The translations under genes and the position numbers were made by a program. Below are positions 1-64,000 of a stretch of 64,000 bases of DNA, piece by piece; the first letter of the stretch is position 1, and every line of letters starts with the position of its first letter. Location of the stretch: the NCBI GenBank assembly GCA_947646735.1, contig CANTFK010000943.1, positions 124,001 to 188,000 of the forward strand. The letters are read 5' to 3'. The stretch comes from Peronospora farinosa. Lineage: Eukaryota; Oomycota; Peronosporomycetes; Peronosporales; Peronosporaceae. Under the pieces are notes generated by a model. It worked only from the letters and a program-made list of their open reading frames with translations. It was not told the origin of the DNA and searched no databases.

Positions 1-1040
1 AACGTAGTGAGACTGAGCCTTGTCTTTACTTCTACTGCAAACATGCAGTACTGGCTCTTCTCATGTTATACGTCGACGATGTGGTATTAGCGACTGATTC
101 TAAGGCATATAAGGCATCGTTTTTTGAAGCCATCGACGCGAAATATGGTTTTAAAGATGGAGGAAAGCTGCACTATTTTTTAGGCATCAATGTCGAGCAA
201 GATGAGACGGACACGTATATTCACCAAACGAAATATTGCAAGGAAGTTCTCGAGAAAGTTGGCTTTGGCGAAGCACACGGTAGTGCAACTCCTATGGAGA
301 CCAACACTAGATACAGGAAGTGCATTGAACCAGCTGAAGACACTGATTTTGATTATCGAGGAACTATTGGATCGTTGATGTACTTGGCGACTACTACAAG
401 GCCAGATATTGCGTATGCTGTGGGCTACTTGAGCCGTTTTGTGAGCAACCCATCACGAAAACACTGCGGAGCCGTCAAGCGAGTATTGCGATACCTATCT
501 GGTACACTACAAACCGGCATAAGATACACACGAGATATAGGAGCAAACGAAGATGTTGTCATTACTGGATATTGTGATGCTGATTGGGGCAACGATCCCG
601 ACTCAAGAAAAAGTGTCATCGGATTTGTGCTTATGATGGAATCTGGAGCTGTCGCATGGGCTGCCAGACGTCAAACAATAGTCGCACAATCAACCGCAGA
701 AGCCGAATATGTGGCAGCATGCGAAGCGTCCATGGAGGGTCGCGGAATTGCAAATATGCTCAATGAGATTTTACACTGTATACAGGCACATGCTGTACTA
801 ACGATGGGCATTGACAATGCGGCAGCTATTTCGTTGGCATGCAAACCCACACATAACAGCAAAACAAGACACATTGAGCTAAGATGGCATTATGTGCGCG
901 AACAAATTAAGGCTGGGCATATTTTGGTAAAGAAAGTGTCCGGAACAGAGAATCCTGCTGATATGTTCACAAAGGCTCTACCGAAGCGCAGCCTAGCGAA
1001 GTATCGAGCCGACATTGGCATGAGGATTTCACAAGAGTAA
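1..1040 (+). CDS. Copia Pol fragment: reverse transcriptase C-terminal part and RNase H
   Basis: Partial at the 5' end; the frame is open from base 3 and stops at 1040. The Copia RT active-site box LYVDDVV lies near the start. The connection domain with the RPDIAYAV and KRVLRYLSGT motifs follows, then RNase H with CDADWGNDPDSRKS, the STAEAEYVA box and SKTRHIELRWHYVRE, ending in the usual ADMFTKALP tail. No stop or frameshift interrupts the visible part, so the element may be young. Family role: copies the element RNA into DNA and removes the RNA strand. The order RT-RNase H at the pol end, followed directly by an LTR, separates Copia from Gypsy. Confidence 0.92.
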   Translation, partial: RSETEPCLYFYCKHAVLALLMLYVDDVVLATDSKAYKASFFEAIDAKYGFKDGGKLHYFLGINVEQDETDTYIHQTKYCKEVLEKVGFGEAHGSATPMETNTRYRKCIEPAEDTDFDYRGTIGSLMYLATTTRPDIAYAVGYLSRFVSNPSRKHCGAVKRVLRYLSGTLQTGIRYTRDIGANEDVVITGYCDADWGNDPDSRKSVIGFVLMMESGAVAWAARRQTIVAQSTAEAEYVAACEASMEGRGIANMLNEILHCIQAHAVLTMGIDNAAAISLACKPTHNSKTRHIELRWHYVREQIKAGHILVKKVSGTENPADMFTKALPKRSLAKYRADIGMRISQE

Positions 1041-1071
1041 AGATGTTCCGACACAAGCGTCGGAGGGGGCG

Positions 1072-1466
1072 TGTTGTGATATGTTCCTCCCAAGTTGAAG
1101 TCGTTGGAACATTTCACGTCCGTTTACACATTTCACGTCCGTTTACACATTTCACGTCCGTTTACCGATTCCGATGGTGAAACGTGGAAACAATGGAGAA
1201 GGGAAACGGCGGAGATCAGAATGGGACGAGTCGACAACTGGACGAGTCGACAAACGTTGGTGACAAGGCGGCGGCTCGCAGGTTAGCTGCAGCCGCATAC
1301 GTGAAAGCTCGAAAGCTCAGTCAGAAAAGTGCAAAGTGCAAGGCAAGTCGTCAGTAGCCAGAAAGAGCTAAACGAAGTAATATATATCTTTGAGTGTCAA
1401 GAGATATATATCTATATCTAGCATAGCTGGACGCTAGAGAGACTGCAATAAAGCGAGATTGCAACA
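1072..1466 (+). repeat. Copia 3' LTR
   Basis: Starts with TGTTG right after the purine tract CGGAGGGGGC and ends with CAACA, a perfect 5-bp terminal inversion typical of Copia LTRs. It holds an AATAAA at 1447-1452 near the 3' end and a 19-bp triplication near the 5' end. About 395 bp. The exact 3' edge rests on the inverted repeat, since no second LTR is in the window. Confidence 0.8.
1110..1165 (+). repeat. 19-bp tandem triplication in the Copia LTR
   Basis: Three head-to-tail copies of CATTTCACGTCCGTTTACA begin at 1110, 1129 and 1148 (the last is partial). They lie in the probable U3 region, where such repeats are often promoter or enhancer elements. That role is inference. Confidence 0.8.
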
Positions 1467-1486
1467 TCTGTTACTTACAAAGATGA

Positions 1487-2436
1487 CGTTTCTGCCACTT
1501 AATTGCCATTTTTCTGATTCTGTCGGGGCTTTTGGGATTATTTGACTGTAAAGTTGAAGCCCGTCGTATTGCACATAACTTCCAATTTGACGCAATTACA
1601 ATTGAAGAGACGAAGAATTGGTGAGTTTCTAGAATATATATATACATGTAGAAACAACCGATGAAAATGGTAAAATTATATTGATTGTGGATCATGAATG
1701 ACTAGAAATTATAGTGAAAGTCCAGCGCAACATGCTCGACAATTGGTGCATAACAATGTATGGGCAACACTATCGACAATCTCAGTCCAGTTTAATGGAG
1801 TTCCATATGGTAGCACTGTGTCATACAGCGGTACATGAAGGTATAAATGAAAGGAAAAACAAAAGAGTCTATTGACTTGAATATTTGGGTGTATTTAGAT
1901 GGCATCGCGTACTCAATGGCGAACTCGACAGGCGAGATCTTCTTTTACATTACACCAATGGATGCTACCGGTACGAAGTAATGGAGGCCCAAGTAGTTTG
2001 GAAACTAAGACATTACTTGCTTTTGTAGGAGCAGATCTAAGTGTCAATTCTACTGCGTCCGTGGCAATCACGATGGCTCAGGAAGGAGAAGATGCGTGCA
2101 AAATGGATGTTGAAGACCCGACGTGCTGGAAACTCACTTTAACCGGAAAGGTGGTGCCTGTTTCGGGGCAGCAGCGCTACGATGCTGAGAAAGTATTGTT
2201 CTCCAAGTAAAGTTTTTCTCAGTTTTTGTGACAATATCGTTCTTTTTGGAGAGTCTGATTCATGCTGACCGTGTTGTTACTTGTTCATTTGTGATAGGCA
2301 CCCACAGATGGAGACTTGGCCGAAGAAACATGGGTTTCGACCATATCTTCTTGAAATTGAAAACATTATCCTCCTTGATTTTTACGGCGGTGCCAAGCAC
2401 GTCCTGGTACAAGAGTACTACTCGATCAAGCTGTAA
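1487..2436 (+). CDS. CREG family (cellular repressor of E1A-stimulated genes-like) protein, five exons, 5' end uncertain
   Basis: Exons read as 1487?-1620, 1715-1830, 1899-1970, 2029-2206 and 2298-2436. All four introns (58-94 nt) are GT...AG and keep phase. The joined product is about 210 residues, the usual CREG length. It starts with a hydrophobic stretch (LILSGLLGLF, a likely secretion signal). The family signatures follow in order: HARQLVHNNVWATLSTIS, GVPYGSTVSYSDG, EIFFYITPMDATGADLS, DVEDPTCWKLTLTGK, FSKHPQMETWP and LLDFYGGAKHVLVQEYY. CREG proteins are secreted or lysosomal glycoproteins with an FMN-binding-like split-barrel fold. Oddity: the exon-1 frame has no ATG. The only nearby ATG (1483) is in another frame and a TGA (1484-1486) precedes the open stretch. 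A Copia LTR ends at 1466, so the native start may be lost, frameshifted or displaced upstream. Confidence 0.8.
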
Positions 2437-3517
2437 TTTGTTTTATGAGCAGAATTTGACTTTGGCGATTGACGTGCATCTATCACGATTGAAGAAAAAA
2501 TGGTGTTCGAAGCTCAGACAAGGTTCGAAAATGAAAACAAGCGTTAAAAAAACTACCAATTCTGCTTTGATAGCGATGATTTTACCAGCACAAGAGACGA
2601 AAGTGGACCCATATAATGTGTGATCGTCACCTAGATGCCAGTTCTCCATAGCAAACCTAAAGCGCGGTTGACACCTCGCTATGCTGTCAACCGGCCTTTT
2701 CAAAAGATGACACAAGTCTGCATTAGCTAAAACTTCGCACCATTACCGACCTACACCTCCCTTCCATAACGTACATGAACACGTGACCATCGTCCTGTCG
2801 TTCTACATTCTACATTGCTGCGGTGTACACCACCAATTTTCTTAGTCGCACTGCATTACTTGCCTGTGTCTTGGTCGATATCCGACGATTTCGTCGCCGA
2901 CTCTGCTCACCATCTATCTGCTGCAGTTGCAAGTGCTGCAGTTGCAAGTGCTGCAATATGCTGGCTGCATGATTGGCCACTGTACCTGAGCTGTGATCAC
3001 ACGGCCTCTTCACATCTCTTTAGTCTCATTGCTTCTGCGCCACTGTCACCATCACAATCACGATTCTCGGGCCACAAACTTATGGACAAACGCTGTATCA
3101 AACTTAACGACGAGAACCATCGAGAATTGCTGCGTAGTCGCAAAACGAGCTCTCCACGAAGCGCGCGTTTCATTTTCCGTACCAATCGTAATGTTTGTCG
3201 ATCAACACCTTCTCCACGGCTCGCGACGAGTCCAGCAAAAGAAATGTAGCACGGGCAAGCGATCCGACACGTTTTGAGCTTCCACATGAAAATCGATTAG
3301 CTGGGAGTACTGACAGCTTGCATAGTCCATGTCGCTGAAGATTGTAGGGACAATCTTGATATGGTTGTGGAACCTTTACTCTGTTAAATTATAACCTGAT
3401 GTATGAGACAAAGAGAAGCAATCATGCAGCTTGGGGGCCCCTCCACGCGGTTCACTCCCACCATGTCTTTGCCGCAGCCTCCCGCACAGTCGTTTTCTTT
3501 GCAGCCGCTATATGATG
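2437..3517. other. Intergenic stretch, no gene recognised
   Basis: ORFs on both strands (for example + 2815-3249 and - 2997-3287) overlap each other and show no recognisable motif. A 15-bp unit (GCAGTTGCAAGTGCT) is repeated at about 2935-2965. Probably the 3' flank of the CREG-like gene. Confidence 0.4.
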
Positions 3518-3522
3518 CACAT

Positions 3523-4163
3523 TGTAACGGGGTTACACGACGGTTGTAGCGTCTTTCCGAGAGTTTACGGTTAAACTCTCCTTTGTATTGCATATAATGC
3601 ATTATTATACTTCTCTTTAGAGAGGTATTAAGTATGAGCGTTTTAGTACGGTATTCGGTAATACCGTATCTTATCGATTGAGATTCGATAAATCACTAAC
3701 GCTGTATTAAGTACATCATACACAGATGTTTAGACGATACGTCGTCCAATAGCAAAGTCTGCATATTATAATTCCTATTATAGTAATTAATCTAGTGTAG
3801 GGTACTTAGAGTAGGACTATTCATAAAATCTTAATGCATAAATGGAATCAGTTCTCATTTTGAGTTTAAGATCGCAAGTCGTTCTGACTTGTTCTCTTGT
3901 GCACTTCGTGCGTTGCTTCTCTGAACCCTTAAGCTTCTAGCTTGTTCTTGCACTCTGTGCGTTTGTTCTCTGAACCTTAAGCCTATTGCTTGACTAACTT
4001 CAAGTCTCTTTGGTCGTTCCTTAGAACAGGGTGACTTTAAGTCGTTTAATTAGTTCCTTAATACTAAGTGGCTTTTAGCCTTAACTCTATTTAGTTCTCT
4101 AGAAATAAGAGGCTTCCAGCCAAAAGTCTTCCTCTGGCTAAAGAGCTGTGCAGCTCCGCTACA
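3523..4163 (+). repeat. Solo LTR of Gypsy family A with target-site duplication
   Basis: Begins TGTAACGGGG and ends GCTCCGCTACA. It is flanked by perfect 5-bp direct repeats CACAT at 3518-3522 and 4164-4168. No primer site or gag follows, so it is a solo LTR left by LTR-LTR recombination. Its 3' half matches 33879-34251 and its 5' half matches 62365-62626, both inverted: the two pieces of the family-A 5' LTR split by element B. It therefore serves as the intact reference for that LTR. Confidence 0.9.
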
Positions 4164-4672
4164 CACATTGTATTTATGCTCGCTAAGCTACCTCGACGCA
4201 TTGCCGCCGTCATCGCTAAGTTAGTTGTTACGAAAGAAGTATCTCATTCGGCGCGATCGTCATGACAGTCCTGTGTTGTTGACCGAATGAGCGATATCCG
4301 TTGCCGTCAAAGTCGAGCGGTCAGATAGATGCTCGGTCTCCGACTGCCTTACAGGAAGCTGCAGCTTCTTTGCTTCGCATAATATCCGAGACAAATAGAA
4401 TTGGCTAAAGGCGAAGCAGAAAAGGCTTTTTAGGGCTCACACATGGTGAGAATGAAAGACAACAAAGGCTTTTTAAGCGTATTTCCGGCAAATTTGGTGT
4501 CAACGTGATACCGAAGTTGCACCCATGTGTCGGAGACCCATTGCGTGAGGTACACGATAAGGCCAACACGCTCGCGGACGCATGGAGTCTCATTTTTGCA
4601 ACAAGTACCACATGAGAGTGATGTACAGCAGGTGGCATATTGGATTAAGCCAGGCAGCATAGACAATATGAC
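4164..4672. other. Unassigned spacer between the solo LTR and D1
   Basis: The 5-bp duplication is followed by about 500 bp of mixed sequence with overlapping short ORFs on both strands and no motif I recognise. It may be genomic DNA or a decayed element. Confidence 0.35.
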
Positions 4673-5262
4673 TGTAGACGGGCGCTTTTACGAAATTGCC
4701 TCTTGCTACTTAGCACACACCTTATGCACAAGCGAGGAAGTTGTTAGACCGTCTTACTTTCGCGTGCGAGGGTGGTTGTGAGGTTGGTCGACTGCTTAAG
4801 CAGTCGTACCTCTTGCTTAACGAGAGTGCAACGAACTTCTAAGACAAGAAGACACCGACGTCACGTAGAAGCTTTTCAGCTTCTTGTGCGTGGTGCTTCG
4901 GTGTTAAGCAAATTCAAGACTGAGCTTTATTTAATGAATTATAATTAAATATAAACTTAACTACTGATTGGCTATATATGTATAAAGATCGGATACGCGA
5001 CGCTTTAAAAGCGTATTCTGAAGCATGAGCTTAAATATAGATTTAAGCTTGCGAATGACGTACTTCTGAGATGTCGCGATGCTTAGCTTCAACTAGCGCC
5101 ATCCCTTCTCATGTGAATCCATCAATGGATATCAAATTCACGAGGGTGGATCACGTTTGTGTATCACACCCAAGTGACAGGTCAAAAGTAATCATGGATA
5201 CTTTTAGACCAAACATTAAGTATATTACTTAATGTTTACGTGTAACTAGATACCCTCTTACA
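4673..5262 (-). repeat. Family-D LTR of element D1 (3' LTR in element orientation)
   Basis: Begins TGTAGACGGG on the + strand and ends CTCTTACA. It aligns along its length with the D LTRs at 6150, 19556, 46158 and 53690 but is clearly more divergent, so D1 is the older copy. The purine tract and palindrome typical of D follow at once (5263-5306), showing that this is the 3' LTR of a minus-strand element. Confidence 0.85.
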
Positions 5263-5334
5263 CCATCCTTCGTTTTAGAACGATTTTTACATCTGTAAAA
5301 CATCGCCTAGGAGACAGAGAGACTTGCGAGCCGT

Positions 5335-5365
5335 TATAAACGCGCCGCTTTAGTCTACTCAATTC
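5335..5365 (+). promoter_or_regulatory. Putative TATA box plus Inr of the D1 antisense ORF
   Basis: TATAAA at 5335-5340 and the Inr-like TCAATTC at 5359-5365 lie just upstream of the ATG at 5368, with the same spacing as in the other D copies. Function is inferred from spacing and from the oomycete Inr consensus as I recall it. Confidence 0.4.
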
Positions 5366-5367
5366 TC

Positions 5368-5697
5368 ATGCCACCGAAACGAGGTAAGGCTGATGGGTTG
5401 CCTACAAAGGCGCCCATGCAGTCCAACACTAAGCGCACGCGCCGCGATTATTCGCAGCTGTCGCAAAGTGCTTCAGGCACTGAGGCGAATCTTCCATCTC
5501 ACTATAATGTGGATGAAGATCCATCTCTCATTGTAGATTACAATGAGAGCACGCCATTGCCATCACCCCAACGTGGAGATGAGCAAAGCGCATTGTTGGG
5601 ACATATGTCCCCATCCTTTGAGGCACCCGTCCTTGAGGAAGGCGGGAACACTGTCGTATTTATTACGACTAAAATCTTCGTAATTAGTACGAATTAA
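5368..5697 (+). pseudogene. D1 antisense ORF, N-terminal fragment fused to LTR sequence
   Basis: The first 91 codons match the family-D antisense ORF (starting MPPKRGKADG, with the KRTRRDY basic patch and the acidic NVDEDPSLIVDYNE stretch). At 5641 the reading passes into a fragment of the family-F LTR and stops at 5697. The rest of the ORF is found at 12029-12239 and 19214-19555. It is broken by the F insertion and by insertion of the duplicated block at 5641. Confidence 0.8.
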
Positions 5698-5807
5698 AAC
5701 AAAAATAAAAATCAGAGTAAACTTTACTTAATACCTAATACTTGGGCTTGAGAGTCTTCCTCAAGCGCACGTGTGAGCTAGTGACGGTACGTTCTAGCCC
5801 CGTTACA
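5641..5807 (+). repeat. Family-F LTR, 3' fragment (duplicated)
   Basis: Matches the last about 167 bp of the F 3' LTR (19047-19213), ending GCCCCGTTACA and followed by the same GTGAA. It is here because the duplicated block begins inside that LTR, not because of a separate insertion. Confidence 0.85.
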
Positions 5808-6149
5808 GTGAATACGAAAGATCGTCTGGGGTATGACCGTCTGAAGACCCGTTTGGACATACATGAGCGACTGGTGATGAGAGACCCGCGTCAAGCGCGG
5901 AGTCTTCCTCGATCGCCGAGTCCTCTATCGCCTCGTTCGTACACGGGGAGCCTCTCGGCTTCCTCGTCGCCGGATCGGCCGCGACGCTCGACTCACAGTC
6001 GAAGTCACCATCGGTCTCGTTAGACCGATGTGGATATGTGATCTCTTCTGGATCCACATATTGTTGCAGAAGACCCACGTAAAATACGGGTTGCGTCTTC
6101 ATGCTGTGTGGTGGAGTGGGTACTCAAAACTGTATGATGAGACCCCAAA
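5808..6149. pseudogene. D1 remnant: antisense-ORF end and pol GPY/F-to-linker region (duplicated copy)
   Basis: Same as 19214-19555. On the + strand it continues the coiled coil and the Ser/Arg/Pro-rich tail of the antisense ORF. On the - strand it reads as pol with the FYVG and YVDPEEITYPHRSNE segments. It ends at GACCCCAAA, where a D element is inserted. Confidence 0.75.
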
Positions 6150-6750
6150 TGTAGACAGGCACTTCTACGAAGTTGCCTCGTGCTACCAGCACACACCTTA
6201 TGCACAAGCGAGGAAGCGGTTAGACCGTCTTACCTTCGCGTGCGAGGGTGGTTAGGAGGTTGGGCGACTGCTTAAGCAGTCGTACCACCAGTTGCCTTTC
6301 GCTTAAGCGAGAGTGCAACGAACTTCTAAGACAAGAAGACACCGACGTCACGTAGAAGCTTTTCGGCTTCTCGTGCGTGGTGCTTTTGATTTAGCAAATT
6401 CAAGACCTCATTGTATTTAATAGATTTTAACTAAATATAAATCCAACTACTGATTGGTTAATATGTAATGATGGGTGCCATCTCTATAGATGCGCATCCC
6501 AACGGGCGAGCTTAAATATAATTAAGCTCGCTCAATGACGTAACTGACTGACGTCATTTGATGACGCCTAGTCCCAGCTGGGCGTCATCCCCATCAATGT
6601 GAATACACCTAGTGTATATCACATACGCAAGGGTGTGACACATGGTGTGTCTCACCCGAGCGACAGGTCTTAAGTACTTACGTACCTTTTTAGACCTGCC
6701 CGCTAAGTATCGCATACTTAACGGGTACGTGTAACGTTGAGCCCGTTACA
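6150..6750 (-). repeat. D2 3' LTR
   Basis: About 601 bp, TGTAGACAGG to GCCCGTTACA on the + strand. Near-identical to 19556-20157. It contains a TGACGTCA palindrome and several short hairpins. Confidence 0.9.
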
Positions 6751-6794
6751 CCATCCCCCCTTTTAAAACGATTTTTACATCTTGTAAAACATCG
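6751..6794 (-). other. D2 polypurine tract and adjacent palindrome
   Basis: Read on the - strand, AAAAGGGGGGATGG abuts the 3' LTR: the plus-strand primer site of the element. Directly upstream lies an imperfect palindrome (6769-6794) with arms CGATTTTTACA and TGTAAAACATCG, one bulged base and a 3-nt loop. Confidence 0.8.
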
Positions 6795-6823
6795 CCTAGG
6801 AGACAGAGAGACTTGCGAGCCGT

Positions 6824-6854
6824 TATAAACGCGCCGCTTTAGTCTACTCAATTC
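6824..6854 (+). promoter_or_regulatory. Putative promoter of the D2 antisense ORF
   Basis: TATAAA at 6824-6829 and an Inr-like TCAATTC at 6848-6854, with the Inr adenine about 26 nt from the TATA, just before the ATG at 6857. The arrangement is unchanged in D1, D3 and D4. Inference only. Confidence 0.45.
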
Positions 6855-6856
6855 TC

Positions 6857-8263
6857 ATGCCACCGAAACGTGGTAAGGCTGATGGGTCGCCTGCAAAGGC
6901 GCCCATGCAGTCCAACACTAAGCGCACGCGCCGCGATTATTCGCAGCCGTCGCAAAGTGCTTCAGGCACTGAGGCGAATCTTCCATCTCACTATAATGTG
7001 GATGAAGATCCATCTCTCATTGTAGATTACAATGAGAGCACTCCATTGCCATCACCCCAACGTGGAGATGAGCAAAGCGCATTGTTGGGACATATGTCCC
7101 CATCCTTTGAGGCACCCGTCCTTGAGGAAGCTTCTATGCTTCCTGCAAGCGAAGGTAAAGCCTCGTCGCCTGCGACTACGAGCGCAGCGACTAAGACTGA
7201 GCACGCTACTTCGAAAGGAGTATTTGCGACTCAGTCAGATGTGACTCCTCAAGCTGATGTCTTGACAATCCATAATGGAGAGTCAGACTCAGGTGAGTGT
7301 GAGCTCAAAGCTCCACCAAGTACACCTTCGGCCTCACTAGCCCTCCGTCGCGAGGGCGGCTACGTGAGTGGTGGCTTGCCACCAATGCCACCTCCATCTG
7401 AGTGGATGAACTCGGATGGGTCTAGCGCAGCGCTTTTTCAGCGTGCAACTATAGACGCTCATAAATTTTATAGCGTCTTTCCCTTGTGGAAAAAGCAGGG
7501 CAAAGCACTTGGTCGTGCTTTCCCAATTCCAGTCGTGCTGCGTTCTAACGAAACAGCCGACGAATATGAAGCTGAACTTCGGCGCCGTGTAACGTTGCAG
7601 GAAGATGCAACGAAACAACGGTCGCAGCGAATCAGCTTCGCCATGAAGCGTGCGCATGAAATCTTTGGTGGTAAGCGACCCCCAATAAATTCTCGCCACG
7701 CTTCTTCTGCTAGTCCATCCGAACCTAGCAGAAAGACGACAGCTGGTGCTGCTTCACATAAGCAGCTACCAGCCCAGGCACGTCGACGCACAAAGCGTCC
7801 ACAGACTCCCACGAGTAAAAGCTCGTTGGGTAACCCTTCCACTGGACAAGGATTTGGAGCTCTCCCTTCACAAACCGGTGGTCCAACAGCCTTCCAACAA
7901 GGAAGCGCGTATTCCCTTCCGTGTCCACCAACACAGGTGGCGCCCGATAGGAGCGGCGATTACGCCCACCTACTCGCGGCTGCTTACCCTGCTGCTGTTC
8001 AGTCGCAGGCTGAGCCCGCTGCGCTGAAGAGGCAGGTGACAGATCTCGAGAGTCAAGTCTCGCGACTGACTGTGGATCTGCGCGATGTGAGGACGAGGGA
8101 CCGTCAGGGGTATGACCGCCTGAAGACCCGTTTGGACATCTTAGAGCGACTGGTGATGAGAGACCCGCGTCAAGCGCGGAGTCTTCCTCGATCGCCGAGT
8201 CCTCTATCGCCTCGTTCGTACACGGGGAGCCTCTCGGCTTCCTCATCGCCGGATCGGCCGTGA
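6857..8263 (+). CDS. Family-D antisense ORF (468 aa), intact, unknown function
   Basis: Encoded on the strand opposite gag-pol, starting about 100 bp inside the 3' LTR. Residues 22-27 form a basic patch (KRTRRD). 36-180 are Ser/Pro-rich and acidic. 186-272 form a probable folded core (ALFQRATIDAHKFYSVF ... EAELRRRVTLQED). 308-314 are basic (ARRRTKR in this copy). 386-434 form a coiled coil (LESQVSRLTVDLRDVRTRD). The tail is Ser/Arg/Pro-rich. No known domain recognised. Residues from about 290 overlap, on the other strand, the pol GPY/F-linker-chromodomain frame (7725-8459). It ends at a TGA (8261-8263), where D4 reads through for 13 more residues. Confidence 0.75.
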   Translation: MPPKRGKADGSPAKAPMQSNTKRTRRDYSQPSQSASGTEANLPSHYNVDEDPSLIVDYNESTPLPSPQRGDEQSALLGHMSPSFEAPVLEEASMLPASEGKASSPATTSAATKTEHATSKGVFATQSDVTPQADVLTIHNGESDSGECELKAPPSTPSASLALRREGGYVSGGLPPMPPPSEWMNSDGSSAALFQRATIDAHKFYSVFPLWKKQGKALGRAFPIPVVLRSNETADEYEAELRRRVTLQEDATKQRSQRISFAMKRAHEIFGGKRPPINSRHASSASPSEPSRKTTAGAASHKQLPAQARRRTKRPQTPTSKSSLGNPSTGQGFGALPSQTGGPTAFQQGSAYSLPCPPTQVAPDRSGDYAHLLAAAYPAAVQSQAEPAALKRQVTDLESQVSRLTVDLRDVRTRDRQGYDRLKTRLDILERLVMRDPRQARSLPRSPSPLSPRSYTGSLSASSSPDRP

Positions 8264-8459
8264 CGCTCGACTCACAGTCGAAGTCACCATCGGTCTCGTT
8301 AGACCGATGCGGATATGTGATCTCTTCTGGATCAACATATCGCTTCAGACGACCCACGTAAAATACGGGGTGCGTCTTCATATACGGTGGGAGAGTGAGC
8401 CTATAATTTAGGTCTCCAACTCCTTCAACCACTGTAAAGGGCCCAATGAATCGGGGCAA
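7725..8459 (-). CDS. D2 Pol C-terminus: GPY/F module, linker and chromodomain
   Basis: Open frame starting at MPRFIGPFTVVEGVGD (the integrase GPY/F module; this Met is simply the first after a frame break). PVFYVGRLKRYVDPEE follows, then a Ser/Pro/Gln-rich linker and a C-terminal chromodomain with LVGRLLDHRF, ILVQWKGYPTSFYSWE and a helix ending AAYVKQHQ. Chromodomains of Gypsy integrases direct insertion to particular chromatin. The whole linker and chromodomain are antisense to the + strand ORF 6857-8263. Confidence 0.8.
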   Translation of the reverse strand: MPRFIGPFTVVEGVGDLNYRLTLPPYMKTHPVFYVGRLKRYVDPEEITYPHRSNETDGDFDCESSVTADPAMRKPRGSPCTNEAIEDSAIEEDSALDAGLSSPVALRCPNGSSGGHTPDGPSSSHRADPQSVARLDSRDLSPASSAQRAQPATEQQQGKQPRVGGRNRRSYRAPPVLVDTEGNTRFLVGRLLDHRFVKGELQILVQWKGYPTSFYSWESVDALCVDVPGLVAAYVKQHQLSSFC

Positions 8460-8718
8460 TAGCTTAGTAGTACCACCAGGTAGTACAGAGATTGCATGTT
8501 TAGGTAGGGTAGCAGTACTTTATAGCACTTTGTTCCCCACACTAAAGTGTTCATTGTTTTTGCGACCATGCTGGTCTGCAGATTGTTTTTGCTTGTCCTG
8601 TGCGCTTGCCATCGCGTCACGTACTTTACGTGTGATGGCTAATCGCTCATCCACAAAGCGCTGAGCTTCGCTCACGCTTTTAGCATCCAGCTCGCCGATG
8701 ACGCCTCCAAGAGGTCGT

Positions 8719-9502
8719 TCATGGGTCGACGCTGTTCGACAACACTATAGTGTCATCATCAAGGAGCACTGGCATTTCTTGCCGTGCTTCCTTTGTGACA
8801 CCTATAGGTGTCGTGACCACTGCTAAATTAGCAGTGTCACTAGGGCAACCTTGGCCCTCTTTGGCATTCGCACCGAGCGAAGTGAGGGGCCCTCCCCCAC
8901 TAAGACTCGGGCTGCGTACAAACGAGACTGGCATTCGAGGATGACGCAGTCCGTTAATGTAAAACGGTGTTTCACCCGTACTGGCGTGAACACTATTATC
9001 AATAGCGAACTCCACGAATGGAAATTGCTTGCTCCATTCTTTAGGAGTCGCTACTGTACGCAACACATCCGCCACGACTCGATTGGCTCGTTCTGTTTGG
9101 CCATCAGTCTGGGGATGATCAGCTATTGGCATGTGGAGCTTGCTACCCAGCAGCTCAAACACATGTCGCCAAAAACCCGACGTAAAACGCGGATCCCTGT
9201 CCGATACTATGGACTCGGGCATCCCGTGTAGTCGATACACGTGATCCATAAACAAGAGGGCAGCCTCTTTTCCTGAGATCTTGGTGCTACATGGTGCCAA
9301 ATGCACCATCTTGCTCAGTCTGTCTACAAAGACGACGAGCCCCGTCCTGCCTTTATGGTCAGGCGGTAAGCCAAACATGAAGTCCAAACTGACCGACTTC
9401 CAACATTCAGTTGGAATCGGCAGTGGCTTCAGTGGCGCACTCTAGAAGGTGCAGGCTTTATGCGCTGACACTCTTCGCAAGAGCGAATATAATTGGCCAC
9501 TT
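8719..9502 (-). pseudogene. D2 integrase (zinc-finger end and catalytic core), frameshifted
   Basis: The frame 9387-8719 contains LDFMFGLP, VSDRDPRFTSGFWRHVF and QTDGQTERANR, the three acidic positions of the DDE integrase core. Near 9448 D2 lacks one G present in D3 and D4 (CACTCTAG versus CACTGCTAG), which cuts off the N-terminal CEECQR zinc-binding end still readable in those copies. Confidence 0.8.
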
Positions 9503-9665
9503 ACCGATATAGGTGGGGCCACCAAAATTCCTTTGACACTCGTAAGAATGTCTTTTCACGGCCCAGATGCCCACTAGATGGCGCATCATGGCACTCGTGA
9601 AGTATCATCAGCTTGAGATCTGTGTCATGAGGGACATAGATTCTCAAGGGATCACAGGGTGACAG

Positions 9666-10234
9666 TTAATGCCATAACACGCCATCACTGTAACTAAAGC
9701 GATTTAGTTTCGCTTTGAGGTGCGACGGAAGGGTAACCTTTCGTGCACCAAAATGATCCAACAGCAGGCGACAATGTTCGTCCTGACTGTAACACTCCTT
9801 GATATGGGAGGCCATTGAGCTCGTCACATGGTAGGCCTTCATGGCTGCCAATGTTGACGACTCAACTTGTGCTTTCGCACGAGACACACTATCCTGGCGT
9901 CTTGCCTCGAAGTCTGGTCTGCGCGATAACGCGTCATCCAAGACATTAGACTTACCCGGCTTATATTCAACTTTGAAATTAATTCAGATAAGAATGGTAG
10001 CCATCTCGCCATTCTCGGCCAGAGGTGCGGTGAGTTTATAGCGGTCCGCAGTGATGCGTGATCCGTATAAACCACAAAAGTTTCGGTGCCCAAGAGGTGC
10101 ACCCGAAACTTCACAAGGGCATACTTAATTGAAAGTAGCTCCTTGTCATGCACAGGGTAGTTCAGCTCGGCAGCTTTCAAAAGCCGAGTCTGATAAGAAA
10201 TGACACGGTCAACGCCGTTGTCATCCTTCTGCAT
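9666..10234 (-). pseudogene. D2 RNase H domain, frameshifted
   Basis: Reads SYQTRLLKAAELNYPVHDKELL, YTDHASLRTAINSPHL and later NVLDDALSRRPDFE in two overlapping frames. A 1-nt loss near 9980 (AATTAATTCAG versus AATTAAATTCAG in D3) splits the ORF. Zinc-domain lead-in sequence follows to 9666. Confidence 0.75.
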
Positions 10235-11254
10235 GAGCGCGCTGCCGTTTGCAAAATTGCTTGCATCGCAGACGACTAAAGGGCTTATCCGCGTCTGGCA
10301 ATGCCAAGACCGGTGCCTCTACAAGAGATTGCTTCACTGAAGTGAATGCATCTTCTTGTTCCTTTGACCAAGTCCATTCTGTATCCTTTTTCAAAAGAGA
10401 AGACAATGGCTTAGTCTGCTCCGCATAATTCTTGCTGTACTTATGCAAGTAATTAGCGAGCCCAAGGAATTGGCGCAGATCCCAAACGTGCCGTGGGACT
10501 GGCCATTCCTTTACAGCCTTTACCTTTTTTAGGTCTGCTCGTACACATGTGTACCTACGACGCAGCCCAGTACAGGTATCTCGGGGACCCCTATTACGCA
10601 CTTTTGCAAGTTCACGTATAATTGGGCGTCACCCAGTGTCTGCAACACAGCGTCTAAATGACGCTTGTGCGACTCTATCGCGCTCAGACCGTCCTCCGCC
10701 TTACTATGCAAGAATACATCGTCAAAGTAATGGGGCGCGTAAGCACGGTGCTGACGCATCACGTGAGCCACCACTCGGTTGAATGTTGCCGGAGCATTTT
10801 TCAACCCTTGTGGCATCACAAGCCACTCCCACAGCATACCGCTTGGGGTGCTTACTGCCGTTTTGTCTACATCGGTATCTCTCATGAGAACCTAATAGTA
10901 GTAGCCATCCTTCAGATCCAACGCGGAAAAGATAGTTGACTTTCCCATGGAATTCAACAAAACATCTTTCCGCGGGATCGGCGTTTGAGCCGGTATGGTG
11001 GCCGTGTTCAGCTTATTATAAGCATGAACCACGCGCCATCCACCCGTGGCTTTACGCACACAGAAGGTCGGGCTGCGGTGAGGCGACTTGCTCTCACGTA
11101 CATGTCCCGCCTTGGCTCGCTTGTCGAAGAACTCATCGATGTAATCGACTTGTTCCTTCGGCAACGGCCATTGCCTGGTCACACAATACTTGGTGCCAGG
11201 CTCCAGGTCAATCTCGTGCCTGATGCCCCTATCGGCTGGTAGGCGGTTCGGCAC
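10221..11254 (-). pseudogene. D2 reverse transcriptase
   Basis: Reads GIRHEIDLEPGTKYCVTRQWPLP, FCVRKATGGWRVVHAYNKLN, LWEWLVMPQGLKNAPATFNR, the active-site box YFDDVFLHS, and RQFLGLANYLHKYS. It is broken by an in-frame stop after GYYY (shared with D3 only), a frameshift after VLGCVVGT and another at FSRLRCKQF. The last two are also in D3 and D4. Confidence 0.8.
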
Positions 11255-12028
11255 TTATGCTGGAAACACGTCACGGTGTTTCCACAGAACATCATAGAAT
11301 GGGCTGTCCTTCAAGGCATCTCAGCCTTGAGCAGCGAGCCTTGTCTTCTTGTCGGTCTCCAAGACACTCTCGTCCATTGTGGATAACGAGCAACAGTCCA
11401 CCACGTTATCTTCTGGAACCGGTGCGACTATCTCGTGGATCTTTCCTTCCTTCAGCTCGGACAGGAACAGATCCCACGTCATCTACGAGAGATTGACTAT
11501 CTCCTCGGCAGATGCCAAGACAAGTAGGAGCACCTAAGCTGAGGAAGCCTCCGGCATTTTGTCTTCGACGGCCTCGAACAACTCGTTCGTAGGTCCGTCC
11601 TCTTGGACCGAGACTGATCCTAGGGTCACTCATTTCGACGTGCCCTTGATCGTCTTAATACGCCTGGTGCTCGTTCTTCGAGTCACCACGACCTTTGACC
11701 TGGAAGAAGGTGTCGTTGCTATCTCAGCTAACGCACTCCTTCAAACCGCACCAGGCTCTTGGCTCTGTGCCAGTTCTTGTGGCGCTTGACTTCCTGTCAG
11801 CCCACCATCAACTACCACAGGCTCTCGGCTCTGTGCAGGACTATTGGACGCATGACTACCTGCCATCGTACCATTCACTACACCAGTCTTTTCAACCTGG
11901 GTAGGAATATGTGTCACCTGGCTTTCCGCCAGAGCACTTCCAACTACACCACTCCTTTAGAGCTAGGTAATTCCTGGTGCCGATTGACATACCGTCATCA
12001 CACTCTCGACTGTGTTGGACACGGCATC
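11255..12028 (-). pseudogene. D2 protease-RT linker remnant
   Basis: One frame can be followed (REPVVVDGG, EDGPTNELFEAVED) but it is interrupted by several stops at the same places as in D3 and D4. The end at 12028 falls at GGCATC, just inside the protease C-terminus, and is the right edge of the duplicated block. Confidence 0.65.
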
Positions 12029-12239
12029 GGTCCAACAACCTTTCAACAAAGAAGCGTGTGTTCCCACCGCATCCACCAACACAGGTGGCGCCCGATAGAA
12101 GCAGCGATTACGCCCAACTATTTGCGGCTGCCTATCCTGTTGTTGTTCAGTCACAGGAGGATATCGCTGCGCTGAGAAAAGAGGTGGCGGATCTATCTAG
12201 TCAAGTCTCGCGACTGACTTCGGATCTACGCGCTGTAAA
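12029..12239 (+). pseudogene. D1 antisense ORF, middle fragment
   Basis: Matches the D antisense ORF from the GGPTAFQQGS region to the coiled coil (VADLSSQVSRLTSDLRAV), with more divergence than D2 versus D3, as expected for the older D1. It ends at the F insertion site, GTAAA, and resumes at 19214. Confidence 0.75.
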
Positions 12240-12580
12240 TGTAATGGGCTACATTACACACATAGTTAACATAAATAAACAATTACATATGTAGGCAGGT
12301 GCTGGGCCCGAATAGCGGGCACAGCGTGGCAATTTATTATTGTTTTATTATTGGGGCCTAAAGTCCCCAATATGGACCAATGATAAATCAACCTGAAATT
12401 GTGTGGTTCCCGAAAGGCGGGAACACTGTCGTATTTATTACGACTAAAATCTTTGTAATTAGTACGAATTAAAATAATAATAAAAATCAGAGTGAACTTT
12501 ACTTAATACCTAATACTGGAGCTTGAGTATTTCTCAAGTGCACGTGTGAGCTAGTGACGGTACCATCTATCCCCGTTTCA
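12240..12580 (+). repeat. F 5' LTR
   Basis: Begins TGTAATGGGC and ends CCCCGTTTCA. Followed by TAGTAGCACTTAGTAGTCC, a mutated version of the TGGTAGCACTTCGTAGTCC primer site seen in C. Resembles the C LTR in several blocks (GTGGTTCCC, GAATTAAAA, GACGGTA). Confidence 0.85.
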
Positions 12581-12606
12581 TCTAGTAGCACTTAGTAGTC
12601 CTTCCT

Positions 12607-13654
12607 ATGCCTGATTTTGAAATGAGCGAATCGTCGTACTTTGACGCTCCAGATTTATTTCTGGTGCACGCGACCTTCCCCCATCTTACTGGTGTTGAGT
12701 GGAATGCCCTCAATCGCCTCGCGGCAATATCGGGAGAGGCATTCGTCGCGTCGATGATGAGGTCAGCGACCCCTGACGCGCAACGTCTCGCCATACATGA
12801 GTTTATGGCACGCGAGCTCGCCGAATCCAACCGGCGAGGCTTAACTCCCTTGCGCACTTCACGTAATGAGGCAGTGAAGATGGAAACCTCCTCCTACTCT
12901 GGAGAAGGTAAAGACTGGTTGTCGCTGAATCGGTGGTTCCGAAAAGCTGATATCGCCATCGCCTCGAGACTTCTTGAGGCACCCCAGGCGAAGGTCAACT
13001 TCCTTCTTTCCCGCCTCACGGGGAAGGCCAAGGAGTGAACCCTTGGTAAGCTCGTTGTGGACGAGCACGCGTTCCTCACCCTGGATACCATCCAGGACGA
13101 TCTCCATCTTGCTTTCGAGCCACCACAAGAGGATAAATTGGTGCGATTGAGATTCCTGTCTATGCGACAGGGTAAAATGGCGATGCGCGACTACGTACAG
13201 ATGGCTAGGCATCTGGCGTCGTGTATTATCACGCACCCCATGGACATGTACACGCAGGTGAATGTCTTTGTGGATGGTATGCGTGAAGGGCAGACCCGCT
13301 TATCGCTCGAGCGCGCGGAGCCTGACACATTGGAGGAGGCATTTGCCATCGCACTCCGTGAGGACTTTAGGGTCACAAAGGCCTATGTCAAACCCTTGGT
13401 CGCCACCATCCCCCGGCCTTCTGGTCCAAAACCTATGGAGATCGACGTGATTTAGTCGTCGGGAGACCGAGGACGTGTCATTTCCCATAAGGGTGATGCT
13501 CGCACCGGGCGTCAATTGGTTTGCTTTCGTTGTCGCAAGCCAGGGCATCGCGCGGCTGAGTGCCGAGCGCCAGCGCCGATTTCGGTGCAATCAGTGGATG
13601 CCCAGCACGGGGGTGCTGTACCGGCCGCACTTCCAAAAAACGGTCGGAACCAGT
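12607..13654 (+). pseudogene. F Gag
   Basis: Reads [10 protein letters not shown], then [17 protein letters not shown] and KVNFLLSRL, then [21 protein letters not shown], typical of the Gypsy gag core, and a C-terminal zinc knuckle [14 protein letters not shown]. Two nonsense changes lie in one frame: Trp to TGA at 13036 and Glu to TAG at 13453, judged against the C gag. Gag would form the particle and bind the element RNA. Confidence 0.85.
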
Positions 13655-14346
13655 AGTTGCAAGGCGCCCTACTGGATGGAGCGGAGGTCCGGGGTTCCCG
13701 CACGTGAATGCAGTGGTTGAGCCGGGGTTCCTATCTGCACCTATTGTGGTTGAGCAGGGGATCCCAAAAGGACTTTGTGATGGCGAGCAAGAGCTCGCCA
13801 ACGAGTGTGACGTGGAAGGACAGGAGTCCCCACGCGAAAGAATGATGGTCGAACCGGAGTTGCCATCATCACCCACTGTGGTCGAACCGAGGTTCCCACA
13901 TGGGAACATTGTGGTTGAGCAGGGGCTCCCACACGGGTTAACGGCGGCCGAGCAGGAGCTCCCGCATCAAGTGTCGACGGTCGAATTTGGGCTACTCCTG
14001 TCTAGTGTTTCCGGGCATCGTGGATGAGGACATCCAGTGCCTAGAGGGGGGTGATGGTTTATCACCTGACTGCGGTTCGCCAGCTTCGTGTAATGACTCG
14101 AAGCACGATGGGGACAACAGCACCGAGAATTTAGCGTTGGAATGTGTCCACGATGTCGTGTACGTGGAAGGGAGTCCACAAAGGCGCCAATATATCAAAG
14201 TCGAGAGTCCTCCTCGTGATGCGTCTTCCATTACAAGCCTTCCAGGGCTTTCCTGGAAGCATTTCCTACGTGACTTTAAGGGAGGCACTGTAGAATAAGT
14301 GTGTATGATCTCCAACGAGGTAGTTACTGTGGCGAACGAGTAGCAT
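13655..14346 (+). pseudogene. F protease relic and repetitive linker
   Basis: A trace of protease (ALLDGAEV, compare ALLDSGAS in C) at about 13665-13690 is followed at once by the linker with repeated VVEPGFP / VVEQGLP units. The body of the protease present in C is missing. The linker then reads [18 protein letters not shown] and [14 protein letters not shown], as in C. Confidence 0.7.
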
Positions 14347-15410
14347 ATGGCGCGTCCTCCGAGCGCTAAGCCAAATTCAGCGCGTGAAGAAAGGTTTGCA
14401 TCACAGTCATGGGAGGCTTTTCGAGAGTCTATTAACCCTGTTTACGACATTGATCGTGAGTATGCAGACGTGGCCCCGGACAAGATTCCGGCTGAATTTC
14501 CTGCGGACCGTGGTATTCGGCACGAGATTCATCTCGAAGCATTGTGTGACACGGCAGTGGCCGTTGCCTCGAGATCAAGTCGAAGCTATTGACGCATTCT
14601 TAGAAGGCCGCCGCAAAGAGGATCATGTGCGTGAGAGTATCCCACCACATTCGAGTCCAACCTTCTGCATGAAGAAGGCAACGGGAGTCTGGCGGATATT
14701 GCATGCGTTTAATAAGAATGATGATGCCACTATTCCTGCGCAAACGCCTATTCACAGAAAGGAAATGGTGGTGAATTCATGTCAGGAAGTGTCACCTTCA
14801 GTGCCATCGATCTAACTATGGCTTTTATCAGATTCTGATGCAACCGAGCGATATCCTACTCATCGCGGTGAGCACCCCGAGTCGCATGTTATGGGATTGG
14901 CTGGTTATGCCACAAGGATTGAAGAACTCTACGGCCACCTTCAATCGCATGGTGTCTTAAGTGTTGAGACCCCTTCGAAACGTTGCTCCAAGTTATTTTG
15001 ACGACATTTTCGTCCACAGTCGCGCCGAGGGCAACCTCAGCGATGTCCAAGTTCACATTCAACACCCGAAGCAAGTGTTTCAAGATATGCGGGACAACAA
15101 GTTGTACGCGAATCTCAAGAAGTGTGTCTTTTGTGCACCGGAGATTCCGGTGCTGGGTTGCTATGTGAGTAAATCGGGAGCTCGAGCTGATCCAGAGAAG
15201 GTGTCGTCCATCTGTTCTTGGCCCACGCCCAAGAACCCTACGGAGCTGCGCCAGTGGCTCGGCTTGGCTAATTATTTGCACAAGTATACGAAGGATTATG
15301 TTGTTTCCATCCAGCCTTTGTCGTCACTCTTGAAGAAAGACGCCACTCGGTTGTGGCATCCCGAGCACCAAGCAGCCTATGAAGCAGTGAAGAAGAGCCT
15401 GGCGTCATAG
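14347..15410 (+). pseudogene. F reverse transcriptase
   Basis: GIRHEI, QWPLPRDQVEAIDAF, FCMKKATGVWRILHAF, LKNSTATFNRM, SYFDDIFVHSRAEG and RQWLGLANYLHKYTKDY are found in order across at least three frames. Several frameshifts and a stop make it inactive. The YFDD box itself is intact. Confidence 0.8.
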
Positions 15411-15903
15411 ACAGTGCTGTTCTTACCAGACGACTCCAAGCCGTTCCACGTGGTTTGCGATGCCAGTGATTTTGCAATTTGTTGTGCCCTCATGCAATTT
15501 AATGATGAGGGCCGTGAACGAATCATGAGCTGTCAGTCGCGACAGATGAAGCCAGCTGAGAAGAACTATCCGGTTTCACGACAAGGAGTTATTAGCGATG
15601 CGCTATGCACTCATCAAGTTTCGCGTGCATCTCCTTGGTGAACGTACATTTGCTTTGTACACCGATCATGCATCGCTGCGCACAGCGATGAAGAGCCCAC
15701 ACCTGTCCCAACGGATGGCACGATGGCTCTCATTCTTCTCTGAGCACAACTTCGTCGTGCATTACAAGCCAGGCAAGACTAATATTCTCGCTGATGCTCT
15801 GTCACGACGTCCCGACTACGATCTTCGGACTGCCCTGAGTCTTCAGGCGACTGATGACGAGGACGATGATGACCGATATGCGATGTGTGTATCGCTGACC
15901 TAG
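15411..15903 (+). pseudogene. F RNase H
   Basis: FHVVCDASDFAICCALMQF, NYPVSRQGV, YTDHASLRTAMKSPHL and NILADALSRRPDYD are readable with one frame break near 15575. Homologous to the C and D RNase H. Confidence 0.8.
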
Positions 15904-16898
15904 CTCGGGTTACACCCCAGCCGTGTTTATTTGATGAGATCGTCGTAGCGTACAAGGGAGATTCAGATTACGCAGACATTATCGAGTATCTGCGTGCTCC
16001 CAGCGATGTTGCACTGAGAGCTTTATCACGAACCAAGCGCGATAATATTCGGTGATACAGTTTAGACGGCAATTTGCTTCTGTATAGCATCGACCAATTC
16101 GATGCTCCTCGCACGGTGATCGCCAACGACATGAATTTGCGCGCAAGAATCATCTATGAGTATCACGATGCTCCTTTTAACGGTCATTTAGGCCGCGAAA
16201 AGACTTTCTCGGCTGTGTCTCGAGGCTTTTCTGGCCCCACATGTATAAGTGGGTACGTAACTGGATCCGAACGTGCGTAATCTGCCAGCGTGTGAAGCCA
16301 TCTCCATCGTCGCAGGCTCCCTTGCAATCGTTGCAAATTGCAGCCGAGGCCTGAAGATCAGTTTCGATGGGCTTCATCTTCGGGATCGCGTCCGATAGTC
16401 AAGCTCGAACGGGTATCCTGGTCTTGGTTAACAGATTCAGCATGATGATGCATCTAGTGCCTGTTCACGCTAAGATCACCGCGGAAGAGACCGCGGCGCA
16501 ATTTATTGACGCGGTATTCCGTCATCATGTCCTGCCTAAATACATTGTTTCGGACCGTGATCCGCGATTCACATCCGCACTTTGGACGTCACTGTTTGAG
16601 TTTCTCGGGACAAGACTGAAGATGTCAACAGCGGCCCGTCCGGAAACGGATGGACACGGATGAACAAACCGAGCACGTGAACCGGGTCCTCGAAGACGTT
16701 GTAAGAAGTTATGCTACGTCATTCACAAGTTGTAGTGCATTCTTTCCACTTGCTGAGTTCGCACTCAACAACGCCGTACACGCTTCAACAGGGTTTACGC
16801 TATTTTTTGTGGATTCAGCTCGCCACCTTCGTGTTCTTACTCTCCTGGCCGTGGGGCGACCCACAACATCTAGTGGCTCCACTCTGGGGGGGGGATAA
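15904..16898 (+). pseudogene. F integrase core, catalytic Asp lost
   Basis: The zinc-binding end (YEYHDAPFNGHLGREKTF ... CVICQRVKP) and core (IVSDRDPRFTSALW, PETDG then EQTEHVNRVLED) are readable over several frames. The first acidic residue, Asp in SMDFI of C and SLDFM of D, is Gly here (SMGFIFG near 16366). Inactive even without the frameshifts. Confidence 0.78.
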
Positions 16899-18035
16899 AG
16901 GTGATAAACAAGGATCGAGTGCAGCTCACGGTATTTTGAACGCCAATGTAGTAACCCGATCTAAGGCGAAAATTGCTGCTTTGACGCCACGAGACGTGGC
17001 GTCATCATTAGCTCGATGGACTGCGCAGACATTGATTGACCCGCCTTCGGGTTACGTTCTCCTACTGCCAACTACGCGCCGAATGAGTTGGCGCGACCAA
17101 TTGATGACATGGATGTGTCAAAGTTTATACATAACGTCAAGCAATCACCCGGTATGTACACGACGTGCTACAGTCTGCGGTAGACCAGCAGAAATAGAAT
17201 GCTGACAAACATATAAGAAAAGAACACGAGCAAGTTTGAGTAAGATGATCGTGTATTATTGTCTACAGAGGGTCTAAGGGATTCAGCAGTTACTAACATA
17301 GGCGCGAGTAAACTCGCGCCACGCTTCATCATTTTATCAAAGGTTCTAAGGCAATCGGCGACGCTTATACACTCGATGTTCCCTCATCATTGCGACTCCA
17401 CCCGACTTTCTATGTCGGGCGGCTTAGGAATATCGTCCGGCTATGCTTCACGGCTTCGCTCCGATGTCGGCTCCAAGGGTCCGTAAGTCGATCGGCCTTC
17501 CCGTCGTGATCGACGCGCCGATGACATGGGGCGTGCCTTCGATTCCGTCTGAACCTGACCAAGCACCTGGCGTTCCAGAAACCTCAAGTGTTCTACCAGC
17601 TCACGGCTCGACTGCCGGTTCTCACTCACAGTCTCTCCGCCTGGGCAGCACGCTCACTAGCAGCCTCAGCCTCCAGCTGAGCATCGGCAGCCTTGCTTAC
17701 GGCCTGATCAACATCGTCCTGGGCAACCAGGACGCCAGCAGTACCATCGCGAGGGCCCTCCTCCGCTTGTTAATGCGGAGGGACAGGTGCGCTGGATTGT
17801 AGACCGCGTTGTGGGTCACGAAGACCCTCCAAAACCTGTACTGCAGTCGATTCATGAGAAGCGCGCGGTTCCATCCGCGCGCAGGTACCGAGTACGTTGG
17901 CTTGGATTCCCCCCCAGCAGGATACATGGAAACCACGCTCCTTATTCCTTCGTGACGTTCCAGATGTGGTTCAGTCGTATGAAGCCTCGAAGTCAGGCTA
18001 TTACAATTCGGGCGCGCACGCGAACGCTCTCGTGA
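16899..18035 (+). pseudogene. F Pol C-terminus with GPY/F module, linker and chromodomain
   Basis: Decayed sequence to 17258, then NIGASKLAPRFI and LHPTFYVGRL (GPY/F region, about 17295-17420), a linker, then MRWIVDRVVGHEDPP and RRYRVRWLGFPP, a chromodomain with several lesions. The linker is antisense to the coiled coil of the F antisense ORF. Confidence 0.7.
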
Positions 18036-18792
18036 CAAACGAAAAAGGCAAGGAGATCCAACGAGAACGATGAAGCGAAAGAGAACGATGCCGTGAACGA
18101 AAACGTCATGGTAAATACATATCATCACGATTGCGAGGCGAGAATCGCGCAACAGGACGGGCAGGTGAACGTGTCGCTGCCCTGCGCTGATTAAATCGAG
18201 GAGATTGACTCCGCTGTCGCGAGTGGTGCTGCCAGCGAGGCGCACCACGAATAACTGCGCTTCTCTGTTCGCTCAGACTTCGCTCATACTTTGCAATCCA
18301 ACTTCGTTCGCGTTCGCTGAGTGGACACTCAGCGATGTGTCGTCGCCATTCGTCATGAGTTGGGCGTGGAGTCGAGTCACAAGACTGGCATCCTTCATTG
18401 ACATGAACGCAGCAGAGGCGGTCCTCATTCCAAGCATTCTCACACACTCTTTGGCGTAGCGCGCCGATGGAGTGATCGGTGCGAAGCTCCTCTCGATTAG
18501 CGAGCCATAGTCGGAAGCTGCTACCATCCTCTAGCATCCTATTCCTACGTTGAAAGAAGGCACACCAAGAGCGATGCAGGACCTCGTACCCGATTCCATT
18601 AAGGCCCTTCCTGCGCAGTTTTTTAAATCGCCAGAGGTAGTCCCGCACCATGTCCAGTGAGGCCGGAGCGTGAGCTCCGGACAAGTCATACAATGGCCAA
18701 GGTATGAGTTGTTGCGCCATGATGCTGGTTGTTGCACTCCCGCTAACGGTGCTTGGGAGTGCTGCTGGATTGGGTGTTGGGTCTCCAGACAT
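17441..18792 (-). pseudogene. F antisense ORF, unknown function
   Basis: Read opposite to F pol from an ATG at 18792. A 228-residue open piece (to 18106) contains HRSWCAF, SSFRLWLANREE, RLCCVHVNEGCQSC and SWIAKYERSLSE. About half of a 68-residue stretch is identical by eye to the antisense ORF of C (54425-55693). Further on, in broken frames, a coiled coil (AVSKAADAQLEAEAAS, ELVEHLRFLERQVLG) runs to about 17441. His, Cys and Trp spacing hints at metal binding, which is inference. No domain recognised. Confidence 0.65.
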
Positions 18793-18830
18793 TGCTTGTT
18801 CGTTTGTGAGCGATGGGGTTTCGACAGTTG

Positions 18831-18871
18831 AGCACTCACGGTTAATGAGTGCTGTCTTGAGAAGAGGGTAA
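18831..18871 (+). other. F pre-LTR palindrome and polypurine tract
   Basis: AGCACTCA and TGAGTGCT form a perfect 8-bp stem with a 7-nt loop (18831-18853), directly followed by the purine tract GAAGAGGGTAAAG (18859-18871) and the 3' LTR. Confidence 0.7.
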
Positions 18872-19213
18872 AGTAATGGGTTACATTACACACATAGTTA
18901 ACATATATAAACAATTACATATGTAGGCAGGTGCTGGGCCCGAATAGCGAGCACAGCGTGGCAATTTATTATTGTTTTATTATTGGGGCCTAAAGTCACA
19001 ATATAGACCAATGATAAATCAACCTGAAATTGTGTGGTTCCCGAAAGGCGGGAACACTGTCGTATTTATTACGACTAAAATCTTCGTAATTAGTACGAAT
19101 TAAAACAAAAATAAAAATCAGAGTAAACTTTACTTAATACCTAATACTTGGGCTTGAGAGTCTTCCTCAAGCGCACGTGTGAGCTAGTGACGGTACGTTC
19201 TAGCCCCGTTACA
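18872..19213 (+). repeat. F 3' LTR
   Basis: Begins AGTAATGGG (the expected TG is changed) and ends GCCCCGTTACA. Aligns with 12240-12580 along its length with modest divergence. Confidence 0.85.
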
Positions 19214-19555
19214 GTGAATACGAAAGATCGTCTGGGGTATGACCGTCTGAAGACCCGTTTGGACATACATGAGCGACTGGTGATGAGAGACCCGCGTCAA
19301 GCGCGGAGTCTTCCTCGATCGCCGAGTCCTCTATCGCCTCGTTCGTACACGGGGAGCCTCTCGGCTTCCTCGTCGCCGGATCGGCCGCGACGCTCGACTC
19401 ACAGTCGAAGTCACCATCGGTCTCGTTAGACCGATGTGGATATGTGATCTCTTCTGGATCCACATATTGTTGCAGAAGACCCACGTAAAATACGGGTTGC
19501 GTCTTCATGCTGTGTGGTGGAGTGGGTACTCAAAACTGTATGATGAGACCCCAAA
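19214..19555. pseudogene. D1 remnant: end of antisense ORF and pol GPY/F region
   Basis: Continues D1 after the F insertion. On the + strand: coiled coil (YDRLKTRLDIHERLVMRD) and Ser/Pro tail. On the - strand: pol FYVGLLQQYVDPEE. Ends CCAAA, where D3 is inserted; the rest of D1 is not found. Confidence 0.75.
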
Positions 19556-20157
19556 TGTAGACAGGCACTTCTACGAAGTTGCCTCGTGCTACCAGCACAC
19601 ACCTTATGCACAAGCGAGGAAGCGGTTAGACCGTCTTACCTTCGCGTGCGAGGGTGGTTAGGAGGTTGGGCGACTGCTTAAACAGTCGTACCACCAGTTG
19701 CCTTTCGCTTAAGCGAGAGTGCAACGAACTTCTAAGACAAGAAGACACCGACGTCACGTAGAAGCTTTTCGGCTTCTCGTGCGTGGTGCTTTTGATTTAG
19801 CAAATTCAAGACCTCATTTGTATTTAATAGATTTTAACTAAATATAAATCCAACTACTGATTGGTTAATATGTAATGATGGGTGCCATCTCTATAGATGC
19901 GCATCCCAACGGGCGAGCTTAAATATATTTAAGCTCGCTCAATGACGTAACTGACTGACGTCATTTGATGACGCCTAGTCCCAGCTGGGCGTCATCCCCA
20001 TCAATGTGAATACACCTAGTGTATATCACATACGCAAGGGTGTGACACATGGTGTGTCTCACCCGAGCGACAGGTCTTAAGTACTTACGTACCTTTTTAG
20101 ACCTGCCCGCTAAGTATCGCATACTTAACGGGTACGTGTAACGTTGAGCCCGTTACA
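19556..20157 (-). repeat. D3 3' LTR
   Basis: About 602 bp, TGTAGACAGG to GCCCGTTACA. It contains TGACGTCA at 19956-19963, a CRE/ATF-type palindrome that could act in the promoter (inference). Confidence 0.9.
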
Positions 20158-20230
20158 CCATCCCCCCTTTTAAAACGATTTTTACATCTTGTAAAACATC
20201 GCCTAGGAGACAGAGAGACTTGCGAGCCGT

Positions 20231-20261
20231 TATAAACGCGCCGCTTTAGTCTACTCAATTC
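20231..20261 (+). promoter_or_regulatory. Putative promoter of the D3 antisense ORF
   Basis: TATAAA 20231-20236 and Inr-like TCAATTC 20255-20261, three bases before the ATG at 20264. Confidence 0.45.
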
Positions 20262-20263
20262 TC

Positions 20264-21670
20264 ATGCCACCGAAACGTGGTAAGGCTGATGGGTCGCCTG
20301 CAAAGGCGCCCATGCAGTCCAACACTAAGCGCACGCGCCGCGATTATTCGCAGCCGTCGCAAAGTGCTTCAGGCACTGAGGCGAATCTTCCATCTCACTA
20401 TAATGTGGATGAAGATCCATCTCTCATTGTAGATTACAATGAGAGCACGCCATTGCCATCACCCCAACGTGGAGATGAGCAAAGCGCATTGTTGGGACAT
20501 ATGTCCCCATCCTTTGAGGCACCCGTCCTTGAGGAAGCTTCTATGCTTCCTGCAAGCGAAGGTAAAGCCTCGTCGCCTGCGCCTACGAGCGCAGCGACTA
20601 AGACTGAGCACGCTACTTCGAAAGGAGTATTTGCGACTCAGTCAGATGTGACTCCTCAAGCTGATGTCTTGACAATCCATAATGGAGAGTCAGACTCAGG
20701 TGAGTGTGAGCTCAAAGCTCCACCAAGTACACCTTCGGCCTCACTAGCCCTCCGTCGCGAGGGCGGCTACGTGAGTGGTGGCTTGCCACCAATGCCACCT
20801 CCATCTGAGTGGATGAACTCGGATGGGTCTAGCGCAGCGCTTTTTCAGCGTGCAACTATAGACGCTCATAAATTTTATAGCGTCTTTCCCTTGTGGAAAA
20901 AGCAGGGCAAAGCACTTGGTCGTGCTTTCCCAATTCCAGTCGTGCTGCGTTCTAACGAAACAGCCGACGAATATGAAGCTGAACTTCGGCGCCGTGTAAC
21001 GTTGCAGGAAGATGCAACGAAACAACGGTCGCAGCGAATCAGCTTCGCCATGAAGCGTGCGCATGAAATCTTTGGTGGTAAGCGACCCCCAATAAATTCT
21101 CGCCACGCTTCTTCTGCTAGTCCATCCGAACCTAGCAGAAAGACGACAGCTGGTGCTGCTTCACATAAGCAGCTACCAGCCCAGGCACGTCGACGCGCAA
21201 AGCGTCCACAGACTCCCACGAGTAAAAGCTCGTTGGGTAACCCTTCCACTGGACAAGGATTTGGAGCTCTCCCTTCACAAACCGGTGGTCCAACAGCCTT
21301 CCAACAAGGAAGCGCGTATTCCCTTCCGTGTCCACCAACACAGGTGGCGCCCGATAGGAGCGGCGATTACGCCCACCTACTCGCGGCTGCTTACCCTGCT
21401 GCTGTTCAGTCGCAGGCTGAGCCCGCTGCGCTGAAGAGGCAGGTGACAGATCTCGAGAGTCAAGTCTCGCGACTGACTGTGGATCTGCGCGATGTGAGGA
21501 CGAGGGACCGTCAGGGGTATGACCGCCTGAAGACCCGTTTGGACATCTTAGAGCGACTGGTGATGAGAGACCCGCGTCAAGCGCGGAGTCTTCCTCGATC
21601 GCCGAGTCCTCTATCGCCTCGTTCGTACACGGGGAGCCTCTCGGCTTCCTCATCGCCGGATCGGCCGTGA
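20264..21670 (+). CDS. Family-D antisense ORF (468 aa), intact, unknown function
   Basis: Same architecture as the D2 copy: basic patch at 22-27, acidic Ser/Pro stretch, core 186-272, basic 308-314 (ARRRAKR), coiled coil 386-434, Ser/Arg/Pro tail. It differs from D2 at only a few residues (for example Pro for Thr in SSPAPTS). The ORF is uninterrupted although the sense pol in the same element carries many stops. A nuclear or nucleic-acid-linked role would fit the basic patches, but this is a guess. Confidence 0.75.
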   Translation: MPPKRGKADGSPAKAPMQSNTKRTRRDYSQPSQSASGTEANLPSHYNVDEDPSLIVDYNESTPLPSPQRGDEQSALLGHMSPSFEAPVLEEASMLPASEGKASSPAPTSAATKTEHATSKGVFATQSDVTPQADVLTIHNGESDSGECELKAPPSTPSASLALRREGGYVSGGLPPMPPPSEWMNSDGSSAALFQRATIDAHKFYSVFPLWKKQGKALGRAFPIPVVLRSNETADEYEAELRRRVTLQEDATKQRSQRISFAMKRAHEIFGGKRPPINSRHASSASPSEPSRKTTAGAASHKQLPAQARRRAKRPQTPTSKSSLGNPSTGQGFGALPSQTGGPTAFQQGSAYSLPCPPTQVAPDRSGDYAHLLAAAYPAAVQSQAEPAALKRQVTDLESQVSRLTVDLRDVRTRDRQGYDRLKTRLDILERLVMRDPRQARSLPRSPSPLSPRSYTGSLSASSSPDRP

Positions 21671-21866
21671 CGCTCGACTCACAGTCGACGTCACCATCGG
21701 TCTCGTTAGACCGATGCGGATATGTGATCTCTTCTGGATCAACATACCGTTTCAGACGACCCACGTAAAATACGGGGTGCGTCTTCATATACGGTGGGAG
21801 AGTGAGCCTATAATTTAGGTCTCCAACTCCTTCAACCACTGTAAAGGGCCCAATGAATCGGGGCAA
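21132..21866 (-). CDS. D3 Pol C-terminus: GPY/F module, linker, chromodomain
   Basis: As 7725-8459: PRFIGPFTVVEGVGD, FYVGRLKRYVDPEE, low-complexity linker, chromodomain with LVQWKGYPTSFYSWE. Fully open. The chromodomain and linker lie antisense to 20264-21670, with first codon positions of the two frames facing each other. Confidence 0.8.
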   Translation of the reverse strand: MPRFIGPFTVVEGVGDLNYRLTLPPYMKTHPVFYVGRLKRYVDPEEITYPHRSNETDGDVDCESSVTADPAMRKPRGSPCTNEAIEDSAIEEDSALDAGLSSPVALRCPNGSSGGHTPDGPSSSHRADPQSVARLDSRDLSPASSAQRAQPATEQQQGKQPRVGGRNRRSYRAPPVLVDTEGNTRFLVGRLLDHRFVKGELQILVQWKGYPTSFYSWESVDALRVDVPGLVAAYVKQHQLSSFC

Positions 21867-22125
21867 TAGCTTAGTAGTACCACCAGGTAGTACAGAGATT
21901 GCATGTTTAGGTAGGGTAGCAGTACTTTATAGCACTTTGTTCCCCACACTAAAGTGTTCATTGTTTTTGCGACCATGCTGGTCTGCAGATTGTTTTTGCT
22001 TGTCCTGTGCGCTTGCCATCGCGTCACGTACTTTACGTGTGATGGCTAATCGCTCATCCACAAAGCGCTGAGCTTCGCTCACGCTTTTAGCATCCAGCTC
22101 GCCGATGACGCCTCCAAGAGGTCGT

Positions 22126-22908
22126 TCATGGGTCGACGCTGTTCGACAACACTATAGTGTCATCATCAAGGAGCACTGGCATTTCTTGCCGTGCTTCCTT
22201 TGTGACACCTATAGGTGTCGTGACCACTGCTAAATTAGCAGTGTCACTAGGGCAACCTTGGCCCTCTTTGGCATTCGCACCGAGCGAAGTGAGGGGCCCT
22301 CCCCCACTAAGACTCGGGCTGCGTACAAACGAGACTGGCATTCGAGGATGACGCAGTCCGTTAATGTAAAACGGTGTTTCACCCGTACTGGCGTGAACAC
22401 TATTATCAATAGCGAACTCCACGAATGGAAATTGCTTGCTCCATTCTTTAGGAGTCGCTACTGTACGCAACACATCCGCCACGACTCGATTGGCCCGTTC
22501 TGTTTGGCCATCAGTCTGGGGATGATCAGCTATTGGCATGTGGAGCTTGCTACCCAGCAGCTCAAACACATGTCGCCAAAAACCCGACGTAAAACGCGGA
22601 TCCCTGTCCGATACTATGGACTCGGGCATCCCGTGTAGTCGATACACGTGATCCATAAACAAGAGGGCAGCCTCTTTTCCTGAGATCTTGGTGCTACATG
22701 GTGCCAAATGCACCATCTTGCTCAGTCTGTCTACAAAGACGACGAGCCCCGTCCTGCCTTTATGGTCAGGCGGTAAGCCAAACATGAAGTCCAAACTGAC
22801 CGACTTCCAACATTCAGTTGGAATCGGCAGTGGCTTCAGTGGCGCACTGCTAGAAGGTGCAGGCTTTATGCGCTGACACTCTTCGCAAGAGCGAATATAA
22901 TTGGCCAC
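22126..22908 (-). CDS. D3 integrase core
   Basis: A 260-residue open frame: zinc-finger end IRSCEECQRIKP, SLDFMFGLPPD (first Asp), SDRDPRFTSGFW (second Asp) and QTDGQTERANR (Glu). A TAA just upstream, in the YR*VANYIRS region, cuts it from the HHCC domain and is present in D2 and D4 too. Integrase would join element DNA to the chromosome. Confidence 0.82.
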   Translation of the reverse strand: MANYIRSCEECQRIKPAPSSSAPLKPLPIPTECWKSVSLDFMFGLPPDHKGRTGLVVFVDRLSKMVHLAPCSTKISGKEAALLFMDHVYRLHGMPESIVSDRDPRFTSGFWRHVFELLGSKLHMPIADHPQTDGQTERANRVVADVLRTVATPKEWSKQFPFVEFAIDNSVHASTGETPFYINGLRHPRMPVSFVRSPSLSGGGPLTSLGANAKEGQGCPSDTANLAVVTTPIGVTKEARQEMPVLLDDDTIVLSNSVDP

Positions 22909-23073
22909 TTACCGATATAGGTGGGGCCACCAAAATTCCTTTGACACTCGTAAGAATGTCTTTTCACGGCCCAGATGCCCACTAGATGGCGCATCATGGC
23001 ACTCGTGAAGTATCATCAGCTTGAGATCTGTGTCATGAGGGACATAGATTCTCAAGGGATCACAGGGTGACAG

Positions 23074-23643
23074 TTAATGCCATAACACGCCATCACTGTA
23101 ACTAAAGCGATTTAGTTTCGCTTTGAGGTGCGACGGAAGGGTAACCTTTCGTGCACCAAAATGATCCAACAGCAGGCGACAATGTTCGTCCTGACTGTAA
23201 CACTCCTTGATATGGGAGGCCATTGAGCTCGTCACATGGTAGGCCTTCATGGCTGCCAATGTTGACGACTCAACTTGTGCTTTCGCACGAGACACACTAT
23301 CCTGGCGTCTTGCCTCGAAGTCTGGTCTGCGCGATAACGCGTCATCCAAGACATTCGACTTACCCGGCTTATATTCAACTTTGAAATTAAATTCAGATAA
23401 GAATGGTAGCCATCTCGCCATTCTCGGCGAGAGGTGCGGTGAGTTTATAGCGGTCCGCAGTGATGCGTGATCCGTATAAACCACAAAAGTTTCGGTGCCC
23501 AAGAGGTGCACCCGAAACTTCACAAGGGCATACTTAATTGAAAGTAGCTCCTTGTCATGCACAGGGTAGTTCAGCTCGGCAGCTTTCAAAAGCCGAGTCT
23601 GATAAGAAATGACACGGTCAACGCCGTTGTCATCCTTCTGCAT
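23074..23643 (-). CDS. D3 RNase H and start of the integrase zinc domain
   Basis: A 189-residue open frame: NYPVHDKELLSIKYALVKFR, YTDHASLRTAINSPHL, VLDDALSRRPDFE, then a spacer to the integrase N-terminus. Open here, broken in D2. Confidence 0.8.
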   Translation of the reverse strand: MQKDDNGVDRVISYQTRLLKAAELNYPVHDKELLSIKYALVKFRVHLLGTETFVVYTDHASLRTAINSPHLSPRMARWLPFLSEFNFKVEYKPGKSNVLDDALSRRPDFEARRQDSVSRAKAQVESSTLAAMKAYHVTSSMASHIKECYSQDEHCRLLLDHFGARKVTLPSHLKAKLNRFSYSDGVLWH

Positions 23644-24663
23644 GAGCGCGCTGCCGTTTGCAAAATTGCTTGCATCGCAGACGACTAAAGGGCTTATCCG
23701 CGTCTGGCAATGCCAAGACCGGTGCCTCTACAAGAGATTGCTTCACTGAAGTGAATGCATCTTCTTGTTCCTTTGACCAAGTCCATTCTGTATCCTTTTT
23801 CAAAAGAGAAGACAATGGCTTAGTCTGCTCCGCATAATTCTTGCTGTACTTATGCAAGTAATTAGCGAGCCCAAGGAATTGGCGCAGATCCCAAACGTGC
23901 CGTGGGACTGGCCATTCCTTTACAGCCTTTACCTTTTTTAGGTCTGCTCGTACACATGTGTACCTACGACGCAGCCCAGTACAGGTATCTCGGGGACCCC
24001 TATTACGCACTTTTGCAAGTTCACGTATAATTGGGCGTCACCCAGTGTCTGCAACACAGCGTCTAAATGACGCTTGTGCGACTCTATCGCGCTCAGACCG
24101 TCCTCCGCCTTACTATGCAAGAATACATCGTCAAAGTAATGGGGCGCGTAAGCACGGTGCTGACGCATCACGTGAGCCACCACTCGGTTGAATGTTGCCG
24201 GAGCATTTTTCAACCCTTGTGGCATCACAAGCCACTCCCACAGCATACCGCTTGGGGTGCTTACTGCCGTTTTGTCTACATCGGTATCTCTCATGAGAAC
24301 CTAATAGTAGTAGCCATCCTTCAGATCCAACGCGGAAAAGATAGTTGACTTTCCCATGGAATTCAACAAAACATCTTTCCGCGGGATCGGCGTTTGAGCC
24401 GGTATGGTGGCCGTGTTCAGCTTATTATAAGCATGAACCACGCGCCATCCACCCGTGGCTTTACGCACACAGAAGGTCGGGCTGCGGTGAGGCGACTTGC
24501 TCTCACGTACATGTCCCGCCTTGGCTCGCTTGTCGAAGAACTCATCGATGTAATCGACTTGTTCCTTCGGCAACGGCCATTGCCTGGTCACACAATACTT
24601 GGTGCCAGGCTCCAGGTCAATCTCGTGCCTGATGCCCCTATCGGCTGGTAGGCGGTTCGGCAC
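23630..24663 (-). pseudogene. D3 reverse transcriptase
   Basis: Same motifs as in D2, including YFDDVF. It carries the D2/D3-specific stop after GYYY and the two frameshifts common to all D copies. Confidence 0.82.
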
Positions 24664-25371
24664 TTATGCTGGAAACACGTCACGGTGTTTCCACAGAACA
24701 TCATAGAATGGGCTGTCCTTCAAGGCATCTCAGCCTTGAGCAGCGAGCCTTGTCTTCTTGTCGGTCTCCAAGACACTCTCGTCCATTGTGGATAACGAGC
24801 AACAGTCCACCACGTTATCTTCTGGAACCGGTGCGACTATCTCGTGGATCTTTCCTTCCTTCAGCTCGGACAGGAACAGATCCCACGTCATCTACGAGAG
24901 ATTGACTATCTCCTCGGCAGATGCCAAGACAAGTAGGAGCACCTAAGCTGAGGAAGCCTCCGGCATTTTGTCTTCGACGGCCTCGAACAACTCGTTCGTA
25001 GGTCCGTCCTCTTGGACCGAGACTGATCCGAGGGTCACTCATTTCGATGTGCCCTTGATCGTCTTAATACGCCTGGTGCTCGTTCTTCGAGTCACCACGA
25101 CCTTTGACCTGGAAGAAGGTGTCGTTGCTATCTCAGCTAACGCACTCCTTCAAACCGCACCAGGCTCTTGGCTCTGCGCCAGTTCTTGTGGCGCTTGACT
25201 TCCTGTCAGCCCACCATCAACTACCACAGGCTCTCGGCTCTGTGCAGGACTATTGGACGCATGACTACCTGTCATCGTACCATTCACTACACCAGTCTTT
25301 TCGACCTGGGTAGGAATATGTGTCACCTGGCTTTCCGCCAGAGCACTTCCAACTACACCACTCCTTTAGAG
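24664..25371 (-). pseudogene. D3 protease-RT linker with shared stops
   Basis: A continuous frame is visible but holds at least six stop codons at the same positions as in D4, plus one private to D2 and D3. Confidence 0.65.
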
Positions 25372-25899
25372 CTAGGTAATTCCTGGTGCCGATTGACATA
25401 CCGTCATCACACTCTCGACTGTGTTGGACACGGCATCAGCCACATAAGCCTCTCGCAAGAGCACATCCTTTCCGGTGTCTTGCGTAGAGCTAGCGACTGT
25501 GCGTGTACGCCATTCTATCCCTAGTTGGTGTTTAGCCAACCAAGGCATGCCTAGGATGAGGTCATACGGACTCTCCATACCTAGCACTGTAAGCTTCTCT
25601 TTACAAGAGAAGTCACTGAAACTGAAGGCGAGTTCAACTTGAACTCCCTCCGATTTAGCGAGCGCGCCGTTCGCTAAACGAACGATCGCCTCTTCTCGCT
25701 TGCCATCCTGGCAAAGCGACTCATAACTCGCTGGTCTCTTTTTCAGAGCCTCGAGTTTCACAAAGTTTTGTGATGCACCCGAATCCACGAGAAGGGTCAT
25801 CACTTGGTCATAGCCTCTTACTCGAGCGCTACAGACCAAAAGGGTTGAGGTCCGACCTTTCGGAACCTCAGGGACTATGCTACCCATTTGTTCGATCAC
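25372..25899 (-). CDS. D3 aspartic protease
   Basis: A 175-residue open frame with the catalytic box LLVDSGASQNFV and the second-half motif DLILGMPWLAKH, as in retropepsin-like Gypsy proteases. It would cut Gag-Pol. Starts shortly after the gag stop. Confidence 0.85.
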   Translation of the reverse strand: MIEQMGSIVPEVPKGRTSTLLVCSARVRGYDQVMTLLVDSGASQNFVKLEALKKRPASYESLCQDGKREEAIVRLANGALAKSEGVQVELAFSFSDFSCKEKLTVLGMESPYDLILGMPWLAKHQLGIEWRTRTVASSTQDTGKDVLLREAYVADAVSNTVESVMTVCQSAPGIT

Positions 25900-25949
25900 T
25901 CTGAACTTAGGGGTAGCTTCAGAGTCCGCGACAGTAGGGCATCCCGCCC

Positions 25950-26991
25950 TTACTGCGCTCCCGCATTTCCCGACCCATCTTGGGCAGGTGCTGAACCCGT
26001 GCGTCGTGCACGCTGGTTTTTCGCACCTCCCTTCGGGTTGGGCGACCTTTTGCTGGCTGCCTTAGCACCAGCAGCTACTTTGGCATAGCAGCGAGCCATT
26101 ATATGGCCTTGCTTGCCGCACTTGTAGCAGATCACATCTGCATTGCCTAACTTCATAGGAGTGGCATCAGACTTCTCGGACGACGGCCTGTAATAGGCTG
26201 TCGCCGAGCCGCTGTTGTAGGATTGCTCCTCAACTAAGGCAATGTCAATTGCCTCTTCCATCGTCGCTGGCACCTTTCTAAAAAGAGCCTGACGCGATGG
26301 GCCATGCCTAAGTCCATTCATGAACGTGGCCACCTTGATACTTTCAGGTATCGGTTGCCCATAAATGGACGCCGACAGCGAATGCATCTTCTGCACAAAT
26401 TCTTGCAGAGAGCGTTTCGCCTGTCGTGCTCCAAAGAAGCGCGCCATAAGCAACACTTCGTTGTTAGGCGGCTGATACATAACGTGAATCTTTGCCTTAA
26501 AGATCGCCCATGATGGAAATGCATCAGCATTTGTCATCAGCGCAGAGTATGCCCACTCTGACGCTTTGCCACGCAAGTTGGACATGGCATACGACACCAT
26601 TCTGGTGTCGTCTTTGATGAGCTGCGCCACTTCACATTGCTCAAACTGCTAATAGCCAGTGAACAATCGTGTGAGGGCTAGTTCCATCGAACTTCGGAGG
26701 GTCCATCCGAATGGGCCTCGGTTGAGCAGGCCGGGCAGAGAGCGTTTCAACAGTTCTGTTGAGCGCCTCATTACGTGCCTGCTCAAGCCTAAGCTCATCC
26801 TGAGTCTTAGTGATGGACTCAGAGGTGGCTTGGCTGTTTACCTCGGACGCGTTTCTACGCTGTCCGAGCACAAACGCCTTAAATTGCTCCAACTGAGCAA
26901 CATGTTGCTCAGTTGGCCAATGCAAGAGGTTGACCAGGGCTTGTTCACCAAGTCCCAGCGCCGTATGCTCTGCCTCATTGAAGGCGACCAT
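25950..26991 (-). pseudogene. D3 Gag, frameshifted
   Basis: Reads PPKFDGTSPHTIVHWL, MSNLRGKASEWAYSAL, MYQPPNNEVLLMARFF and the zinc knuckle CYKCGKQGHIMARC. One extra A near 26645 (relative to D4) splits it into 26991-26641 and 26630-25950. The first few codons come from family-A sequence because of the 26974 junction. Confidence 0.82.
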
Positions 26992-27069
26992 GACGAGCTG
27001 TTAATTGCGAAAGTGACACCGTCTTTGTGGGACCCGATGGGTCCCCCTTAACCACCCTTACGAGTGAAG

Positions 27070-28215
27070 ATGACAGTAGTCATGCACCAAATCCGTTACC
27101 TTAACTTGGTGCTGAAGATGCGCTAACAGCGTTACGTGACCCTCCTGACGTATCGCCAACGGTGACGGTTACTAACCCACTCGACGAGCAACAACAGCAG
27201 ACCATCGACCAAGAGGAAGGTGCCAAGCGCCGGACAAAAAATATGGCGAGACTTCAGGACCACCGACAGTATAGGTTCAAGCCACCTACGGTGGAAGAAC
27301 GCCTAAGGAAGCATCTGGGCATTCCCTTTCTGGTTGGACCATTGGGCCTGAGGCCATTTCACCCGAGGATGTTGCTACGCAAACGGCCCTTCGACAACGC
27401 TATCTGGAACCTCTCATTATTACGCAAAGCCAATACTTGGCAAGCCTCAACAGGAAAGTGCGCGGTGCGCCAGTCCCTCCCATAAAGGGCGTTCCCATCC
27501 TTCTGTTCGCGGGGGAATTCGAGGAAGAGGAAGACACGGATTTTAGCCGCTGGGCGCATTATGCGCGACGTTTAAGCAGCATGTGAACCCTACGGTCAAG
27601 TGCCGATGTGGCAGATGTTCGTCTCGAACGAAAATGCGTTACAATTACGCTGAACTGAAGGCCCGGGGAAAATTGAAATCCCAACGAACGCATTATTCGT
27701 CTGCTACCCAGCACCCCAATGTTTCGGCTACACCTGTAGCCGCGAGTCCACGACAGGCCAAGGCCGCTAACTCGCCTAACCCCACCACTACAGGTGAGAA
27801 GCGTCATCGCCAACAGGTTGGCCCTGCGCACGACGCTCAAAAACGTCCACTGCGTATGGGCAATCCTGCCGCAGGGGAACCTCGAGCTCCCATGAGTTCC
27901 ACGACTCGGGATATCTCCGCCACTTTACCAGATACTGGTTTTGACCATGGAGGCGACGCTTCTGTAGTAGACGCTCCACATGGAACTGTAGGTTCCCCTG
28001 CGCATCGAGCAAAGGAGGCGGAGGCCGGTGTATCGGCACAAGCTCATGCCGAGCTTGTTCAGGAGGTGCGGTCCTTTCGTGAGGAAAGGCAGACGATGAA
28101 TTCCCGGCTTGCGTCCCTGGAAGAGAGTCGGACCCGTATGCAGGGTCAACTTGACATGTTGGCGCAGATGATTCGTCCCGCAACAATGCCAATGGGCTCG
28201 GCGCGAGCGCCTTAG
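27070..28215 (+). pseudogene. A antisense ORF, unknown function
   Basis: Opposite to A pol. Pieces in three frames: an acidic N-terminal stretch (SEDDSSHAP, EDALTALRDPPDVS), then DEQQQQTIDQEEGAKRR; then SPEDVATQTALRQRYLEP and KGVPILLFAGEFEEEED; then 27583-28215 open, ending in a coiled coil (AELVQEVRSFREERQTMNSR). The layout resembles the D antisense ORF, and the coil again lies antisense to the pol linker. Confidence 0.6.
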
Positions 28216-28294
28216 TGAATACTTGGGACGGATCCCGATATGGCTTGAGCATGCCGACGTAGAACACAGGATGTGTACGCAATTTGCGCGGCAA
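27788..28294 (-). CDS. A Pol C-terminus with chromodomain
   Basis: Open frame RTHPVFYVGMLKPYRDPSQV, a linker, then LQFHVERLLQKR and QYLVKWRRYPESWNSWE, a chromodomain. The frame is a remnant; the upstream integrase is broken. Confidence 0.75.
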   Translation of the reverse strand: MPRKLRTHPVFYVGMLKPYRDPSQVFTKALAPSPLALLRDESSAPTCQVDPAYGSDSLPGTQAGNSSSAFPHERTAPPEQARHELVPIHRPPPPLLDAQGNLQFHVERLLQKRRLHGQNQYLVKWRRYPESWNSWELEVPLRQDCPYAVDVFERRAQGQPVGDDASHL

Positions 28295-29279
28295 ATTAAA
28301 CGTATACGCTGTGCCTTTCTTGGCAACGACCGTAAAGGGTCCGATACAGCGCGGACGCAGATTTGTCTTAAAGACAGCAGATACTACATTGGTAGGTAGA
28401 TTTTTTTAGCATTTAATAATACTTAGTCTCCGACCTCATAATCATCAATACAACTTGTGCCTTTAGCATCCGCATATTCTTTTTGTTTGTCTTGGCTATC
28501 AGCCATTGCGTCTTGCACATGTCGTAAGACATTCTGTCGCGTTGCGAGAAACGTATTCACTTCTAAAACTAATTCGTAAAACGATGATCATGGTCAGAAA
28601 CAATTGCCACTGGCAAGCCATGTTGGCGAAACACTTGATCGATAAGCAGCTCCGCTGTACCTTCACCATCGATCGAGTCTGGCGCAGCCGCTAAGTGAGC
28701 CATCTTGCTCAAACGGTCAACAAAGACCACTATACCCGTGTTGCCATGCGAATCTGTGGTAGGCCAAACACAAAGTCTATACTAATGGACTCCCAGCACC
28801 CAGTGGTAATCGGCAAACTAGCTAGCGGCGCTGCCGAATGGGGCGAGGGTTTCACCCGTTGACGTACGCACATATGTTCTCACCCATTAATATAATTTGG
28901 GCCACCAATAACGTTGGCATATTGCCCCATAGGTCTTTTCACCACCCAAATGACCCCCGATGGCGGTGTCATGTACCTCATAGAGGATACGATACTTTGG
29001 GTCCTCGTCATGAGGAACCACAATACGCGGAGGATCCGCCACATCTGTACGATAGTACAACAGCCCCTGATCGATAGAATATCGATGGAGGCTCGCACGT
29101 AATCGTGCCGACAATTTAATGTCCGAGTCTTTAAACTCCTCACTGCCAAGAGCATGTAGCAACGCTATACAGTGATCATCTTTAGCATACGCCGTACGAA
29201 TGAGATCGGTGATAGAAGACGACAACGTCGTAACATGAGCAAGCTCATTTTCAGGTCTGCGTGACAACGCGTCAGCCAA
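28295..29279 (-). pseudogene. A integrase
   Basis: 29279-28887 gives ADALSRRPENE then the zinc-binding YEVHDTAIGGHLGGEKTYGA and RYWWPKLY. Downstream the core is scattered over frames (a piece near 28700 reads as the Asp-Arg-Leu-Ser-Lys-Met region). The core is too eroded to work. Confidence 0.7.
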
Positions 29280-29630
29280 AGCATTTGCTTGCGTGGCCTA
29301 TACTTCACCTCGAAGTTATATTCAGCAAAGAAAACCTTGGCCATCCTCTGCGAGCGATGCGGCGACCGCATCATCTGAGATCACAAAAGGCTTTGAGCCC
29401 AGCAGATGAACTCTGAATTTGACCAGGGCATACTTCATCGCAAGTAGCTCTTTGTCATGAACTTGATAGTTCTTTTCTGCAGCTTTCAGCTGGCGAGATT
29501 CAAAAGCGACCACAAGCTCACGGCCTTCATCATCTGTTTGTAACAGAGCACTGCCAATGGCAAATTTCCGACGCGTCACACACGACGCTAAACGGTCGTT
29601 CAGGGTCTGGCAAAGCCAAAATAGGAGCAT
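29165..29630 (-). pseudogene. A RNase H
   Basis: Reads GSALLQTDDEGRELVVAF, ESRQLKAAEKNYQVHDKELL and KYALVKFRVHLLG; then a deletion removes the TDHASL box and the frame changes. Confidence 0.75.
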
Positions 29631-29667
29631 GAAGAAGGCTAGCTTTCACCGCTTAAAAAGCATCCTC

Positions 29668-30405
29668 TTATTCGGCACGCCAACACCATCCTACATCCTT
29701 TATAAGGAGATTAGATAATGGCCGAGCCATATCAGCGTAATTCTCGCTGTACTTGTGTAAGTAAGTGGCAAGGCCAAGCCATTTACGCAATTCCTTCTGA
29801 GACTGTGGAACAGGCCAATTTACTATGGCTGTAAACTTAGCGGGGTCCGCTCTGAGGCCTCGCTTCCCAATGAAGCACCCTGGAAAGGGGATCTCTTCGG
29901 CCCCGAAGATGCACTTAGATGCATTAGCATATAATTTATTAGTGCGCATGCACTCGAGCACAGCTCGTAAATGAACAATATGGTTCTCAATATCTGACCG
30001 CCCATGTTCAGCTCGACTATGGACAAAAATGTCATCAAAATACGTCTGTGCATAACTTCGATGGGGTCGAAACAATTGCGTCACCAAACGGTTAAACGTG
30101 GCCGGAGCATTAGATAGCCCCTGGGGCATCCCTAACCACTCCCAGAGCATATTGCTCGGAGTACTAACAGCAGTAAGCGGAATATCACTAGCTCGCATAA
30201 GCAATTGGTAATAACCATCCACTAAGTCGAGCGCACTGTACATGGTACAATCGACCATATTGTTCTGAAGAACATCCTTTCTAGGTATTGGCGTCTGCGC
30301 AGGTATAGTGGCTGCATTGAGCTTATTATAAGCATGAACGATGCGCCACTTACCATTCGGTTTTTTAACACAGAAAGTGGGTGTCGAGTGCGGAGATTTG
30401 CTGCT
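29668..30405 (-). pseudogene. A reverse transcriptase
   Basis: Open for most of its length: HSTPTFCVKKPNGKWRIVHA, YSALDLVDGYYQLLMR, MLWEWLGMPQGLSNAPATFN, the active site YFDDIFVHSRAE, and RKWLGLATYLHKYSENYADM. Upstream of about 30405 the frame meets a stop, and part of the fingers region is lost. Confidence 0.8.
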
Positions 30406-30942
30406 GCCGTGTTACGCAGTATTTGGTTCTAGTAACCAAGTCAATTTAATGACGTACACCCTTAGAAGATGGTAGAAGCGACGGTGGATCATAGCACACC
30501 ATGTCCTGAAATTACTTACCTAAATGATAGTAGGGATCCGAAGGATTCTTCTAGGTCGATCATCCACTACGCGCACTAAGTGCCGCCTTTGTATCTTCAA
30601 GGACTGTCTCATCGACAAGCGAGGATGAGTTCAGCTCGAGGTTAAGTCGAATGACCACCATATCGGATAGATCACTAGCCTTCAAGGCTTGATGGAATGC
30701 GAGACGAACGGTTATACTGTCACCCTTGCGCTTCTAGCGCCTCAGCATACAGCTTACTCCTTTCAAAGGAAAGACGTCAGACATAATTACCTGACGCCCC
30801 TGAGTCAATTAGAATTGACCATGGTTTATCAAAACCCTAAACGATTGCCGACACAACCAAAAAGCCTGGCTTTTAATCTTGTTCCATGGAAGCATCCACA
30901 GAACCACCTGGGGCTAAGCCCTGTTTACCTTTACCTCCTAGA
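30406..30942 (-). pseudogene. A protease and linker relic
   Basis: LIDSGASGNYV, the aspartic protease box, is readable at about 30790-30825; the rest is broken by stops. Insert G separates it from gag. Confidence 0.6.
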
Positions 30943-30946
30943 GGTT

Positions 30947-32774
30947 TGTGGTGGAGTGGGATTCGAAAAATTGCTGATGCGACTCCAACTCTCCACTGGC
31001 GCCCGGACGACCGACTAACGGAGGGGGTACCCCGATTCCGTGTGTATAGCCTTCCTCACCTTGTGTACCCGTCGGTAGGGCGGGTTGCTCTCTTCTCGGT
31101 GGACTTGAGTCGATGTTGAACTTGATTGTGTTAGGGATAGGTGGGGGGGCGATCTTGTGGAATTCCTCACACGATCGCGTTGTTCTTGGGGTGCTCTATT
31201 TGAGTCGCCCTGATCTCCCCTTGAGATCGCCTTATCCAATTGGTTGATACTTAATACGCTTACCTTCTGACCACTTGAGCCGTCTCGCGATCTTGTATCT
31301 GGGCTTCCTGGCGGTCATAAAGTGAAGAGATCGACGAGATCGCGGTTTGACGATCCGTAACGGGAGGAAGGATTATCCGGGTAGACGGGAGCAAGATACG
31401 CGATCCGGTAGAAGAATTCATCGGTAGATCGCGCGTGACGAGCACACCAGTTCGGGTGTGGCGATCGTTTTCGGGTGGAGATATGGTCATAAGAGACGAA
31501 GGGACGAGAAGAGTGAACGAGACAGGCCAACACTGTTTGTGGGCTAACGGTGCAGGGGACGATTGTGGCGAATCGAAGGAGTGAATTTGGCAAAGTGTGA
31601 TCGCATATTCCCGGTTAAGTCCGAAATGGCCAATATTGATGAATCGCGATCTCGCAGAAAGGTTTCGAAGTGATGTCAAACGGGATGGAAAACAGTGAAT
31701 GGTGGAGTTCGCAGTTCTATATGGAGTTAACTATGGCCTATAAACTACGCAATTGCGATCTCCGGTATTTTTCGATGGCGATCCGCGTGAACGCGATCGC
31801 GAAGAAGGAGGATTGGTACATCCAAGTATGTGGAAGACAGTCTGGTGTGAATCACGTCGCTATGAAAGACTGGAATGAGGTGGACATGACACGTCATATA
31901 GATGGACCATCTCACATGACCCAAGAAACGGTGAAGAGGACAAGTCGTGATCCGGCGGATCGGTATCCGATACTAATTATTAGTACCGCGATCCGATATT
32001 AATTATTAGTACCGCGATCCGATACTAATTATTTAGTACCGCGATCCGATACTAACCGCGATCCGACACTAAAATGGTATTAGATACAATCGAGGTAGCG
32101 ATCCAGATCGCGGCGATATTGGAGTGGACCACATTACAAGATCTGATTTTTCCGAAAGGGCGATACGTGGCAATAGATCCTGAGCTACAGATAGTCAAGA
32201 TCATAGGTTTTGGTTTTTGATTGGTTAACATTAACAGAGTTCAATTTGCTTTTAAGTACACGTGTCGACTTCTCTTCCGGGCTGGATTCTTTGGCCTCCC
32301 GACGTCTCAAGGAAGTCTACCTACTACGCAAGTCATATCCCTGGATTGTTTGGCCAGGGATTGCAAGAATTCTCAACAAAACAACTCAAGCTGCGATTGG
32401 ACGCAGAGGACTAAGAAGGCCAGATACAAGATCGCGAGACGGCTCAAGTGGTCAGAAGGCAAGCGTATTAAGTATCAACCAATTGGATAAGGCGATCTCA
32501 AGGGAGATCAGGGCGACTCAAATAGAGCACCCCAAGAACAACTGCGATCGTGTGAGGAATTCCACAAGATCGCCCCCCACCTATCCCTAACACAATCAAG
32601 TTCAACATCGACTCAAGTCCACCGAGAAGAGAGCAACCCGCCCTACCGACGGGTACACAAGGTGAGGAAGGCTATACACACGGAATCGGGGTACCCCCTC
32701 CGTTAGTCGGTCGTCCGGGCGCCAGTGGAGAGTTGGAGTCGCATCAGCAATTTTTCGAATCCCACTCCACCACA
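30947..32774. mobile_element. Insert G: 1.83-kb element with about 358-bp inverted ends
   Basis: Starts TGTGGTGGAGTGGG and ends CCCACTCCACCACA. About 358 bp at each end (30947-31304 and 32417-32774) are near-perfect inverted copies. Flanked by GGTT on both sides (30943-30946 and 32775-32778), a 4-bp duplication. The right end resembles the 3' half of the B LTR (ACACGTG, TCTTCCGGGC, CCGACG, ACGGGTACACAAGGTGAG). It is perhaps a solo LTR of a B-related family carrying an inverted copy of its own end, or a non-autonomous foldback element. No convincing ORF. Confidence 0.75.
31964..32072 (+). repeat. 26-bp tandem repeats in insert G
   Basis: Units GATCCGATACTAATTATTAG plus TACCGC start at 31964, 31990 and 32016, with shortened units at 32043 and 32060. 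They lie in the middle of G, in a region rich in GCGATC words. Confidence 0.85.
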
Positions 32775-32817
32775 GGTTCAACAGAACTTAGTTCTTTTCC
32801 AGTAGGGCGCCTCGCGC

Positions 32818-33824
32818 CTACTGGGAGTTGACGTTTTCCCCTGCGGTGCTCGCCTTTTGGCTAGGAGCAGGGTTTCGGCTCTGCCGATTTGAACGTTGCT
32901 TTCGTAACGGACAGCCAGGGCGGAGATGCCTAGTGCTTCCGCACATGTAACATCTACGGATGTTACCTTGTTGCTCAGCAGCTTGAAGCTCATCTTCTTC
33001 AGCATGGCCGAGGTCCATGGGTTTCGCCCTGTTAGAGGCATTTGAATGATACCATGGCAGACCATAGCGAGCAGATTTGAAATTAAATTCAGCGTTAAAC
33101 GCTATGCTCACTGCCTCTTCGAGCGTCGAAGGCTGGACACGGAAAACTTCTGTCCTGGCGACCCCAGTGCGAAGTCCTTCCATAAAAATGGTTACTCGGA
33201 CTTCCTCTGCCAGAGGGTCCTGCTGCATAGCATCAATGAGAGTTCTCAACTCTTGGACATAGTCCGACAATTTGTTCTACCCTGTAGGGTAGCTAAGAAG
33301 CGTGAGCGCACACGATAAGCCTGATTAGGCGGTGCAAACACGCAAGTTAATTGCTTTTTAAGCATTTCTCATGTGGGGAATGCGACATTTACAGAGACAT
33401 CGCTCGTTAGAGCCCACTATCTAGCTCTTCCACCGAGCTTAGAAATGGCCAAGCCAACTCGTTGCTTTTCTGACACAAGCATGGCGGCATCCATTGCCAT
33501 TTCGACTTCTCGGATCCAGAGGAGAAGATTTTCTCCCTCCTTCCCATCAAAGTTCTTTACGTTTAAAACGAGTGGGCGAGTCTTTGGCTCTGCATCGGGC
33601 ACAGGTACCGGTATGTACTGTGTAGGCGCAGCTGCCGCTGCCTGGTCATGGACCTGCCCGAGTAGCGTTGCTTCATAACTCATAAAGGCCTCAAGACGAG
33701 CATTTAGAACCTCGGGGCCTTGGGCCAAAAGGGCCTCGATTTGATCGGGTCCAACGAACGCAGATAATTTATCTAAGGCTAGTCGTTGTGCCTCAGAGAG
33801 GTGATTTTGATTCTCCATTTTCAC
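32818..33824 (-). pseudogene. A Gag
   Basis: 33824-33417 starts [18 protein letters not shown] and includes [22 protein letters not shown] frame break around 33270-33417 follows. 33270-32818 gives SDYVQELRTLIDAMQ, QPSTLEEAVSIAF and a zinc knuckle CYMCGSTRHLRPGC. Confidence 0.82.
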
Positions 33825-33861
33825 AGAGGGTCCGTCTTTAAAGACTCAGGTGTAGGATTGA

Positions 33862-34251
33862 CTGCGAGTGCTACCAAGTGTAGCGGAGCTTCACAGCTCT
33901 TTAGCCAGAGGAAGACTTTAGGCTGAAAGCCTCTTAGTTCTAGAGAACTAAATAGAGTTAAGGCTAAAAGCCACTTAGTATTAAGGAACTAATTAAACGA
34001 CTTAAAGTCACCCTCTTCTAAGGAAGTAGGAGAGACTTTTAGTCAGCAAGCAATAAGCTAAGGTTCAGAGAAACAACGCACAGAGTGCAAGAACAAGCTA
34101 AAATTTTAGAGGTTCAGAGAACCAACGCACGAAGCGCACAAGAGAGCAAGTCAGAACGACTTGCGATCTTAAATTCAAAAGGAGAACTGATTTTATTTAT
34201 GCATTAAGATTTTATGAATAGTCCTACTCTAAGTACACTACACTAGATAAA
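33862..34251 (-). repeat. A 5' LTR, left (3') piece, with primer site
   Basis: 33879-34251 is the inverted 3' part of the family-A LTR (compare the solo LTR 3523-4163). On the - strand it ends GCTACA, and TGGTAGCACTCGCAGTC (33862-33876) follows as the tRNA primer site, probably initiator-Met by its TGGTA start (inference). It breaks at 34251, where B begins. Confidence 0.88.
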
Positions 34252-35182
34252 TGTGGTGAAGTGCCAGGGAAAATTAGAGTTTAAGGGAATTGGGAACAGA
34301 GAGCAAGAAAATTTCTGGTCACTTCCCCGAGGGAGTGACCACGACCCGGCCTCGCGGATCTACAACCACACACCAGGCCCCGTCTTATAAAGAATAAAAG
34401 GACCCAGACGTGCGGAGCCAGCACAAGCCCCAGGCCCCGGAAACAGGTTATAGGGTACCGGGGTACCGGGGAGGTACTGAGGGCCCAGGGGTACCGGGGT
34501 ACCAGAAACGGAATATCAAAGATTACAGAAAGTACAGGTACCAAGGAGCCAATTCTTCCTCCAAGAGTCGACACGGGGCACTACCCAGATCAAAGGGTTA
34601 GGGTTAGGCAAGAAAAAGCATACAAAGTATAAGGTAAATAAACACACTCGAATTTGCATTACACGTGGCAGCTCCAAGCGCCCCTACCAAGCTTCTCCGT
34701 CGCTTCACCTCTTCCGGGCGGGATAACCTTTGGCCCACCGACGTCAACAGGTGTTAGCTCAAGCTACGCAAGTTGAACCTCAGGATAGTTGGCCTGAGGT
34801 GTCAAGACTCTACGAACCGCTACAGGAAGCGGTTTCCCTACGGGGAAGAACACAAAGGGGTCCAAGGACCAAGAACAGTCAGCCACCAAAGGGGTACGTA
34901 GTACCAGGTGCATCGCTCTCGACTAAAGTCGATTGAGCCCAAGAAACCCGCCCCAAGTGAAGTATATCCACTCGGGGACCACCAAGTCCAAGTCTTATAC
35001 AAAGACCAAGTCTTTAAGTCTTCTGCGTCTAACGAGGAGCAAGACCAGCCAAGCCGACGGGTACACAAGGTGAGACCCAAGGTTGACGCGACACGGTATC
35101 GGGATACCCTCCGTAAGTCGGCAGTCCGGCGCTGTGTGTGTTTGTGGTTCTCTCACGTCGTTTGAGAATCCACTCTACCACA
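34252..35182 (+). repeat. B 5' LTR
   Basis: About 931 bp, TGTGGTGAAGTG to CACTCTACCACA. Carries an array of GGTACCGGGG-type units near 34445-34510 and aligns with the two 3' LTR pieces. Confidence 0.9.
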
Positions 35183-36047
35183 ATGGTGCGCGTGCCCGGA
35201 TCTTCGGGAGACGCGGGATTTCACCGTGAGTCCCACGAAGAAGAAAAGACAACGGTCAAGATAGACCAAGGGACAACCAAAATACTGGAAACTGGATCGC
35301 CAGTGATCAAGAAGGAAGAAGGATCGGAGGACCTGCAGAGCCCGGGGAGGAGCTCTGCTATTAAGGTCAAGGTGGAATATGAAGAAAAACCACAAAATTC
35401 TCCCCTTTTTGTCTTCGTCGAAGAAGACATTATGGGCCATAATAAATATTATGGTCCAGGGGTCCCAAGTTGGACAGCGAAAGCTAAAAAAACAAGGGAC
35501 CCCGAAACAAGTCTTTCAACCTACCACTTAAGAGCCAAAGGTGCCCAAGAACAAGCAAAAGAAGCATACCAAGATGAAGGCACCGAGAGGCGGAGACACG
35601 ACGGACGAGTCAGGGGGGAGCCAAGGTGTGACTAGTAAGGACTGGACAGAAGAAGATTTGGAAGAAGCCTACCATCGGAATAAATTGAAGAAGTTTCTTC
35701 GAAAGGACCCGGTGATGAAGACGCTCAAGGTCAAACTTCTGGACCAGGTCCACGGTCCGATAACGGCCCTTCCCACCACGACCACAGACCTGGAGGTCCT
35801 CAAGGCCGTAATGAATCTGCTGCATGAAGCTGGGATGACTGCTGGGATTTTTACCGCTGAGACCCTCTTCGATTTCGGGTTCGAGACCTTGAAGAAGACC
35901 TTAGTGACCCTGCATGGTCACCTCAAGGTGTTAGTGGGGGAGTTCCCCCCCCAAAAAAGTACCCCGTCAAGATGGAGGAGCAGTGGCTCCTGGCGTGAGC
36001 TCTCCTGCTGGGTCACTCTATGGATCATCACCAAGGTCTCAATATGA
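35183..36047 (+). pseudogene. B primer site and Gag N-terminal region, frameshifted
   Basis: The LTR is followed immediately by ATGGTGCGCGTGCCCGGAT. TGGTGCGCGTGCCCGGAT (35184-35201) is complementary to a tRNA 3' end and not the one used by the other families. The same bases open an ORF, MVRVPGSSGD, rich in Lys and Glu. The frame shifts near 35600 to TSKDWTEEDLEEAYHRNKL and FETLKKTLVTLHGH. Confidence 0.7.
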
Positions 36048-36078
36048 ATCGGCCACCTCATCTATGATGTAGGCCCTG

Positions 36079-37023
36079 ATGGATACGGTGGACCGAATGC
36101 AATTGGGTCCGGCTGGTGCAGCGCTATTAGAAGCACGAATTCGCGACGCTGGCCATATGGACACAGCATCCCCATGGGTCCAGTGCCAAGCACAGGAGGA
36201 GACAGAAGCCCGGTGCAAAGTGGAGCAATGGTCGATGGGAACAAAAACGGATCAGGAATCAAAGACTGAGTCAGTTTCCCCTAGCGCGCTCCAGTCGTAC
36301 TTTGATAAGGCGATGATAAAGTTCCTTGAAGAGCAAGGCTTCACAAAAGTTACAGTGGACAGGGGACACACCACGAAGGGTCAAGGACCAGTTTACCCCA
36401 GGTCCTCTCAGCGAGTTGATCGCCTAGGACCACTAGGCGATACCCCTGATGTGGATATGGAATCTGTGGGATCAACCCATGATGAATACGACCCAGATGA
36501 TTTGACGTTCCCGATGACTTCAGCGCGAGCGACTGTGGCTGCGGCTACGGCAGGAGGACCCCCTACTGTTGTTCCACACATTAGGGTATCGGCCTCGTCG
36601 GATCTGAAGAAATTTAGTGGAAGGGACCACGATGAAGATCGTGCCAGAAGCTGGAGCACTAAGGTAAAGACGGCTTTCCTCCGAGACCAGGCACCAGACA
36701 GCGAGAAGTGTCTCATTTTTGGGTCCCTGCTCACAGGTCCAGCTCAGAATTGGTATCGACAGCTGGGTCGAACGGTACGCGTTGATTGGAAACTGCTTCT
36801 GCGAGAAATCCAAGCCCAATTTTGCGGCTTGGGGGTGTCGGTGGCCCGTCAATATTATCATGCCAGAAAGAGAACCGATGAGTCATCCTTGGAATATCTG
36901 TATCGGCTGAATGTGGCGGGGCTCAGGGCCAAGCTAGATATTAAGGGTGGACCCCCTAGTGTAAAGCGTGAACACGTGGACCATTACGTGGAAACCTTGG
37001 ATGATCGAAAATTAGCGGATTAA
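36079..37023 (+). CDS. B Gag core
   Basis: A 314-residue open frame with the retrotransposon gag block KKFSGRDHDEDRARSWSTKV, CLIFGSLLTGPAQNWYRQL and YYHARKRTDESSLEYLYRLN. The frame continues past the TAA at 37021 (LTLLRLSDADDLEEVLLARQ), so the stop is probably a mutation. Confidence 0.82.
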   Translation: MDTVDRMQLGPAGAALLEARIRDAGHMDTASPWVQCQAQEETEARCKVEQWSMGTKTDQESKTESVSPSALQSYFDKAMIKFLEEQGFTKVTVDRGHTTKGQGPVYPRSSQRVDRLGPLGDTPDVDMESVGSTHDEYDPDDLTFPMTSARATVAAATAGGPPTVVPHIRVSASSDLKKFSGRDHDEDRARSWSTKVKTAFLRDQAPDSEKCLIFGSLLTGPAQNWYRQLGRTVRVDWKLLLREIQAQFCGLGVSVARQYYHARKRTDESSLEYLYRLNVAGLRAKLDIKGGPPSVKREHVDHYVETLDDRKLAD

Positions 37024-37243
37024 CTTACCTTGCTCAGACTTTCTGATGCAGACGACCTGGAGGAAGTCCTGCTGGCTCGTCAGAGAGCGAAGACGCGTCA
37101 AGGAAGGGTCTTGTTCGGTTCCAGCAAGTTTCGCCAGAAGGCCCCAACCCCTCCAGACCACACCAAGAGGAGCTGAGAAGACCCGTCCAAGTCATCCGAG
37201 CCACTTCTGAAAGTGAAAATGACCAAGGGTCCAGCTCCAGTGG

Positions 37244-37675
37244 GTGGGAGAAGGTGACCTCAGAATAATTTATGCGGCGGCGAGAAAGCCTTACACTCGT
37301 AGGGCGAGGAACGCAGATGACCCCCGGGACCATCAGGACCCCGACCCAGACCGAGGTCGACGTATGTCAGATGAACCTGGACAAAAGGTGGTCCCAGGGT
37401 CACCCGTGGCAAAGTGTACCCATTGTGGGTCTAGGAAGCATGTGGATCTGGACTGTTGGAAGCGACTCGTTTGCGAGTGCTGTGGAAATAAGGGTCACCC
37501 AGCCGACCACTGCCGGTTTGTGTGTCGCGGTTGTGGCAAGGTTCATGACGTCGGCAAGTTCCCGATGGAGGCGTTTTACAACTTACTTCGCCAGTGGTAC
37601 AACCCGACCAAATACGCGGGGCAGCTGCCCGAGGCGGCGGAGAAGATGTTAAATTTAGACGCTCGCCAGTTTTGA
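37244..37675 (+). CDS. B Gag zinc-knuckle region
   Basis: Shows CTHCGSRKHVDLDC and CECCGNKGHPADHC, two zinc knuckles, followed by a third Cys-rich piece CRGCGKVHDVGKF. They would bind the element RNA during packaging. Confidence 0.82.
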   Translation: MGEGDLRIIYAAARKPYTRRARNADDPRDHQDPDPDRGRRMSDEPGQKVVPGSPVAKCTHCGSRKHVDLDCWKRLVCECCGNKGHPADHCRFVCRGCGKVHDVGKFPMEAFYNLLRQWYNPTKYAGQLPEAAEKMLNLDARQF

Positions 37676-38115
37676 ATCTGGTACGAGCCGAGCGTTCTAA
37701 TTGCTACATTTATGCATTTGTGGAGAAGCACTCGGTGGAGAATTTCGTTAAGGAAAAAGAATTGGTTGGAAATACATCGGACTTCTGTATTAATTTTTTA
37801 GCTGTTGTAGCCAATGCACGTATATTCGATGAATATACACGGGAGGAGCCGGTGATGATGATGCATTTATTGCCGGGAGAATCAAGAGGATACTGGAAAC
37901 ATCATGCTCCAAAAAAGTGGTTCAAGCAGGATAAGGCCTATGGGAAAGTCAATAATACTCGCGCGAATCTGCTCTTCGATTCCGGTGCCGAGGTATCTAT
38001 TTTGGATACCGCCTTTGCCCGTACGGTAGGCTGCCAAATCGATACGAGCGAGAGACAAGAGTGTGTGGGTATTGGAGAAGTGGTATACACCACGGAAGGA
38101 CGAACAAAAAAGTGA
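37594..38115 (+). CDS. B aspartic protease
   Basis: Overlaps the end of gag in another frame, as expected for a frameshifted Gag-Pol. Catalytic box LLFDSGAEVSILD near 37970, then ARTVGCQID. The open frame ends at 38115 by frameshift; the second half of the protease (to about 38300) is broken. Confidence 0.8.
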   Translation: MVQPDQIRGAAARGGGEDVKFRRSPVLNLVRAERSNCYIYAFVEKHSVENFVKEKELVGNTSDFCINFLAVVANARIFDEYTREEPVMMMHLLPGESRGYWKHHAPKKWFKQDKAYGKVNNTRANLLFDSGAEVSILDTAFARTVGCQIDTSERQECVGIGEVVYTTEGRTKK

Positions 38116-39053
38116 AGATTACGCTTAATGGAGTATTAATATATTTTTTCGACATATGAGTTGGTTCCCTGGTTGATCAGGATACACTCTTGAAAATGAA
38201 TTTGTTTGGTGCCAGCCGGAATACGATTGGACATGGCAGATGGAACTATTTGATTACCAGATGAAGTGCGAATTCAGCTGGCATGTCGCAAGACCTTGTA
38301 TAGTGGACATATTTCGGAAGTGAAATTGGGCCAGTATGTGAATCTGTCAGTGACTTAGTACGTGGAAGTTCCATTGAGGAGATTTGTATCAGATCAGTGG
38401 AAATTATGGATTACCCGTGGAGAACGATGGGTGACTACAATGGTACATTATTATATAAGACGCCAGTGTTTAAGGGTTACCAATGTTAGTGACAAGAATT
38501 TAATTTTGCATGAAGACACCAAACTGGGTATTTAACTAACCAAGGACCGGGTCCCTCGATCTCAAGGATTTGTGTCAGTAGGTTCTAGGAGGTATGCTGA
38601 ATGGCAGAACATGGCCTACTAAGCTACCACTGACGAAGAAGACTCCGAACCCTTTCAAGAAGAAGGATACCAAGGTCCCATGGTCGAGAAACCCCAGTAT
38701 AAGACCCGAGAAAGAATATTGTCACGAACAGAGCCCAAGCCTCAGTGGTTACTACAAGGGTGGGTGTTCATCCGAGGAGCCCCGAGTCAGCACTGCCGGA
38801 CTCAGAGGTAGGAGAAGATACTTTTGACGGGGACCAACCAGCAGAAGTCAGCCTGACCAAAGAAGCCCCAAGAATTGACGAGTTCGAGATGTATGAGGTC
38901 CAATCGCGGAGGGGCTAACAAGATAATGGAGCCGAGGCAAATATAGCCGATGACCAGGTCTGTGTTCACGAGAGTGGAGACTTATGTGCCGAGAATATCG
39001 ACAAAAATTGGTCTGTTATCCCTGAGATCACCCCATCTACAGACGGAGTTACG
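38116..39053 (+). pseudogene. B protease end and linker, decayed
   Basis: No long frame. Short pieces look like a protease C-terminal half and an acidic linker. I see no other gene here. Confidence 0.5.
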
Positions 39054-40154
39054 TTGGAAGACATCCAGATCCCCGACCCCGGTAATACTCCAAAGGAGGA
39101 GGTAGACCGCCTCCGCCAGATTGTATGGCGAAAACGACATTTGCTGATGGGAAAAGGTAACGCATTACCCCCGGCGGCTCGAGGAGCAGTGTGCGACATT
39201 GATGTTGGGAACGCACGGCCAATCGCCCAAAGGGTACGGAAGGTGGCCCCTCAATTTAGGGAGAAGCTGCAGACCTGATAAAAGGTCTCTTGTCATCCAA
39301 GATAATACAGCATTCCACCTCCCCATGGGCCTGTCTAATTGTCATTATTGTCAAGAAGAATGGGGTGAATATAAGGCTGTGCATTAGCTACCGGATGGTG
39401 AATAATTTAACGCGGCTTGTGGTGTACCCTATGCCTCTCGTGAATGAGTTGCTGGAAGACCTAGATAAGGCCCTGTGGTACTGCTCACTAGATATGGCTA
39501 GCGGTTTTTGGGTGGTCAGCATGACTGAACGAGCTCGTTAAATCTCGGCGTTTGTAACCCCGCTCGGATTGTTTGAGTGGAGACGAATGCCGTTTGGACT
39601 GAAGAATGCGCCACAGATCTATCAGAGACTGTTGGATAACGCTCTATATGGATTCCTAACGATTTCCTCGAAGTCCAACACTGAGAAACAGGTTGACCTG
39701 TTCGAAATAGGTCAACTTGAAGCGGACCACGAGGAGTCCATATTAGGACGCCTATATCGATGATATTTTGGTAGCCTCTGGATCATGGGATGACCTATGC
39801 TTAAAAGTGGAAAGACTATTGGAGGTTTGTGATAAGTGGAATTTATCGATCAGCGCGGTCAAAAGTTTATGGGGATGTAAAAAAGTTGATTATCTTGGGC
39901 ATCGAGTATCCGCGGAGGGGTTGGAGGCCCACCCTAAGGATCTTCAGTCATTGGTGGACTTACCGCTGCCCACCACCCTAAAAGCCATGCAGTCGTTTCT
40001 TGGAAGTCTCAATTACTATAGCCGGTTTCTAGAAGACTACGCGATTTATGCGTCCATATTGTACGAGCTAAGAGAAGTGGATTATCACGTGTTACGACGT
40101 TGGATGAGTGGGACTGAGGACACCCAGAGGGGTGACCAGGAGGAAGACCGATAG
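39054..40154 (+). pseudogene. B reverse transcriptase
   Basis: DIDVGNARPIAQRVRKVAP, then (other frame) YPMPLVNELLEDLDKALWYC, SLDMASGFWVV, FEWRRMPFGLKNAPQIYQRL, the active-site box YIDD (39753-39764), VDYLGHRVSAEGLEAHP and MQSFLGSLNYYSRFLEDYA. At least three frame changes and a stop after ERAR. Confidence 0.82.
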
Positions 40155-40160
40155 ACTCGG

Positions 40161-41091
40161 GTGCAGGTGACCTTTAAGATATTTAAGAATCAGATCGCCA
40201 CCGCCCCAATCCTCCGTCATTTTGATCCTGGCCGAGAACCGGTCGTCATCGTTTATGCCAGTGAGTGGGCCATCTCGGCATCCCTGGTGCAGGAGTATGA
40301 GGGGGTGTATATGCCGGTAACGTTCACGAGTCGGACTTTGAAGCCAAACGAGATCAACTATGGGCTGGTGGACAAGGAAGTGTTGGCGCTATTGCTAATA
40401 CTAGACCTTTGCTACACGTCACTGGTCACCCGACCTATCAAGGTCTTGACCCGACACTCAACACTGGCGTGGTTGGTCCGGTCACCTGGTCTACAAGGTC
40501 GCCTTGGAAAATGGGCTGCACTCCTGTCTCAATGGACGTTAGAAGTGGTCAAGTGTAAGCGGGGCGAGGATGAAATACTGGGGGCATTGGCAGCCAGCAA
40601 TTCTCCTCGCGAAAACGTGGACTCCATCTTGTCTTCAATTGCCCCTAGGAAACACCCCCGCCAAACTATCACGGTGGTTCCCCCTACGGTTGAGCCCGAG
40701 AAAAGCCTCTATGTGGTCAGTTTTGATGGGTCTGCACTAGTTAAGCGTGGAGGAGGAGCCTGCAGTGCTATTTTGTGGCAACTCCCGGAATGGACGGTGG
40801 TCGCCGCCGCTTCCCGATATTTGACTGAAGCGACAAGTAAATGAGGCAGAGTATGAAGGCCTATTGTTGGGCTTCCTTCTACTGGAGAACCTGGAGCGTA
40901 GACTTCTAGTAGTGTGTGGAGATTCTTACCTGGTCGTGCGACAGATGCGAGGAGAAATCGAATGTAAGGCGCAGGGCCTGACAGTACGACGGGCGAAAAC
41001 CCTGGAAAAACTCAGGTCCTGGTCCGTTCATGAGTTTCTACACATGAAGCGCGAATGAAATCAAAGTGCAGATCGACTTGCTAACGCGGCT
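40161..41091 (+). pseudogene. B RNase H followed by a second RNase H domain
   Basis: 40161-40844: YASEWAISASLVQEYEGVYM, FTSRTLKPNEINYGLVDKEV and TRHSTLAWLVRSPGL, the usual Gypsy RNase H. A second domain starts SFDGSALVKRGGGACSAILW, continues after a frameshift with LLVVCGDSYLVVRQMRGE, and ends NQSADRLANAAL. This is the extra RNase H seen in some Gypsy lineages. A, C, D and F lack it. Confidence 0.78.
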
Positions 41092-42249
41092 TTGCACCAG
41101 CAACAGGGTGTCGATATAGTGCCGGAAGAAGAGTTCAAGGAACTCGAAGCAATTAACTGTCTACCTGAGCTTTTAATACCCAAGGACCAAAACCCCGCAT
41201 TGCGAGTTACAGCCGTTACCAGATCCCAATCCCTATCCAGAATGCCGACGGAAGTCGTGCAAGAAGAAGTAGTGCAACGGATAAGGATCGAACAAATTGC
41301 AGCAGCCCAAGATGAAGAGATGTATACACGTGATTTGAAGATTTACCTACGGGGTAACTGGAGTAGTTTATCGGTAGAGGTGGAATTTACGTGTGAAAAG
41401 ATTGAGATGAACTACGCTTTGGATGATGACGTGTTCTTCTTCTGTACTGCCTATAACAGGTAACAGTAGACGAGGACCTTGTGGGTTGATTCGGCTAGTT
41501 ATACCAGAAAGTGTACAACAAAATTTTCTACACCACTACCATACAAGTCTTGAAGGGGGACACCAGGGAATTGGCCGTACATACCAACGGATCCGGAAAC
41601 ATTTTCATTGGAAAGGCTTATTCCGGAGTGTTCAGCGCTATGTTGGCACTTGCGTAGACTGTGAGACTTGCAAAGGTGGCCCCACCTTACGAGGGAGAAG
41701 TCCAGGGAACGTTCAAGCTACCTACCCGTTCCAAGTTATCGCGATGGACCATATCCCATCTTTGACCAAGTCGTTCAAGGGTAATACAGAGCTGTCGATT
41801 TGGGTGGACCTGTTTACGGGAATGTGATTGCCAAGGCTAGTTCGTCGAGGTCGGCCCAAACCGTGGCAGAAGGTTACGAAGAGTGCGTATTCCGTCGGTT
41901 TGGGGCCAGTGAGGCGATCCCTCACGACAGAGAACCGAGTTTCATGTCAGATTTCTTTCGTGCTTTCAACCGCAAAATTGGGCAGAAAGAGCGGGCGACT
42001 ATGGCGTATCGACCACAGGCCAATGGCACAGCAGAGAGAATGGTACAGACCATTACACGGTCCATCAAAATGTATGTGTCAGAGGTAGATCAGAAGGACT
42101 GGGATGCCTATGCAGAAAGGCTCACTTTCGCGTTGAATACGGCCCAGGACCGGATCCGAAAGGAAACCCCATTTTTTCTTGGTACATGGCTGGGACGCCC
42201 GAAGTACTCTAGAAGCCACCATACCGTTAGGCAGCACGAAGCGGCGTGA
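41092..42249 (+). pseudogene. B integrase
   Basis: The zinc domain with HHYHTSLEGGHQGIGRTYQR and CVDCETCKGG, then the core: AMDHIPSLTKSFKGN (first Asp), PHDREPSFMSDFFRAFN (second Asp), YRPQANGTAERMVQT (Glu). Three acidic residues are kept. One frameshift near 41820. Confidence 0.82.
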
Positions 42250-42359
42250 ATGTGAGCCCCGTCGATGGCGATATAGCGTACAACGTCAGTATCGCAGAGC
42301 GAGAGAACAAGCCAACAAATTGTTACGATCTGCGATAGAAAGTCGGGCCCAGGCCCACA

Positions 42360-42959
42360 ATGAGGAGGTCCCAAGTCTGGTTATACTTGGACCGGGTCAA
42401 GGAGGGGTATGCTCGAAATCTGGCACATCTATGGCATGGGCCGTTCCGAGTGAGAGAACTGGTGGGTGACTATGCCGTTCGTTTAGACATCAGTGCAACA
42501 GACTACCGTATATACCCGTTGGTTCACGTTTCAAAATTGAAGTTGGTCCGGCAATACCCGGATAGACCAGATACGGTGTTGATGGTAGACGAAGCGAACC
42601 GAGTGGATTTTGATGAAGCTCTATTGCCAGAAAACAGTTGGGTCGCGGATCTGGAAGGTTACGAATACGAAGTGGAGAAAATTCTAGACAGACGTATGGG
42701 AAGGAAAACTCGGTACGGACGGATCCAGTGTGAATACCTGGTACATAGGAAAGGATATCCTGACCCGTCATGGGTGGATGAGGTGGACCTAACTGCGGGG
42801 GATTGCTTATGGACTATGAGAGCAGGCAGGCTACTCGGAACCGATTCGAGGCAATGCAGAGTCATGAAGAGTAGTGGGGAGAGTTCATCTTGGGAAGGCC
42901 AAGATGATGCAAGAAGGAGGCGGTATTTGTCATACATTTACAAAGGGGCCAAGTTATAA
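42360..42959 (+). CDS. B Pol C-terminus with chromodomain
   Basis: Open 199-residue frame: KEGYARNLAHLWHGPFRVRE (GPY/F type), YPLVHVSKLKLVRQYPDRP, then a chromodomain-like YEVEKILDRRMGRKTRYGR, CEYLVHRKGYPDPSWVDEVD. The stop lies at the natural end of pol; the antisense ORF of B starts beyond it and does not overlap. Confidence 0.78.
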   Translation: MRRSQVWLYLDRVKEGYARNLAHLWHGPFRVRELVGDYAVRLDISATDYRIYPLVHVSKLKLVRQYPDRPDTVLMVDEANRVDFDEALLPENSWVADLEGYEYEVEKILDRRMGRKTRYGRIQCEYLVHRKGYPDPSWVDEVDLTAGDCLWTMRAGRLLGTDSRQCRVMKSSGESSSWEGQDDARRRRYLSYIYKGAKL

Positions 42960-43259
42960 TATTCGAGATTGCGGCAGCACAAAAGAGATTGCGAAGTATT
43001 GTGAGGGGCCCAGAGTACCAGGGCACCGGGGTACCGGGGTATAGGCCCAAAGAAAAGGAACGTGAAGTTACGGGAAAAGCGTTAGAGCAGAACAACTATT
43101 GCGGATATGTGGGAAGCTAGCTGGCTAAGCATTTTGTGTATCGTTGGTTGGGCGAAATTTGCCAGAGAGACGAGGGACCTGGAAGGCGGGGTGTTTCTGA
43201 ATGTTCTTGCGATAGAACACGCGCCAGGGGGCAGTGTCGTCTGCGGTCTGCAAAGCCCC

Positions 43260-45300
43260 CTACAAACTCAACTGAGGATCCTCCTTGGTGACAATCGGGT
43301 ACCAAACGGTCAGCTGACGAGTCGGAATCATGGGCTGGAAGTAGGGGTCAAGAAGAATGTCCAGGTCACAGTGAACGGCCTTCATCCCTTCCAAGACATT
43401 CTCAAGCACTTCCATCCAAGCCCTCACAGCCTTGGCCCGCCGTTTCTTCCTCGCATTGAACAGCCGAGAGGCGTATTGGCTCTTCGTACGGAGTTCAAAA
43501 AAAAAGAGGAAGTCGGTGTCGGTCTTCCCATAGACTCTGGCGTGACGCGTCGACGTAAGTATCATGGAGCTTCACGAGGTCACTGAACCAGCCGGACACT
43601 GAAAAAGAAATCGGGGTTACGGTCACGACCCGCTGGGCCCAAGGACGTGAGCTCATCAGAAGCTGAAGTTGAGAGTCCTTCATGAGGCCTTCGCTCCAGA
43701 CTGGGGGGCTTTGGGACTTCTGGTCATCAGGAGCACCCATCCAAGACAGTGGAAGCGATACCTTGGACAAAGGATTCTCTGGCGTCAGCTGAGTGATAAC
43801 GAGGGCCCCTACCTGGGAAATCGACCAGGGGCAACGTCTTCCGCGGCGAACGTGCTGGGTTTCGCATAACCAGGAAGGGAAGAGCCGTATATGTTATGGT
43901 CGGGGGGATCATCACGGGCGGGACCCTGGCTGGCAGGACCCTCAGATGTTGGTGCAGGATCCTCGCTGCTGGGACCCTTGCCACCGGGACCCTTAGCTGT
44001 AGGTGCAGGATCCTTGCTGCTGGAACCCTTGGATGATGGCGCGGAACCCTTGCCGCTGGAACCTTTGGATGGTGGTGCGGGACCCTTGCTGCTGGAACCT
44101 CGGACGATGGTGGGGACCCTTGCCGTGGAGTCCTTGGAGGTTGGTGCTGGACCCTTGCCGCTGGAACCCTTGGATGGTGGTGCGGGACCCTTGCCGCTGG
44201 AACCCTTGGATGGTGGTGCTGGACTCTTGCCGCTGGAACCCTTGGATGGTGGTGCTGGACCCTTGCCGCTGGAATCCTTGGATGGTGGTGCTGGACCTTC
44301 GCCGGCGGGACCCTTGCGGCGGGAACATTTGGCTGGTGGCTTCCTCTTAGCGTGGCTAGAATCGTCACTCTCAGTCTCAGAGTCTGGTCCAAACATTTCC
44401 AAGAACTCGTCTGAGTACGCCGTTCGAGCCTTCTTTTTCCTTTACGCCCGAGAAGCTGCGTGGGAGGTACGAGGTGATGGGGACTTTGAAGATTGAGCGG
44501 TAGTCTTGGACTTGGCCTTATTCGACAGGTCGATGACCTCTGGGCCGACCTCTGAAGTAGAGGGTACGGGGCCGGAGCGACGACCGGAAGCCCGCGACCT
44601 GGCCATTGCGGCGAACATCGAGTCGTCACTACTGGTATCCTCGGCCTCAGATGACCCCGGGGCATGATTGGCTTTCCGCTTCTTCGGCTTAAGGGGCGAC
44701 CGAACCTTGGCTGAAGGCGAACGTCACCTTTTCGTCGTTCTGGGACTTCGGGCCTTGGTCGTGGCTGGAGTCGATTTTGCCGCCGTGCCTCGAGCAACCG
44801 TTAGCCGCTTCTGCAGCTGGTCTCGTTCCCGGAGGAGGGTCTTCACGCGACTCTTGTAGTTGGCAACCTCTTTCTGGAGTACCAGCACTTGTTTTGGCAG
44901 TGCTTAAGGACTGCGAAGTGCGTACCCAGCGACCTAATCTCGGCCGAAGAACTTTTGACAGCCTCGTTGTACTGGTCCTTCCAGTACTTGATCTGGAATC
45001 GAGACTCTTCCACTTCCTGAGAATCGTCCACCCGTTGGGCGAGTGCATCCCGGTACTCGGCGATGGCCAGTTGGTCCACTTCATGCTCGTGGACCAAATT
45101 CTGGACCCAAGACTGTATCCAGGGCGCATGGGTCACCTCGAATTCCGTGAGGTCGTCTACGCGACGCTGTAATTCCGCGGTCCGGCGATGTTCCATCTGG
45201 TAGGCCCGTTGGAGGACCCTGTGTTACTCAGCGAGGGTCTCCATGGACTGGGCCCGTTCCACCGCAACACGTTAGAATTCCCAAGCTTAAGAGACCTCCA
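43260..45300 (-). pseudogene. B antisense ORF with coiled coil, 12-residue repeats and a C-terminal domain
   Basis: Read opposite to B pol. In order: a coiled coil (TAELQRRVDDLTEFEV, YRDALAQRVDDSQEVEESR, then LLRERDQLQKRL); a charged region with KPKKRK and EVGPEVIDLSNKAKSKT; MFGPDSETESDDSS; about nine units of SSGKGPAPPSKG (44330-43970); and a C-terminal part with FSVSGWFSDLVKLHDTYVDA, RKKRRAKAVRAWMEVLENV and DLDILLDPYFQPM, ending 43260. Several frameshifts and stops. No family recognised. Confidence 0.6.
43970..44330 (-). repeat. 36-bp coding tandem repeats in the B antisense ORF
   Basis: About nine imperfect 36-bp units encode SSGKGPAPPSKG on the - strand. Because the unit length is a multiple of 3, other frames are also open through the array, giving spurious ORFs on both strands. 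Confidence 0.85.
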
Positions 45301-45524
45301 GATAATCGGGGGACTCCCCTATAAGGTCCACGGTCGGGGCGACTTCGTCAGGGTCAGGTCCAGGGGTACTCGGGAAGAGGCCAATGGTCAGGTGCTTGGA
45401 ACCCGGTGGAAAGATTACGAGAAGTCACTAACGGATACAAGACTTGTGAGTTGATGAACACAACCACCCAAACGACGTATGGTCACTTACTGTTAATTCG
45501 AAGAGTTTGGATAAGGGTGCACGT

Positions 45525-45565
45525 GGTCTTACCGCAGTTCGGAAGACCAGCGCGCAGGGGACAGC
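45525..45565 (+). other. B pre-LTR palindrome and polypurine tract
   Basis: TGGTCTT and AAGACCA form a 7-bp stem with a 12-nt loop (about 45525-45550), directly before the purine-rich CGCGCAGGGGACAGC (45551-45565) and the 3' LTR at 45566. Confidence 0.6.
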
Positions 45566-45846
45566 TGTGGTGAAGTGCCAGGGAAAATTAGAGTTTAAGG
45601 GAATTGGGAACAGAGAGCAAGAAAATTTCTGGTCACTTCCCCGAGGGAGTGACCACGACCCGGCCTCGCGGATCTACAACCACACACCAGGCCCCGCCTT
45701 ATTAAGAATATAAGAACCCAGACGTGCGGAGCCAGCACAGGCCCCAGGCCCCGGGAACAGGTTATAGGGTACCAGGGTACCGGGGACCAGGAAATAGGTA
45801 ACAGGGCCCGGGGGTACCGGGGCACAGGGGTACCGGGGTACCGGGG
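45566..45846 (+). repeat. B 3' LTR, first piece
   Basis: Starts TGTGGTGAAGTGCC, matches the 5' LTR and breaks inside a GGTACCGGGG array at CGGGG, the target duplicated by C. Confidence 0.9.
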
Positions 45847-46157
45847 TGTAACGGGCTAAGGACCCGTTACCGTCTTACACTAAAAGGGCGTTGAGGAAGC
45901 GCTCTTATTTAACTCGTAAATATAACTCTGTTTTATTTTTGTTTTAGTTTTAATTCGCAGTAAGTGCGAATATGTTCCCTAGCTCATGGGAACCACTCAA
46001 TATGGAAGTCAATTAGTTATTGGCTAATTATTGGGTCTGGCACCCCAATAATAAACCGATAATAAAATGACGCGCAGTATCTGCTAATCGGATACTCGGA
46101 TACTGCCCTATGCCTACTCATATAATTAATGTATTATTCATTAAACTACTCATGTAA
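45847..46157 (-). repeat. C 3' LTR, first piece
   Basis: Starts TGTAACGGGC on the + strand and follows the intact LTR 61300-61618 up to CATGTAA, where D4 is inserted. Confidence 0.9.
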
Positions 46158-46759
46158 TGTAGACAGGCACTTCTAAGAAGTTGCCTCGTGCTACTTAGCA
46201 CACACCTTATGCACAAGCGAGGAAGCGGTTAGACCGTCTTACCTTCGCGTGCGAGGGTGGTTAGAAGGTTGGTCGACTGCTTAAACAGTCGTACCATCAG
46301 TTGCCTTTCGCTTAAGCGAGAGTGCAACGAACTTCTAAGACAAGAAGACACCGACGTCACGTAGAAGCTTTTCGGCTTCTCGTGCGTGGTGCTTTTGATT
46401 TAGCAAATTCAAGACCTCATTGTATTTAATAGATTTTAACTAAATATAAATCCAACTACTGATTGGTTAATATGTAATGATGGGTGCCATCTCTATAGAT
46501 GCGCATCCCAACGGGCGAGCTTAAATATAATTAAGCTCGCTCAATGACGTAACTGACTGACGTCATTTGATGACGCCTAGTCCCAGCTGGGCGTCATCCC
46601 CATCAATGTGAATACACCTAGTGTATATCACATACGCAAGGGTGTGACACATGGTGTGTCTCACCCGAGCGACAGGTCTTAAGTACTTACGTACCTTTTT
46701 AGACCTGCCCGCTAAGTATCGCATACTTAACGGGTACGTGTAACGTTGAGCCCGTTACA
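46158..46759 (-). repeat. D4 3' LTR
   Basis: About 602 bp. Followed by the purine tract (AAAAGGGGGATGG on the - strand) and the same imperfect palindrome as in D2 and D3. Confidence 0.92.
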
Positions 46760-46831
46760 CCATCCCCCTTTTAAAACGATTTTTACATCTTGTAAAACAT
46801 CGCCTAGGAGACAGAGAGACTTGCGAGCCGT

Positions 46832-46862
46832 TATAAACGCGCCGCTTTAGTCTACTCAATTC
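46832..46862 (+). promoter_or_regulatory. Putative promoter of the D4 antisense ORF
   Basis: TATAAA 46832-46837 and Inr-like TCAATTC 46856-46862 before the ATG at 46865, spaced as in the other copies. Confidence 0.45.
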
Positions 46863-46864
46863 TC

Positions 46865-48310
46865 ATGCCACCGAAACGTGGTAAGGCTGATGGGTCGCCT
46901 GCAAAGGCGCCCATGCAGTCCAACACTAAGCGCACGCGCCGCGATTATTCGCAGCCGTCGCAAAGTGCTTCAGGCACTGAGGCGAATCTTCCATCTCACT
47001 ATTATGTGGATGAAGATCCATCTCTCATTGTAGATTACAATGAGAGCACGCCATTGCCATCACCCCAACGTGGAGATGAGCAAAGCGCATTGTTGGGACA
47101 TATGTCCCCATCCTTTGAGGCACCCGTCCTTGAGGAAGCTTCTATGCTTCCTGCAAGCGAAGGTAAAGCCTCGTCGCCTGCGCCTACGAGCGCAGCGACT
47201 AAGACTGAGCACGCTACTTCGAAAGGAGTATTTGCGACTCAGTCAGATGTGACTCCTCAAGCTGATGTCTTGACAATCCATAATGGAGAGTCAGACTCAG
47301 GTGAGTGTGAGCTCAAAGCTCCACCAAGTACACCTTCGGCCTCACTAGCCCTCCGTCGCGAGGGCGGCTACGTGAGTGGTGGCTTGCCACCAATGCCACC
47401 TCCATCTGAGTGGATGAACTCGGATGGGTCTAGCGCAGCGCTTTTTCAGCGTGCAACTATAGACGCTCATAAATTTTATAGCGTCTTTCCCTTGTGGAAA
47501 AAGCAGGGCAAAGCACTTGGTCGTGCTTTCCCAATTCCAGTCGTGCTGCGTTCTAACGAAACAGCCGACGAATATGAAGCTGAACTTTGGCGCCGTGTAA
47601 CGTTGCAGGAAGATGCAACGAAACAACGGTCGCAGCGAATCAGCTTCGCCATGAAGCGTGCGCATGAAATCTTTGGTGGTAAGCGACCCCCAATAAATTC
47701 TCGCCACGCTTCTTCTGCTAGTCCATCCGAACCTAGCAGAAAGATGACAGCTGGTGCTGCTTCACATAAGCAGCTACCAGCCCAGGCACGTCGACGCGCA
47801 AAGCGTCCACAGACTCCCACGAGTAAAAGCTCGTTGGGCAACCCTTTCACTGGACAAGTATTTGGAGCTCTCCCTTCACAAACCGGTGGTCCAACCGCCT
47901 TTCAACAAGGAAGCGCGAATTCCTTTCCGTGTCCACCAACACAGGTGGCGCCCGATAGGAGCGGCGATTACGCCCACCTACTCGCGGCTGCCTACCCTGC
48001 TGCTGTTCAGTCGCAGGCTGAGTCCGCTGCGCTGAAGAGGCAGGTGACAGATCTCGAGAGTCAAGTCTCGCGACTGACTGTGGATCTGCGCGATGTGAGG
48101 ACGAGGGACCGTCAGGGGTATGACCGCCTGAAGACCCGTTTGGACATCTTAGAGCGACTGGTGATGAGAGACCCGCGTCAAGCGCGGAGTCTTCCTCGAT
48201 CGCCGAGTCCTCTATCGCCTCGTTCGTACACGTGGAGCCTCTCGGCTTCCTCATCGCCGGATCGGCCGCGACGCTCGACTCACAGTCGAAGTCACCATCG
48301 GTCTCGTTAG
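46865..48310 (+). CDS. Family-D antisense ORF (481 aa), intact, unknown function
   Basis: As in D2 and D3, but a CGA replaces the TGA stop, adding 13 Arg/Ser/His-rich residues (RRSTHSRSHHRSR). Ser to Phe in NPFTGQ is the same base change that turns a chromodomain Trp codon into a stop on the other strand. The core at 186-272 keeps its pattern (one Arg to Trp). This is the longest intact ORF of the element. Confidence 0.75.
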   Translation: MPPKRGKADGSPAKAPMQSNTKRTRRDYSQPSQSASGTEANLPSHYYVDEDPSLIVDYNESTPLPSPQRGDEQSALLGHMSPSFEAPVLEEASMLPASEGKASSPAPTSAATKTEHATSKGVFATQSDVTPQADVLTIHNGESDSGECELKAPPSTPSASLALRREGGYVSGGLPPMPPPSEWMNSDGSSAALFQRATIDAHKFYSVFPLWKKQGKALGRAFPIPVVLRSNETADEYEAELWRRVTLQEDATKQRSQRISFAMKRAHEIFGGKRPPINSRHASSASPSEPSRKMTAGAASHKQLPAQARRRAKRPQTPTSKSSLGNPFTGQVFGALPSQTGGPTAFQQGSANSFPCPPTQVAPDRSGDYAHLLAAAYPAAVQSQAESAALKRQVTDLESQVSRLTVDLRDVRTRDRQGYDRLKTRLDILERLVMRDPRQARSLPRSPSPLSPRSYTWSLSASSSPDRPRRSTHSRSHHRSR

Positions 48311-48467
48311 ACCGATGCGGATATGTGATCTCTTCTGGATCAACATATCGCTTCAGACGACCCACGTAAAATACGGGGTGCGTCTTCATATACGGTGGGA
48401 GAGTGAGCCTATAATTTAGGTCTCCAACTCCTTCAACCACTGTAAAGGGCCCAATGAATCGGGGCAA
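47847..48467 (-). pseudogene. D4 Pol C-terminus, chromodomain cut by a stop
   Basis: GPY/F module and linker as in D3, but the frame stops right after QILVQ: the Trp codon of VQWKGYP is TGA here. Most of the chromodomain is therefore lost in D4. Confidence 0.8.
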
Positions 48468-48726
48468 TAGCTTAGTAGTACCACCAGGTAGTACAGAGAT
48501 TGCATGTTTAGGTAGGGTAGCAGTACTTTATAGCACTTTGTTCCCCACACTAAAGTGTTCATTGTTTTTGCGACCATGCTGGTCTGCAGATTGTTTTTGC
48601 TTGTCCTGTGCGCTTGCCATCGCGTCACGTACTTTACGTGTGATGGCTAATCGCTCATCCACAAAGCGCTGAGCTTCGCTCACGCTTTTAGCATCCAGCT
48701 CGCCGATGACGCCTCCAAGAGGTCGT

Positions 48727-49509
48727 TCATGGGTCGACGCTGTTCGACAACACTATAGTGTCATCATCAAGGAGCACTGGCATTTCTTGCCGTGCTTCCT
48801 TTGTGACACCTATAGGTGTCGTGACCACTGCTAAATTAGCAGTGTCACTAGGGCAACCTTGTCCCTCTTTGGCATTCGCACCGAGCGAAGTGAGGGGCCC
48901 TCCCCCACTAAGACTCGGGCTGCGTACAAACGAGACTGGCATTCGAGGATGACGCAGTCCGTTAATGTAAAACGGTGTTTCACCCGTACTGGCGTGAACA
49001 CTATTATCAATAGCGAACTCCACGAATGGAAATTGCTTGCTCCATTCTTTAGGAGTCGCTACTGTACGCAACACATCCGCCACGACTCGATTGGCCCGTT
49101 CTGTTTGGCCATCAGTCTGGGGATGATCAGCTATTGGCATGTGGAGCTTGCTACCCAGCAGCTCAAACACATGTCGCCAAAAACCCGACGTAAAACGCGG
49201 ATCCCTGTCCGATACTATGGACTCGGGAATCCCGTGTAGTCGATACACGTGATCCATAAACAAGAGGGCAGTCTCTTTTCCTGAGATCTTGGTGCTACAT
49301 GGTGCCAAATGCACCATCTTGCTCAGTCTGTCTACAAAGACGACGAGCCCCGTCCTGCCTTTATGGTCAGGCGGTAAACCAAACATGAAGTCCAAACTGA
49401 CCGACTTCCAACATTCAGTTGGAATCGGCAGTGGCTTCAGTGGCGCACTGCTAGAAGGTGCAGGCTTTATGCGCTGACACTCTTCGCAAGAGCGAATATA
49501 ATTGGCCAC
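48727..49509 (-). CDS. D4 integrase core
   Basis: 260 residues, open, with the same acidic triad as D3. Differs at a few residues (Thr for Ala in KETALLF, Ile for Met in HGIPES). Confidence 0.82.
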   Translation of the reverse strand: MANYIRSCEECQRIKPAPSSSAPLKPLPIPTECWKSVSLDFMFGLPPDHKGRTGLVVFVDRLSKMVHLAPCSTKISGKETALLFMDHVYRLHGIPESIVSDRDPRFTSGFWRHVFELLGSKLHMPIADHPQTDGQTERANRVVADVLRTVATPKEWSKQFPFVEFAIDNSVHASTGETPFYINGLRHPRMPVSFVRSPSLSGGGPLTSLGANAKEGQGCPSDTANLAVVTTPIGVTKEARQEMPVLLDDDTIVLSNSVDP

Positions 49510-49674
49510 TTACCGATATAGGTGGGGCCACCAAAATTCCTCTGACACTCGTAAGAATGTCTTTTCACGGCCCAGATGCCCACTAGATGGCGCATCATGG
49601 CACTCGTGAAGTATCATCAGCTTGAGATCTGTGTCATGAGGGACATAGATTCTCAAGGGATCACAGGGTGACAG

Positions 49675-50244
49675 TTAATGCCATAACACGCCATCACTGT
49701 AACTAAAGCGATTTAGTTTCGCTTTGAGGTGCGACGGAAGGGTAACCTTTCGTGCACCAAAATGATCCAACAGCAGGCGACAATGTTCGTCCTGACTGTA
49801 ACACTCCTTGATATGGGAGGCCATTGAGCTCGTCACATGGTAGGCCTTCATGGCTGCCAATGTTGACGACTCAACTTGTGCTTTCGCACGAGACACACTA
49901 TCCTGGTGTCTTGCCTCGAAGTCTGGTCTGCGCGATAACGCGTCATCCAAGACATTCGACTTACCCGGCTTATATTCAACTTTGAAATTAAATTCAGAGA
50001 AGAATGTCTCCCATCTCGCCATTCTCGGCGAGAGGTGCGGTGAATTTATAGCGGTCCGCAGTGATGCGTGATCCGTATAAACCACAAAAGTTTCGGTGCC
50101 CAAGAGGTGCACCCGAAACTTCACAAGGGCATACTTAATTGAAAGTAGCTCCTTGTCATGCACAGGGTAATTCAGCTCGGCAGCTTTCAAAAGCCGAGTC
50201 TGATAAGAAATGACACGGTCAACGCCGTTGTCATCCTTCTGCAT
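49675..50244 (-). CDS. D4 RNase H
   Basis: 189-residue open frame with YTDHASLRTAINSPHL and VLDDALSRRPDFE. Substitution RWETFF replaces RWLPFL of D3. Confidence 0.8.
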   Translation of the reverse strand: MQKDDNGVDRVISYQTRLLKAAELNYPVHDKELLSIKYALVKFRVHLLGTETFVVYTDHASLRTAINSPHLSPRMARWETFFSEFNFKVEYKPGKSNVLDDALSRRPDFEARHQDSVSRAKAQVESSTLAAMKAYHVTSSMASHIKECYSQDEHCRLLLDHFGARKVTLPSHLKAKLNRFSYSDGVLWH

Positions 50245-51261
50245 GAGCGCGCTGCCGTTTGCAAAATTGCTTGCATCGCAGACGACTAAAGGGCTTATCC
50301 GCGTCTGGCAATGCCAAGACCGGTGCCTCTACAAGAGATTGCTTCACTGAAGTGAATGCATCTTCTTGTTCCTTTGACCAAGTCCATTCTGTATCCTTTT
50401 TCAAAAGAGAAGACAATGGCTTAGTCTGCTCCGCATAATTCTTGCTGTACTTATGCAAGTAATTAGCGAGCCCAAGGAATTGGCGCAGATCCCAAACGTG
50501 CCGTGGGACTGGCCATTCCTTTACAGCCTTTACCTTTTTTAGGTCTGCTCGTACACATGTGTACCTACGACGCAGCCCAGTACAGGTATCTCGGGGACCC
50601 CTATTACGCACTTTTGCAAGTTCACGTATAATTGGGCGTCACCCAGTGTCTGCAACACAGCGTCTAAATGACGCTTGTGCGACTCTATCGCGCTCAGACC
50701 GTCCTCCGCCTTACTATGCAAGAATACATCGTCAAAGTAATGGGGCGCGTAAGCACGGTGCTGACGCATCACGTGAGCCACCACTCGGTTGAATGTTGCC
50801 GGAGCATTTTTCAACCCTTGTGGCATCACAAGCCACTCCCACAGCATACCGCTTGGGGTGCTTACTGTCGTTTTGGCTACATCGGTATCTCTCATGAGAA
50901 CCTGATAGTAGCCATCCTTCAGATCCAACGCGGAAAAGATAGTTGACTTTCCCATGGAATTCAACAAAACATCTTTCCGCGGGATCGGCGTTTGAGCTGG
51001 AATGGTGGCCGTGTTCAGCTTATTATAAGCATGAACCACGCGCCATCCACCCGTGGCTTTACGCACACAGAAGGTCGGGCTGCAGTGAGGCGACTTGCTC
51101 TCACGTACATGTCCCGCCTTGGCTCGCTTGTCGAAGAACTCATCGATGTAATCGACTTGTTCCTTCGGCAACGGCCATTGCCTGGTCAAACAATACTTGG
51201 TGCCAGGATCCAGGTCAATCTCGTGCCTGATGCCCCTATCGGCTGGTAGGCGGCTCGGCAC
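50231..51261 (-). pseudogene. D4 reverse transcriptase
   Basis: 51261-50539 is open for 240 residues and includes GYYQVLMRDTDV (no stop here, unlike D2 and D3), MPQGLKNAPATFNR and YFDDVFLHS. It then runs into the two frameshifts shared by all D copies (after VLGCVVGT, and at FSRLRCKQF). Confidence 0.82.
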
Positions 51262-51969
51262 TTATGCTGGAAACACGTCACGGTGTTACCACAGAACATC
51301 ATAGAATGGGCTGTCCTTCAAGGCATCCCAGCCTTGAGCAGCGAGCCTTGTCTTCTTGTCGGTCTCCAAGACACTCTCGTCCATTGTGGATAACGAGCAA
51401 CAGTCCACCACGTTATCTTCTGGAACCGGTGCGACTATCTCGTGGATCTTTCCTTCCTTCAGTTCGGACAGGAACAGATCCCACGTCATCTACGAGAGAT
51501 TGACTATCTCCTCGGCAGATGCCAAGACAAGTTGGAGCACCTCAACTGAGGATGCCTCCGGCATTTTGTCTTCGACGGCCTCGAACAACTCGTTCGTAGG
51601 TCCGTCCTCTTGGACCGAGACTGATCCGAGGGTCACTCATTTCGACGTGCCCTTGATCGTCTTAATACGCCTGGTGCTCGTTCTTCGAGTCACCACGACC
51701 TTTGACCTGGAAGAAGGTGTCGTTGCTATCTCAGCTAACGCACTCCTTCAAACCGCACCAGGCTCTTGGCTCTGTGCCAGTTCTTGTGGCGCTTGACTTC
51801 CTGTCAGCCCACCATCAACTACCACAGGCTCTCGGCTCTGTGCAGGACTATTGGACGCATGACTACCTGTCATCGTACCATTCACTACACCAGTCTTTTC
51901 GACCTGGGTAGGAATATGTGTCACCTGGCTTTCCGCCAGAGCACTTCCAACTACACCACTCCTTTAGAG
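51262..51969 (-). pseudogene. D4 protease-RT linker with shared stops
   Basis: The frame can be followed without indels from SGVVGSALAESQV to KDSPFYDVLW but contains TAG, TAA, TGA, TGA, TAG and TAA also found in D3, plus a private TAA after DVLW. Confidence 0.7.
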
Positions 51970-52497
51970 CTAGGTAATTCCTGGTGCCGATTGACATACC
52001 GTCATCACACTCTCGACTGTGTTGGACACGGCATCAGCCACATAAGCCTCTCGCAAGAGCACATCCTTTCCGGTGTCTTGCGTAGAGCTAGCGACTGTGC
52101 GTGTACGCCATTCTATCCCTAGTTGGTGTTTAGCCAACCAAGGCATGCCTAGGATGAGGTCATACGGACTCTCCATACCTAGCACTGTAAGCTTCTCTTT
52201 ACAAGAGAAGTCACTGAAACTGAAGGCGAGTTCAACTTGAACTCCCTCCGATTTAGCGAGCGCGCCGTTCGCTAAACGAACGATCGCCTCTTCTCGCTTG
52301 CCATCCTGGCAAAGCGACTCATAACTCGCTGGTCTCTTTTTCAGAGCCTCGAGTTTCACAAAGTTTTGTGATGCACCCGAATCCACGAGAAGGGTCATCA
52401 CTTGGTCATAGCCTCTTACTCGAGCGCTATAGACCAAAAGGGTTGAGGTCCGACCTTTCGGAACCTCAGGGACTATGCTACCCATTTGTTCGATCAC
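51970..52497 (-). CDS. D4 aspartic protease
   Basis: 175 residues, open, LLVDSGASQNFV and DLILGMPWLAKH. Nearly identical to D3 (Tyr for Cys in LLVYSARV). Confidence 0.85.
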   Translation of the reverse strand: MIEQMGSIVPEVPKGRTSTLLVYSARVRGYDQVMTLLVDSGASQNFVKLEALKKRPASYESLCQDGKREEAIVRLANGALAKSEGVQVELAFSFSDFSCKEKLTVLGMESPYDLILGMPWLAKHQLGIEWRTRTVASSTQDTGKDVLLREAYVADAVSNTVESVMTVCQSAPGIT

Positions 52498-52547
52498 TCT
52501 GAACTTAGGGGTAGCTTCAGAGTCCGCGACAGTAGGGCATCCCGCCC

Positions 52548-53573
52548 CTACTGCGCTCCCGCATTTCCCGACCCATCTTGGGCAGGTGCTGAACCCGTGC
52601 GTCGTGCACGCTGGTTTTTCGCACCTCCCTTCGGGTTGGGCGACCTTTTGCTGGCTGCCTTAGCACCAGCAGCTACTTTGGCATAGCAGCGAGCCATTAT
52701 ATGGCCTTGCTTGCCGCACTTGTAGCAGATCACATCTGCATTGCCTAACTTCATAGGAGTGGCATCAGACTTCTCGGACGACGGCCTGTAATAGGCTGTC
52801 GCCGAGCCGCTGTTGTAGGATTGCTCCTCAACTAAGGCAATGTCAATTGCCTCTTCCATCGTCGCTGGCACCTTTCTAAAAAGAGCCTGACGCGATGGGC
52901 CATGCCTAAGTCCATTCATGAACGTGGCCACCTTGATACTTTCAGGTATCGGTTGCCCATAAATGGACGCCGACAGCGAATGCATCTTCTGCACAAATTC
53001 TTGCAGAGAGCGTTTCGCCTGTCGTGCTCCAAAGAAGCGCGCCATAAGCAACACTTCGTTGTTAGGCGGCTGATACATAACGTGAATCTTTGCCTTAAAG
53101 ATCGCCCATGATGGAAATGCATCAGCATTTGTCATCAGCGCAGAGTATGCCCACTCTGACGCTTTGCCACGCAAGTTGGACATGGCATACGACACCATTC
53201 TGGTGTCGTCTTTGATGAGCTGCGCCACTTCACATTGCTCAACTGCTAATAGCCAGTGAACAATCGTGTGAGGGCTAGTTCCATCGAACTTCGGAGGGTC
53301 CATCCGAATGGGCCTCGGTTGAGCAGGCCGGGCAGAGAGCGTTTCAACAGTTCTGTTGAGCGCCTCATTACGTGCCTGCTCAAGCCTAAGCTCATCCTGA
53401 GTCTTAGTGATGGACTCAGAGGTGGCTTGGCTGTTTACCTCGGACGCGTTTCTACGCTGTCCGAGCACAAACGCCTTAAATTGCTCCAACTGAGCAACAT
53501 GTTGCTCAGTTGGCCAATGCAAGAGGTTGACCAGGGCTTGTTCACCAAGTCCCAGCGCCATATGCTCTGCCAA
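52548..53573 (-). CDS. D4 Gag
   Basis: 341 residues from MAEHMALG. Leucine-rich N-terminal part, PPKFDGTSPHTIVHWL, the gag core and a CYKCGKQGHIMARC zinc knuckle. An upstream in-frame ATG (near 53620) is cut off by a TAA, so the original N-terminus may have been longer. Confidence 0.85.
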   Translation of the reverse strand: MAEHMALGLGEQALVNLLHWPTEQHVAQLEQFKAFVLGQRRNASEVNSQATSESITKTQDELRLEQARNEALNRTVETLSARPAQPRPIRMDPPKFDGTSPHTIVHWLLAVEQCEVAQLIKDDTRMVSYAMSNLRGKASEWAYSALMTNADAFPSWAIFKAKIHVMYQPPNNEVLLMARFFGARQAKRSLQEFVQKMHSLSASIYGQPIPESIKVATFMNGLRHGPSRQALFRKVPATMEEAIDIALVEEQSYNSGSATAYYRPSSEKSDATPMKLGNADVICYKCGKQGHIMARCYAKVAAGAKAASKRSPNPKGGAKNQRARRTGSAPAQDGSGNAGAQ

Positions 53574-53669
53574 CTCCCTATGATGTTAAGAGAGGTTAGG
53601 GAAATCACTCCAATCCATATTAAGGACCATCTCAACCACACGCACGTACAGAGAGACGGGTCGTGTGAA

Positions 53670-54290
53670 GGACTACTAGTGCTACCAAGTGTAGACGGGC
53701 ACTTCTACGAAGTTGCCTCGTGCTACCAGCACACACCTTATGCACAAGCGAGGAAGCGGTTAGACCGTCTTACCTTCGCGTGCGAGGGTGGTTAGGAGGT
53801 TGGTCGACTGCTTAAACAGTCGTACCATCAGTTGCCTTTCGCTTAAGCGAGAGTGCAACGAACTTCTAAGACAAGAAAACACCGACGTCACGTAGAAGCT
53901 TTTCGGCTTCTCGTGCGTGGTGCTTTTGATTTAGCAAATTCAAGACCTCATTGTATTTAATAGATTTTAACTAAATATAAATCCAACTACTGATTGGTTA
54001 ATATGTAATGATGGGTGCCATCTCTATAGATGCGCATCCCAACGGGCGAGCTTAAATATATTTAAGCTCGCTCAATGACGTAACTGACTGACGTCATTTG
54101 ATGACGCCTAGTCCCAGCTGGGAGTCATCCCCATCAATGTGAATACACCTAGTGTATATCACATACGCAAGGGTGTGACACATGGTGTGTCTCACCCGAG
54201 CGACAGGTCTTAAGTACTTACGTACCTTTTTAGACCTGCCCGCTAAGTATCGCATACTTAACGGGTACGTGTAACGTTGAGCCCGTTACA
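53670..54290 (-). repeat. D4 5' LTR and primer site
   Basis: LTR 53690-54290. On the - strand it is followed by TGGTAGCACTAGTAGTCC (53670-53687), the primer site also used, with small changes, by A, C and F. Confidence 0.9.
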
Positions 54291-54295
54291 TGTGA

Positions 54296-54353
54296 TAGGT
54301 TGCCCCATTACATCACCCCCTTCTTTAAGTTGCGCTTACCTCAAAGTAAGCGC
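54296..54353 (-). other. C 3' LTR second piece, polypurine tract and pre-LTR palindrome
   Basis: 54296-54312 completes the C LTR after D4. The purine tract AAAGAAGGGGGTGA (- strand, 54313-54326) follows, then a perfect 8-bp palindrome GCGCTTAC / GTAAGCGC (54332-54353). Confidence 0.8.
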
Positions 54354-54397
54354 GAATCGCAGAAAGTTTCTTCTCGACCAACGGCGTAACTCCGAAC

Positions 54398-54423
54398 CTG
54401 CTCAGTTCGACTTAACTGAGCAG
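54398..54423 (+). other. Perfect hairpin just before the C antisense ATG
   Basis: CTGCTCAGTT and AACTGAGCAG, 10-bp arms with a 6-nt loop, end one base before the ATG at 54425. Could block or regulate start-site use or mark the end of sense transcripts; no evidence for either. Confidence 0.7.
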
Positions 54424-54424
54424 C

Positions 54425-55693
54425 ATGGACCCTGGACGGCCACGAAACAATGTCTCTGACAACCAGAACTGGTAACACCAAGCGACAATCCGTAGAGAGC
54501 AGGCGCCGCAGGTCATGGATGGGGACTTGAAGCCGTAGCGCTTGTATGGTCTTGAAGGTGCTGTCGGATACGAGCCACTGGAGGTCATGAAGGACCTCTT
54601 CACGCGATACCGTACAGTGAGAGGCAAGGCGACGAACAACGCATATACCGACGATGCGTTGCAGAGGTCTTGGTGTGCCTTCATCAGGCGCTGGAACGCG
54701 AGCCGACGTGAAGGAACGTCCTTCACGTCCTGGTTAGACGGTCGCGAGGGAACGCGTGATAGACACGCTATTGGTGACCTGCGCCGGCGCATCTGTCGTA
54801 TGACTTGTGACGAGTATCACCTTTGTTACGTCCACATTCGTGAGGGATGTCCAACGTGCAACGTGGGCAAATCGCGACCGGTCCGGCAGGAATGGGACGA
54901 CTTGGTGTGTGCGCGAGGCATGCCCGATCATATTCGTCCATGGATTGCCCGTTATAAGAGAAGCCTTTCGGAACTCCAGGTGTCCGAGCTACGGCGAGTG
55001 AGACCGCGTCCTTACGATCGCCGACGGAATTCGTGTAGCCGAGGTCGTTAACCGTATCATCCGTATGCTCCCGAGCCTCGTAATAGGTCTCGGTCTCGGA
55101 GTCGCTCGGGAGGTCGTCACGGTTTCGTTGCTCGCAAGCGTTACGGCTCGCGAGATCGGGGATGAAACCGGCAGCGTCGGTCGCGATCACCGTCTTTCTA
55201 CGGGACTCATAGTCCTCGACCACGTCTGGTACGTTATGGAACAGCGTACTCGATGGCTCCCATGTATCGTCCGCCGGAGAATATCCTAACCAGCGAACCC
55301 TGTAAAGTTTCTCGACACGCTTCTTCATGGGCACCGAGTTATTACTCGGCGCCTGGGACTTGTGATCCTCGTGATCGACAATCCGGTCGACATTCCAGCG
55401 TCGCGCACCCGATGCATCGACTAAGGGAGGAGGAGCATCACGACGGAAGACCTCTGGCGATGAGTGCCGATTCTCGCAATCGGGCGCCTGTACAGTCGAA
55501 TGATGAGCTGCGCCTACTCCGCGCTGAAGCCGAGGAGTCGAAGAATGCCCTACTTGATGCTCGCGAGATGGCTGAGAGAGCTCAAGATCGTGCGGATGCT
55601 GCGACTGAGGCTGCTGAGCGGACTCGAAGTGAGCAGCTGGTACTGCTTGAGCGCCTACGTCAACTTGAGACGACTGCGTTCGGAGGGCCCTAG
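54425..55693 (+). pseudogene. C antisense ORF, unknown function
   Basis: Opposite to C pol. From the ATG at 54425 the frame has two stops, one of which (in KP*RLYGL) looks like Trp to TAG. It is then open over 54542-55051 with QRSWCAFIRRWN, TSFTSWLDGREG, YHLCYVHIREGCPTC and PWIARYKRSLSE, homologous to the F antisense ORF. After a frameshift, 55253-55693 ends in a coiled coil (DELRLLRAEAEESKNALLDA, RTRSEQLVLLERLRQLE) antisense to the pol linker. Confidence 0.68.
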
Positions 55694-56000
55694 CAGATCG
55701 AGTCTGCACGCGTTCGGGCAGGACTTGGTCCCAGTCGTCGTCAACGTCGTCGTCAAGGGATGTCGGATTTCGAGCCGGCACAGAAGAGCGGGGAAGATTC
55801 GAAGGGAGATCCGCCGGCAGATAAGCCTTGAGGCGCCCGACGTAGAACGTCGGGTGCAAACGCATAGATGTAGGTATGTCTAGCGTGTAAGCGTCACCAT
55901 GCACCTTAACAACTCGAAATGGGCCAATAAATTTTGGTGCTAACTTATTAGCGCCCAAATTCGTCACAGAGGTGTTCGGTAATCCACTTGTTGATAACAA
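54768..56000 (-). CDS. C Pol C-terminus with GPY/F module, linker and chromodomain
   Basis: 410-residue open frame. LAPKFIGPFRVVKVHGDAY, HPTFYVGRLKAYLP, a long polar linker, then the chromodomain RWNVDRIVDHED, LYRVRWLGYSPADDTWEPSS and VPDVVEDYE. It continues about 130 residues past the chromodomain, opposite the first half of the antisense ORF; that extension may not be functional. Confidence 0.8.
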   Translation of the reverse strand: MLSTSGLPNTSVTNLGANKLAPKFIGPFRVVKVHGDAYTLDIPTSMRLHPTFYVGRLKAYLPADLPSNLPRSSVPARNPTSLDDDVDDDWDQVLPERVQTRSARALRTQSSQVDVGAQAVPAAHFESAQQPQSQHPHDLELSQPSREHQVGHSSTPRLQRGVGAAHHSTVQAPDCENRHSSPEVFRRDAPPPLVDASGARRWNVDRIVDHEDHKSQAPSNNSVPMKKRVEKLYRVRWLGYSPADDTWEPSSTLFHNVPDVVEDYESRRKTVIATDAAGFIPDLASRNACEQRNRDDLPSDSETETYYEAREHTDDTVNDLGYTNSVGDRKDAVSLAVARTPGVPKGFSYNGQSMDEYDRACLAHTPSRPIPAGPVAICPRCTLDIPHECGRNKGDTRHKSYDRCAGAGHQ

Positions 56001-56015
56001 TACTCTGTCACCTTC

Positions 56016-57314
56016 TCAAAATATCAACGTTTTCTTTCGAACTATTCTGTCTGCATTCGCCTTTTGCTTATCGACTGCCTCTTGTAATGCATCACGCACA
56101 AAACGCGTGATTTCTTGTCGCAATAGTAGAAATTCGGTTACTGCAGCCGAACTTACAGGCGACGTATTCTCTTTTGGAGCAAAATTGGCAACGGAAGACG
56201 CGATGGAAAGCATCGCGTCAGGAGTCGATATGCCGTTGGCCACAAAATTACCAGTATTAGGTGCATCGGCAGCAACCTTATGCGCATCGTAATCAATCAT
56301 CAATAGTTTCGGCGCAATTCCATCCGTAGATACTCCCCCACCAAGCTTGGAAACAGAGTGTTCTAAAGCTGAGAGAGCAAGCAGTGCCGGAACGCGAGGA
56401 TGCCTCGCGTTGTTGACGAAAAAGGGCGTCAACCCGGTTGACGCGTGGACAGCATTGTTGATTGCAAACTCTGCAAGTGGAAGAAATGAACTCCATGATG
56501 AGAACGATGTTGCATAACTGCGCAAGACATCTTCGAGCACTCTGTTCACACGCTCCGTTTGCCCATACGTCTCTGGATGGGCCGCCGTAGAGATAAGCAA
56601 CCGCGTGCCTAATAGCTGGAATAACTCGGCCCAGAAAGCCGAAGTGAAACGCGGGTCACGGTCCAAAACAATAGATTCTGGCAAGCCGTGATGCCTAACG
56701 ATAAGATCAATGAAGATCTTCGCTGTCGTCTCCGCCGTAATGTTGGCGGAGACCGGAGCAAAATGCACCATTTTGCTGAATTGATCCACTAGAACTAATA
56801 CGCCCGTGCGTTTCTGTTCATCCGGTGGAAGGCTAAAGATAAAATCCATGCTGACCGAGCGCCAGGCTTCCGTAGCAATCGGAAGCGGACGCAATGGGGC
56901 TTGTGAAGACGGCGCGGGTTTCACACGCTGACATGTTTCACAGGAGCGCACCCATTTCTGGATGTATTTATACATTCGCGGCCAGAAAAATACGCGAGAA
57001 ATAGCTGCAAACGTCTTTTCGCGACCCAGGTGTCCGTCAGCTGGGCTGTCGTGAAATTCATGAACCAATCGGGCTCGAAGGTCGTCATCAACAGGTATGA
57101 CGACACGCGGGGAATCAAAGACGTCCATCGTGTACTTCAGCAGCGAATCGTCAAGCGCGTAACGCTTGATGTTGTCGCGTGTTGGTTTCTTCAGCTTCGC
57201 GAGTAATTTTTCGCTCGGGTCCCTATGATAGCTGATGATTCCTGCATAGAAGGAATCATATGCGTAGGATTCAGCGATCTGAGTTCGGATCGACAGCACG
57301 GGGGTCGAAATCAT
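56016..57314 (-). CDS. C integrase
   Basis: 432-residue open frame holding the HHCC zinc domain (HEFHDSPADGHLGREKTF, CETCQRVKP) and the DDE core: SMDFIFSLPPD, VLDRDPRFTSAFWAEL, TYGQTERVNRVLED. Ends by frameshift near the GPY/F module. The most complete integrase in the window. Confidence 0.87.
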   Translation of the reverse strand: MISTPVLSIRTQIAESYAYDSFYAGIISYHRDPSEKLLAKLKKPTRDNIKRYALDDSLLKYTMDVFDSPRVVIPVDDDLRARLVHEFHDSPADGHLGREKTFAAISRVFFWPRMYKYIQKWVRSCETCQRVKPAPSSQAPLRPLPIATEAWRSVSMDFIFSLPPDEQKRTGVLVLVDQFSKMVHFAPVSANITAETTAKIFIDLIVRHHGLPESIVLDRDPRFTSAFWAELFQLLGTRLLISTAAHPETYGQTERVNRVLEDVLRSYATSFSSWSSFLPLAEFAINNAVHASTGLTPFFVNNARHPRVPALLALSALEHSVSKLGGGVSTDGIAPKLLMIDYDAHKVAADAPNTGNFVANGISTPDAMLSIASSVANFAPKENTSPVSSAAVTEFLLLRQEITRFVRDALQEAVDKQKANADRIVRKKTLIF

Positions 57315-57889
57315 CGCATTGAGCCCCAGCTCACTACAACACGCACAGATATCATCGTCGTCATCAGCATACTACCCATATCGCGCCGAGGATCGTAATC
57401 AGGACGACGAGAAAGCGCGTCAGCGAGAATGTTATTCTTGCCAGGCTTGTAATGCACCACAATATTATACTCGCCGAAAAATGACAACCACCGTGCCATT
57501 CGCTGGGACAAGTGAGGACTCTTGACGGCGGTACGCAATGATGCGTGATCTGTGTAGATAGTAAAAAATCTTTTCGCCGAGCAAATATACTTTGAACTTG
57601 ATTAGCGCGTAACGCATAGCCAAAAGTTCCTTGTCGTGTACCGGATAATTTTTGTCGGCAGGTTTCATCTGTCGTGATTGAAAGCTCTTGACGCGCTCTC
57701 GACGCGCTCTCGACCCTAGTCATCAAATTGCATGAGGGCACATCCTATAGCGGAATTGCTCGCGTCGCACACGACGTGGAATGACTTAGAGTCATCAGGT
57801 AACATCATCATTGGTGCCTCGGACAAGCTCTTCTTTACGGAGTCGAAGGCAGATTGATGTTCTGCCGTCCATAACCATACCGCATCTTT
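57311..57889 (-). pseudogene. C RNase H
   Basis: FHVVCDASNSAIGCALMQF, NYPVHDKELLAMRYALIKF, then in another frame RTAVKSPHLSQRMARWL and NILADALSRRPDYD. Frame breaks near 57560 and 57720, the latter next to a duplicated ACGCGCTCTCG. Confidence 0.78.
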
Positions 57890-58276
57890 CTAGAGCAAAG
57901 TCGATAATGGCTGAATTAGCTCAGCATAGTTCTTTGTATACTTATGCAAGTAATTCGCCAGACCGAGCCATTGACGTAATTCAGTTTGGTTCCTGGGCGT
58001 TGGCCAGGAACAGATCGATGAGATCTTCTCAGGATCAGCGCGGACACCTTCCTTGCTGACGTAACAACCGAGTACTGGAATCTCGGGAGCGCAGAAGACA
58101 CATTTCTTCAAATTAGCATACAATTTATTCTCGCGCATAACTTGAAACACCTGCTTCAAGTGTCGAAGGTGTACCTCCGTAGCGCTGAGCTTTTGCTCAG
58201 CGCGGCTGTGAACAAAAATGTCGTCAAAGTAGCTCGGTGCAAAGTCGCGAAGTGGGCGAAGTACTTGTGTCACCAT
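57890..58276 (-). pseudogene. C reverse transcriptase, second half
   Basis: SYFDDIFVHSRAEQ (active site), NLKKCVFCAPEIPVLG and RQWLGLANYLHKYTKNYAE. Separated from the first half by a 1-nt loss at about 58323 and ended by a TAG after STLL. Confidence 0.82.
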
Positions 58277-58320
58277 CCGAATGAACGTAGCTGGAGCATT
58301 CTAAAGACCTTGTGGCATGA

Positions 58321-59694
58321 CTAACACTCCCAAAGCATCCCGCTTGGGGTGCTGACCGCAGTGAACGGAATATCACTGTCCCTCATGAGGATCTGATAGA
58401 AACCGTCTGTCAGATCTATGGCGCTGTAGATCTCGCTCACGGACATGGTATTTAATACCATGTCTTTTCGAGGGATAGGCGTTTGAGCCGGGATAGTGGC
58501 GTCATTCAGCTTGTTGAAGGCGTGCACAATGCGCCAACCGCCGGTGGCTTTCTTCACACAGAAAGTAGGGCTCGAATGTGGCGAGATACTCTCGCGGACA
58601 TGGCCAGCCTTGCGGCGACCCTCGAAAAATTCATCAATAGCGATGACTTGGTCGCGCGGTAACGGCCACTGCCTTGTCACGCAATATTTCGATCCTGGCA
58701 CGAGATCTATCTCGTGCCGCACACCACGATCCGCCGGAAGCTCAGCAGGAATTTTCTCCGGGAAAATATCGGCGTACTCACGGGCGATATCGTATACAGG
58801 GTTGCCCGAAGCACGAAGAGCATCCCAAGACTGTGCCGCGAAGCGTTCTTCGCGCGCTGATTTAGGCTCGGCGCTCTTCGGGCGAGCCTCCAGAACCTCT
58901 GCACTGGCTGTTTCGGTGGCTGAAACAATGCACACTTGCTCGATGTCGCCGGCCTTGAGGTCATGAAGGAAGTCTTTCCATGTAAGGTCTGGCAGAGATG
59001 TGATATCTGCAGCAGTGCACGGTGGGCTCGCTACCTCAATGTAGCGACCACGATGTGGGGATCCCTCCACATATTCAAGCGCGCATACGGATTCCGTCAC
59101 CACCGAATCAAATGCATCAGCATGTTGACGTGAATTGCGTCGTCTCGGTGATCGGCGTGCTCCTTTCTTGCGTTTTCTCTTGCGTCTCGAGCCCCTGCTC
59201 GAGACTGGCACGTCGCTATCACAAGAGGATGATGTACCCCCCTTTAGACGTGGGAGCTCTGTCTCCACCACGTCGGTCCCATGCGGATCCGTAGTCCGCC
59301 CATTCTCGTCAATCAAAAGCGGGAGCTCGTCTTCGACCGCTTCACTTGTTTGCGGGAGCCCCTGCTCGACCGCCTCGATATTTATCGGGAGCCTCTGCTC
59401 GTCCGATGTGCTTGTACGCGGGAGCTCCTGCTCGACCTCCTCGAAAATGATCGGGAGCCTCTGCTCGTCCGATGTGCTTGTATGCGGGAGCCCCTGCTCG
59501 CCCGCGTGAAATTGATCGGGAGCCTCTGCTCGTCCGATGTGCTTGTATGCGGGAGCCCCTGCTCGACCGCCTCGTTGAGAATCGGGAACCCCTGTTTGAC
59601 CGATGTCTGTGTGTGCGGGAACCGCTGTTCGACCGCCTCGTTGTGTGGCTCCGTGGGCCATCGCTCTCTCTGTGTTGACTACTAGTCGTGGCAA
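58321..59694 (-). CDS. C repetitive linker and reverse transcriptase, first half
   Basis: 457-residue open frame. Residues about 1-165 contain repeated blocks (TSTSDEQRLP, VEQELP / VEQGLP), then a basic stretch RRKRKRKKGARRSPRRR. YVEGSPHRGRYIEVASPP links to RT: GVRHEIDLVPGSKYCVTRQW, FCVKKATGGWRIVHAFNKLN, YSAIDLTDGFYQILM. Ends at MLWEC, where loss of a G shifts the frame. Confidence 0.82.
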   Translation of the reverse strand: MPRLVVNTERAMAHGATQRGGRTAVPAHTDIGQTGVPDSQRGGRAGAPAYKHIGRAEAPDQFHAGEQGLPHTSTSDEQRLPIIFEEVEQELPRTSTSDEQRLPINIEAVEQGLPQTSEAVEDELPLLIDENGRTTDPHGTDVVETELPRLKGGTSSSCDSDVPVSSRGSRRKRKRKKGARRSPRRRNSRQHADAFDSVVTESVCALEYVEGSPHRGRYIEVASPPCTAADITSLPDLTWKDFLHDLKAGDIEQVCIVSATETASAEVLEARPKSAEPKSAREERFAAQSWDALRASGNPVYDIAREYADIFPEKIPAELPADRGVRHEIDLVPGSKYCVTRQWPLPRDQVIAIDEFFEGRRKAGHVRESISPHSSPTFCVKKATGGWRIVHAFNKLNDATIPAQTPIPRKDMVLNTMSVSEIYSAIDLTDGFYQILMRDSDIPFTAVSTPSGMLWEC

Positions 59695-59864
59695 GTTCGT
59701 TCACGACCCTGACGTGAGGCCATCGGATGAAGCGACCAGCAAATGAGTAAGCACTTCACTGACGTCATAACCGCTTCGTCGTTTGACGGACCGAGATAGC
59801 CAATCTATCTTCGGCTGATACCGTGACAGCCACGGTATCCCAAGTATACAATTAAATGCATAGT

Positions 59865-60197
59865 TCATCTCGTACACCAAAAATCGTCGTTGCTCTGGAA
59901 ACCGTCGAAAGTGTACGGTAAAACCACTGTTTTACGCGGGACACGTTTTGGTTGTCCATCGGCAAGTTTGACAACGATGTCACCTGGACCTTCTCGAACC
60001 GTGACAGTCGACGGGAGAAGAGACAAACAAGATGCACGCAAGAAGTTGTTGGAAGCGCCAGAATCCAACAACGCTCGGAGTGGTCGCTTCACTTCAGCGA
60101 CGATAAGACTGATAATAATCAGTCTCGAATCATCGCGCATGGTGGTGGCATTGAAGTGAGTATGAATCACTTTGGGGATAGGAGCCCGAGCTGCCAC
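59865..60197 (-). CDS. C aspartic protease
   Basis: 110-residue frame overlapping the gag end: [19 protein letters not shown] (catalytic Asp), [15 protein letters not shown]. The second half (about 59800-59865, GIPWLSRY) is in another frame. F lacks this domain. Confidence 0.82.
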
Positions 60198-61273
60198 CTG
60201 AGTACTCGGGGCTCCATTTCTGCCACCACGCCTACTGGAACCGCTCGTTTTTTTGGCGGGACCACCGACGACACAGCGTCTCCTCGTGAGACAGCTGTGT
60301 TCATAGTCACCGGCGCAGGTGCTCGACAGACAGCCGCACGATGGCCTGTTTTACCACAGCGAAAACACTTCATCGTGTTAGGATTGCGAATGTTGCGGCT
60401 TAATGATTTGCCGCGACCACGAGAGGACTCGATTGCATCAATTTCCATTGGCTCTGGGCCAGACGTCCGGGAATGTTGTGACGCTGCGTGCAGGTACGAC
60501 GACGCGACAGTGTAATCCTCACGAAGCGCGAGGGCAAATGCCTCCTCGAGGGACTTTGGCTCAGCACGTGTGAGGCAGTAACGCGTCATGCCCTCCTGCA
60601 TACCAAAAATAAAGACATGGAGTTGTGAAGCCATGTCAATTGGCTGCGTGGTAATGCAAGAAGCAAGATGACGTGTCTTCTGCACGTAGTCACGCATCGA
60701 AAGCTTGCCCTGTCGGAGTGAAAAGAAATCTGCACGCAAGCGAGATTCATCTTGAGGAGGCTCGAAAGCCAGTCGTAAGTCACGCTGGATATCGTCCAGC
60801 GTAGGAAACGCCGGCTCATCTAAGACGAGCTTTCCGAGAGCCCATTCCTTGGCTTTGTCAGCAAGACGAGACAACAGGAAATTGACCTTGGCAGTCGGAG
60901 CGTCAATTAACCTTGATGCTATTGCAATATCCACCTCGCGAAACCAGCGAATAAGGGGGAGACGATCCGGACCATCACCGGAGTACGTTGACGTCTTCAT
61001 CTTGATAGCGTCATGGTGCGAAGTGCGCGAGGGAGTCAATACTCGCCGATTCGCTTCGGCGAGCTCGCGCACCATGAAGTCTTGGATGGCGGCACGTTGA
61101 TCATCAGGCGTCGCTGTGCTCAGCAGCGACGTCACAATAGTTTCGCCAGACACCGTTTCGCGGCGGTGTAGTGTCTGCCACTCCGCCGAGGTGAGATGTG
61201 AAAAATCAGAATGCTCCAGCGAGACCGCTGGAGCTACCGAAGTATCACCTATGTTCATCTCGAATCTGGTCAT
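60167..61273 (-). CDS. C Gag, intact
   Basis: 368 residues from [66 protein letters not shown] and [14 protein letters not shown] form the gag core; zinc knuckle [14 protein letters not shown]. Starts about 25 bp after the primer site. Overlaps the protease frame by about 31 bp. Confidence 0.88.
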
Positions 61274-61278
61274 TGGAA

Positions 61279-61618
61279 GGACTACGAAGTGCTACCAGGT
61301 GTAACGGGCTATTGACCCGTTACCGTCTTACACTAAAAGGGCGTTGAGGAAGCGCTCTTAATTAACTCGTAAATATAACTCTGTTTTATTTTTGTTTTAG
61401 TTTTAATTCGAAGTAAGTGCGAATATGTTCCCTAGCTCATGGGAACCACTCAATATGGAAGTCAATTTGTTATTGGCTAATTATTGGGTCTGGCATCCCA
61501 ATAATAAACCGATAATAGAATGACGCGCAGTATCCGCTAATCGGATACTGCCCTATGCCTACTTATGTAATTATGTATTATCCCTATAACTACTTATGTA
61601 ATAGGTTGCCCCATTACA
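61279..61618 (-). repeat. C 5' LTR and primer site
   Basis: LTR 61300-61618 (319 bp). On the - strand TGGTAGCACTTCGTAGTCC (61279-61297) follows after two bases. Confidence 0.92.
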
Positions 61619-61623
61619 CGGGG

Positions 61624-62360
61624 TCCCGGGGTACCGGAGGTACCGGGGTACTAGGGCCCAATGTCCGAGGGTGCAGAATCGGTACACAGAATATCGAAGA
61701 TTACAGAAAGTACAGGGTACCAAGGAGCCAATTCTTCCTCCAAGAGTCGACACGGGGCACTACCCAGATCAAAGGGTTAAGGTTAGGCAAGAAAAGCATA
61801 CAAAGTATAAGGTAAATAAACACACTTGAATTTGCATTACACGTGGCAGCTCCAAGCGCCCCTACCAAGCTTCTCCGTCACCTCACCTATTCCGGGCGGG
61901 ATACCCTTTGGCCCACCGACGTCAACAGGTGTTAGCTCAAGCTACGCAAGTTGAACCTCAGGATAGTTGGCCTGAGGTGTCAAGACTCTACGAACCGCTA
62001 CAGGAAGCGGTTTTTCTACGGGGAAGAACACAAAGGGGTCCAAGGACCAAGAACAGTCAGCCACCAAAGGGGTACGTAGTACCAGGTGCATCGCTCTCGA
62101 CTAAAGTCGATTGAGCCCAAGAAACCCGCCCCAAGTGAAGTATATCCACTCGGGGACCACCAAGTCCAAGTCTTATACAAAGACCAAGTCTTTAAGTCTT
62201 CTGCGTCTAACGAGGAGCAAGACCAGCCAAGCCGACGGGTACACAAGGTGAGACCCAAAATTGACGCGACACGGTATCGGGATACCCTCCGTAAGTCGGC
62301 AGTCCGGCGCTGTGTGTGTTTGTGGTTTTCTCACGTCGTTTGAGAATCCACTCCACCACA
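61624..62360 (+). repeat. B 3' LTR, second piece
   Basis: Resumes in the GGTACCGGGG array after the CGGGG duplication and follows the 5' LTR to CCACTCCACCACA at 62360. Confidence 0.9.
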
Positions 62361-62626
62361 TTAATTACTATAATAGTAATTATAATATTCAGACTTTGCT
62401 ATTGGACGACGTATCGTCTAAACATCTGTGTATGATGTACTTAGTACAGCGTTATCGATTATGGAATCCTAATCGATAAGATACGGTATTACCGAATACC
62501 GTATCTTTAACGCTTATACTTAATACCTCTCTAAATAGAAGTAACATAATGCATTATATGCAATAAAGGAAACTTCAACCGTAAACTTTCGGAATGATGT
62601 TACAACCGTCGTGTAACCCCGTTACA
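62361..62626 (-). repeat. A 5' LTR, right (5') piece
   Basis: Inverted match of the first about 260 bp of the solo LTR 3523-4163, ending (on the + strand) CCCCGTTACA. Begins with TTAA, the duplicated target of B. Confidence 0.88.
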
Positions 62627-62706
62627 CCTAAGGTATCTCGTACCCATTTAGGCCTACCCATGAAGTATCGAATTCTTAACGAACCGTGTAACTTTTAGCC
62701 CATTAC
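62627..62706 (-). repeat. Relic of a family-D-like LTR end
   Basis: Resembles the last 80 bp of the D LTR (TTAGGCCTACCC, TTAACGAACCGTGTAAC, AGCCCATTACA) with many changes. Family A seems to have inserted in or next to it. Confidence 0.55.
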
Positions 62707-62805
62707 ACTTTCTCTGCTATCCTTTTTCTTCTATGCATTCCTATCTACGCTAGTTATCCTACCGTTCCTGCTTTTAAAATACAGAAGGAGGGAGAAAATG
62801 GTGAG

Positions 62806-62979
62806 ATGTGGTGCCTGTCGCAGACAAGTTCACCAGAATTGAAAAGGCCTATTGAACTTAAAGGTTGGAAGCTTTCCAAAGAAGTGTTTTTGAAGAGTGA
62901 GTTTTATTACCAACATTATGTGCGCCCTACCTACCAGCACCCTGATTTGCAGCCGCTCCTTGCTCCTGCACGATGTTAG
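62806..62979 (+). CDS. Short ORF (57 aa), possible exon, not recognised
   Basis: MWCLSQTSSPELKRPI ... KGWKLSKEVFLKSEFYYQHY ... HPDLQPLLAPARC. The composition is protein-like and less repetitive than its surroundings, so it could be a host exon or relic. No motif or splice context supports it further. Confidence 0.2.
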   Translation: MWCLSQTSSPELKRPIELKGWKLSKEVFLKSEFYYQHYVRPTYQHPDLQPLLAPARC

Positions 62980-64000
62980 CACAAGATGTGCTCACCTTCC
63001 GTCTTTATGTCGCCTGCAAACCAAAATATACAACAAAAAAGGTAATCCTGAGAAACGGCAGTTTCTTGATGTCTTGAGACCTGGTAGCAATTAAAACACC
63101 GTTTTCCAACAAGACCAACCTTCTTCGTGATACCTGCTCCGTGCTCGATGTACTTCAGTCCTCAATCCGCTTATAGAGTCCTCCCGCGACCTTCAACTGT
63201 ACTATACGCACCCAAACCCCAAACTTCCCTTGACATGTAGTTAAGTAGCTTTTTCTATAAACTACAAGGATTATACAGGCATTTTGCCCTACTTCTAACT
63301 TATAACTTAGCGACCATAGAACGAGCTCGGTGGACATTATATTTGTAAACCTACAGGAGGTCATAACTAATCGGAGGATAACTTATTGGGGGGGGGGGGG
63401 GTCTGTACATACAACGCATTTCGTCATCAATTTAATATTGTTCATTTATTTAATATTGTTCATTTACAGCACAGTTATTTATTTGCCATTTTTTAGTCGA
63501 TATTAAGTGCAACAACTTGCACCATCGAACACAACAGCCTCTGAATAAATAATCGATATGAAAAATAATAGAGATGCTGCTATTTTTCAGAAGTGCATAA
63601 GAGAACACGATACGAATTGCACTTTGAGATATTTTAGGTTCAGTCATGGACCTTATAGATTTGCATCTGGTCGCGTCTTCTCGAGCGAGGGTTCAAGATG
63701 TAATAATGGATAGTCAGGCTAGTAGATAGCCGGCATTCTATTTCATCCGTTAGGCCGCACGAGATGCATACTTAGAGAGAAGAACAGACCGTCTATTTCA
63801 AACATTAGGGATTGGTAAGATGTCTGGAGTGCTTCTACCAGGACTTCGTCATTCTTCGCCTCGCTGGCTCAATCTGCTGGCTCAATCTGCTGGCTCGAGA
63901 CGTCGGGCGTCACGGGGGACACTCCGAAAAGGGCACGTGGAATCGGGTATCCAGCCCGAGGTGTAAACAGTGGCTCAATGATCGCAACAAGCACCGGGCA
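62980..64000. other. Unassigned right end of the window
   Basis: AT-rich sequence without a convincing gene. It contains a run of 13 G (near 63388-63400), a roughly 20-bp direct repeat (TTTAATATTGTTCATT, near 63430-63470) and a 13-bp repeat CTGGCTCAATCTG near 63865-63895. Confidence 0.4.

Follow-up and report, generated by a model that had tools for sequence, protein, structure and literature searches.

LTR retrotransposons are known to carry antisense accessory genes, which are poorly understood. In plants, antisense accessory ORFs between pol and the 3′ LTR have been described in maize Grande (GENE23), rice RIRE2 and Retand (TRP28 proteins) (PMC7264820, PMC11963269). For GENE23 of Grande, an own upstream promoter and nuclear localisation have been reported (PMC7264820, PMC11963269). 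A regulatory role of the plant antisense proteins is itself a proposal (PMC7264820, PMC11963269). Outside plants, Boty (BcGypsy1) of Botrytis cinerea carries the antisense gene brtn (PMC7264820, PMC8365987) and the Steamer-like element MchSLE-1 of Mytilus is an LTR retrotransposon reported to have an antisense mRNA (PMC10974842). HBZ of HTLV-1 is a nuclear product of an antisense gene (PMC11963269), and the antisense promoter of HTLV is located in the 3′ LTR (PMC7264820).

The DNA analysed here is a stretch of 64,000 nucleotides from Peronospora farinosa, called the window below. Its first-pass annotation proposed that in four Gypsy families (A, C, D and F) an ORF runs opposite to pol, and noted, correctly, that some Gypsy elements of plants also have antisense ORFs (PMC7264820). 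As in the plant elements, the conserved antisense ORF occupies the slot between pol and the 3′ LTR. In contrast, the ORF described here overlaps pol, and the main text of neither PMC7264820 nor PMC11963269 uses the word "overlap". Retand belongs to a non-chromovirus lineage, whereas the families studied here possess a chromodomain, and the antisense proteins that we scanned gave no TRP28 match. Boty, a Gypsy element of a fungus, likewise possesses an additional antisense ORF; this likeness is one of description, and the accessible text does not state that brtn overlaps pol. MchSLE-1 shares the antisense mRNA but is an animal element. HTLV-1 HBZ is alike in outline (an antisense gene, nuclear) but comes from a different element class, and the likeness is not one of homology. 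Compared by its description, the oomycete Ty3/Gypsy element Chronos possesses a chromodomain, as here; the terms "antisense", "additional ORF" and "opposite" are absent from the main text of PMC5348765. In the open-access literature, searched by title and start of abstract, an antisense ORF of an oomycete Gypsy element was not found. An overlap at the integrase-chromodomain junction with alternating constraint in several oomycete families was likewise not found in the open-access literature searched. The ORF is an antisense accessory ORF of the kind seen in Grande, Retand and Boty, in a new overlapping form: it overlaps pol and is present in hundreds of copies. We consider it probable that four related chromodomain Gypsy families carry an antisense gene for a protein of 427-487 amino acids, which runs from beyond the 3′ end of pol back into pol; that the constrained frame switches inside the overlap; and that the product is a nuclear coiled-coil accessory protein, which would regulate the element from its own predicted promoter.

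The ORF is at the proposed place in all four families. However, only family D is intact in the window; there, stops or frame breaks interrupt the ORFs of A, C and F, although intact copies exist elsewhere in the genome. The features of the window are as follows.

20264 to 21670, + strand: antisense ORF of D copy 2, intact, 468 amino acids, opposite pol
6857 to 8263, + strand: antisense ORF of D copy 1, intact, 468 amino acids, in the same segmental duplication as copy 2
46865 to 48310, + strand: antisense ORF of D copy 3, intact, 481 amino acids
21135 to 21926, - strand: C-terminal open frame of pol in D copy 2, with SH3/GPY-F module, linker and chromodomain (Pfam SH3_Tf2-1, 5e-15; Chromo, 2e-7)
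21135 to 21347, - strand: chromodomain-coding stretch of D copy 2, coordinates transferred from copy L008; pN/pS is lower in pol and the antisense frame is relaxed
21348 to 21670, - strand: pol linker stretch of D copy 2, facing the antisense C-terminal helix; by pN/pS the antisense frame is constrained and pol relaxed
19551 to 20157, - strand: 3′ LTR of D copy 2, which matches the LTR at 53685-54290 at 98.8%
6145 to 6750, - strand: 3′ LTR of D copy 1
46156 to 46759, - strand: 3′ LTR of D copy 3; identity to the 5′ LTR of this copy (53690-54290) is 98.7%
20231 to 20236, + strand: TATAAA, candidate promoter element of D copy 2, 33 nt upstream of the antisense ATG
27070 to 28215, + strand: remnant of the family A antisense ORF, with internal stops; the last 222 codons are open
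54425 to 55693, + strand: remnant of the family C antisense ORF, with internal stops
17700 to 18885, - strand: remnant of the family F antisense ORF in two frames; open pieces 18109-18885 and 17700-18272

The antisense ATG of D copy 2 is 107 nt inward of the 3′ LTR. Pfam matches to the pol pieces of C and D (reverse transcriptase, integrase, GPY/F-type module and chromodomain) give the architecture of a chromodomain Ty3/Gypsy element. An antisense accessory ORF of LTR retrotransposons (aORF-3R) is antisense to gag-pol between pol and the 3′ LTR; this position was observed together with the LTR in D and as an ORF antisense to pol in the other families, and here the ORF also reaches into pol. 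D copies 1 and 2 are alike into their flanks (5639-12028 and 19045-25437, 99.7% identity). Because the flank is shared, these copies arose by a single segmental duplication rather than by independent insertions. The duplicated copies are about 13.4 kb apart, and an older D fragment (4673-6107) adjoins copy 1. Beside the element of copy 1, a diverged fragment of the C-terminal part of the D antisense ORF was found at 12029-12236 (+ strand; 81% DNA identity over 209 nt), which is a sign of an older related element. Within the region of the A element, 30947-31307 and 32415-32774 form a nearly perfect inverted repeat of about 360 nt (98.6%). At the left end of the window (3-1037, + strand), a Copia-type reverse transcriptase was observed (Pfam RVT_2, E 5e-12).

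For a search of the genome (46.85 Mb, 274 contigs), the queries were the antisense protein of D and, for A, C and F, the open pieces. Scored matches, which are the best of larger candidate lists, numbered at least 91 for D, 150 for A, 150 for C and 147 for F. Among the matches listed, the commonest open frame from stop to stop was 500 codons in D, 443 in A, 471 in C and 490 in F, and 35 of the 91 D matches, some of them partial, had no internal stop. Many copies together with conservation across species, as in an aORF-3R, were observed. We then fetched 72 copies that span the region (30 D, 30 A, 6 C and 6 F). The antisense ORF was fully open in 16/30 D, 5/30 A, 6/6 C and 5/6 F copies. Both the antisense ORF and pol were open on the same DNA in 24 of the 72 copies, namely 12/30 D, 4/30 A, 5/6 C and 3/6 F; two of the four A copies (L050 and L051) are possibly duplicates, as their match scores are the same. 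These proportions are biased upward for C and F, because the copies were chosen for long open frames, and for D and A the top-scoring matches were taken, a choice that likewise favours less decayed copies. One reference end per family was used in this count. Therefore, a D copy that ends 13 codons earlier, such as copies 1 and 2 of the window, was scored as not open.

The antisense frame might be open merely because the codons of pol leave room for it, with no protein being made. The first-pass annotation had observed that the first codon position faces the first codon position in A, C and D; the intact copies of these families agree with this, and F does too. When pol was shuffled synonymously, the overlap part remained open in 29 of 5000 shuffles for D and 429 of 5000 for A, and in none of 5000 for C or F. 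The other two registers were open in 13 and 0 (A) and 2 and 0 (D) of 5000 shuffles, and in C and F all three registers gave 0. Thus, the register in common is the one that pol leaves open most readily in A and D, and register agreement says little on ancestry. The permissive register and the open A shuffles are what an open frame without a protein would predict. However, the ORF runs 202-290 codons past pol in D, A and F. In dinucleotide shuffles, this part beyond the overlap was open in 0 of 2000 for D (290 codons), 0 of 2000 for A (286 codons) and 1 of 2000 for F (202 codons), and the shorter part of C (115 codons) was open in 22 of 2000. The ORF is thus open more than chance would give. Homologues in other species, for example in P. 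fragariae, also speak against an empty frame.

Selection was measured as pairwise pN/pS (Nei-Gojobori sites, all pairs, codon bootstrap) in the 30 D, 30 A, 6 C and 6 F copies. Neutral decay after insertion pulls every ratio toward 1. Beyond the overlap, the antisense frame gave 0.47 (0.35-0.63) in D, 0.40 (0.33-0.47) in A and 0.42 (0.22-0.85) in F, and disjoint pairs gave similar values of 0.53, 0.50 and 0.60, respectively. The value for C was 1.6, from 6 copies with 13 summed synonymous differences, too few to be informative. The pol frame beyond the overlap gave 0.46 (D), 0.38 (A), 0.36 (C) and 0.27 (F), so that the antisense values of D, A and F are similar to those of pol. The remaining frames were mostly near 1, save one that shares the third positions of the constrained frame. 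The expected purifying selection outside the overlap was therefore confirmed in D, A and F (0.40-0.47), and for these families the reading in which pol codons simply leave room is refuted there; overall, we regard it as extremely improbable. The antisense ORF is a real gene.

Because the two frames share DNA, we split the overlap at the start of the chromodomain. In the linker, pN/pS of the antisense frame was 0.39 (0.24-0.66) in D, 0.49 (0.31-0.77) in A, 0.32 (0.16-0.68) in C and 0.72 (0.35-1.69) in F, as compared with 1.47, 1.14, 1.23 and 0.88 for pol; the linker result of F (6 copies) was not significant. Opposite the chromodomain, the order was reversed: the antisense frame gave 1.70 (D), 1.31 (A), 0.84 (C) and 1.36 (F), and pol gave 0.52 (0.30-1.06), 0.29 (0.18-0.47), 0.33 (0.10-1.06) and 0.31 (0.00-1.87), an interval that excludes 1 only in A. 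The pol tail past the chromodomain is long only in C and F; there, C gave 0.48 for the antisense frame and 1.16 for pol, and F gave 0.66 and 0.42, respectively. The two frames do not give independent ratios, since antisense position 2 coincides with pol position 3 and vice versa, and constraint in one frame inflates the ratio of the other. The unconstrained frame should therefore rise above 1, which is no sign of positive selection. Permutation of codon columns gave p values of 0.0002 (D), 0.0002 (A), 0.014 (C) and 0.026 (F) for the difference between chromodomain and linker. Circular shifts of the segment border, a harder yet unclean control in that small shifts barely alter the labels, reached the observed difference in 8 of 188 (D), 18 of 136 (A), 8 of 204 (C) and 33 of 177 (F) cases. 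The most variable site class in the linker was antisense position 3, which is pol position 2, in all four families. Constraint thus alternates, with the pol frame constrained in the chromodomain and the antisense frame in the linker; this is clear in D, A and C and weak in F. As expected of an antisense overlapping gene, both frames are open and constrained on the same DNA, with the constraint alternating by segment. The families offer a natural, replicated system for the study of overlapping-gene evolution.

These ratios also bear on the idea that the antisense RNA is what matters and the protein is secondary: the RNA would pair with genomic RNA, feed silencing and limit copy number. Such a role has been proposed for the antisense ORFs of plant elements (PMC7264820), and, from the geometry, transcription antisense to pol would yield an RNA complementary to the genomic one. 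However, pairing would not constrain amino acids, whereas the antisense frame shows a deficit of nonsynonymous changes. We therefore judge a primary role of the RNA to be decidedly unlikely and return to the protein.

Homologues of the antisense proteins were found in Peronospora, Hyaloperonospora and Phytophthora, 104 in total: 14 of D type, 77 of A type and 13 of C/F type (E <= 0.001), with Peronospora destructor and Phytophthora fragariae, rubi, capsici and megakarya among the named sources of the C/F type. Matches in Peronospora effusa reached 90% identity for the D protein and 93% for the A protein, and a P. fragariae homologue was 41% identical over 91% of the C protein. Where a name was shown, it was "unnamed", "hypothetical" or "uncharacterized"; precomputed Pfam entries were absent. 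A class of "uncharacterized" proteins of downy mildews and Phytophthora would thereby be explained as transposon genes. An hmmscan of Pfam (E <= 0.1) with 2 D proteins, A and C fragments, 12 C/F proteins and 17 A proteins did not detect Transposase_28 (PF04195).

Structure models were made from small alignments (A, 1 own sequence and 16 of the 77 homologues; C/F, 4 own sequences and 8 of the 13), with pTM values of 0.34 and 0.25. In the models of both A and C, a folded N-terminal domain is followed by a disordered middle and then by a C-terminal helix (residues 369-414 in A and 359-431 in C). The N-domain comprises residues ~80-248 in A (block pLDDT 57-92, >80 from residue 141) and ~41-190 in C (block pLDDT 53-87). 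In A it falls outside the overlap, as does about half of it in C. A C-terminal coiled coil antisense to the linker, as had been claimed, is consistent with the model helix in A and C, and in D and F it is read from the sequence only. The overlap suggests a low-conflict sharing of DNA, in which the disordered part of each protein lies opposite the ordered part of the other. Foldseek found no known fold at E <= 0.001. Thus, the function rests on analogy.

By analogy with GENE23, TRP28 and HBZ, the antisense protein may regulate the element. HBZ of HTLV-1 has a leucine zipper. The antisense transcript would start between the 3′ LTR and the ATG, where the TATA word lies in D. As a raw count taken without a chance control, a TATA-like word preceded the antisense ATG in 25 of 30 D copies; such words were counted only in D, and A, C and F have no obvious one. 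The C-terminal helix would dimerise the protein, basic and RS-rich stretches may direct it into the nucleus, and there it would tune the transcription or integration of the element. The sequence of the spacer between GPY/F and chromodomain would be set by the antisense coiled coil, and the overlap may persist because pol tolerates any sequence in this spacer. If so, the function of an antisense accessory protein becomes testable in a lineage outside plants.

Alternatively, the product might be a structural protein, such as a second Gag-like protein or a packaging factor, which assembles through the coiled coil and whose site of action is the particle, not the nucleus. The predicted arrangement of folded N-domain, basic and RS-rich disordered middle and coiled coil would also fit an RNA-binding particle protein, and the C/F proteins possess a conserved Cys/His cluster. 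However, no Pfam Gag match was found among the antisense proteins scanned, and a separate Gag ORF (Retrotrans_gag, likely of family C) is present at 60170-61291. Moreover, the antisense coding means that the protein cannot be translated from genomic RNA. A structural role is therefore unlikely in our view, and a nuclear regulator is the reading that we prefer.

Place, register and architecture are the same in the antisense genes of A, C, D and F, as had been described. The further suggestion of one ancestral antisense gene fared less evenly. In profile comparison, the A and D proteins are related (95.7%, E 8.8e-9); the core alone gave 85% (E 6e-6), and controls (reversed and 8 permuted) gave at most 0.5%. 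The C and F proteins align directly over the N-terminal domain. In contrast, comparison of C/F with A/D profiles gave no signal, and the coiled-coil parts alone, in every pairing, gave at best 7.1% as against 16% for the reversed control of that pairing. A tree of the integrase C-terminal part of pol grouped A and D (97/95), left C and F unresolved beside them and set a distant family apart (100/100). Among the reverse-transcriptase pieces of A, C, D and F, those of C and F were the most similar. Because the pairs of antisense proteins match the relations of pol, the antisense gene and pol appear to descend together. Relationship within each pair thus stands and descent of both pairs from one gene does not follow, the shared register being weak evidence. 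A single ancestral gene that diverged past recognition in all families, including a distant family without overlap, would account for the like slot, orientation and domain order of A/D and C/F and for the agreement of pol tree and antisense protein on A and D. However, no profile signal was detected among A/D, C/F and the distant family, and we consider a single ancestor rather doubtful.

The age of the overlap was addressed with 21 of the 104 homologues. We asked whether any synonymous coding would allow 22 residues from the beginning of the chromodomain to be encoded, in the same register, by the opposite strand. In 21 of 21 homologues, including proteins of P. fragariae, P. rubi and P. capsici, the peak (84-120) exceeded both the second-best offset and the best of 12 local shuffles (<=82), in a test that is not fully independent, since the homologues resemble the query proteins. 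The hidden chromodomain motif indicates that the genes of the homologues very likely lie opposite pol too. Thus, other Peronosporaceae possess homologues of the antisense protein, with a chromodomain motif decodable on the other strand.

The distant chromodomain Gypsy family is present in the window at 36073-42956 (+ strand), and three copies (L077-L079) have pol open frames of 1840, 1904 and 1396 codons. Two of the three (L077 and L078) possess a long antisense ORF downstream of pol, which makes no contact with pol. A genome search with one of these ORFs gave 116 matches with open frames of up to 973 codons, and no relation to the other antisense proteins was detectable. Because the distant family has an antisense ORF in the same slot, such a gene is not confined to the overlapping families. 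Counted between equivalent landmarks, the linker is 46 residues long in the distant family, as compared with 96-156 residues in A, C, D and F. Across the five families seen, a long linker goes with the overlap. As to the order of events, we tentatively suggest, at somewhat less than an even chance, that the pol linker is the reverse reading of the antisense coiled coil: an antisense regulatory gene would have grown into pol and stretched it, the two proteins would since have interleaved their ordered and disordered modules, and the arrangement would have been kept since the ancestor of Phytophthora and Peronospora.

In the third copy of the distant family (L079), there is no long downstream antisense ORF, and an antisense frame of 219 codons (346-1003, - strand) runs across the chromodomain end. 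In the window, positions 43730-44800 (- strand) are open over a 36-nt tandem repeat.
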